From Actinoalloteichus fjordicus (GTDB lineage Bacteria; Actinomycetota; Actinomycetes; Mycobacteriales; Pseudonocardiaceae), in NCBI RefSeq assembly GCF_001941625.1, contig NZ_CP016076.1, positions 3,720,001-3,784,000 of the forward strand: a stretch of 64,000 nucleotides of DNA, in the 5' to 3' direction. Of the stretch, positions 1 to 64,000 are shown piece after piece; the first letter of the stretch is position 1; each line of letters starts with the position of its first letter. The notes under the pieces are model-generated. The model saw only the letters and a program-made list of their open reading frames with translations. It made no database searches and was not told where the DNA came from. The position numbers were made by a program, and so were the translations under genes.

Positions 1-641
1 TGCACGACGAGCAGGGTCAGTGAATGCGCGACCAGGTCGTGCATCTCACTGGCGATGCGCACCCGTTCCCGTTGGGCGGCCTGCTCGGCGCGCAGCTGTT
101 GCTCGCGGGACGCGTCCGCCGCCCGCTCTTCGGCAGCGGCGAGCAACGCGCGGCGGGTGCGGGCGGCGAAGCCCATCGCCCAGGCCAACGGCATCGGAGC
201 CAGCATGGCGAACACGTCGATGCCACCTCGGAAGTCTGCCGCGCTGGCCGTCTCCCAGTTGATCCAGAGGCCTGCTGCGAGCATCCCGCCGCCCGTCAGT
301 GCGGCCAGTCCGGTGCGAGCCAGGTGGACACCGTGGTTTCCCAGGTTGTAGAGGACCACCGCGAGTGGCAGGAAGACCAACGGAGACAACCTGACTCCCC
401 CGGCCGCACCGCCCACGACTGCCGCCACCAACGTGCCGAAGATCAGCAGGAAGGCGGTGACCGGCACTCGACGCCGAGCCGACAAGGCAACCAGGGCCAC
501 CAGCTCGAAGCCGATCAGCAGCAACCACGCGGTTGAAGACTCGTCCGTGCTCGGCTGTAACAGCGGCGGCGCCACCAGGGTCAACGCGATGACCACGGCA
601 TCCGCTTCCCACCAACGCCACCGGCCAGAATCTCCCGTCAC
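1..641 (-). CDS. Sensor histidine kinase, DesK/NarL type (3' end outside window)
   Basis: The frame is open to the window edge, giving 213 residues from a GTG start at 641. An in-frame stop 9 bp upstream of that codon limits how far the start can move. The N-terminal two thirds hold about five or six hydrophobic segments (for example AWLLLIGFELVALVAL and VTAFLLIFGTLVAAV), so the protein sits in the membrane. A charged, Arg/Glu/Ala-rich coiled-coil linker follows, then the HisKA_3-type H-box RIASEMHDLVAHSL, with His201 as the predicted phosphoacceptor. The ATPase domain lies beyond the window. The family signals to a NarL/FixJ-type response regulator, normally encoded next door, here out of view. 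It is separated from the PKS locus by a 1.15 kb stretch without genes, so a role in the pathway is not shown. The start codon is less certain than the family call, because the ribosome binding site is weak. Confidence 0.85.
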   Translation of the reverse strand, partial: MTGDSGRWRWWEADAVVIALTLVAPPLLQPSTDESSTAWLLLIGFELVALVALSARRRVPVTAFLLIFGTLVAAVVGGAAGGVRLSPLVFLPLAVVLYNLGNHGVHLARTGLAALTGGGMLAAGLWINWETASAADFRGGIDVFAMLAPMPLAWAMGFAARTRRALLAAAEERAADASREQQLRAEQAAQRERVRIASEMHDLVAHSLTLLVV

Positions 642-1626
642 AGCCCAACCCTATGGCCGAGTCTGCCGCCGATCGTCACTCTTAGGGACTACCGGGCTGA
701 TCCCTCACCCGTCCAGACAATGCAGCGAAGCCGCAGCTGTCGCCCCGCTCGGCAGGATTCCGGGTCTCGCACCCTGCGCTCGTAGCTCGTTCAGCTGGCT
801 CCTGGCGCGGTGGTCATCGCGGTCCACGAGTCGCTGCCGGAAAGCAGGCGCGGGGCTCCTGATCGGCCGTCACCCCGGGCGCCGGGTCGCGGCACCACAG
901 TCAGGGGGTGCCGCGTCGACACCTCGCAGGCCACCCGTCTCGTCCACCGGTGCTCGGACGCCCGGCGTGGGCAGGCCAGTGCCGCACCGCTCGCTGCGCC
1001 GCAGCCCTCACCTGCTCGTCGTCCGTCTCCGGGTCCAGACCGAGCCGGGTTGCGCGGATCGATCCCGTGGACGAAGTGTCCCCGACCGCTCGTCCGAGGG
1101 AACGACGGAGAACGGTTTCCGGTCACGATCAGATGCACCGCGCCCCGGCAACCCCCCGGGCACCCCGGACACCCCCTGCCGAAAGCAGACCGGCCCCATG
1201 CCGCAGCGCGGGGTGCCCCGTAAACGGCGTTCGGGCACGCACGAGTTGGCCGACGTACTGGGCGAGTGCGTGCGAAACGGACAGGATGGCCAGGTATGGG
1301 ATCCTGCGGATTCCGTGGTGCAGGAAGAACCATCTGAGCGTGCAACCTGTGAATGGAGCAACGAATTAGCCCATCTGCTGGAACATTACCACGCACAACC
1401 AGCGGGCCAGCGTCGTCTGTCGACCTTCGATTCATCGAACACCACGGTGATGAGCCCCAGCGATCCCCGTGGTCCAACCATGACCGGGCCAGGCAGGACG
1501 CTGGTCCACCTCACCGGAAACTGCGCAGCGGGTCGGTTCGCACCGACCGAACCGATGTGACGCAGGAACGAACCCACCGTTCACCGTCGAACGGCGTCAG
1601 GCGCTCCTGTAGCGGAGGGGGGTGAC

Positions 1627-1668
1627 CGTGAGCACAGCACGGGCACTGTCAGCCGGTGGCTGCTCACG
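1627..1668. repeat. 8-bp inverted repeat upstream of the LuxR gene
   Basis: The arms CGTGAGCA (1627-1634) and TGCTCACG (1661-1668) are exact reverse complements separated by 26 bp. They lie about 125-165 bp upstream of the LuxR start, a possible operator position. The spacer is long for a single dimer site, so this could be chance. Confidence 0.25.
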
Positions 1669-1744
1669 AGTCGCCGAGAGACGTCACGACGCACCAATCA
1701 CAATAATCACGGGGCAGGCTCCCGCGAACTTTGGATATCAAGTA

Positions 1745-1752
1745 TTGGCCAA
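1745..1752. promoter_or_regulatory. TTGGCCAA palindrome in LuxR leader
   Basis: A perfect 8-bp palindrome about 40 bp upstream of the LuxR start codon, inside the AT-richer leader. The position would suit an operator overlapping the promoter. No binding protein can be named from sequence. Confidence 0.2.
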
Positions 1753-1780
1753 CGTCAGAGAACTCCCCATTCTGAAAAAG

Positions 1781-1785
1781 CGGAG
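1781..1785 (+). promoter_or_regulatory. Ribosome binding site of the LuxR regulator
   Basis: CGGAG ends six bases before the ATG at 1792, in an A-rich context. It supports this start over the two internal ATG codons at residues 7 and 8. Confidence 0.65.
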
Positions 1786-1791
1786 ACCAAT

Positions 1792-2484
1792 ATGAAAAAC
1801 TCGACCAGCATGATGACCTCGTGCAGAACAGTCATCACCACCAAGAACGGAGATGCCTCCGACGATGACTGCGATATCTACACCTCGTTGTCCGAGCAGT
1901 CCGGTCTCTGCACGGCCCACCTGGACACGCACCTGCGGGTTCGCGATGCCAGTGAGGATTTCTGCGATCAGTTCGACCGGACCGCCGCACAGGTCTGCGG
2001 GTTGAATTTCGTCGAGCTCGTCCATCCCAGCGCGCGCAGGCTGCTACAGCAGCAATTCGGACGCCTGATCGAGGGCACCAACAAGAGTTTCGTCGATAAG
2101 CTGACCACCGTTCGTCAGCAGCGAACCGCACGCCTCGGTGACCTGTGGGCCATGGCGGTGACCGAGCGGGCCGGGGAATTGAAGCACATCCTGGTGCTGC
2201 TCAACCCCGCGACCGACGAGAGTCAGTCCGTCAAACCGAAGAAACGCCTCATGCTCTCGTCGATGGATGCGACGATCATCGAGAACGTCGCATCCGGACT
2301 GTCCAGTGTGACCATTGCGAACCGAATGTACCTGAGTAGGCAGAGCGTCGAGTACCACGTGAGCAATTTGATCCGCGAGTTCAAGGTGGCCAACCGCACC
2401 GCGCTCATCGCGAAAGCCTACAGCCTGGGTATTCTCTCTTCCGACGTGTGGCCGCCCCGGGTTCCCGAAGCGTATATCAAGTAG
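1792..2484 (+). CDS. PAS-LuxR family transcriptional regulator
   Basis: A 230-residue cytoplasmic DNA-binding protein. Residues about 36-137 look like a PAS-fold sensor domain, with hydrophobic strands around HLRVRDAS and HILVLLN. Residues about 155-215 form a LuxR/GerE helix-turn-helix (IIENVASGLSSVTIANRM, then SRQSVEYHVSNLIREF and a helix ending in AYSLGIL). The PAS plus LuxR arrangement matches small pathway activators of polyene macrolide clusters (PimM, AmphRIV and NysRIV type), though this protein is about 35 residues longer than PimM because of an extended N-terminus. It lacks the ATPase domain of LAL regulators. It is transcribed towards the glycosyltransferase and PKS genes, with a hairpin between. 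Its codons are less GC-biased than those of the PKS genes. The inferred role is activation of the adjacent PKS operon. The family call is firm; the target and sign of regulation are inferred. Confidence 0.88.
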   Translation: MKNSTSMMTSCRTVITTKNGDASDDDCDIYTSLSEQSGLCTAHLDTHLRVRDASEDFCDQFDRTAAQVCGLNFVELVHPSARRLLQQQFGRLIEGTNKSFVDKLTTVRQQRTARLGDLWAMAVTERAGELKHILVLLNPATDESQSVKPKKRLMLSSMDATIIENVASGLSSVTIANRMYLSRQSVEYHVSNLIREFKVANRTALIAKAYSLGILSSDVWPPRVPEAYIK

Positions 2485-2496
2485 AACGCCGCCCGG

Positions 2497-2522
2497 GCTG
2501 CCGTGCAACGGTGCACGGCAGC
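2497..2522. terminator. Bidirectional hairpin between convergent genes
   Basis: A perfect 11-bp stem (GCTGCCGTGCA and its exact reverse complement) with the loop ACGG. It starts 12 bp after the LuxR stop and sits 48 bp before the glycosyltransferase stop, where a shared terminator for convergent units would be placed. No T-tract follows on either strand, which is common for actinomycete terminators. Confidence 0.75.
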
Positions 2523-2570
2523 GACGACGGGGCAGGCACTCACCCGCCGGACCCGCCGCCGCCACCGGTT

Positions 2571-3821
2571 CTAGGCCGGACTCACGACCCGCGCCCGGGA
2601 TTCGAACACCGCGACCGCGCCGTCGACGCCGCCGGCCGCGCGGATGTTCTCCTGCAGCGCCTCGATGGCCTTGCGGTAGTGCGGCGCGTCCGCCTCCCGC
2701 ACCGCAGCCAGCAGCACCTCACCGTCGATCTGATCGTGACGGATCAGCGGGCCGACGCCCAGTTCGGCCGCCCGCTCGGCGATCATCTGTTGTTCCGGCG
2801 AGTGCGGCACCATCACCGGTGTGACCCCATAGTGCAATGCCTGCATCAGGCTGCCCATACCGGCTTGGTTGATGATCATTCTGGCGTGTGGCAGCACGGC
2901 GAGATGCGGAAGCCATTGGTGCACCTCGACGTTCTCCGGGACAATCCCCAGTTCCTCGGGCCGCACCCGGCTGCCTAGGGTGAGCACCACATGCCATGGT
3001 TGGCCTTCGAAGGCCTGCGCGCACATCCGGAAGAACTCGGGGCGCTCGTTCGTCGTGGTGCCGAGCGAGACCAGGACCACCGGGAGACCGCTGGCAGGGG
3101 GCGTCCAGCCAGTCTCCGGTTCCTTTCGCTCCAGGCACGGCCCGACGAAGGAATGGCGTTCGTCGAAGGTCTCGTAGCCGAGCTGGAACTCTTTGGGGAA
3201 GAAGGCGAGGTTGGCCTCCTCAGCGGGATCGTTCACCAACGCGGGGTCGCTAAAGCCGTGCGCTCCGAGGTAGGTCATCAGCGCGGTGAAGTACTCGGCC
3301 ATCGCGGGGTGCTGCGGATCGAACTGTTCGCCGACCTGTTCGAAGAGCTTGACGAGAAACAAGAACTCGTTACTGGAGGCGAAGGTGGGGAACAACTCGA
3401 TCGCAGGCCGATTCCACTTCCTGGAGAGAACCCGCCCAGAGAGGAACGTGACGAGGTCGTAGGCCACCACGTCCGGTGGGGCGTCGGCGAAGTGGGCCTC
3501 GATCGAGGCGGTGGTGGCCTGTGCCTCCTGGACCGCCCGGAGGGGTTGGCGGAACATGTGCTCGACGTCGAATAGATCGCCGGGCGGTGTGGTGGACAAT
3601 GGGGATTCGTAGATCAGCACCTCGGCACCGGTTGCCGCGACCGTCTCGGCCAGATTCTCGGTGATGGCGTAAACCACCTCATGACCTCGGCGCACCAACT
3701 CGGTCACCAGCGGCAGGGTGGGCATGACGTGACCATGCATCGGAAGCGGCATCATCAGGATACGCAGACCCGTCACCGGCTCCGCCTCGTTGGTGTCCGA
3801 ATGCAATGAACGTGGCGACAT
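2571..3821 (-). CDS. Macrolide-type glycosyltransferase (MGT/OleD-like, GT1 fold)
   Basis: A 416-residue soluble enzyme predicted to move a sugar from an NDP-sugar to a hydroxyl of the polyketide. The N-terminal acceptor domain opens with LPMHGHVMPTL, where His29 matches the catalytic base of OleD-like enzymes. Asp122 (VAYDLVTF) matches its partner Asp. The C-terminal donor domain has VLVSLGTTTNERPEFF (about 249-264) and the nucleotide-binding region VHQWLPHLAVL (about 300-310) through PHSPEQQ. The usual HAG of this motif reads NQAG, placing Gln319 at the position of a normally conserved His. The ATG start is preceded by AAGGAG five bases away. The gene follows the thioesterase-bearing PKS gene by 159 bp on the same strand. 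It could glycosylate the aglycone as tailoring, or inactivate the product intracellularly as OleI/OleD-type resistance enzymes do; the sequence does not decide. No sugar-biosynthesis gene is in the window. Confidence 0.9.
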   Translation of the reverse strand: MSPRSLHSDTNEAEPVTGLRILMMPLPMHGHVMPTLPLVTELVRRGHEVVYAITENLAETVAATGAEVLIYESPLSTTPPGDLFDVEHMFRQPLRAVQEAQATTASIEAHFADAPPDVVAYDLVTFLSGRVLSRKWNRPAIELFPTFASSNEFLFLVKLFEQVGEQFDPQHPAMAEYFTALMTYLGAHGFSDPALVNDPAEEANLAFFPKEFQLGYETFDERHSFVGPCLERKEPETGWTPPASGLPVVLVSLGTTTNERPEFFRMCAQAFEGQPWHVVLTLGSRVRPEELGIVPENVEVHQWLPHLAVLPHARMIINQAGMGSLMQALHYGVTPVMVPHSPEQQMIAERAAELGVGPLIRHDQIDGEVLLAAVREADAPHYRKAIEALQENIRAAGGVDGAVAVFESRARVVSPA

Positions 3822-3825
3822 TGCT

Positions 3826-3831
3826 CTCCTT
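3826..3831 (-). promoter_or_regulatory. Strong ribosome binding site of the glycosyltransferase
   Basis: AAGGAG on the minus strand, followed by AGCA-type spacing to the ATG at 3821-3819. It fixes the start ahead of an internal GTG at residue 16, where family homology begins. Confidence 0.75.
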
Positions 3832-3919
3832 ACAGTTGGTCGCGGGTAGGACTTCCGGTAGCTCCGGCCGCCACGCCGCTCGCGCGGCCCCGCAGATTTA
3901 TTCGATACCAGCGCGGCTC

Positions 3920-3935
3920 CTGGGAAAATGTCGAG
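3920..3935. promoter_or_regulatory. Candidate PAS-LuxR operator before the glycosyltransferase
   Basis: The 16 bases CTGGGAAAATGTCGAG match 13 of 16 positions of the PimM consensus CTVGGGAWWTCCCBAG (recalled from the pimaricin literature). The site lies about 100 bp upstream of the glycosyltransferase start, in the 159-bp gap after the last PKS gene. One match of this quality can occur by chance, and the right half is imperfect. Confidence 0.25.
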
Positions 3936-3980
3936 ATTCGCGCTGGCTCGCGTCCGGAATCCGGCTGGCTCGCCTGTTGT

Positions 3981-16271
<12,291 letters not shown>

Positions 16272-16277
16272 GCGGGG

Positions 16278-19200
16278 TCACTGGTCCTTCGTTGATGAAG
16301 CCGGGCCGAACTCGTCGTCGATGAACGCGAGTACTTCGTCGGCGCTCGCCGCGTCCAGCTGGTCGCTGATCGAATCGCCCAGGGCGGAGTCGAGCCGGGC
16401 GGAGTCGAGGCGGGTCAGCAGCGCCCGCAGTCGCGGGATGATCCCGGTGGTCTCGATATCCGCAGCGGTGAACTCCGAGGTGCCGTTCTCCAACCGGTCG
16501 AGTTCGGCCAGCACCGCCAGCTGCCCGACGGGGCCCTGTTCGTCCAGCAGTTCGGCGCGCAGCCAACCAGCCAGTTCGGTTGAACTCGGGTGGTCGAACA
16601 CCAGCGTCGTGGGCAGGTCCAGACCGGTGCAGGCCATCAGGCGGTCGCGTAGTTCCACCGCGAGGAGGGAGTCGAAACCGAGATCACGGAAAGCTCGATC
16701 GGGTGGCACCGTGTCCGGGCCGTCATGACCGAGCACCGCCGAGACCTCGGTACGGACCAGCGTCAGCAGGATCCCGTCCCGCTCCCCGGGTGCCGTGTCG
16801 GCGAGCTGGGAGCGCAGGCGCGCACCGCTGTCGCCGGACCGGCGGATCTCCGTGTTCAGCGCGGCCTGGACCTCGGCCAGCTCGCCGAGCAGCGGGCTCG
16901 GGCGCAGCGCGGTGAAGGGACCTGCGAACCCGGGCCAGTCCACCTCGGCGATCGTGGTGGTGGCGCGGTCCTCGGCCAGGCCGAGTTGCAGGGCGGCGAT
17001 CGCGTCCGCTGGCGCGAGCACGATCAGACCGAGTCTGCGCAGTGCCGTGGCGGCCGCCTCGTCGGCGACCATGCCGCCCCCTCCCCACGGTCCCCAGGCA
17101 ACGGAGGTACCGGCCAGCCCGGCCGCGCGACGCCGCAGCGCCAGGGCGTCCAGGTAGGCGTTGGCAGCGGAGTAGGCGGCCTGTCCGCCGCTGCCCCAGA
17201 TTCCGGCGATGGAGGAGAACAACAGGAAGGCGTCCAGGGGGCGGTCGCCGAGCACCTCGTGAAGGTTGTCCGCGCCGGTCACCTTCGCTCGGAAGAGGTC
17301 AGCGAACTCCTCGATCGAGGTTTCGGTTACGGCGCCGAAACCCGCGACGCCGGCGGTGTGCACCACGGTTCGCAGCTCCTCGCCCGCCTCGTCGAGGCCG
17401 CGCACCAGGTCGGCGACGGCGGCGTGATCGGCCACGTCGCAGGCGAGTACGGTCACCCTGGCACCGAGATCCCGCAGTTCCCGTTCCAAGGCGACCGCGC
17501 CGGGAGCAGCAGGCCCGCGTCTGCTGGCGAGCACCAGGTGCTCGGTGCCGAGACCGGCCAGCCAGCGGGCGACGTGGCCGCCGAGAGCCCCGGTGCCACC
17601 GGTGATCAGCGCGGTGCCACGGCTGCGCCAGGACGGCTCGGTCCCGCTCGCGACGACCCGATTCAGCCGCCTGCCGTATGCGGCGGCCGGACGCAGCGCG
17701 ACCTGATCCTCATTCGAGCCGCCGAACAACACCCCGGGCAGCCGTTGCAGGGCACTCTGGTTCAGCTCCTGCGGCAGGTCCACCACACCACCCCAGCGGC
17801 GCGGGAACTCCAGGGCCGCCACCCGGCCGAGCCCCCACACCGCAGCCTGACCCGGGTCTCGGACCGGGTCCTCGGGGCCGGTGCCGACCGCACCGAGGGT
17901 GATCATCCAGACGGGCGCCTCGATCGCGGCATCGGTCAGCGCCTGGAGAAGCAGCACGGCGGGTGCGACTCCCGAGGGCAGCTCCGCCGTGGTGGCGCCC
18001 GCTTCGGGCCAGGACAGCAGCGAGAGCACCCCGTCGGGCCCGCTGTCCTCGGCCGAGGCGCGCAGGACGCGGGCGAGTTCCGCCCTGGTGAGGCCTCGGG
18101 TGGCGACCTGCTGCACCCGGACCCGGCCGATGGCGCCTGCCAGGGTCTTGTGCACCGCTTCGGCATAGGCGTCGGCAGCTGATTCCTCGGGCACCAGCAG
18201 CAGCCAGTAGCCTGCCCCCGCATCCGGGGTCGTTGCGGCGTCCTGGGCAGGCTCGGGGATCTCCCGCCAGCCGATCTCGTACCGCCGGGAGTCCACTGTG
18301 GATGCGGCGGGATCGGCCAGCCAGAAGCGCTGGTGGTCGAAGGCGTAGGTGGGCAGGTCCACCGGGCGGGCGTCCGGGAACACCGCCGACCAGTCCGGTG
18401 AGGAGCCTGCCGCGTACAAGCTGGCCACGGCGGTCATCAGGGCCGCAGTCTCGGCGCGTCCGGTGCGCAGCGCGGGGATCAGCGCCTCCCCGTCGGAGCC
18501 GGTCTCCCTGGCCAGCGCGGTGAGCACTCCGCGCGGCCCCACCTCCAAGAACCTGGTGACGCCCCGGTCCCGCAGTGCGGTCAGGCCGTCGTGGAACCGC
18601 ACCGGTTCGCGGACGTGCCGCACCCAGTGCTCCGGCGAGGCCGGTTCGGCCCCGGCCAGATTCGACACCAACGGGATCCTCGGCGGGGCATAGCTCAGCG
18701 ACTCGGCAACCGCCCGGAAGTCGGCCAGGACCGGATCCATCCTCGGCGAGTGGAAGGCGTGGCTCACCACCAGCCTGCGGGTTCGCCTGCCGACGGCCTC
18801 GAAGCGGGCGCCGAGTTCGAGTACCGCGTCCTCGTCGCCGGACAGCACCACCGAGGTCGGACCGTTGACGGCGGCCAGGTCGACGGTTGCGGACAGCAGC
18901 GGGCGGACCTCGTCCTCGGCTGCCTGCACCGACAGCATCGCGCCGCCGCCGGGAAGGGCCTGCATCAGAGCGCCTCGGGCGGCCACCAGCCTGCAGGCGT
19001 CGTCCAGCGTGAGCACGCCCGCCACATGCGCCGAGGCCAGCTCGCCGATGGAGTGGCCCATCACCAGATCGGGCAGCAGTCCCCAGGATTCGAGCAGCCG
19101 GAACAGCGCGACTTCGACGGCGAACAACCCTGCCTGGGTATAGGCGGTGTGGTCGAGCAGCGCGGCGTTCTCGGTGCCCTCCTCGGCGAACACCACCTCC

Positions 19201-20990
19201 CGCAGCGGTCGGTCTAGCCTGCCTGCGAATCCGGCGCAGGCCGCGTCGAAGGCGTCGGCGAATGCGGCGTGCGCGGCGTGCAGCTCACGACCCATGCCGG
19301 GGCGCTGCGCCCCTTGGCCGGAGAACAGGAACGCGGATCTGCCCGCGACCCGGCTGCCGGTGATCACCCGAGGATCGGGTGCGCCGTCGGCCAGCGCGGT
19401 CAGGCCGCGCATCAGCTCGGACCGGTCATCACCGATGACGACCGCGCGGTGCTGGTGCGCGGCCCGGGTGGCGGCCAGCGACCAGCCGATGTCCGAGGAT
19501 CGAAGTTCCGGCCCGGCCTCGGCGGCCGCGAGCAGGCGGGCGGCCTGGGCGGGCAGCGCTTCGCGCGTTCTGGCGGACACCGGCCAGGCGAGCACCTCGG
19601 GGGCGCTCGCGCCGCTGCCTGCTGATTCCGAGCCGGGGTCGGGATCGGTGGGCGCCTCCTCCAGCACGATGTGGGCGTTGGTGCCGCTGATGCCGAACGA
19701 GGAGACCCCCGCTCGGCGCGGTCGGCCCGGGTCCGGCCAGGTCTGCTCCTCGGTGAGCAGCCGGACCGCGCCACTGTCCCAGTCGACCTGGGCGGACGGC
19801 CGGTCCACGTGCAGGGTCCTCGGCAGGGTGCGGTGCCGAAGCGCCTCGACCATCTTGATCACGCCTGCGACCCCGGCGGCCAGCTGGGTATGGCCCAGGT
19901 TCGACTTCACCGAACCGAGCCACAGCGGGCGGTCCGCCGGTCGGTCCCGGCCGTAGACGGCCAACAGCGCCTGCGCCTCGATCGGGTCGCCCAGGGCGGT
20001 CCCGGTGCCATGGGCCTCGACGGCGTCCACCTCGGCTGGTGTCAGGTCGGCGGCGGCGAGGGCGGCGCGGATGACCCGCTGCTGGGAGGGACCGTTCGGT
20101 GCGGTGAGGCCGTTGGAGGCGCCGTCGGAGTTGACCGCCGAGCCTCGAACCACGGCCAGCACGGTCCGGCCCTCGCGGCGGGCCTCGGAGAGGCGCTGTA
20201 CCAGCAGCATGCCGACGCCTTCGGACCAGCCGGTGCCGTCGGCCGCCTCGGCGAACGGTTTGCACCGCCCGTCCGGGGCGAGTCCGCCCTGGCGGCCGAA
20301 CTCGCGGAAGGCCATCGGGGAGGCCATGATCGTCACCCCGCCGACCAGCGCGAGCGAGCACTCGCCCGCCCGCAGTGCCTGGGCGGCCAGGTGCAGTGCC
20401 ACCAGCGACGAGGAGCAGGCGGTGTCCAGCGAGACGGCGGGGCCCTCCAAGCCGAGCAGGTAGGCGATCCGGCCGGAGATCACGCTGCCCGCGCTACCGG
20501 TGAGCAGGTGCCCGGCGACCTCCTCGGGCACCTCGGCGAGCCCGGCGCCGTAGCCGCTGGTGGCTGCGCCGAGGAACACCCCGGTGCGAGTGCCTGCCAG
20601 CGCGGTCGGGTCGATGCGGGCGCGTTCCAGCAGTTCCCAGGAGGTCTCCAGGACCAGCCGCTGTTGCGGGTCCATGGCCAGCGCCTCGCGTGGGGAGATC
20701 CCGAAGAACGCCGGGTCGAAATCACCGGCGGCGTGGACGAACCCCCCGGTTCCCCGTATCCCCCAGCCCCGGTCGACGGGGAAGTCGCCCATGGCGTCGC
20801 CGCCGTCGCGGACGAGTTGCCACAGCTCCTCCGGAGAACCGATGCCGCCGGGATAGCGGCAGCTGGTGGCGAGGATCGCGATCGGCTCGCCCGCCGCATC
20901 GGACAGCTCGCGGACTCGCCGCTGCAGCCGCCCGTTCTCCTTGAGCGAGGCACGCAGCGCCTCGACGAGTTCCTCGGTCGACGTGGTCAT
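16278..20990 (-). CDS. PKS-D: type I polyketide synthase, single module KS-AT-KR-ACP
   Basis: A 1570-residue monomodular synthase. The N-terminal docking helix 1-32 ([19 protein letters not shown]) is of the class 1b type, unlike the other PKS genes here. KS about 33-446 has TACSSS; AT 552-856 has GHSIGE and HAFHS, so malonyl; KR 1123-1310 has no LDD motif but has [15 protein letters not shown], whose Trp marks an A-type ketoreductase; ACP 1401-1476 has [11 protein letters not shown]. There is no DH, no ER and no FW-type dimerisation element after the AT. The C-terminal dock 1504-1570 ends [12 protein letters not shown], with a short duplicated segment ([10 protein letters not shown]) before it. 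Predicted product: a hydroxyl at C7. The ATG follows the PKS-C stop by one base, with GGAGGG inside the end of PKS-C, so translation is probably coupled. Confidence 0.95.
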
Positions 20991-20991
20991 C

Positions 20992-23900
20992 TCATCCCTC
21001 CACTCGCGCGGTCGGGGACGCCCCGAGCGCCCGCTCGATCAGGGCGGCGGCGTCGAGGTCGTCGTACTCCTCGCCCGCACCGGCGTCCGCACCGGCGGCG
21101 TCGCCATCGGCAAGTCGCAGCAGCGTGTCCAGCAGGCCCGCCTTGCGGAACCGCTCCAGCGGTATCCCCGCGAGGGCGCGGCGCAGCTCGGCCTCGGCGG
21201 GGTCGGCCGGTTCCGCCGATTCCGGCAGAATTCCGGCGAGTAGCTCCCCGGCCAGTGCGGCCGGTGTCGGATGGTCGTAGACGAGCGTGGCGGACAACCG
21301 CAGCCCGGTGGCGGCGGTCAGCGCGTTGCGGAACTCCACGGCCGTCAGCGAGTCGAAGCCGAGATCGGCGAAGGCCCGTTCCACGTCGAGCTCGTGTGCG
21401 TCGTGGTACCCGAGTGCACCCGCTGCCTGCTCGCGGACCAGTCGCACCAGCATTCCGTGCCGCTCGCCGGGTTCCGTTGCGGCGAGCGCCGCCCGCAGTG
21501 CCGATCCGGAGCCGGTGTCCGCAGGCTGCTTCTCCCGCAGCGCGGCCGCCACCTCGGGAAGCTCGCCCAGCAGCGGGCTGGGCCGCAACGCGGTGAAACC
21601 GGCGGCGAACCGGGACCAGTCCACATCGGCCACGGTCACCGTGGTTCGGTCCTCCGCCAGGCTGCGGCGCAACGCGAGGATCGCGAGCTCCGGTGCCAGC
21701 AGTCGCAGACCGAGCCGTTCCAGCCCCTGCGCTGCCTCCGGACCGGAGACCATGCCGCCGCCGCCCCACGGTCCCCAGGCAACCGCCGTGGCCCTGAGTC
21801 CTCGGGCCCGGCGCAGTTCGGCGAGCCCGTCGAGGTAGGCGTTGGCCGCCGCGTAGGCGCCCTGCCCGCCGCTGCCCCAGATGCCCGCGATGGAAGAGAA
21901 GAGTACGAAGGCGTCGAGTTCGGTGTCGGCGAAGGCGGCATCGAGGTTGCGCGCCCCGGCCACCTTCGCCGCGAGGACCCGTTCGAATTGGTCGGAGGAG
22001 GTCTCGGCGAGGGTGTTCACCTCGGACACCCCGGCAGCGTGCACCACCACCCGGACCTGTTCGCCCTGTTCGGCCAGCCCGGACAACAACGCGGACAGCG
22101 CTTCGGCGTCCGAGGCGTCGAAGGCCGCGAGGGTCACCCTGACGCCGTACCCGCGCAACTCCTCGGCGAGTTCCTCCGCACCGGGAGATCCGGGGCCTCG
22201 GCGGCTGGTGAGCACCAGGTGCTCGGCGCCGCCGCCTGCGAGCCAGCGGGCGACCTGCCCGCCCAGCGCGCCGGTCCCGCCGGTGACGAGCGCGGTGCCG
22301 CGGGTCGCCCACTCCGGGCCGCCGGTCGCGGCACCCACCCGGACCAGACGTCTGCCGAACACCCCGGCGGACCGCACGGCAAGCTGGTCCTCGCCTGCTG
22401 CGCCGGACAGCAGGCCCGGCAACCGGCGCAGCACGCCCTGGTCCCGGGTAGCAGGCAGGTCGATCAGGCCGCCCCAGCCACGCGGGAACTCCAGGGCCGC
22501 GACCCGGCCCAGGCCCCACACCATGGCCTGCCCCGGATCGGTGACCGGGTCGCCCGGCCCGGTGCCGACCGCCCCCCGGGTGAGGCACCACAGCGGCGCT
22601 CCCAATCCGGCCCCGGCAAGGGCCCGCAGCAGGGCCAGCAGGGCATCGGCTTCGGCGCCGCCCTGCCAGCCTGCGGGGAAGAGCACTCCGGTCACGCCTT
22701 CGGCTGCGGCAGCCAGTTTCGCCGGGTCGTCCAGCGCATCCCGGTGCGCCAACCGAACCAGGTCGGACGCAGGACCGGTCAGTTCGGCGGTCACCTCGGC
22801 CAGGTACTCGTCGGCGGACTCCGGTTCGATCAGCAGCCAGCTGCCGAGTGCCACGGGTTCGCCGGGTGCGGCGAGCGGGGACCACCCGACGTCGTAGCGC
22901 CACGAGTCCGCGGTGGACGAATCGTGCAGCCTGCGTCGCCAGGAGTTCAGCGCAGGCAGCACCTCGCCGAGCGGGGCGTCCTCGGTCAATCCCAGGGTGT
23001 GGGTCAGATCGGCGAGGTCGGCCCGCTCCACGGCTTCCCAGAGCACCGTGTCCTCGGCGGCGGCTGTCGGCACCGACGGATCGAGCCAGAGCCGCTGTCG
23101 CTGGAAGGGGTAGGTGGGCAGCGCGATCCGCCTGCCGCCGCTCACGACGGGAGTCCAGTCCACCCGGCCGCCGTGCACGTGCCAGGCGCCCAGCGCGGCG
23201 GTGAAGGTGTCCTGCTCATCGGTGCTGTCCGCCCGCGCGGCCGGGATGAAGGACCGCTCCTGGTTCGCAGGCAGTCCGGCGGCGGCCAGCGCGGTGAGCA
23301 CGGCGTCCGGGCCGAGTTCGAGGAAGCGGGTGACCTGAGCGGAGTCCAGGTAGGAGACGGCATCGCCGAAGCGGACGGTGGCCCGGACCTGCTCGACCCA
23401 GTAGCCGGGTGAGCACAGCTCGGCCTCGGTGGCGGGTGCACCGGTCACCGTCGACACCACGGCCGTCCGGGGCGGTTGGAAGTCCACGGTGGCCATGACG
23501 CGGCCGAAATCGGCGAGCATCGGTTCCATCCGGGGCGAGTGGAAGGCGTGCGAGACGCGCAGCCTGCGCACCTTCCGGCCTCGGGCGGCGAACTCCGCCC
23601 CGATCGCCAGCACAGCGTCCTCGTCACCGGAGACCACCACCGAGGCCGGACCGTTCACCGCCGCCAGGGTGGCGGCCCCTGGCACTTCGGCTCCAGCCGG
23701 CACTTCGGCTCCAGCCGGCACTTCGGCCCCGGACTGCGCCGCGATCCCCGACAGCAGCGGCCGCACCTCGTCGGCGGTGGCCTGCACCGCGACCATCGCA
23801 CCGCCGGAGGGCAGCGCCTGCATCAACCTGCCTCGGGCGGCGACCACCCGGCAGGCGTCCGCCAGGGAGAACACCCCCGCGACGTGCGCTGCGGCCAGTT

Positions 23901-26900
23901 CGCCGATGGAGTGGCCGACCAGGTAATCGGCGCTGAGGCCGTGTGCTTCGGCGAGTCGGAACAGCGCCACCTCGTAGGCGAACAGCGCGGGTTGGCCGTA
24001 GCCGGTGTGGTCCAGCAGCGCGGCCTCCGGTGATCCCGGCTCGGCGAACACCAGCTCGGCGAGCGGGCGGTCCAGTTCGGCATCCAGGTAGGCGGCCGCA
24101 GCGTCGAAGGCCTCGGCGAACACCTCGGAGGCGGCATACAGTCCCCGGCCCATCCCGGCGTGCTGCGCTCCCTGACCGGTGAACAGGAAGGCCGCGCGGG
24201 CGCCCGGTCGCGCGATCCCGGTGAGCACACCGGCGGTCTGCTCGCCCTCGGCGAGGGCACGCAGCCCGGCCGTCAGCTCGCCGCCGTTCGCGCCCGACAC
24301 CGTCGCGCGGTGCTCCAGCGTGGCGCGGTGGTGCGCGAGCGTGCGGGCCACATCGGCCGGGTCCGCCTCGCCGATGCCCGCAAGGAGGTTCGCGGCCTGG
24401 GCCCGCAGTGCCTCGGCGGTGCGGGCGGACACCAGCCACGGCGCGGGCCGGTCCGGTCGGTCGGCCGGTTCGACACCGGTCGGCGATTCGGGCGCCTGTT
24501 CCAGAATGGTGTGCGCGTTGGTGCCGCTGATCCCGAACGAGGAGACCGCAGCACGGCGCGGCCTGCCGGTCTCGGGCCAGGACATCGGTTCGGTGAGCAG
24601 CCGCACCGCGCCTGCCGACCAGTCCACCTTCGTCGTCGGCCGGTCGGCGTGCAGCGTCACCGGGAGCAGGCCGTGCCGGATGGCCTGGACCATCTTGATG
24701 ACTCCGGCGACGCCGGCCGCCGACTGGGTGTGTCCGATGTTGGACTTGATCGACCCGAGCCACAGCGGCCGCTCCGGTTCGCGGCCGAGGCCGTACCCGG
24801 CGAGCAGGGCCTGTGCCTCCACCGGATCGCCGAGGGCCGTCCCGGTGCCGTGTGCTTCGACGGCGTCCACCTCGGACGATTCCAGGCCGGCGCCCGCCAG
24901 GGCCTGGCGGATCACCCGTTGCTGCGCGGGACCGTTGGGGGCGGTGAGGCCGTTCGAGGCGCCGTCGGAGTTGACGGCGGAGCCGCGCACGGTGGCCAGT
25001 ACGTCGTGGCCCAGTCGCCGCGCCTGGGACAGCCGCTCCACCAGCAGCAGGCCGACCCCTTCCGACCAGCCGGTGCCGTCGGCCTCGTCGGAGAACGCCT
25101 TACACCGGCCGTCCGGGGCAAGCCCGCCCTGGCGGCCGAACTCCAGGAAGGCGTTGGGAGTGGACATCACGGTGACCCCGCCGACGACGGCGAGCTCGCA
25201 CTCCCCGCCGCGCAGCGACTGGGCGGCCAGATGCAGCGCGACCAGCGAGGAGGAGCAGGCGGTGTCCAAGGAGATGGCGGGGCCCTCGAGCCCGAGCAGA
25301 TAGGCGATCCGGCCGGAGGCAACGCTGCTCGCACTGCCGGTGAGCAGGTGTCCCGCGACACCGTCGGGGACCTCGGTCAGCGCGGCTCCGTACCCGGAGG
25401 AACCGGCGCCGATGAACACCCCGGTCGCGCTGCCGCGCAGGGCGGTGGGGTCGATTCCGGCGCGTTCGAACAGTTCCCAGCAGGATTCCAGCAGCAGCCG
25501 CTGCTGCGGGTCCATGGCCAGCGCCTCGCGCGGCGAGATCCCGAAGAAGCCGGGGTCGAAGGTGTCGGCGTCGTAGACGAAGCCGCCCTGCCGCTCGGCC
25601 GCGCTTCCGCCGAGGCCTGCGAGGTCCCAGCCTCGGTTCTCGGGGAACCGCGAGATCGCGTCGGTGCCGTCGACCACCAGCTGCCACAGGTCTTCCGGGG
25701 AGCGGACCCCGCCGGGGAACCGACAGCTCATCGCGACGATGACGATCGGGTCCTCGTCGCCAGCGGTGTCGATGACCGGTCCGGCAGGCGTCGGGCCGTC
25801 CTCGCCGAGCAACTCCGTTCGGACCAGGCGGGCGAGTGCGGCGGAGTTCGGGTGGTCGAAGGCCAGGGTGGTCGGCAGCGCGAGCCCGGTGGCCTCGGTC
25901 AGTCGGTTGCGCAGTTCCACGGCGGTCAGCGAGTCGAATCCGAGGTCCGAGAAGGCGCGTTCCGGGGCGATCGCGGCCGCGTCGCGGTGGCCGAGCACCA
26001 GGGCCACCTGTTCGCGGACCAGTTCGTCGATCGCCCTGTCCCGGTCGGCGGCAGGCAGGCCCGCCAGCCGTTGCCGCAACCGGTCGCCGGTTCCACCACC
26101 CGATGCGCCGTCCGCGACGGCCTCGACTGCGGCGGGGACGCCTGCCAGCAGCGGGCTGGCTCGTAGGGCGGTGAAGCCCGGTGCGAAGGCGGACCAGTCC
26201 ACATCGGCCACCACGGTGGTGGTCAGCTGGTGCTCCACCGAGCTGTGGAGTGCGGTGACGGCGGCGTCGGGGTCCATCGGGCGCAGGCCTCGGCGGCGCA
26301 GGGCCTCCTCGGCTCCGTCAGCGGCGGCCATCCCGTCGCCGGACCACGGTCCCCAGGCGATCGAGGTGGCCGCGAGGCCGAGGGACCGGCGATGCTCGGC
26401 AAGCGCGTCGAGATAGGCGTTTCCTGCGGCGTAGGCCGCCTGGCCTCCGCTGCCCCAGATCGCCGCGATCGAGGAGAACAGCACGAACGCATCGAGTTCG
26501 GTGTCCGCGAGCACCTCATGGAGGTGGCGTGCCCCGGTGACCTTGGCGTGGATCATCTCGGCGAGATCGGCAACGGAGGTCTCGGCCAGCGACCGGAGTC
26601 CGGTCTGCCCGGCCGCATGCACCACTGCACGCACCGGGGTGCCCTCGGCCGCCAGCCGGGCGGTCAGGGCGGCGAGCGCCTCGCGGTCGGTGACATCGCA
26701 GGCGAGGACCTCGGCACGGGTACCGAGTCCGGTCAGCTCCTCGGTGAGGGCGGCGGCGCCCGGCGCGGCAGGCCCGCGCCTGCTGGTGAGCACCAGGTGG
26801 TCGGCTCCGGAGCGGGCCAGCCAACGGGCGATGTGCGCTCCGAGCCCGCCGGTGCCGCCGGTGACGAGCACTGTTCCGCGCGGCGACCAACCGGTTGCAG

Positions 26901-29900
26901 GCCCGGCCAGCGGTGCGGGCACGAGCCTGCGGCCCAGCACGGCGGATCCTCGGATGGCGACCTGGTCCTCGGTGCCGTCCGCGAGCACTCGGCACAACCG
27001 GGCGAGGCCGCGCCGGTCGAGGTTCGCAGGCAGGTCGATCAGCCCGCCCCAGCGGGTGGGTTGTTCGAGCGCCGCAACCCGGCCCAGGCCCCAGAGTTGG
27101 GCCCGTTCTGGGTCGGAGAGCGGATCGGAGCGCCCGGTGGTGACGGCGCCGTGGGTCAGCACCCACAGTTGCGCCCGGGAGTCCTCGGTGTCCAGGAGAT
27201 GCAGCACGGTGAGCAGTTCATCCACCCCGGGGTCGGCCAGGATGATCTGCTGCGCGGTGTCGCGGGTGAGTGCCTCGGCGAGGTCGTCGTCCGAGAGACA
27301 CAGCGGGGTGACGGTGGCACCGCCCACGCGCAGTGCCTCGGCGATGGCGTCGGTGTCCTCGGCAGCGCTTCCCGCCACGAGCAGCCACTCGCCTTCGGGG
27401 GTGTCGGGGCCGAGGTCCAGCAGCGGCTGCCAGTTCACCCGGTAGCGCCAGGATTCCAACTCAGACTGTGCGGCGAGCCTGCGACGCCAGGCGTTCATGG
27501 CGGGCAGCACGTCCCGCAGCGGCGCCTGGTCCACCCGCAGGGTGCCTGCCAGCGCGTCGAGGTCCTGTTCCTCGACGGCGGCCCAGAAGGCACCGTCGGT
27601 TCGGGTGTCGTATTCGGTTGTCGAGTGGGCGGCGGGTTCTGGCCAGTAGCGCTGGCGGTGGAAGGCGTAGGTGGGCAGGTCGATCCGCCGGGCACCGGGC
27701 AGCAGTGCGGCCCAGTCCAGCGGGGTGCCGGTGGTGTGCAGGGCGGCCATCGCCCCGACCAGGGTCTCGGCCTCCGGCCGGTCCTTGCGCAGCGCAGACA
27801 CCACCGTGGCATCACCGACGATCTCAGCGACCATCGATGTGAGCACGGCTTGCGGACCCAACTCCAGAAAACGTGTCACCCCGGTACGGTGCAAAGCCTC
27901 GATACCGTCGGCGAACCGAACGCACTCCCGCACATGCCGAACCCAATAACCAGCGGTCGAGATCTCCTCGGCCGCCACCTCACCCGAGACCAACGACACC
28001 ACCGGAAGCCGCGCCGACTCGAACCGAACACCCTCCGCCACCCCGGCGAACTCCACCAACATCGGATCCATCAGATGCGAATGGAACGCATGCGACACCA
28101 CCAGCCTGCGAGTCTTGCGACCCAAGCTGGCGAAATGCGCCGCCACCGCCGACACCGCGACCTCGGCACCGGACACCACCACCGACCCCGGACCGTTCAC
28201 GGCCGCAATACCCACCACATCCGACAACAGCGGCCGCACCTCGTCCTCCGACGCCGCCACCGCCACCATCGCCCCACCCTCGGGCAACGCCTGCATCAAC
28301 CGACCACGCGCCCCCACCAGCCGACACGCATCCTCCAGCGAAAACACCCCCGCGACATACGCAGCAGTGATCTCCCCCAACGAATGCCCCGTCACCACAT
28401 CCGGACGAACACCCCACGACTCCACCAAACGGAACAGCGCCACCTCAAACGCAAACAAACCAGCCTGCGCAAACACCGTCCGATCCAAAACAGAACCAGA
28501 GCCGGAATCGGAATCCTCGAACACCACCTCGCTCAACACACCTGGCAACAACCCGTCAAAACCCGCACACACCGCATCAAAAGACTCCGCGAACACCGGA
28601 AACGCGCCGTACAACTCCCGGCCCATCCCCACCCGCTGCGCACCCTGACCGGAGAACAGCACGGCCAAGCGGCCGGGCCCGGCGGCGATGCCGGTCACGA
28701 CCCGTGGATCGACACGGCCGTCCGCAAGCGCCCCCAGGCCTGCGATCAGTTCCTCGCGGTCGCCGCCGATCACCACCGCGCGATGCGCATGCACCGATCG
28801 CGTGGTCGCCAGTGCACAGCCCACGTCGACAGGATCGATCTCCGGAGCATCCTCCACAAAGGACCGCAGTCGCGCGGCCTGCGCCCGCAGCGCCTCCGGG
28901 GATCGCGCCGAGACCGCCCAGGGCGTCACCGACACCGGCATCCGCACCGGCTCGGCTCCCGGCTCCGCAGGTACCTCCTCGAGCAGTAGGTGCGCATTGG
29001 TGCCGCTGACCCCGAACGAGGACACCCCGGCCCGCCTCGGCCGGTCGGTCACAGGCCACGGGGTCTGCTCCGTCAGCAGCGCGATCGCGTCGGAGGACCA
29101 GTCGACGTGCGGGGACGGCGCGTCCACGTGCAGCGTCTTCGGCAACACCCCGTGCCGCATCGCCTGCACCATCTTGATCACACCGGCAATGCCCGCCGCA
29201 GCCTGCGTGTGCCCGAGATTCGACTTCACCGAGCCCAACCACAACGGCTGTCCGTCCGGCCGATCCCGCCCGTAGGTCGCCAACAGCGCCTGCGCCTCGA
29301 TCGGATCGCCTAGGCTCGTCCCGGTCCCGTGTGCCTCGACGGCGTCCACCTCCGAGGCGTCGAGACCGGAGTTCGCCAGGGCCTGCCGGATCACCCGCTG
29401 CTGGGAGGGACCGTTCGGCGACGTCAGGCCGTTCGAGGCGCCGTCGGAGTTCACCGCAGAACCCCGCAGCACCGCCAACACCGGATGCCCGTTGCGCCGC
29501 GCGTCGGACAGCCGTTCCAGCAGCACCAAACCGAGGCCCTCTGACCAGCCGGTACCGTCCGCCGCCTCGGCGAACGCCTTGCAGCGGCCGTCGGCGGCCA
29601 GTCCGCGCTGTCGGCTGAACGCCACGAAGGCACCCGGGGTGGCCATCACCGTGGCCCCGCCCGCGAGTGCGAGATCGCATTCCCCCGAGCGCAGCGACTG
29701 CGCCGCCAGGTGCATCGCCACCAGCGAGGAGGAGCACGCGGTGTCCACCGTGACCGCCGGGCCCTCCAGCCCGAAGGCGTAGGCGACCCGGCCGGAGACG
29801 ACGCTGGCCGCGTTGCCGGTGCCGGAGTGCCCCTCGCCTGCGTCGACGGCGCCCATCAGCGCCAGCTGGTAGTCCTGCCCGTTGGTGCCGACGAAGGCAC

Positions 29901-32900
29901 CTGCCCGGCTGCCGCGCACGTCGATCGGATCGATGCCTGCGCGTTCGAACAGCTCCCAGGAGCCTTCCAGCAGCAGTCGCTGCTGTGGGTCCATCGCCAG
30001 TGCCTCGCGCGGCGAGATCCCGAAGAAGCCGGCGTCGAACCCGGCGGCGTCATCGAGGAAGCCGCCTTCGGCGACGTAGCTGGTACCGGGGTGGTCCGGA
30101 TCAGGGTGGTAGAGCGAATCGACATACCAGCCTCGGTCGCGCGGGAAGCCGGCGATCGCGTCGGTTCCGGTGGCGAGCAGCTCCCACAGCTCGTCGGGGT
30201 TGTGCACCCCGCCTGGGAAACGACAGCTCATCGAGACGATCGCGATCGGCTCGCCGGTCTCGGCGTGGGCCGAGGACGGCGCTGCTGCCGATCCGCCTGT
30301 TCCCACGATCTGCTCGGCCAGGTGGCCAGCCAGCAGGGCGGGGGTCGGATAGTCGAAGACGAGGGTGGCGGACAGCGGCAGGCCGCTCGCGGCGCCGAGC
30401 AGGTTGCGCAGCTCGACGGCGGTCAGCGAGTCGAAGCCGAGATCACGGAAGGCCCGGTCCGCGTCGATCGCTGCCGAACCGGAGTAGCCGAGTATCCCGG
30501 CCGTCTGTGCCCGGACCAGTTCAAGCAGCGCCGCGTGCTGTTCGGCCTGCGTTCGGCCGGCCAGCACCTCGTGGAGCCCGAGATCCGCTGCCGACGAGGC
30601 CGGGGCGACGACGCCTGCGGCTTCGGGCAGCTCGCGCAGCAGCGGGCTGGGGCGGGTGCGGGAGAGCACCGGGGTGTAGCGACTCCAGTCGATATCGGCG
30701 ACGACCACATCGGCGCCGGGATGCCAGACCGCCCGGCCCAACGCGGTGACCGCGAGGTCCGGCGACATCGGCAGCACCCCGCCGCGCCGGGTGCGCTGGG
30801 CCGCCAGTTCGTCGGCGGCCATTCCAGTCCCCGCCCAGCTGCCCCAGGCGATCGCGGTGGCAGGCAGGCCCTGTCCGGTGCGCCACTGCGCGAAGGCGTC
30901 CAGTGCCGCGTTGGCCGCCGCGTAGCCGCCCTGCCCCGCAGCACCCACCGCGCCGGCGAGTGAGGTGAACAGCACGAACGCCGAGAGATCCGTACCCGAG
31001 GTCACCTCGTGCAGGTTCATCGCAGCCTGGACCTTGGCCTCCATCACGGCGGCGAGGCGGTCGGTGCTCAGTCCGGCCAGCACGCCGTCGTCGAGTACGC
31101 CTGCGGCGTGCACGACGGCGCTGAGCGGGGCGTCCTGGGGTACCGCCGCGAGCACCGCGCGCAGTTGTTCCGTCGAGGCCGCATCACCGGCGAGGGCGTC
31201 GGCGCGGACTCCGAGATCGGTCAGTTCCGCCACGAGTTCGGCGGCGCCGGGAGTGTCCGGACCTCGGCGACTCGCGAGCAGGATGTGTTCCGCGCCGTTG
31301 CGGGCGAACCAGCGGGCCGCGTGCGCGCCGAGCGCACCGGTACCGCCGACGATGAGCACCGTGCCACCGCCTCGCCAGCCGTCCGGACCAGCCGTGAGCC
31401 TCGGCGCCCGAACCAGACGACGGGCGAGCAGTCCGGTGCCTCGGACCGCTATCTGGTTCTCCTCGCCCTGAGCCAGGGCGGTGAGCACCCGGCGGATGCC
31501 GCGCTCGTCGGTCGCCGAGGGCAGGTCGATCAGCCCGCCCCAGCGGTCCGGGTGCTCCTGCGCGATCACGCCGCCGAGGCCCCACAGCGCGGCCTGCACC
31601 GGGTGTCGCACCGGGTCCTGCTCACCCACGGAGGTCGCGCCGTCGGTGAGCAGCCACAGCGGCGCCGTCACGCCGGTGTCCCCGAGTGCCTGCACGAGGG
31701 TGGTGGTGGCCGCAAGACCGACGGTCAGTCCCGGATGATCCGGGTGCTGCCTCTCGTCCAGCGCCAGCAGCGAGACCACCCCGGCGAAGCTCTGCCCGGT
31801 GTGCGCCCGCAGGGCTGCGGCGACGGTCTCCCGGTCTGCTGTCGCTCCCGGCTGTTCGAGCACCACGGGTTCAGCGCCGATGGCGGCGAGACCGTCGGCA
31901 AGCGCGGTCGACCAGTCGGCTCCGGTGTGCCCCGGTGGGACGATCAGCAGCCAGCGACCGGCGGGGCGTAGGTCCTCGACGACGAGCGGCGCCCAGGAGA
32001 TCCGGTAGCACCAGGAGTCCACGGTGGACAGCGATTCGCGTTCGCGGTGCCACTGCGCGAGGGCGGGCAACACCTGGTCGAGCGGCGCGTCATCGGCCAC
32101 CCCGAGGGCGCGGGCGAGCTCCCGGTCGGCCACCAGGTCCCAGAACGGGTCCTCGGCAGCGGCGGCGGCGGGCTCGGAACCGGCGAGCCAGTATCGTTCC
32201 CGCTCGAAGGCGTAGGTGGGCAGGTCGATCCGTCGGGCGCCAGGCAGCAGTGCGGCCCAGTCCAACGGGGTGCCGGTGGTGTGCAGGGCGGCCACGGCGG
32301 CCAGCAGCGTTTCGGCCTCGGGCCGGTCCTTGCGTTGGGCGGGCACGGCCGTGGCGTCCTCGACGATCTCGCCGATCATCGAGGTGAGCACTGCCTGTGG
32401 ACCCAACTCCAGGAACCGCGTCACCCCGGTGCGGTGCACCGTCTCGATGCCATCGGCGAACCGAACACAGTCCCGCACATGCCGCACCCAATAACCAGCG
32501 GTCGAGACCTCCTCCCCGGCCATCTCACCCGACACCAATGACACCAGGGGAAGCGCCGCAGGCCGATAATCCACCGACTCCGCCACCGCCGCGAAATCAG
32601 CCGACATCGGCTCCATCAACGCCGAGTGAAACGCATGCGACACCACCAAACGACGAGTCCGACAACCCAGACCGGCGAAATGCCGCTCCACCACCGCGAC
32701 CGCATCCTCGGCACCCGACACCACCACCGACCGAGGACCATTCACCGCCGCGACATCCACCACACCCGACAGCACCGGACGAACCTCGTCCTCCGCCGCC
32801 CCGATGGCCACCATCACCCCACCAGCGGGCAACGCCTGCATCAACCGACCCCGCGCCGCCACCAGACGACACGCATCCTCCAGCGAGAACACCCCCGCGA

Positions 32901-34989
32901 CATACGCAGCAGTGATCTCACCCAGCGAATGCCCCGTCACCACATCCGGACGAACACCCCACGACTCCACCAAACGGAACAGCGCCACCTCAAACGCAAA
33001 CAATCCAGCCTGCGCAAACACCGTCCGATCCAACACAGAACCAGCACCAGAATCGGAATCGGAATCCGAGCCCTCGAACACCACCTCACTCAACACACCC
33101 GGCAACAACCCATCAAAAGCGGCACACACCGCATCAAAAGAATCCGCAAAAACCGGAAACGCGCCATACAACCCACGACCCATCCCCACCCACTGCGCAC
33201 CCTGACCCGAGAACAGAACGGCCAAGCCACTTCCCCGCCCAGCCACACCCGACGACACCGACGGATGCCTCTCCCCAGCCACCACCGCACGCAGACCCGC
33301 CACCACACCCACCCGATCGGCAGCCACCACCACCGCACGATGCTCCAACTCCGCGCGCGAGACACCGAGGGAGTAACCGAGGTCCGTGAGGGCCAGTCCG
33401 GGGCTCTGCTCGACGAAGGACAGCAGGCGGGCCGCCTGCGCGGACAGCGCCGCCGAGGAGCGCGCCGAGACACGAAGCGGGACGAGCGCAGCGGGCTCGG
33501 TCGACGGCTCCGGCTTCTCGGCAGCCGTCGCCGTCTCGGAATCCGCTGCCTGTCGGGAACCCACGGCCTGCCGGGAATCCGCTGCCTTCTCGGCGTCCGC
33601 GACAGCCGCCGGGGCCTGTTCCAAGATGACGTGCGCGTTGGTGCCGCTGACCCCGAAGGCGGAGATGCCGATCCGGCGCGGGCGTTCGGTCGCGGGCCAG
33701 GCCTGCGCCTCGCGCAGCAGCTCGACGTTCCCGGTGGACCAGTCCACGTGTGAGGTCGGTTCGGTCACGTGCAGGGTCTTGGGCAGTGTGGAGTGCTTCA
33801 TCGCCAGCACGGCTTTGATGACGCCGGTGACCCCGGCTGCGGCCTGGGTGTGCCCGATGTTCGATTTCAGGGTGCCGAGCCAGAGCGGCTGGTCGGCGCG
33901 CCGGTCCTTGCCGTAGGTGGCCAGCAGCGCCTGTGCCTCGATCGGGTCGCCCAGCGTCGTCCCGGTCCCGTGTGCCTCCACCGCGTCCACATCGGCGGCG
34001 GCCAGCCGGGCATCGATCAGTGCCTGGCGGATGACCCGTTCCTGGGAGGGACCGTTCGGCGCGGTCAGCCCGTTCGACGCGCCGTCCTGGTTCAACGCCG
34101 AGCCTCGGAGCACGGCGAGCACCTCGTGCCCGTTGGCGCGGGCGTCGGAGAGCCGCTCCACCATCAGCAGGCCGACGCCCTCACCCCAGCCGGTGCCGTC
34201 GGCGTCATCGGAGAACGCCTTGCATCGGCCGTCGACCGCGAGGCCGCGCTGCCTGCTGAACTGGACGAACGAGCCCGCATTGGCCAGGACCGCCACCCCG
34301 CCCGCGATCGCGAACTCGCACTCCCGTCTGCGCAGGGCCTGCGCGGCCAAGTGCAGGGCCACCAGCGAGGAGGAGCAGGCGGTGTCGATGGTGACCGCAG
34401 GACCCTCCAGCCCGTACACATAGGACAACCGGCCCGAGGCGACGCTGGCGGAGATGCCGGTGAGCAGGTGCCCCTCGACGTCCTCGGGAACGCTGCGCAG
34501 CCCGGTGGCGTACCCGGAGAGCCCGGCACCGACGAACACCCCGCCTGCGGCGCCCTTCACCGAGGTGGGCGCGATACCGGCGCGCTCGAACAGCTCCCAG
34601 GTCGCCTCGAGCAGCAACCGCTGCTGCGGGTCCATCCCGAGTGCCTCGCGCGGGGAGATGCCGAACAGCGAGGCGTCGAACCAGCCCGCGTCGTGCAGGA
34701 ACGCCCCTTTCCTGGTGTAGCTGGTGCCGGGCGCGTCCGGGTCCGGGTTGTACAGCGCCTCGAGGTCCCAGCCCCGGTCCTCCGGAAACCCGGTGACGGC
34801 GTCCTCGCCTGCGGACAGCAGCTCCCACAGATCCTCGGGGGAGCGGATGCCGCCGGGGTACCGGCAGCTCATGGACACGATGGCGATCGGCTCGTGGTCC
34901 GCCGCCTCGCGCTCGCGGAGCCGTTCGCGCGTCTCGTGCAGATCGACGGTGACTCGCTTCAGGTACTCGCGGAGCTTGTCCTCATTCAC
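20992..34989 (-). CDS. PKS-C: type I polyketide synthase, three ketoreducing modules
   Basis: A 4665-residue synthase that builds the main polyol segment. The GTG start at 34989 is preceded by AAGGTG. Class 1a N-terminal dock 1-31 ([15 protein letters not shown]). C1: KS 32-458, AT 589-899, dimerisation element about 941-983, KR 1209-1403, ACP 1481-1559. C2: KS 1581-2006, AT 2109-2413, element 2467-2503, KR 2704-2886, ACP 2981-3059. C3: KS 3079-3498, AT 3600-3926, element 3984-4023, KR 4231-4416, ACP 4507-4583. C-terminal dock 4594-4665 ([17 protein letters not shown], later AAALIERAL), which differs in type from those of PKS-A, -B and -D and suits the PKS-D N-terminus. All three ATs carry HAFHS, so malonyl. 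No DH or ER is present. Each module should leave a hydroxyl. Confidence 0.96.
20996..21001 (-). promoter_or_regulatory. Ribosome binding site of PKS-D inside the end of PKS-C
   Basis: GGAGGG on the minus strand overlaps the last codons of PKS-C; the PKS-C TGA is followed by one base and then the PKS-D ATG. This is a classic arrangement for coupled translation and equal protein amounts. Confidence 0.75.
21240..25755 (-). other. Module C3: KS-AT(malonyl)-KR(A-type)-ACP
   Basis: KS with TACSSS (about 25255) and [10 protein letters not shown] with [20 protein letters not shown] and HAFHS; it also holds an in-frame tandem repeat of GAEVPA not seen in the other ATs. The post-AT dimerisation element reads [18 protein letters not shown]. 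The KR lacks LDD and has [17 protein letters not shown], the A-type Trp signature. ACP serine in [11 protein letters not shown] (about 21350). Predicted hydroxyl at C9. Confidence 0.88.
23681..23734. repeat. 18-bp tandem repeat, three copies, in C3 AT
   Basis: Unit GGCACTTCGGCTCCAGCC at 23681-23698, again at 23699-23716, and a third shortened copy. It encodes GAEVPA repeats between LLSGIAAQS and [10 protein letters not shown]. The frame is kept. Confidence 0.85.
25810..30250 (-). other. Module C2: KS-AT(malonyl)-KR(A-type)-ACP
   Basis: KS with TACSSS (about 29735). AT with GHSLGE and HAFHS; half of this AT is identical at DNA level to E1. Dimerisation element [18 protein letters not shown]. 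The KR has [15 protein letters not shown] in place of LDD and [19 protein letters not shown], the A-type signature; the usual AAAN reads AAGN, keeping the Asn. ACP serine in [11 protein letters not shown] (about 25929). Predicted hydroxyl at C11. Confidence 0.88.
27983..28500. repeat. AT tract copy 2 (identical to 13879-14396)
   Basis: The C2 partner of the perfect 518-bp tract in the E1 AT. Outside it the two AT domains diverge quickly, for example in the linker and in the Ser-Asp repeat, so the boundary is sharp. Confidence 0.85.
32501..33366. repeat. AT tract copy 1 (about 99% identical to 43361-44226)
   Basis: 866 bp of the C1 acyltransferase match B4 at a constant offset of 10860 bp with only about six mismatches, including a 468-bp run without differences. 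Identity falls off abruptly at 33367. Confidence 0.85.
33036..33078. repeat. Ser-Asp microrepeat in C1 AT
   Basis: Hexamer units (GGAATC on the plus strand) encode [11 protein letters not shown] between EVVFEG and [10 protein letters not shown]. The same length is seen in the B4 copy, as expected from the shared tract. Confidence 0.7.
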
Positions 34990-35064
34990 GCTCTACACCT
35001 TGCCTACGCAGCAGTGCCGAAAGAACAATCGAAATACCAAAGGAAACCGGGTAGTCGGGCCGGA

Positions 35065-38000
35065 TCACGAGGTGCCGAACTGCTTGTCGATGAAGTCGAA
35101 CATCTCGTCGTCGCTGGCTGCGCCGATCCGGTCGGTCACCGAGTCGCCCGCGTGGTCGGCCTTGAGCTCGTCCAATCGGGACAACATGGCCCGCAGTCGG
35201 CTGCTCACCGCAGCCTGCGCCGCATCGTCGGAGGTGAGATCGGAGATCGCCGCGTCCAACCGGTCCAGCTCGGCATTCATCGAGGCGCCGGGCTGCTCGT
35301 CGGCATCGGCGAGCTGCGCCTGGAGGAATTCCGCCATATCCGCTGCGGTCGGGTGGTCGAACAGCAGGGAGCCGGGCAGGCGCAGCTCGGTGGCAGCGGC
35401 CAGCCTGTTGCGCACGTCCAGGGCCATCAGCGAGTCGAATCCGTAGTCCTTGAACGCGCGAGCCGGATCGACCTCCTGTGGGCCCGCGTGCCCGAGGGTC
35501 CGCGCGACCTGTGATCGGACCAGTTCCAGCAGTTCCAGTCTCCGCTGGGCGGGCAGCATTCCGGCGAGCCGGTCGCGCAGCCCGGCACCCGCCCTGGCGG
35601 CTGTCGAGGACCGCCGGCGGGCGGGAAGCAGCCCGCTGAGCACGGCCGGAACGGCATCGCCCTGCCCACGCAGGGCGACCCGGTCGAACTGGGCGGGCAG
35701 GGTGACCGTCTCTCCGGTGGCCAGCGCCGCGTCGAACAGGGCGAGCCCGGTCTCCGAGGACATGGCCACCACGCCGCCTCGGCCGAGCCGAGCACGGTCG
35801 GCGTGGTCCAGACCGCCGGTCAGCTCGCTCGTCTCGGCCCACAGACCCCAGGCCATCGACAATGCGGGCAGACCCTCGGCGCGTCGGCGCAGCGCCAGCG
35901 CGTCCAGGTAGGCGTTGGCCGCCGCGTAATTGCCCTGCCCCGGGGTGCCGAGGGTGCCCGCAAGCGAGGAGAACAGCACGAACGCGGAGAGATCCAGCCC
36001 TCGGGTGAGCTCGTCGAGGTGACGCGCGGCGTCCACCTTGGGCCGCAGCACGCGATCCACGGATTCCGTGGTCAACGAGCCGATCACGCCGTCCTCGAGC
36101 ACCCCGGCGAGGTGAACGACACCACGCAACGGCCACTCGTCGGGGATCTCGGCGAGCAGGGCGGCCAGTTCCTCCCGGTCGGCGGCGTCGCAGGCCACCA
36201 CCTCGGCCTGCGCGCCGAGCGCGGCGAGTTCGGCCACCAGTTCATCGGCTCCGGGTGCCCGGGTACCCCGGCGACTGCTCAGCACCAGGCGTCGAACCCC
36301 GTGCACCTGCACCAGGTGTCGGGCGACGAGCCCGCCGAGGACTCCGGTGCCACCGGTGACGAGCACGGTGGAGGCGGGATCGAAGGCGACTGCCCCACCG
36401 TCGGACGATTCGGGCAGCTCGACCGCCCTCGGCACGAAGGTCGCACCGCCTCGGATCGCCACCTGTGGCTCGGCGGCGGCAAGCACCCCGGGCAGGACGT
36501 CTGCCTCGGTCCCGTCGTCCCCGAGGTCGACCAGCAGGAGGCGACCGGGGTTCTCCGACTGCGCCGTGCGCAGCAGCCCCCAGATCGCGGCCGCACCGGG
36601 GTCCGGCGTCACGCCCGCGCAGCTGACCGCGTGCCGGGTGAGCACGACCAGCAGCGCGTCGGCGTACCGGTCCTCGGCCAGCCAGTCCTGCACCAGCCGT
36701 AGTGCCGCGTGCACTGCGGTATGCGGGTCGCCGCCCGCCAGCGGCGCGATCACGACCTCGGCAGGAACCTCGCCCAGGTCGGCGAGCGAACCGACCGGGC
36801 GGGCCGACAGGGCGGTCGCACTCACCGGGACGCCGGTGTCCAGCAGTGCCCACGGCCGGTCCGCGCCGTTCTCGGGCGCGGCGGTGAGCCGGAGCGGCTG
36901 CCAGGCCAGTCCCAGGAGCGGCCCGGCCCCGGTCCGGTCACCGCCGAGCCTGCTCCGGTCGAGCGGACGCAGTCGGACCGCCGTCGCGGACAGCACCGGG
37001 TTCCCGTCCTGATCGGCAACCGTGACCGACACCTGGTCCTCGCCTGCCACGCCGAGGTGCACCCGGATGCGGCCTGCGCCGGGCGAGTACAGCCGGACCC
37101 CGGTCCAGCCGGTGGGGACCAGGCCTCGGCTCTGGTCGTCGGCGATGAGCAGCGCGGTGGTGAGCAGACCGGGATGCAGCCCGAACCGGGCGGCGACCGG
37201 GTCCTCCTCCTCGGGAAGGTCGATCTCGGCGAACAGGTCGGTGTCTCGGCGCCAGAGGGCACGCACGGTGCCGAACCGCGATCCGAGCGCAGTGCCCCCG
37301 TCGGCGATCCGCTGATGCAGCTCATCGGGGTCGGCTTCGACCGCGTCCGGCGGCCAGTTGCCAAGGTCGGTGCCGGGGTCGGCGAATTCCTCGGCAAGCA
37401 GGCCTGCTGCGTAACGGGTCCACCGCCCGGTCCCGTCGTCCTCGTGCGGACGTGCGTGGACGGTCAGCGGGCGGTGCCCCGACTCGTCCGGTGCGGCGAC
37501 GGCGACCTGCACCTGCAAGGCAGCGTCGTGAGACAGCGGCAGCGGCAGCAGCACGTCGAGCTGGGCGAGGTGGCCGAAACCGACCCGGCCCCCGGCCTGT
37601 AGCGCCAGTTCTGTCCACAGCGCCTCGGGCACCACGGTGACGCCGTCGACGGTATGATCGGCCAGCCAGGGCTGGCCGGGCACCGACAGCCGTCCGGTCA
37701 ACACCACCCCGTCGGCTTCGGCGAGGTCCACCGCCGCTCCCAGCACCGGATGGTCGGCGTCGGCGAGGCCCAGCGACCCTGGGTCGCCTGCGCCTGCCGT
37801 TCCGAGGGACACCTCGGGCCAGTAGCGGCTGTGTCGGAAGGGATAGGTGGGCAGTTCGACGTGCCGAGACCGGTGCCCGGCGAACGCGGCCGACCAGTCG
37901 ATCCGCCTGCCGTAGATCCAGGCCTGGGCGAGGCTCTCGTACAGCTGCGCGAGTCCGCCCTCGTCCCGGCGGAGTGTGCCGACGACCAGTGCCTCGACCT

Positions 38001-41000
38001 CGACGGTGTCCAGCGTGTCGTGCACGGGCATGGTCAGCACCGGATGTGGCGAGGCCTCCACGAAGGCGGTGTATCCCTCGGCTGCCAGCGCGGCGATCGC
38101 GGATTCGAAGCGGACGGTCTCCCGCAGATTCCGATACCAGTACCCGGCGTCGAGCTCGGCGGTGTCGATCCGGCCGCCCGTCACGGTGGAGTAGAACCCG
38201 ATGCCGCTGCCGCGCGGCGCGACGTCGGCCAGGGCCGTGAGCAGGTCCGCCTCGATCCGCTCGACCTGCGCCGAGTGCGAGGCGTAGTCCACCGGGATCC
38301 GCTTCGCCCGGATGCCGTCCGCCTCGCACTCCGCGGCGAACGCGGCCAGTGCCTCGGGGTCGCCGGACACCACCACGGCGCGGGGACCGTTCACCGCGGC
38401 CACCGACACCCCGCCGCCGAACTCGACGAGTCGAGCACGGACCTCGGCCGCAGGCAGGCCCACCGAGTACATGCCGCCGTGCCCGGCCAGGGTCTCCGCG
38501 ATCAACCGGGATCGCAGGCACACCACCCGGGCACCATCGGTCAAGGACAGGGCGCCCGCGACCACGGCGGCGGCGATCTCGCCCTGTGAGTGGCCGACCA
38601 CCGCATCCGGTGTCAGGCCGAAGGACTCCCAGACCGCGGCCAGGGAGACCAGCATGGCGAACAGCACCGGCTGCACCACGTCCACCCGGTCCAACAGGTC
38701 CTGATCACCGAGCGCGTCGTAGACCGACCAGTCCACCCAGCGGTCCAGTTCTTCGGCGCACTCGGCGAACCTGGCGGCGAACGCCGGGGACGACTCCAGC
38801 AGTTCCCGGCCCATTCCGATCCACTGTGATCCCTGGCCGGGGAAGACGAAGGCCACCGCGCCGGGGCGGTGCGCGGCGCGCGATTCGGCCTCGCCTGTGG
38901 CCAGGGCGCGCAGCCCCGTCAGCAGTTGCTCCCGACCGGTGCTAGCAACGACGGCGCGGTACTCGAAGGTCGACCGGGTGGTGGCCAGCTCGTGCCCCAC
39001 CGCAGCCACATCGGCCTCGGGGTTCTCCGCCGAGAAGGACAGCAGCCGTTCGGCGTAGGCACTCAGGGCGGCTGCCGAGCGCGCCGAGAGCACCCACGGC
39101 ACCAGGGCGGGGGCCTGGCCCGCCGGTTCGGGAAGCAGGTCGGCAGGCCCCTCCTCGATGATCACATGTGCGTTGGTGCCGCTGATGCCGAAGGAGGAGA
39201 TCCCGGCCCGTCGCGGACGGTCCCCGACCGCCCACGGCACCGGCTCAGTGAGCAGCCGAACCGCACCGGCCTCCCAGTCCACATGGGACGAGGGCGCATC
39301 GACGTGCAGTGTCCTGGGCAGCACGCCGTGCCGCATCGCCTGCACCATCTTGATCACGCTGGCCACTCCGGCCGCCGCCTGGGTGTGCCCCAGATTCGAC
39401 TTGACCGAGCCCAGCCACAGCGGCTGCTCGACGGATCGATCCCTGCCGTAGGTGGCGAGCAGCGCCTGCGCCTCGATCGGGTCGCCGAGGGTGGTCCCGG
39501 TGCCGTGCGCATCCACTGCGTCCACATCGGACGGCGCCAGCCCCGCGTCGGCCACCGCGCGGCGGATCACCCGCTGCTGTGAGGGGCCGTTCGGTGCGGT
39601 CAATCCGTTCGACGCGCCGTCGGAGTTCACCGCCGAGCCCCGCAGCACGGCGAGCACCGGGTGCCCGTTGCGCCGTGCATCGGACAACCGCTCCACCAAC
39701 AGCACACCGACGCCCTCGGACCAACTCGTACCGTCGGCGGCATCGGCGAAGGGTTTGCACCGGCCGTCCGCAGCGAGGCCGCGCTGCCTGCTGAACTCCA
39801 CGAACACGGTGGGGGTGGCCATCACGGTGACCCCGCCGACCAGGGCCAGCGAGCACTCGCCCTGCCGAAGTGCCTGGCGGGCCCAGTGCAGCGCCACCAG
39901 TGAGGAGGAGCAGGCGGTGTCGATCGAGACGGCAGGCCCCTCCAGCCCGAGTGCGTAGGCCACCCGGCCGGAGACGATGCTCCCGGCCGCGCCGACGCTG
40001 ACATGCCCTTCCGCATCGTCCCCGCCGCCGGAGAGCAGGGCCCCGTAGTCCTGGTACATGACGCCTGCGAACACCCCGGTCGGGCTGCCGCGCAGTGCGG
40101 CCGGATCGATGCCCGCCCGCTCGATCGCCTCCCAGGAGGTCTCCAGCAGCAACCGCTGTTGCGGATCCATCGCCAGCGCCTCGCGCGGGGAGATGCCGAA
40201 GAAGCCCTCGTCGAAGCCGCCGACGTCGTCCAGGAAGCCACCGCTGCGGGTGTAGCACTTGCCGGGTGTGCCGGGGTCGGGATCGTAGAGCGCGTCGAGG
40301 TCCCAGCCTCGGTCGGCGGGGAACTCGGCGATGCCGTCGCGCCCCTCGGCAAGCAGCTGCCAGAGCTGTTCCGGCGAGTCGACCCCGCCCGGATAGCGGC
40401 AGGCCATGGCGACGATGGCGATCGGCTCGTCGTCGCCATCGGGTTGGCTGCGACCGGTCGGGGCGAGGTCGTCGAGAGGTGCCGCGCCGACGAACAGCTC
40501 GCCGTCCACCAGTTCGGCCAGCCGTTCCGGGGTCGGGTGATCGAAGATCAGGGTCGCGGGCAGTCGCAGCCCCGTCGCCTCGGCGAGGCCGTTGCGCAGC
40601 TCGAGGGCGATCAGCGAGTCGAAGCCCAGTTCCGCGAAGGTCCGGTCGGCGGGCACCGATTCCGCTGAACCGTGGCCGAGTACCGAGGCCACCTGCGCGC
40701 GCACCAGTGCGAGCAGGGCACGCCGCCGATCGGCGGCGGACAGCCCGGCAAGCCGTTGGCGCAGGCCGCCCGCGTCCGCTGCGCCGGTGAGCGCTGCGGT
40801 GCGGCGGCCTGCCGGCACCAGACCGCGCAGGATGCCGGGCAGCGAGGAGCCTTGCGCACGCAGGGCGGTCGGGACGAGCTTGACCGGTACGAGCAGGCAG
40901 TCCCGACCGGAGACCGAGGCGTCGAACAGCGCAAGCCCCTCCTCCGCGGACAACGCCGACACCCCGCCCCGACCCAACCTCGCCGAAGACGCGACGCCCG

Positions 41001-44000
41001 CCAACTCGCTCTCCTGGTCCCAGAGCCCCCAGGCAAGCGAATGCGCGGTCCGGCCGACGCCGCGCCGATGCTGGGCGAGGGCGTCCAGACAGGCGTTCGC
41101 CGCCGCGTAGTTGCCCTGCCCCGGGGTGCCGACCAGCCCGGCAAAGGAGGAGAACAGCACGAAGGCGGACAACTCCGCCGACTCGGTCAGCTCGTGCAGG
41201 TTGATCGCGGCGTCGATCTTGGGCCGCATCACCCGGTCGATCCGGTCGGCATCGAGCGAATGCAGCACGCCGTCGTTCACCACCCCGGCCGCGTGCACCA
41301 CGCCCCGCACCGGGTGTTCCGCCGGAATCTCCCGCAGCGTCGCGGCAAGGGCCGCCCGGTCCGCCGCATCGCAGGCGACGATCCTTGCCTGTGCGCCGAG
41401 CGCGGTCAGCTCGTCCAGCAGCTCGACGGCACCCGGTGCCTCGATGCCTCGGCGGCTGAGCAGCAGCAGATGCCGGACGCCGTTGGCCCGGACCAGATGT
41501 CTGCTGACCAGCGCACCCAGCGCACCGGTGGCCCCGGTGACGACCACGGTTCCCTCCGGTCCGAAACGCGCAACGGGTTCCGGATCAGGTGCGGCCTGGG
41601 TCAGCCTCGGGATCAGAACGCGGCCCGCCCGCACCGCCACCTGCGGTTCCCCGGAGGCGACGGCGGCCGCGAGCACATCGGCGGATGCGGTGAGATCGTC
41701 GGTGTCGATCAGCACGAAGCGGCCGGGGTTCTCCGACTGGGCCGAGCGGGCCAAGCCCCAGGCAGCCGCGCCGCAGAGGTCGATGCAGTCCTGCGGGTCA
41801 CCGTGGTCCGGCGTGCTGTCGGTGTCGACCGCCCCGCTGGTGAGCAGGATCAATCGCGAGTCGGCCAAGCGGTCGTCGGCCAGCCAGGTCTGCAACACGT
41901 GCAGCGTGTTGGCGGTGCTGGCGCGGATTCGGGCGGCGGCGGCCTCGCCGTCCCAGGATGCGGCGCGGTACGCGAGCACGACGACGTCCGGTGCGGGTTC
42001 GGTGTCGAGTCGATCTATGAGCGCGGCGAGGTCGGCAGGGGTGTCGAGACCGGCGACACTGTTGCGCAGCGCCTCGGTGAGGTCTGCGTCGCCGACCACC
42101 GACCACCGCGCCGCCGAGGCCGTCTCGGCCACCGGATGTTCGATCCAGGACAGCCGGTACAGCGAGTTCGCACCGGGTCTGGCAGGCGCGGCAGTGAACG
42201 GCCGCAGCACCAGCGAATCCGCCGAGAACACCGGGTTCCCGGCCGGGTCCTCGACGCTCAGGGCGGCGGTGTCGGCGGAGCGGGGCCGCACTCGGACGCG
42301 CAGGGTGGTGGCGCCTGCGGCGTGCAGCGCGGCACGCGAGAGCGAGAACGGCACGAGTGGTTGCCCGCCCTCCGCGCCGAGCCCGGTCAGCGAGACCGCG
42401 TGCAGGGCCGCATCGAGCAGCGCGGGATGCAGGCCGTACCGACGGGCCTGGGCTCGTTGATCCTCGGAAAGCCGGACCTCGGCGAACACGTCCTCGCCCC
42501 GGCGCCACGCGGCGGTGAGGCCCTGGAAGGCAGGGCCGTAGGCCAGCCCCGCGCCGGAAAGCCGGTCGTAGAGCCCGGTGACGTCGATCGGCTCGGACCC
42601 CGTCGGCGGCCAGACCGGGTCCACCGTCGCGGGAACCTGTTGCTGCGCGGTCAGGATGCCGGCGGCGTGCTGAATCCAGTCCTGTCCCTCGGTGCAGGAG
42701 AAGACGGTGATCGGGCGGCCCTGCTCCGCTGGTTCGCCGACGACGACCTGTAGTCGGGTGTCGTGTCGGGTGAGAGTGAGCGGGGTGTGCAACGTGAGCT
42801 CCGCCAGGTGCGGGGCGCCGACGTGATCCCCGGCATGGACGGCGAGCTCGACCAAGGCGGTGCCCGGCAGGATCACCGCACCGTGCACGACATGATCGGC
42901 CAGCCAGGGGTGCGTCCGGGTCGAGATCCGCCCGGTGAACACCAGACCGTCGGTGCCTGCCATGGTGACCACGGCACCCAGCAATGGATGCTCCGTCGAG
43001 GCCAGACCCGCAGCGGTGACATCGGCTGCGTCCAGTCCCGACTCCGGCCAGAACCGCTCGTGTTGGAAGGCGTAGGTGGGCAGGTCGATCTGTCGGGCGC
43101 CGGGGAGCAGTGCGGCCCAGTCCAGCGGGGTGCCGGTGGTGTGCAGGGCGGCCACGGCGGCCAGCAGCGTTTCGGCCTCGGGCCGGTCCTTGCGTTGGGC
43201 GGGCACGGCCGTGGCGTCCTCGACGATCTCGCCGATCATCGAGGTGAGCACTGCCTGTGGGCCCAGTTCGAGGAATCGGGTGACTCCGGTTCGGTGCACC
43301 GTCTGGATGCCGTCGGCGAAGCGAACACACTCCCGAACATGCCGCACCCAATACTCGGGGGTCGAGACCTCCTCCTCCGCCATCTCACCCGACACCAATG
43401 ACACCAGGGGAAGCGCCGCAGGCCGATAATCCACCGACTCCACCACCGCCGCGAAATCAGCCGACATCGGCTCCATCAACGGCGAGTGAAACGCATGCGA
43501 CACCACCAAACGACGAGTCCGACAACCCAGACCCGCGAAATGCCGCTCCACCACCGCGACCGCATCCTCGGCACCCGACACCACCACCGACCGAGGACCA
43601 TTCACCGCCGCGACATCCACCACACCCGACAGCACCGGACGAACCTCGTCCTCCGCCGCCCCGATGGCCACCATCACCCCACCAGCGGGCAACGCCTGCA
43701 TCAACCGACCCCGCGCCGCCACCAGACGACACGCATCCTCCAGCGAGAACACCCCCGCGACATACGCAGCAGTGATCTCACCCAGCGAATGCCCCGTCAC
43801 CACATCCGGACGAACACCCCACGACTCCACCAAACGGAACAGCGCCACCTCAAACGCAAACAATCCAGCCTGCGCAAACACCGTCCGATCCAACACAGAA
43901 CCAGCACCAGAATCGGAATCGGAATCCGAGCCCTCGAACACCACCTCACTCAACACACCCGGCAACAACCCATCAAAAGCGGCACACACCGCATCAAAAG

Positions 44001-47000
44001 AACCCGCAAAAACCGGAAACGCGCCATACAACCCACGACCCATCCCCACCCACTGCGCACCCTGACCCGAGAACAGAACGGCCAAGCCACTTCCCCGCCC
44101 AGCCACACCCGACGACACCGACGGATGCCTCTCCCCAGCCACCACCGCACGCAGACCCGCCACCACACCCACCCGATCGGCAGCCACCACCACCGCACGA
44201 TGCTCCAACTCCGCGCGCGAGACACCCAACGAATAGCCGACGTCCGCCAGGTCGAGCTCGGGATGGCGCTCCGCGAAGGACAGCAGGCGGGCCGCCTGCG
44301 CCGACAATGCCGCCGAGGAGCGCGCCGAGACCGCCCACGGCACCACGGGCACCGTTGACGGCTCCGCCGCCCCGGCTGTGTCCGGGCCCTGCTCCAACAA
44401 CACGTGTGCGTTGGTGCCGCTGATGCCGAAGGAGGACACCCCGGCTCGCCGAGGCCGGTCGTCGCTCTCCCACGGCACCGATTCGGTCAGCAGCCGGACC
44501 GCACCCGAATCCCAGTCCACATGCGAGGAGGGGGCGTCCACGTGCAGCGTCTTCGGCAACACCCCGTGCCGCATCGCCTGCACCATCTTGATCACACCGG
44601 CAATGCCCGCCGCAGCCTGCGTGTGCCCGAGATTCGACTTCACCGAACCCAACCACAACGGCCGCTCGACGGACCGGCCCCGACCATAAGTCGCCAACAA
44701 GGCCTGCGCCTCGATCGGATCACCCAGCCTGGTGCCGGTGCCATGCGCCTCCACGACGTCCACCTCGGTCGGTGCGAGGTCGGCGGCGGCGAGCGCCGCG
44801 CGGATGACGCGCTGCTGGGCGGGACCGTTCGGCGCGGTCAACCCGTTCGACGCGCCGTCCTGGTTCACTGCGGAGCCGCGCACCAGGGCCAACACCTGAT
44901 GTCCGTTGCGCCGGGCGTCCGACAACCGCTCCAGCAACACCATGCCCACGCCTTCGGACCAACCGGTACCGTCGGCGGCCTCGGCGAAGGGCTTGCAGCG
45001 GCCGTCGGGTGCCAGCCCCCGCTGCCTGCTGAACGTCACGAAGGCACCGGGCGTCGCCATCACCGTCACGCCGCCTGCCAGCGCCATCGAGCACTCGCCG
45101 GAGCGCAGCGACTGCGCCGCCAGATGCATCGCCACCAGCGACGACGAACACGCCGTGTCGATCGTCACCGCCGGGCCCTCCAGCCCGAACAGATAGGCGA
45201 CCCGACCCGAGAGCACGCTCCCGGCCCCACCGGTGCCCTCGTGACCCTGCGAGTCGTCGTCGGCGGCGGCCAACCGGCCACCGTAGTCGTGGTACATCTG
45301 TCCGGCAAACACCCCGATGGAGCTGCCGCGCACCGAATGCGGATCGATCCCGGCGCGTTCGAAGGTCTCCCAACTCGTCTCCAACAGGAGCCGCTGCTGC
45401 GGATCCATCGCCAGCGCCTCGCGCGGGGAGATGCCGAAGAAGTTCGCGTCGAAACCGGCCGGATCGGTCAGGAAGCCGCCCTCTCGGGCGTAGCAGGTGC
45501 CCGCCTTGCCCGGCTCCGGGTCGTACAGGGCGTCCAGGTCCCAGCCTCGGTCGGCGGGGAACCCGCTGATGCCGTCGGTCCCGGCGGCAACCATTCGCCA
45601 GAGGTCGTCCGGCGTGTCTGCCCCGCCCGGGTAGCGGCAGCCCATCGCCACGATCGCGATCGGCTCGTCGTGCGCAGGCGTGGGCTGGTCGGGGCCCGTC
45701 ACCTGCTCGAGCGCGCCGAAGAGCTCGGCATCGAGGTAGGCGGCCAGTGCGCTGGGCGTCGGGTAGTCGTAGACCAGGGTGGCGGGCAACCGTAATCCGG
45801 TGTTCTCGATGAGCTGGTTGCGCAGTTCCACCGCAGTGAGGGAATCGAACCCGAGCTCGGTGAAGGCCTGCTCGGGTCGGATCGAGGCAGTCGAGGCGTG
45901 CCCGAGCACGACCGCGACCCGGTCGCACACCACGGCGACCAACGCGGCCTGCCGCTCCTCGCGCGGCACCGCTGTCAGCCGGTCGCGCAGACCACCGTCG
46001 GACGACTCCGCAGCGGCACGCCGGGTGGGCGGCACCAGCACCTGCCAGAGCGCGGGAAGGGCCTGACCGCCTGCGTTCCGGCTGCGCAGTGCCGCCAGGT
46101 CGAGCTTCGCCGGGATGGTCACCGGTTCGCCCGCAGCGAGCGCGGCGTCGAACAGTGCCAGTCCTTCGGCGACCGGCAGTTCCCGGACGCCGCCTCTGGC
46201 GAGCCGGGATCGGTCGGTGCCAGACAGGTCCCTGGTGAGGTCACCTGATCCCGCCCACAGCCCCCAGTCCAGCGACAGCGCGGGCAGTCCGGCGGCGCGG
46301 CGTTGCTCGGCCAGCGCGTCGAGTGCGGCGTTCGCCGCCGCATAGTTGGCCTGTCCCGGGGTGCCGACCACGCCTGCCAGCGAGGAGAAGAGCACGAAGG
46401 CGGTGAGGCCGAGTTCGGCGGTCAATTCGTGCAGGTGCCGAGCGGCGACGATCTTCGGCCGAAGGACCCGGTCGAGGCCCGCGACGGTCTGCGAGAGGAG
46501 GGTGCCGTCCTCGAGCACCCCCGCCGCGTGCACCACGGCCCGCAACGGCCGGTCGGCGGGGATCCGCGCCAGCACATCGGCCAGTGCCGCTCGGTCCGCC
46601 ACATCACAGGCCGCGATCTCAGTCCTGGCGCCCAGTTCCGCGAGTTCGGCGACCAGCGCCTCCGCGCCGGTGCCCCGGCGGCTGAGCAGCAACAGGTCGC
46701 GGACCCCGTACGCGGTCACCAGGTGTCGCGCGATCTCGATACCCAGCGCACCGGTACCGCCGGTGATCAGCACCGTCCCGTCCGCACCGAAGGCGCCTGC
46801 GGGGACGGCGTCGGCGACGGGGGCCGCGCGGACCAGTCGAGGGACGTAGGCGGCTCCGCCACGGAGGGCGATCTGTGGTTCACCGGAGTTCAGGGCGGCG
46901 ACCACCGCCGCCTCCGAGGCGGTCGACCCGTCGCTGTCGATCAGCACGATCCGGCCGGGGTGCTCGGATTGAGCCGAGCGCACCAGTCCCCAGACGGCGG

Positions 47001-50000
47001 CGGGCACCGGATCCGGCACGGTTCCGGCGCAGCCGACCGCGTCGCGGGTGGACAGCACCAGCCTGCGGTCCGCCGAGCGTTCTTCGCCCAGCCAGTCCTG
47101 GATGCGGGTGAGGGCGGCGTGGGCGGCGTCGGCGACCACGAAGTCCGCGTCGGCGGACTCCTCGGACGCGACGTCGGCGCCCGCGCTGAGCAAGGTCCAC
47201 TCCAGGTGGAACAGGGGGTTGCTCGGCGCGGTCTGCCCCGTGGTGTGCCTCGGCCGGAGCAGGAGTTCCGCCACCGAGACGACGACCCGGCCCGCGCCGT
47301 CGGCGATCAGCAGCTCGACGGAGTCGCCGCCGAGGTTCCGCAGCCGCAGCCGCACGGCCCGCGCGCCTGCCGCGTGTAGCGAGACGCCCTTCCAGACGAA
47401 CGGCAGTAGCGCGGTCCCGCTGTCCGTTCCGACGCCGGTGAAGCCGATCGCGTGCAGCGCGGCGTCCAGCAGCGCGGGGTGGATTCCGTAGCCTGCGGCC
47501 TCGCCCGCCACGGTGTCGGGCAGGGCGGCTTCGGCGTAGACGGCGTCCCCGTGTCGCCATACCGAGTGCAGGCCTCGGAAGGCGGGGCCGTAACCGAGGC
47601 CCGCATCGTCGAACCGTTCGTAGAGGTCGGCCGGTTCGACCGGTTCTGCTCCGGCGGGCGGCCACTGTGCCCAGGTCTCGGCCTCGGGTTCGCGGGTGGC
47701 ACGGAGCGCTCCGGTGGCGTGGGCAGTCCAGTCCTCGGCGCCGTCGGGCAGCGAGAACACCGTCACCGAGTGCTGTCCGTCGGCATCCGGTGCGTCGACG
47801 GCCAGCTGAATCCGGACCCCGCGTTGCCCGTCGAGGACGAGCGGCGTGTGCAGGGTGAGTTCCGTGAGATGCGGGGCGCCGATGTGGTCACCGGCGCGGA
47901 TGGCGAGTTCCACGAAGGCGGTGCCGGGGACCAACGCGGTGCCGTCGACGGTGTGCTCGGCCAGCCAGGGATGTGTCCGGGTGGAGAGCCTGCCTGCGAG
48001 CACGACACCGCCGGAGCCCGGTAGGGCGAGCGAGGCGCTGAGCATCGGGTGGTCCGCTGCGGCCAGGCCCATGGTGGCGGGGTCGCCGTTGGCGGCAGGC
48101 CCGTCCAGCCAGTAGCGCTGGTGTTGGAAGGCGTAGGTGGGCAGGTCCACCTGCCGGGCACCGGGGAAGAGCGCCGCCCAGTCCGGGACGGCACCTGCGA
48201 GGTGCAAGGTGGCCACGGCGGACATCAGGGCTTCCGGCTCGGGGCGGTCTCGGCGCAATGCCGCCACCGCCGTCGTCGCCGTCGCCGCCGTTGCCAGCCC
48301 GGCCGTCGCCGTCCCCGCCGTCTCAGCAGCGGTGACCATCGGCGTGAGCACGGCCTGTGGGCCCAGCTCCAGGAACCGGGTCACGCCGGTACGGCGTAAG
48401 GCGGCGACGCCGTCGGCGAACCGGACCGGCTCCCGCACATGCCGAACCCAGTACTCGGCGGTCGAGATCTCCTCCCCCGCCACCTCTCCCGAGACCAGCG
48501 ACACCACGGGCAGCCGGGCAGCCCGGTACGCCACCGACTCCGCGACCTCGGCGAACTCGGCGAGCATCGGATCCATCAGGTGCGAGTGGAAGGCGTGCGA
48601 GACCGCCAGCCTGCGCGTCCGGCGACCGAGACCGGAGAAGTGCCGCTCCACGGCGGAGACCTCGTCCTCGACTCCGGAGACCACCACGGCTTCCGGACCG
48701 TTGACCGCCGCGAGGGCCGTGCCCTCGGTCAGCCGCAACCGCACCTCGTCCTCGGACGCCGCCACAGCCACCATCGCCCCACCCTCGGGCAACGCCTGCA
48801 TCAACCCGCCCCTGCCGGCGACCAGCCGACACGCATCCTCCAGCGAGAACACCCCGGCAAGGTGCGCAGCAGTGATCTCACCCAGCGAATGCCCCGTCAC
48901 CGCATCCGGACGAACACCCCAGGACTCCACCAGCCGAAACAACGCCACCTCGAACGCGAACAACCCAGCCTGCGCATATACCGTCCGATCCAATTCGGCC
49001 CCGGACCCGGACGCACCGTCGGCGAACACCACCGCCGCCAACCTGCCCGGCAACAGACCATCGAACCCGGCACACACCGCATCAAACGACTCCGCGAACA
49101 CCGGAAACGCGCCGTACAACTCCCGACCCATCCCCACCCGCTGCGCACCCTGACCCGAGAACAGCACGGCCAGCCGGCCCGGCGTGGCGATGCCCGTGAC
49201 CACCCGCCGATCCAGTCCGCCCGTCGCGAGGACGTCCAGACCCGCCAACAGCTCCGCCCGATCGGCGCCCAGTACCGCCGCACGATGGGAATGGGCCGTG
49301 CGGCTGGCGCCGAGTGAGTAGCCGAGATCGGCAAGGCCGAGTTCAGGCCGGTCGGTCACGAAGGAGGACAGTCGGGCAGCCTGCGCGGCCAAGGCCGCCG
49401 GCGATCGAGCCGAGAGCACCCAGGGCAGGACGGGCAGCTCGGTCGACTCGGAGCGTTCCGGGTGCGGCGTGAGCGGGCCCTCCTCGATGACCACGTGCGC
49501 GTTCGTGCCGCTGAAGCCGAACGAGGACACCCCGGCCCGCCGAGGCCCGTCGCCGTCCGGCCACACCACCTGCTCGGTGAGCAGCCGGACCGAGCCCGAG
49601 TCCCAGTCCACCTGCGAGGACGGCTCGTCGACGTGCAAGGTCCTCGGCAGCACACCGTGCTGCATCGCCTGCACCATCTTGATCACGCCGCCGACACCTG
49701 CGGCAGCCTGGGTGTGTCCGATGTTCGACTTCAGCGAACCGAGCCACAGCGGCCGGTCGGCGGGGCGGTCCTGACCGTAGGTCGCCAGCAGGGCCTGCGC
49801 CTCGATCGGATCTCCCAGCGTGGTCCCGGTGCCGTGCGCCTCGACAACGTCCACATCGGAGGGTGTCAGTCCGGCGTCGGCCAGCGCCCGGCGGATCACC
49901 CGCTGTTGCGAGGGACCGTTCGGCGCGGTCAACCCGTTCGACGCGCCGTCCTGGTTCACGGCCGAACCCCGCACCACCGCCAGCACCCGATGTCCGTTGC

Positions 50001-53000
50001 GTCGGGCGTCCGACATCCGTTCCAGCAGCACCATCCCGACGCCCTCAGACCAACCGGTGCCGTCCGCGGCCTCGGCGAACGGCTTGCACCGGCCGTCCGG
50101 TGCCAGCCCGCGCTGCCTGCTGAACTCCACGAACGCGGTCGGCGTGGACATCACGGTCACGCCACCGGCCATCGCGAGATCGCACTCCCCGGAGCGCAGC
50201 GCCTGGGCGGCCAGGTGCATCGCGACCAGCGAGGAGGAACAGGCGGTGTCGATGGACACGGCCGCACCCTCGAGCCCGAGGGCGTAGGCGACCCGACCCG
50301 ATACGACGCTGCCCGCCGCGCCGGTGCCGACATGTCCGTCAGTGTCCTGAGCTGCGGCGGCGACCTGTGCGCCGTAGTCGTGGTACATGACGCCGGTGAA
50401 CACGCCGGTCGCGCTGCCGCGCAGACTCGCGGGCTCGATGCCCGCGCGTTCGAGGACCTCCCAACAGGACTCGAGCAGCAGCCGCTGCTGCGGGTCCATC
50501 GCCAGCGCCTCGCGCGGCGAGATACCGAAGAAGCCGGCGTCGAAACCGGCCGCATCGTGCAGGAACCCGCCGTCACGCACGTAGCTCGTGCCGGGTCGGG
50601 TCCGCTCGGGGTCGACGAGGCGATCGAGGTCCCAGCCCCGATCCTCGGGGAACCCGGTGATGCCGTCGCCGCCCTCGACGACCAGCCGCCACAGGTCCTC
50701 CGGGGACTGCACACCACCCGGGTAGCGGCAGCTCATCGCCACGATGGCGATCGGGTCGTCGTTCGCCCGCACGGAGGCCGCGACGGGCGCGGCGGCGGTT
50801 GCCACACCGGTCAGTCCGACGTCCAAGAACTCCGCAAGGGCCTGCGGCGACGGATAGTCGAACACCAGGGTCGCGGGGAGCGCCAGTCCGGTGACTCCGG
50901 TCAGCGCATTGCGCAGCTCGACGGCGGTCAAGGAGTCGAATCCGAGGTCTGCGAAGGACTCGTCGGGCACGACGGCCACCGACGAGGCGTGTCCGAGCAC
51001 GGCGGCGGCCTGGGCGCGGACGAGTTCGAGCAGGGCGTCCCGTCGTTCGGCCGCAGGCAGCCCGGCCAGTTCGGCCGCAGGCCCCGAACCTGCGGCGCGG
51101 ACCGCGTGCCGCCGCCTGGATCGGACGAGATCGCGCAGCAGCGGATGTGGCGGTGCGCCGGACGCGGTCAGCGCCGCGATGTCGAGCCGGACCGGTAGCA
51201 GCACCGGTTCATCCCGGCCGAGCGCGGCGTCGAAGAGCGCGAGTCCCTCGGCGGCCGACAGCGCGCGGACCCCGCCACGGGTCAGGCGGCTGCGGTCCCG
51301 CTCGACGAGTCCGCCGGTCAGCTCCCCGGTCTCCGCCCAGAGTCCCCAGGCGAGGGACTGAGCGGGCAGGCCCTGCGCACGTCGCTGTAGGGCGAGCGCG
51401 TCCAGGTAGGCGTTGGCGGCGGCATAGTTGGCCTGGCCGGGCGTGCCCAGCATCCCGGCGGCCGAGGAGAACAGGACGAATGCGGAGAGGTCGAGCCCTT
51501 CGGTCAACTCGTGCAGGTGCCGTGCGGCCAGGGCTTTGCCACGCAACACGTGATCGAGGCCCTCGGCGGTGAGCGTGGTGATGGTGGCGTCGTCCAGGAC
51601 TCCGGCGGCGTGTACGACGCCGGTCAGCGGCCGGTCCGCAGGCAGGTCCGTAAGCAGCGCGGCGAGCGCAGTGCGGTCCGAGACGTCGCAGGCCACGACC
51701 GCCACTCGGGCGCCCGACGTGGCGAGTTCGGCGCGGAGGTCCTCGGCGCCGGGGGCGGCCGGTCCGCGTCTGCCGACCAGGACCAGGTCGCGCACCCCGT
51801 GGGCGAGGACGAGATGTCGTGCGACCAGCGAGCCGAGCGCACCGGTCCCCCCGGTTACCAACACGGTGCCGGACCCGAACTCCGGTGTGCCGGTCTGTGC
51901 CGGTGCTCGCCGGACGCGCGGGGCGCTGACCCGGCCCTGCCGCACGGCAAGTTGCGGTTCACCGGTGGCGAGCAGGGCGTCCAGCACCGTGGCGGCGGCG
52001 ATGCGGTCGTCGGTGTCGAGCAGCACGAAGCGTCCGGGGTGCTCGGTCTGGGCCGAGCGCACCAGGCCCCAGATCGCCGCCGCGTCCGGCTCCGGTGTGT
52101 CGCCGGTCGCGTCGGCGGTCATGATGACCAGGCGGGAGTCGGCGAGGCGTTCCTCGGCAAGCCAGTCCTGGACGAGGGCGAGCGCACCGAGGCAGTCGGC
52201 CGGGCTCGGCGCGAGCAGCACCTCGGGTGCGATCTCGGCGGCCGAGGCGAGGTCGGCACAGGTCTCGGCCCGCAGTGCCTCGGCGAGTGCCGGCTCGCCG
52301 CCGAGCACGGCCCGGTGGGTCCGTCCGATACCCGTCGGGAGCTCTAACGGCGTCCAGTCGAGGTGGAAGAGGGCGGTGCGCGCAATCGCCGAGGTCGAAC
52401 TGCCCGGCTCCGAGGAGATCGGGCGCAGCACGAGATCCCGCACGGTGGCGACCGGGTGACCGTCCTCGTCGGCGAGCACGAGCGACAGGGAATCAGTACC
52501 CCGGGGCCGCAGTCGTACCCGCAGGGCGGCCGCGTGCGCGGCGTGCAGGGTGACCCCGGACCAGGCGAACGGAAGCAGCGCGCGGTCGGTCGCGGCGGCG
52601 AGCGGGGTATGGCCTGCGGCGTGCAGGGCCGCGTCCAGCAAGGCGGGGTGCAACCCGAACCGGCCTGTGTCGGCAACGATCTCGGTGTCCAGTGCGACCT
52701 CGGCGTACACGTCCTCGCCGTGTCGCCAGGCAGCGCGTAGGCCTCGGAATGCCGGGCCGTAGTCCAGTCCTGCCTCGGCCAGCTCCGCATAGCCGCCGGT
52801 CAGGTCGATCTGTTCGGCGCCGGCAGGCGGCCACGGGGCGAGGGTGAACTCCTCGGTCGGGCCCTCCGGCGCCAGTACACCCGTGGCGTGGCTGGTCCAG
52901 GGCTGCTCGTCCGCACCGGGACGGGCATAGATCTGTAGCTCGCGGTCGCCGTTCTCGCCTGCCGCGCCGAGCACCACCTGCAACTGCACGACCTCGGCAT

Positions 53001-56000
53001 CGGGCAGCACGAGCGGGGCGTGCAGGGTGAGTTCGCGCAGCTGCGGGCAGCCCGCCTGGTCACCGGCCCGGATCGCCAGTTCGACCAGGGCCGAGCCGGG
53101 GAGCACCGGGACCCCGGAGACGACGTGGTCGGCCAGCCATGGGTGGGTGCGGGTGGACAGCCGCCCGGTGAGTACCAGGCGGTCGGAGTCTGCCAGCCAG
53201 ATCGCGGCGCCGAGCAGCGGGTGGTCGGTTCTCTCCAGTCCCAGCGAGGCCGGGTCGCCGCCGTCCGAGGTCGCGTCCAGCCAGTAGCGCTGGTGTTGGA
53301 ACGCATAGGTGGGCAGGTCGATCCGGTGGGCACCGGGCAGCAATGCGTCCCAGTCCAACGGAATGCCGGTGGTGTGCAGGGTGGCCAGGGCGGCCAGCAG
53401 GGTCTCGACCTCGGGCCGATCCCGGCGCGAGGCGGCCACCGCCGCCGATTCGGCGACGATCTCCCCGACCGAGGGAGTGAGCACGGCCTGTGGGCCCAGC
53501 TCCAGGAACCGGGTCACGCCGGTACGGCGTAAGGCGGCGACGCCGTCGGCGAACCGGACCGGCTCCCGCACATGCCGAACCCAGTACTCGGCGGTCGAAA
53601 TCTCCTCCCCCGCCACCTCTCCCGAGACCAGAGACACCACGGGCAGCCCGGCAGCCCGGTACACCACCGACTCCGCCACCTCCGCGAACTCGGCGAGCAT
53701 CGGATCCATCAGATGCGAGTGGAAGGCGTGCGACACCGCAAGCCTGCGAACCTTGCGACCCAGACCGGAGAAGTGCGCCGCCACCGTCGACACCGCGTCC
53801 TCGACACCGGACACCACCACCGAGCCCGGGCCGTTGACCGCCGCGATGCCCACCACATCCGACAACAGGGGCCGAACCTCGTCCTCGGACGCCGCGACAG
53901 CCACCATCGCCCCGCCCTCGGGCAACGCCTGCATCAACCGACCCCTGGCGGCGACCAGCCGACAGGCATCCGACAACGAGAACACCCCGGCAAGGTGCGC
54001 AGCAGTGATCTCACCCAGCGAATGCCCCGTCACCGCATCCGGACGAACACCCCAGGACTCCACCAGCCGAAACAGCGCCACCTCAAACGCGAACAAACCC
54101 GCCTGCGCAAACACCGTCCGATCCAACTCAGAACCCGACCCAGAACCAGAACCGGACTCAGACTCAGACTCGGAGTCGGGCGCCCCGAACACCACCTCCG
54201 CCAACCCACCCGGCAACACACCATCGAACCCGGCACACACCGCATCAAAAGACTCCGCGAACACCGGAAACGCGCCGTACAACTCACGACCCATCCCCAC
54301 CCGCTGCGCACCCTGACCCGAGAACAGCACCGCCAGCAGACCGGAGCCTGCGCCTGCGGTACCGGTGATCACCCGCCGGTCCGCACCGCCTGCGGCGAGC
54401 ACACCCAGACCGGCGAGCAACTCTGCCCGGTCGGCACCCAGCACCACCGCACGATGGGAATGCAGCGAGCGGGAGACACCCAGCGAGTACGCGGTGGCCG
54501 CCGGGTCGAGCTCGGGAGTTCCGTCCGCAAAGGACAGCAGCCGCGCGGCCTGGGCCCGCAGCGCCTCCGGCGACCGCGCCGAGACCACCCACGGCACCAC
54601 CGGCAGCGACGCCGCAGGCACCGGCAGCCCCGGGGACGCCGCCCCGGCGGACGGTTCCTCCGGTGCCTGTTCCAGGACGATGTGCGCGTTGGTGCCGGAG
54701 ATTCCGAAGGAGGACACCCCGACCCGCCGGGGCCGGTCCACCGCAGGCCACTGGACCTGCTCGGTCAACAACCGCACCGCACCCGCATCCCAGTCCACAT
54801 GCGAGGACGGCGCATCCACATGCAAGGTCTTGGGCAGCACACCGTGGCGCATCGCCTGCACCATCTTGATGACGCCGCCGACCCCGGCCGCAGCCTGGGA
54901 ATGACCGATGTTCGACTTCAACGAACCAAGCCACAACGGCCGATCCGGCAGACGATCCCGACCGTAGGTGGCCAACAACGCCTGCGCCTCGATCGGGTCA
55001 CCCAAGGTCGTGCCCGTCCCGTGCGCCTCCACCGCGTCCACCTCCGACGCGACAAGACCCGCATCCGCCAACGCACGCCGAATCACCCGCTGCTGCGCCG
55101 GACCGTTCGGCGCCGTCAGTCCGTTCGACGCGCCGTCCTGGTTCACCGAGGAGCCGCGCAGCACGGCGAGCACGCGGTGTCCCTTGGCCTTGGCGTCCGA
55201 GAGCCGCTCCAGCAGCACCAGACCGACGCCCTCCGACCAGCCGGTGCCGTCCGCCGCCTCGGCGAACGGCTTGCACCGGCCGTCGGCGGCCAGCCCGCGC
55301 TGCCTGCTGAACTCCACGAAGGGCATCGGCGAGGACATCACCGTCACGCCGCCTGCCAGCGCCATCGAGCACTCGCCGGAGCGCAGCGACTGCGCCGCCA
55401 GATGCATCGCCACCAGCGACGACGAACACGCCGTGTCGATCGTCACCGCCGGACCCTCCAGCCCGAACAGATAGGCGACCCGACCGGAGGCGATGCTGCC
55501 CGCGCTGCCGCTGCCGAGGTAACCCTCGAACTCCTCCGGGACCTCGTGCAGCCGGGCTGCGTAGTCGTGGTGCATCATGCCCGCGAACACGCCGGTCGCG
55601 GTGCCGCGCAGGCTCTCCGGGTCGATTCCGGCGCGTTCAAACAGCTCCCACGAGGCCTCCAGCAGCAGTCGCTGCTGCGGATCGACCGTCAGCGCCTCCC
55701 GGGGACTGAGCCCGAAGAACGCCGCGTCGAACCGGTCCGCATCGTGGAGGAAACCGCCCTCGCGGGCGTAGCTGGTGCCCGCGACGTCCGGATCGGCGTT
55801 GTAGAGCCGGTCCAGGTCCCATCCCCGGTTCACCGGGAATCCGGTGATCCCGTCGCGTCCCTCGGCCACCAACCGCCACAGGTCTTCCGGCGAGGCGACC
55901 CCACCCGGGTAGCGGCAGCTCATCGCCACGATCGCAATCGGTTCGTCCGGTGCGGCGAGGACCGCAGGGGCGGTGTCGACCGGGCGCAGACCCGCGAGTT

Positions 56001-59000
56001 CGGTGTGGAGCAGTTCCACCAGCGCGGCCGGGGTCGGGTGGTCGAACACCAGCGTCGCGGGCAGTCGGACACCGGTTTCCGAGGTCAGCCGGTTGCGCAG
56101 TTCGATCGAGGTGAGCGAGTCGAACCCGAGATCACGGAAGGCGCGGGACACCTCGACCGAGGCGGCCGAATCGTGCCCGAGCACCTCCGCGATCTTCGCC
56201 CGGACCAGGTCGGTCAGCACCCGGTCCCGTTCGGCCTCGGTCAGACCCGCCAATCGCGCGGCAAGCGGTGCGGCGCCCGCTGCGGCACCGGCTGCGACGA
56301 TCCGCCGCCGGGTGGCCTGCACCCGGTCGCGCAACACGGTGGGGACCGCCTCGCCGTGGCCGCGCAGCGTCGCCAGGTCCAGCCGGACGGGCACCAGCGC
56401 GCCCCCTGATCCGGCGCAGGCCGCGTCGAACAGCGTCAGACCGTCCTCGGTGGACAGCGGGAGCACGCCGCCTCTGGCGGCGCGATGCAGATCGGTCTCC
56501 CCGAGGTTCGCCGTCATCGCACTGGTCTCGGCCCACATGCCCCAGGCCAGTGCGAGGGTGGGAAGACCGGCGGCTGCTCGGAACCCGGCGAAGGCATCGA
56601 GGAAGGAGTTCGCGGCCGCGTAACCGGACTGACCCGGCCCGCCGAAGACCCCGGCGGCCGAGGAGAACAACACGAAGGCGGACAGGTCCCGGCCTGAGGT
56701 CAGTTCGTGCAGGTTGACTGCGGCGTCCACCTTCGCGCGCAGCACCGCTGCCACTCTCGGCGCGGTCTGGGAGCCGACGACGCCGTCGTCCAACACCCCC
56801 GCCACGTGCACCACCCCGCGCAACGGGTGCTCCGAAGGGATCGTGTCGAGTGCTGCGGCCAGCGCCGCGCGGTCCGCCGCATCGGCGGCCACCAACTCGG
56901 CATGCGCACCCAGCTCCGCGAGTTCCGCACACAGTTCGACGGCCCCCGGGGCCTGCGCGCCCCGGCGGCTCAGCAGGAGCAGTCTGCGAACGCCGTGGAC
57001 GCGAACCAGGTGGCGGGCGAGCAGACCGCCCAGTGCACCGGTCGCGCCGGTCACCAGCACGGTGCCCTCGGGGCCGAACTCCGCGGCCGGGGCAGGCCGC
57101 TCGTCCTTGACGGCCCGCACCAGCCGAGGCACGAAGATCGCGCCCGATCGGACCGCCAGCTCCGGCTCGCCCGAGGTGAGCAGGGCGGGCAGGACACGCA
57201 CCGAGCTCTCGTCCTCGTCGATGTCGATCAGCACGATCCGACCGGGATGCTCCGACTGCGCCGAGCGCACCAGCCCCCAGGCCGCAGCCGAGGCCGGATC
57301 AAGCGGTGCGCCGCCGCAGTCCACCGCGCCGCGACCGAGGACCACCAGTCGGGTGTCGACGAACCGCTCCTGCCCGAGCCAGTCCTGCACGGCGGTCAGC
57401 GCCCGCAGGGTACGTGCGTGTGCCGTCGCGGCGAGATCCCCCTCGGAGGGCACCGCTGCGGCCAGGTCCAAGACGAGCACCTCGGGAGCCGGACCGTCGG
57501 GCGCCTGCCCCTCGGCCGCCGCATCGGGCGCCAGCACCTCCAGCGCCGCCACGTGGTCGGAGAGTGCGGACCGCACCGGGGAATCGACGAGCAGCGCCCA
57601 CCGCTCGGCGGAGGCGACCGCCTTGGTGGGCAGCGGGGTCCAGCCGCACCGGAACAGGGAGTTGCGGACCACCCCGGGCGCAGGCGCGAGCTGCTCGGCC
57701 GCCTGCGGGCGCAGCGAGAGGGAGTCGACCTCGGCAACCGGTTCACCGGTGCCGTCGGCCACGGCCAGCGAGATCGATTCCTCGCCGCTCCGCCGCAGCC
57801 GTACCCGCAGCACGGTTGCGCCCGTGGCGTGCAGCGTCACCCCCGTCCAGGAGAACGGCAGTACGGCACCGCCGCCGCCCACCCCGGTATGGCCTGCCGC
57901 GTGCAAGGCGGCGTCGAGCAGCGCCGGGTGCAGCGCGAACTCGCCGGTCGCCCCCTCGGGCAGCGCGACCTCGACGAAGACGTCGTCACCGGAGGTCCAC
58001 ACCGCGCGCAGGCCGCGAAACACCGGTCCGTACTCCAGACCGACCTCGGCCAGCCGGTCGTAGAAGGACTCCGGATCGAGGTCCACCTCGGCCGCACCCG
58101 CAGGCGGCCACTCGGCAGCCGGGAAATCCGCCGGTTCCGCCGCGCTGCCCAGCAGGCCGTGCGCGTGCAGTGTCCACGGTTCATCCTCGGCCTCGGACGA
58201 GGGTCGCGAGTAGATGCGCAGGGAACGGGCGGCCGAGCCGTCCGGTGCGCCCACCACGACCTGGAGCCGCACCGCGCCCTCCTCGGGCAGCGTCAGCGGC
58301 GCCTGGAGGGTCAGTTCCTCCACCCGGGGGCAGCCCGCCCGGTCCCCCGCGTGCAGGGCGAGCTCGACCAACGCGGTCCCCGGCAACACGACCGCCCCGG
58401 CGACGCGGTGCTCGGTCAGCCAGGGGTGGCTGCGCACGGACAGCTGCCCGGTGAGCAGACTCCCGTCCGAGTCGGCGAGCGCGATCGCCCCGGCGAGCAG
58501 CGGATGCGCTGCGGCGGCCAGGCCCATGGCCTCGGGGTTCTCGGCGACGACCGGAGCATCGAGCCAGAAGCGCCTGCGCTGGAACGGATAGGTGGGCAGG
58601 TCCACGCGCGGCGACGCGGTGCCGTCGAACACCAGCGGCCAGCCGATCTCGGCGCCGTGGCAGTGCAGGCGGGCCAGCGCCTCGGTGACCGCCCGAGGTT
58701 CCGGTCGGTCGCCACGCAGCAGCGGGGTCGCCACGATGTCCTCGGCACCGTCGAGGCAGTCCTGCACCATCGCGGTGAGCGTGCCGCCGGGCCCGATCTC
58801 CAGGAAACGGGTGACGCTCTTCCCTCGGAGGAAGGCGATGCCGTCGCGGAAGCGGACGGCCGCGCGCACGTGCCGCACCCAGTAGTCGGGCGAGGTCAGT
58901 TCCTTGATCTTGGCCTGCACGCCGGTCACGTTGGACACCACGGCCAGCCGGGGCCGCCGGTAGGTCACGGTCCGCGCGACCTGCTCGAACTCGCCGAGCA

Positions 59001-61338
59001 TCTCGTCCATCAGCGGCGAGTGGAACGCGTGCGACACGGCCAGCCGCCTGGTCTTGCGGCCGCGCTCGACGAACTCCGCCGCCAGGGCGGCGACCGCCTC
59101 CTCCGCACCAGAGACCACCACGGAGGCAGGCCCGTTGATCGCGGCGATTCCCGTCTGCTCGGTCAGCAGCGGGGTCACCTCGTCCTCGGTGGCCGCGATT
59201 GCCACCATCGCCCCGCCCGTGGGCAGGGCCTGCATCAGTCTGCCGCGCGCGCCCACCAGCCTGCAGGCGTCCGGCAGCGAGAACGCCCCGGCCAGATGCG
59301 CCGCGACCAGCTCGCCGATGGAGTGACCGACCAGGTAGCGGGGGCGCACGCCCCAGGACTCGACCAGCCGGTAGGCGGCCACCTCCACCGCGAACAGCGC
59401 GGCCTGAGTGAAGACGGTGCGGTCGAGAAGAGCGGCCTCGGGGCTGTTCTGCGACGCGAAGACCACCTCGCGCAACGGCTGCGGCAGCTCGGGGTCGAGA
59501 TGCGTGCACACCTCGTCGAAGGCCCGGGCGAACACCGGGTACGACCGGTACAGCTCCAGGCCCATCCCCGGGCGCTGGGAGCCCTGACCGGAGAACAGGA
59601 ACGCGAGCCTGCCGGTGCCTGCCGGGCCGCGCACCAGCTGCGCCGAACCGGTTCCGTCCGCGAGCGCGCGCAGCCCGCCGAGCAGCTCCGCACGATCGGT
59701 GCCCAGCACCACCGCGCGGTCGTCGAAGTGGGTGCGGGTGGTGGCCAGCGCCTGTCCGACATCCACCGTGGGCAGATCGGGACGCTGCTCCAGCAGCGCG
59801 AGCAGCCGCTCGGCCTGCTCGTGCAACGCCTGCCCGGTGCGTCCGGAGAGAAGCCAGGGCACGATCTCGGGCCGGGCGGCCTCGACCTGATCCGACGCGG
59901 CCTGACCCGGCTCGGCCTGATCCGATTCGACCGGGTCCGGCTCGGCAGGGTCCGGTTTTGGGGCCTGCTCGACGATGACGTGCGCATTCGTGCCGCTGAC
60001 GCCGAACGAGGAGATCCCTGCCCTGCGCGGCCGGTCCGAAACAGGCCAGTCCACCGGTTCGGCGAGCAGGCGCACCGCGCCCGCCGTCCAATCCACCGAG
60101 GTGGTGGGCTGGTCCGCGTGCAGGCTCTTGGGCAGCAGGCCGTGGCGCAGGGACTGCACCATCTTGATCACCCCGCCGACGCCGGCAGCGGCCTGGGTGT
60201 GCCCGATGTTGGACTTCAGCGCGCCGAGCCACAGCGGCCGGTCCGCTGGACGGTCCTGACCGTAGGTGGCCAGCAGCGCCTGCGCCTCGATCGGATCACC
60301 CAGCGTGGTACCCGTGCCGTGCGCCTCCACGGCATCCACATCGGACGCCGCGAGGCCGGCATCGGCCAGCGCCTGCCGGATCACCCGCTGCTGGGCGGGA
60401 CCGTTGGGCGCGGTGAGCCTGCTGCTGGCGCCGTCCTGATTGATCGCCGAGCCCCGGAGCACCGCGAGCACCTCGTGCCCGTTGCGCCGGGCGTCGGAGA
60501 GTCGCTCCAACAACACCAGACCGATGCCCTCTGCCCAGCCGGTGCCGTCTGCCGACGCCGAGAACGGTTTGCACCGGCCGTCGGCGGCCAGACCGCGCTG
60601 TCGGCTGAACTCCACGAAGGTGTTCGGCGTCGACATCACCGTGACCCCGCCCGCCAACGCCAGCGTGCACTCGCCTCGACGCAGGGCCTGCATCGCCCAG
60701 TGCATGGCGACCAGCGACGAGGAGCACGCCGTGTCGATGGTGACCGCAGGGCCTTCGAGACCGAACGTGTAGGCCACTCGCCCGGACGCGATGCTCGGCG
60801 CGCTGCCGTTGCCGAGGTAGCCCTCCAGCCCGGCAGGTGCGCTGGTGAACCGGGCGCCGTAGTCGTTGTACATGATGCCGGTGAACACGCCGGTCCGGCT
60901 GCCGCGCAGATCTGCGGGCGGGATGCCTGCCCGCTCGAACGCCTCCCAGGTGGCCTCCAGAAGCAGGCGCTGTTGCGGATCGGTGGCCAGCGCCTCCCGT
61001 GGATTCAGCCCGAAGAAATCGGGGTCGAAATCGGCGGCGTCGTGCAGGAAACCGCCCGCCCTGGCGTAGGTGGTACCAGCCGAATCCGGATCGGGATGGT
61101 AAATCCGCTCGGTGTCCCAGCCCCGGTCGGCGGGGAATTCGGTGATGGCCTCCCCGCCGGATTCGACCAGCCGCCACAGGTCCTCCGGAGAGGTGACGCC
61201 GCCGGGATAACGACAGCTCATCGCGACGATCGCAATGGGCTCACGCTCGCGGTCATCGAGCTCGCGCAGCCGCTGCCGCGTTCGCTGCAGGTCGGTCGTG
61301 ACCCGCTTGAGATAATCCCGAAGCTTGCCGTCGCTCAT
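35065..61338 (-). CDS. PKS-B: type I polyketide synthase, five modules (polyene builder)
   Basis: An 8757-residue giant synthase. Class 1a N-terminal dock 1-31 ([18 protein letters not shown]). Module starts (KS) are near residues 32, 1799, 3529, 5224 and 6970; ATs near 579, 2335, 4055, 5752 and 7497; DHs near 944, 2704, 4429, 6115 and 7862; KRs near 1424, 3157, 4852, 6595 and 8323; ACPs near 1697, 3427, 5123, 6867 and 8594. B1-B4 have malonyl ATs (HAFHS) and intact DH and KR, giving four conjugated double bonds. B5 has a methylmalonyl AT (YASHS), a defective DH and a working KR. No ER is present. The C-terminal dock ends [13 protein letters not shown]. The ATG at 61338 lies 39 bp after the PKS-A stop. 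A single frame runs without interruption over 26 kb. Confidence 0.97.
35330..40430 (-). other. Module B5: KS-AT(methylmalonyl)-DH(inactive)-KR-ACP
   Basis: KS with TACSSS (about 39910); the usual VEAHGTGT reads [10 protein letters not shown] with [19 protein letters not shown] (about 38590) and YASHS (about 38280), the methylmalonyl signature. The DH keeps [10 protein letters not shown], but YGPxF reads LGSRF and LLDAAL reads LLTTAL (about 37165), losing the catalytic Asp. KR with LED and [15 protein letters not shown] serine in [11 protein letters not shown] (about 35432). Predicted methyl at C14 and hydroxyl at C15. Confidence 0.88.
40510..45668 (-). other. Module B4: KS-AT(malonyl)-DH-KR-ACP
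   Basis: KS with TACSSS (about 45145). AT with GHSLGE and HAFHS, sharing about 866 bp with the C1 AT. DH with [21 protein letters not shown] and LLDAALHA, all intact. The KR has [12 protein letters not shown], but the LDD motif reads VND (about 41280); no A-type Trp is present. ACP serine in [11 protein letters not shown] (about 40616). Predicted double bond C16=C17. Confidence 0.87.
43361..44226. repeat. AT tract copy 2 (about 99% identical to 32501-33366)
   Basis: The B4 partner of the C1 tract. Flanking parts of the two AT domains differ clearly, and the neighbouring KS and KR domains are of different kinds (B4 has a DH, C1 has none), so the shared piece behaves as an AT cassette rather than a whole-module duplication. 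Confidence 0.85.
45740..50755 (-). other. Module B3: KS-AT(malonyl)-DH-KR-ACP
   Basis: KS with TACSSS (about 50230). AT with GHSLGE and HAFHS; it is followed by an Ala/Thr-rich low-complexity stretch ([20 protein letters not shown], about 48260-48330). DH with [21 protein letters not shown] and [10 protein letters not shown] with LED and [15 protein letters not shown] serine in [11 protein letters not shown] (codon 45841-45843). Predicted double bond C18=C19. Confidence 0.88.
50830..55945 (-). other. Module B2: KS-AT(malonyl)-DH-KR-ACP
   Basis: KS with TACSSS (about 55425), closely matching the B4 KS around the active site. AT with GHSLGE and HAFHS, and the longest Ser-Glu/Ser-Gly repeat of the locus. 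DH with [21 protein letters not shown] and [10 protein letters not shown] with LDD and [15 protein letters not shown] serine in [11 protein letters not shown] (about 50937). Predicted double bond C20=C21. Confidence 0.88.
54124..54186. repeat. Ser-Glu/Ser-Gly microrepeat in B2 AT
   Basis: A run of hexamer-like units encodes [18 protein letters not shown] ahead of [10 protein letters not shown]. It is longer than the same element in C2, C1, B4 and E1, and B3 has only SGSGAE there. Confidence 0.75.
56020..61245 (-). other. Module B1: KS-AT(malonyl)-DH-KR-ACP
   Basis: KS with TACSSS (about 60725). The KS-AT linker is an acidic Pro/Glu/Asp/Gln-rich repeat ([17 protein letters not shown]). AT with GHSIGE (about 59320) and HAFHS, malonyl, of a different sequence lineage from the B2-B4 ATs. 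DH with [21 protein letters not shown] and [10 protein letters not shown] with LDD and [15 protein letters not shown] serine in [11 protein letters not shown] (about 56116). Predicted double bond C22=C23. Confidence 0.88.
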
Positions 61339-61377
61339 TGAGGTCGTCCCTTTCGCGGCGCGATCGAGCCAGGTGAA

Positions 61378-64000
<2,623 letters not shown>

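Follow-up and report, generated by a model that had tools for sequence, protein, structure and literature searches.

A dead dehydratase (DH) seventh from the end of a polyketide assembly line is, by analogy of position, already described in two pentaene pathways, those of thailandin and lavencidin (DH7 in each). The available text on thailandin (PMC6273641) places DH7 in ThaBIII of Actinokineospora bangkokensis, seventh from the end and with a hydroxyl at C15; five DH-KR modules (modules 2–6) precede it, the line has 13 extension modules, and the methylmalonyl AT sits in module 6, not 7. Lavencidin (RKGS-A2215A), from Streptomyces lavendulae FRI-5, is a pentaene with a C-14 branch. As set out in the available text on its pathway (PMC12093942), module 7 of 13, in LadA and again seventh from the end, pairs a methylmalonyl-type AT with a KR and a DH that is presumed inactive, the last-module AT is of methylmalonyl type, and a P450 is postulated to convert the C-14 branch into a carboxyl. 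Lavencidin DH7 is reported there with His, Asp and the second His intact, its inactivity being taken from the product, and sequence alone would therefore have missed it. Actinospene DH1, as described, likewise has a conserved sequence, yet the product requires an inactive or skipped DH; activity and motifs thus do not always agree. For demurilactone, the published account argues inactive DHs from the same motifs that we use below.

Here we analyse the DH of module B5 in a PKS locus of Actinoalloteichus fjordicus. The window, that is, the whole stretch of DNA examined, is 64,000 nucleotides long and spans positions 3,720,001–3,784,000 of the 7.12-Mb single-contig genome.

Results

Six PKS genes, all on the minus strand, follow one another as A1, A2, B, C, D and E; A1 and most of A2 lie upstream of the window. 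Motif-based cutting divided them into a KSQ loading module and 16 extension modules. A1 and the first part of A2 contribute two methylmalonyl KR modules each, and a malonyl DH-KR module completes A2; B1–B4 are malonyl-type DH-KR modules with intact DH motifs, and C1–C3 and D are also of malonyl type. AT specificity (malonyl or methylmalonyl) was assigned from the HAFHS/YASHS motif rule. The C-terminus of PKS E is thioesterase-like, as judged by eye.

61378–64000, minus strand: 3′ end of PKS A2 (4866 aa, continuing past the window), third module with intact DH motifs
35065–61338, minus strand: PKS B, 8757 aa, five KS-AT-DH-KR-ACP modules (open reading frame and motifs)
39157–40416, minus strand: B5 KS, active-site DTACSSS (motif)
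37966–38865, minus strand: B5 AT, methylmalonyl type (motifs GHSQGE and YASHS)
36955–37755, minus strand: B5 (module 10) DH, dead by sequence (Pfam, PDB DH matches, motif reading)
35830–36369, minus strand: B5 KR, Ser/Tyr/Asn intact, B-type LED motif (motifs and tree)
35344–35562, minus strand: B5 ACP, DYGFDSL (motif)
20992–34989, minus strand: PKS C, three KS-AT-KR-ACP modules, no DH (motifs)
16278–20990, minus strand: PKS D, one KS-AT-KR-ACP module, no DH (motifs)
3981–16271, minus strand: PKS E, modules E1 (DH-ER-KR) and E2 (methylmalonyl-type AT, dead DH, KR) (motifs)

B5 is a DH module placed right after five DH-KR modules (A2 module 3 and B1–B4) and seventh from the chain end. Six modules (C1, C2, C3, D, E1 and E2) follow it, and by colinearity, with the count starting at the thioesterase, its beta carbon therefore corresponds to C15. 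Its KR clusters with the B2 and B3 KRs (84/93, not starred). The five DH-KR modules ahead of B5 parallel modules 2–6 ahead of thailandin DH7, a system compared here through its published description. B5 differs from thailandin in carrying the methylmalonyl AT in its own module and resembles lavencidin module 7 in this respect; the methylmalonyl-type AT of E2 also matches the lavencidin last module. Both described lines are shorter, with 13 modules against 16 here.

The B5 DH occupies residues 7862–8128 of the 8757-residue protein, in a frame without stops. The original prediction had called it a full-length domain, and it holds: Pfam PKS_DH_N and PS-DH both match above their cut-offs, and a normal fold is predicted (see below). 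Four sites in the domain carry the argument.

37627–37656, minus strand: HxxxGxxxxP motif with the catalytic His, kept (direct reading)
37273–37287, minus strand: LGSRF in place of YGPxF (direct reading and alignment)
37159–37161, minus strand: Thr codon ACC at the catalytic Asp site (PDB alignment, DH alignment, direct reading)
37105–37119, minus strand: VPTGW in place of LPFxW (direct reading and alignment)

The retained HxxxGxxxxP motif, also foreseen, is followed by Glu where Gly is expected. The Thr codon lies within a ten-residue motif at 37147–37176, which stands where the Asp motif is expected; the same codon reads GAC or GAT in the B1–B4 DHs. In alignments with solved PKS dehydratases, this Thr falls, without gaps, opposite the Asp of DxxxH in FluDH1 (6obv) and RifDH10 (4ln9); the HMMER alignment of DEBS DH to B5 slips at this site. 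Of the His/Asp dyad of a competent PKS DH, described as invariant among PKS DHs in the available text of PMC6697708, B5 thus has the His with Thr for Asp, where FluDH1 has His/Asp. The two further motifs of a competent DH, YGPxF and LPFxW, are replaced as listed. The Asp-to-Thr change and LGSRF confirm what the first reading of the sequence had reported, and to these are added the loss of the DxxxH His (now Leu) and of the LPFxW Phe. The losses are also evident against 34 other DHs, in an alignment that covered 28 of 80 loci plus the 7 DHs of the window. A six-residue gap after LLTTALL was considered as damage and dropped, because other Asp-bearing DHs are gapped there too and the loop following the Asp motif is reported to be variable (PMC6697708, available text). 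We conclude that the B5 DH is very probably catalytically dead.

By fold and lineage the domain is nonetheless a PKS dehydratase, with Pfam matches and best structural matches to PKS DHs. An AlphaFold2 model has a mean pLDDT of 92.9 and predicts an intact double-hotdog fold, and Foldseek ranked RifDH10 first (TM-score 0.90), then FluDH1 at 1.6 Å. RifDH10, FluDH1 and DEBS DH (3el6) share this fold with B5 at 36–39% identity and TM-scores of 0.87–0.94, the same range being found against the individual RifDH10 and FluDH1 chains. The PDB matches of B5 include CurK D1169N (5tz7) and H996F (5tz5), both inactive by entry title, which fits the idea that a PKS DH stops working when either dyad residue is lost. 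Like B5, each lacks one dyad residue; they are engineered laboratory mutants, whereas B5 is a natural multi-site loss.

We compared the locus with an orthologous cluster in a same-genus genome, where protein identities are 74.8–79.2% (for the E protein there, which the fetched stretch cuts, the comparison runs from within the first AT onwards). The orthologous B5 DH is 72% identical and repeats LGSRF and the same ten-residue Thr motif. The lesions are therefore neither a sequencing error nor a recent accident. Among the 12 DHs of the two clusters that are presumably active, 60 alignment columns are invariant, and B5 breaks with 16 of them in both species. When the active DHs were withheld one at a time, the withheld domain broke with 0–4 of the 61–68 columns invariant in the rest.

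These changes were then set against a wider sample. The starting set of 202 DH matches was not random: its loci had been picked for likeness to B5, or lay in one of the two clusters or in a second PKS region of this genome. Removing 19 that were not near full length and then 3 identical rows left 180. The catalytic Asp is retained in 174 of these 180 distinct DHs, a sample mostly chosen by likeness to B5. The Tyr of YGPxF is absent in all six Asp-less DHs and in 5 of the 174 Asp-bearing ones (Fisher p = 1.1e-8, an optimistic value because the six rows are four families and the sample is mostly B5-like). The families are the B5 pair, the E2 pair, L085 and L042; the L042 DH has Glu at the Asp site and has also lost the catalytic His. 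Among the five rows with Asp but without Tyr, four also lack the His column. The second PKS region (L009/L010, G000:C1:4003001-4042000), a type I region with five DH matches about 0.25 Mb away, contributed DHs to the counts and to the quick tree only.

Close relatives of B5 are scarce. A 96-residue B5 piece searched against 390 genomes of the family gave 78% identity in the same-genus genome and 46% in the next-ranked genome, with no other match above 56% among the matches listed. Across 80 loci from genome contigs, identity to B5 reached at most 46–47% and no named orthologue was found, although very near records may be absent from that set. Of plasmid records, 123 matched B5, all below 60% identity, the best among the matches listed at 44.7%.

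The cluster holds a second dead dehydratase, with a lesion different in kind.

6552–7319, minus strand: E2 DH, dead by sequence (LLNAALD for LLDAALH; YGPxF stretch deleted)

Its same-genus counterpart reads LLTAALD, with Thr for Asp where the present sequence has Asn, and the YGPxF stretch is absent in both species. With the E2 DH dead, C3 should therefore also retain a hydroxyl.

We then considered where the B5 DH came from. Free DH trees, quick and careful, both place B5 outside the B1–B4/E1 clade, and the careful tree recovers a B1–B4 plus E1 clade (96/80) without B5. B5 instead neighbours L085, an Asp-less DH of Streptomyces harenosi, with support of 89 (quick tree) and 99/92 (careful tree, where the bootstrap did not settle). 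A 14-row DH tree, which is compatible with either placement, omitted the B2 and B3 DHs of the same-genus genome; both are included in the careful tree and in the 180-DH count. Separate import of an AT-DH block as the origin of B5 was withdrawn, because grouping B5 with B1–B4 remains acceptable in an AU test (p = 0.373) and the B5 stem is long. As to the L085 DH itself (L085:4847-5698), it combines losses in a similar way, reading LGPEF and HPALAAAALL; its module leaves a long stretch between DH and KR where an ER may sit, and within the available fragment it does not form a polyene border.

Between the two species, the B5 DH has a dN/dS of 0.360 (0.253–0.503). Six pooled active DHs give 0.305 (0.265–0.351), with a bootstrap probability of 0.202 that B5 is at or below the active value, and relaxed selection on the B5 DH, which we had entertained, is not supported, since the two are not separable. 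A value well below 1 means no sign of free decay: the B5 DH evolves under purifying selection. The KS, AT, KR and ACP of B5, at 0.101, 0.217, 0.136 and 0.075, all lie below it.

Such constraint could mean that the dead domain serves a non-catalytic job, such as shaping the module or guiding the rigid pentaene to the KR and ACP, a reading compatible with a dead dehydratase. The closeness of B5 to the active DHs in dN/dS, the constraint on the dead E2 DH (0.378) and the high-confidence model of an intact fold speak for it, but constraint inside a giant protein may reflect only folding or harmlessness, the neighbouring DH-KR region is similar (0.397) and the comparison spans only two genomes; we regard a job of this kind as possible but doubtful. 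The fuller scenario, in which catalysis was lost before the species split and the domain was then kept for a non-catalytic task such as receiving or steering the ACP that bears the rigid pentaene, and of which the E2 DH would be another example in the same assembly line, we consider rather unlikely.

Directly after the last PKS gene lies a candidate tailoring gene.

2571–3821, minus strand: macrolide-family glycosyltransferase (TIGR01426, 353 bits against a cut-off of 260)

A 79% identical copy stands beside the same-genus cluster. The enzyme may use the C15 hydroxyl, by analogy with thailandin. It may alternatively be a self-protection enzyme, given its resemblance to the OleI self-immunity model (227 bits, below the cut-off of 700). 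Pfam was run on 14 flanking frames and showed neither a sugar pathway nor a P450 such as that postulated for lavencidin.

Other genes around the cluster were recorded as well. A PAS-LuxR regulator, the kind known from polyene clusters, lies at 1792–2484 on the plus strand, with GC by codon position of 0.55/0.43/0.81 and 75% identity in the same-genus genome. Upstream of the PKS genes, a 3-hydroxybutyryl-CoA dehydrogenase, a FabH-like synthase and a crotonyl-CoA carboxylase/reductase stand in a row (L007:9544-12972, minus strand), a trio that suggests alkylmalonyl-CoA supply. A Glyco_tranf_2_4 protein lies between PKS A1 and A2 (L011:483-1397, minus strand). Seven stretches of the same-genus genome (3425001-3546000) were searched, and neither the trio nor the Glyco_tranf_2_4 protein was found in them, the A1–A2 gap included for the latter.

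Discussion

The assembly line would make a polyene macrolide, probably an antifungal one. We think it highly likely that B5, tenth of its 16 extension modules, combines otherwise intact motifs with a dead DH and leaves a 14-methyl-15-hydroxy unit next to a C16–C25 pentaene. The pentaene would be built by A2 module 3, expected to set its first double bond, and by B1–B4. The B5 AT would then supply a methylmalonyl unit, and the B5 KR would turn the beta keto group into a B-type hydroxyl. The B5 DH keeps its predicted fold and catalytic His but lacks both the Asp and the His of DxxxH, as well as the YGPxF Tyr and Pro and the LPFxW Phe, so that no water would be lost and the chain would pass to PKS C as 14-methyl-15-hydroxy. 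Since C1–C3 and D have no DH, the polyol would begin at B5; PKS C is expected to leave hydroxyls at C13, C11 and C9. Some points weigh against this reading: the catalytic His is retained, the domain is under constraint, and motif reading is fallible, as lavencidin DH7 and actinospene DH1 show.

This agrees with the original prediction in two respects. A dead B5 DH was said to leave a 15-hydroxyl, and the module count gives C15 while the KR is intact and B-type; the hydroxyl should be retained, although we infer it, like the loss of DH activity, colinearity and attachment of a sugar there, from sequence. The switch from polyene to polyol was also placed correctly at B5, with five DH-KR modules before it and modules without DH after it. 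The further proposal that point changes in this domain set the length of the polyene is not supported: the next four modules, C1–C3 and D, lack a DH, so that an active B5 would add at most one methyl-branched double bond, and the domain is changed at 16 of 60 columns rather than at one or two. The free trees also put it outside the B1–B4/E1 clade, although membership there is allowed by the AU test.

Dehydration of the C15 hydroxyl after all, by a neighbouring DH or a rebuilt B5 site, would instead give a methyl-branched hexaene. Cross-module dehydration occurs in other PKSs, the catalytic His and predicted fold are in place, and the B5 KR is of the B-type, the usual partner of a DH. In both species, however, DxxxH is altered in both halves, as are residues of YGPxF and LPFxW, the module after B5 has no DH to help, and thailandin DH7, with the same motifs altered, keeps its hydroxyl according to the available text of PMC6273641. 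We therefore judge a hexaene improbable.

That B5 instead carries an isomerase or pyran-forming domain of DH descent is less probable still. Other chemistry is known for some DH-fold domains, and the sequence and structure matches of B5 include the ambruticin dehydratase-cyclase (5o15) and GphF DH1. Isomerase and pyran-forming domains need an enone substrate, however, and the B5 module has no second DH to make one. B5 also keeps the HxxxGxxxxP Pro, whereas a GphF DH1 double variant that includes L1744P (6mbh), a change presumably at that same Pro position, is isomerase-inactive by its title.

A dead dehydratase in B5 thus remains our reading. From it one can predict what this pentaene synthase of 16 modules probably builds as a backbone: a 14-methyl, a 15-hydroxyl and a C16–C25 pentaene. 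B5 would present, visible in its sequence, a lesion of the kind that in lavencidin was deduced from the product. The constraint on the domain raises the question of why dead dehydratases persist in polyene synthases.
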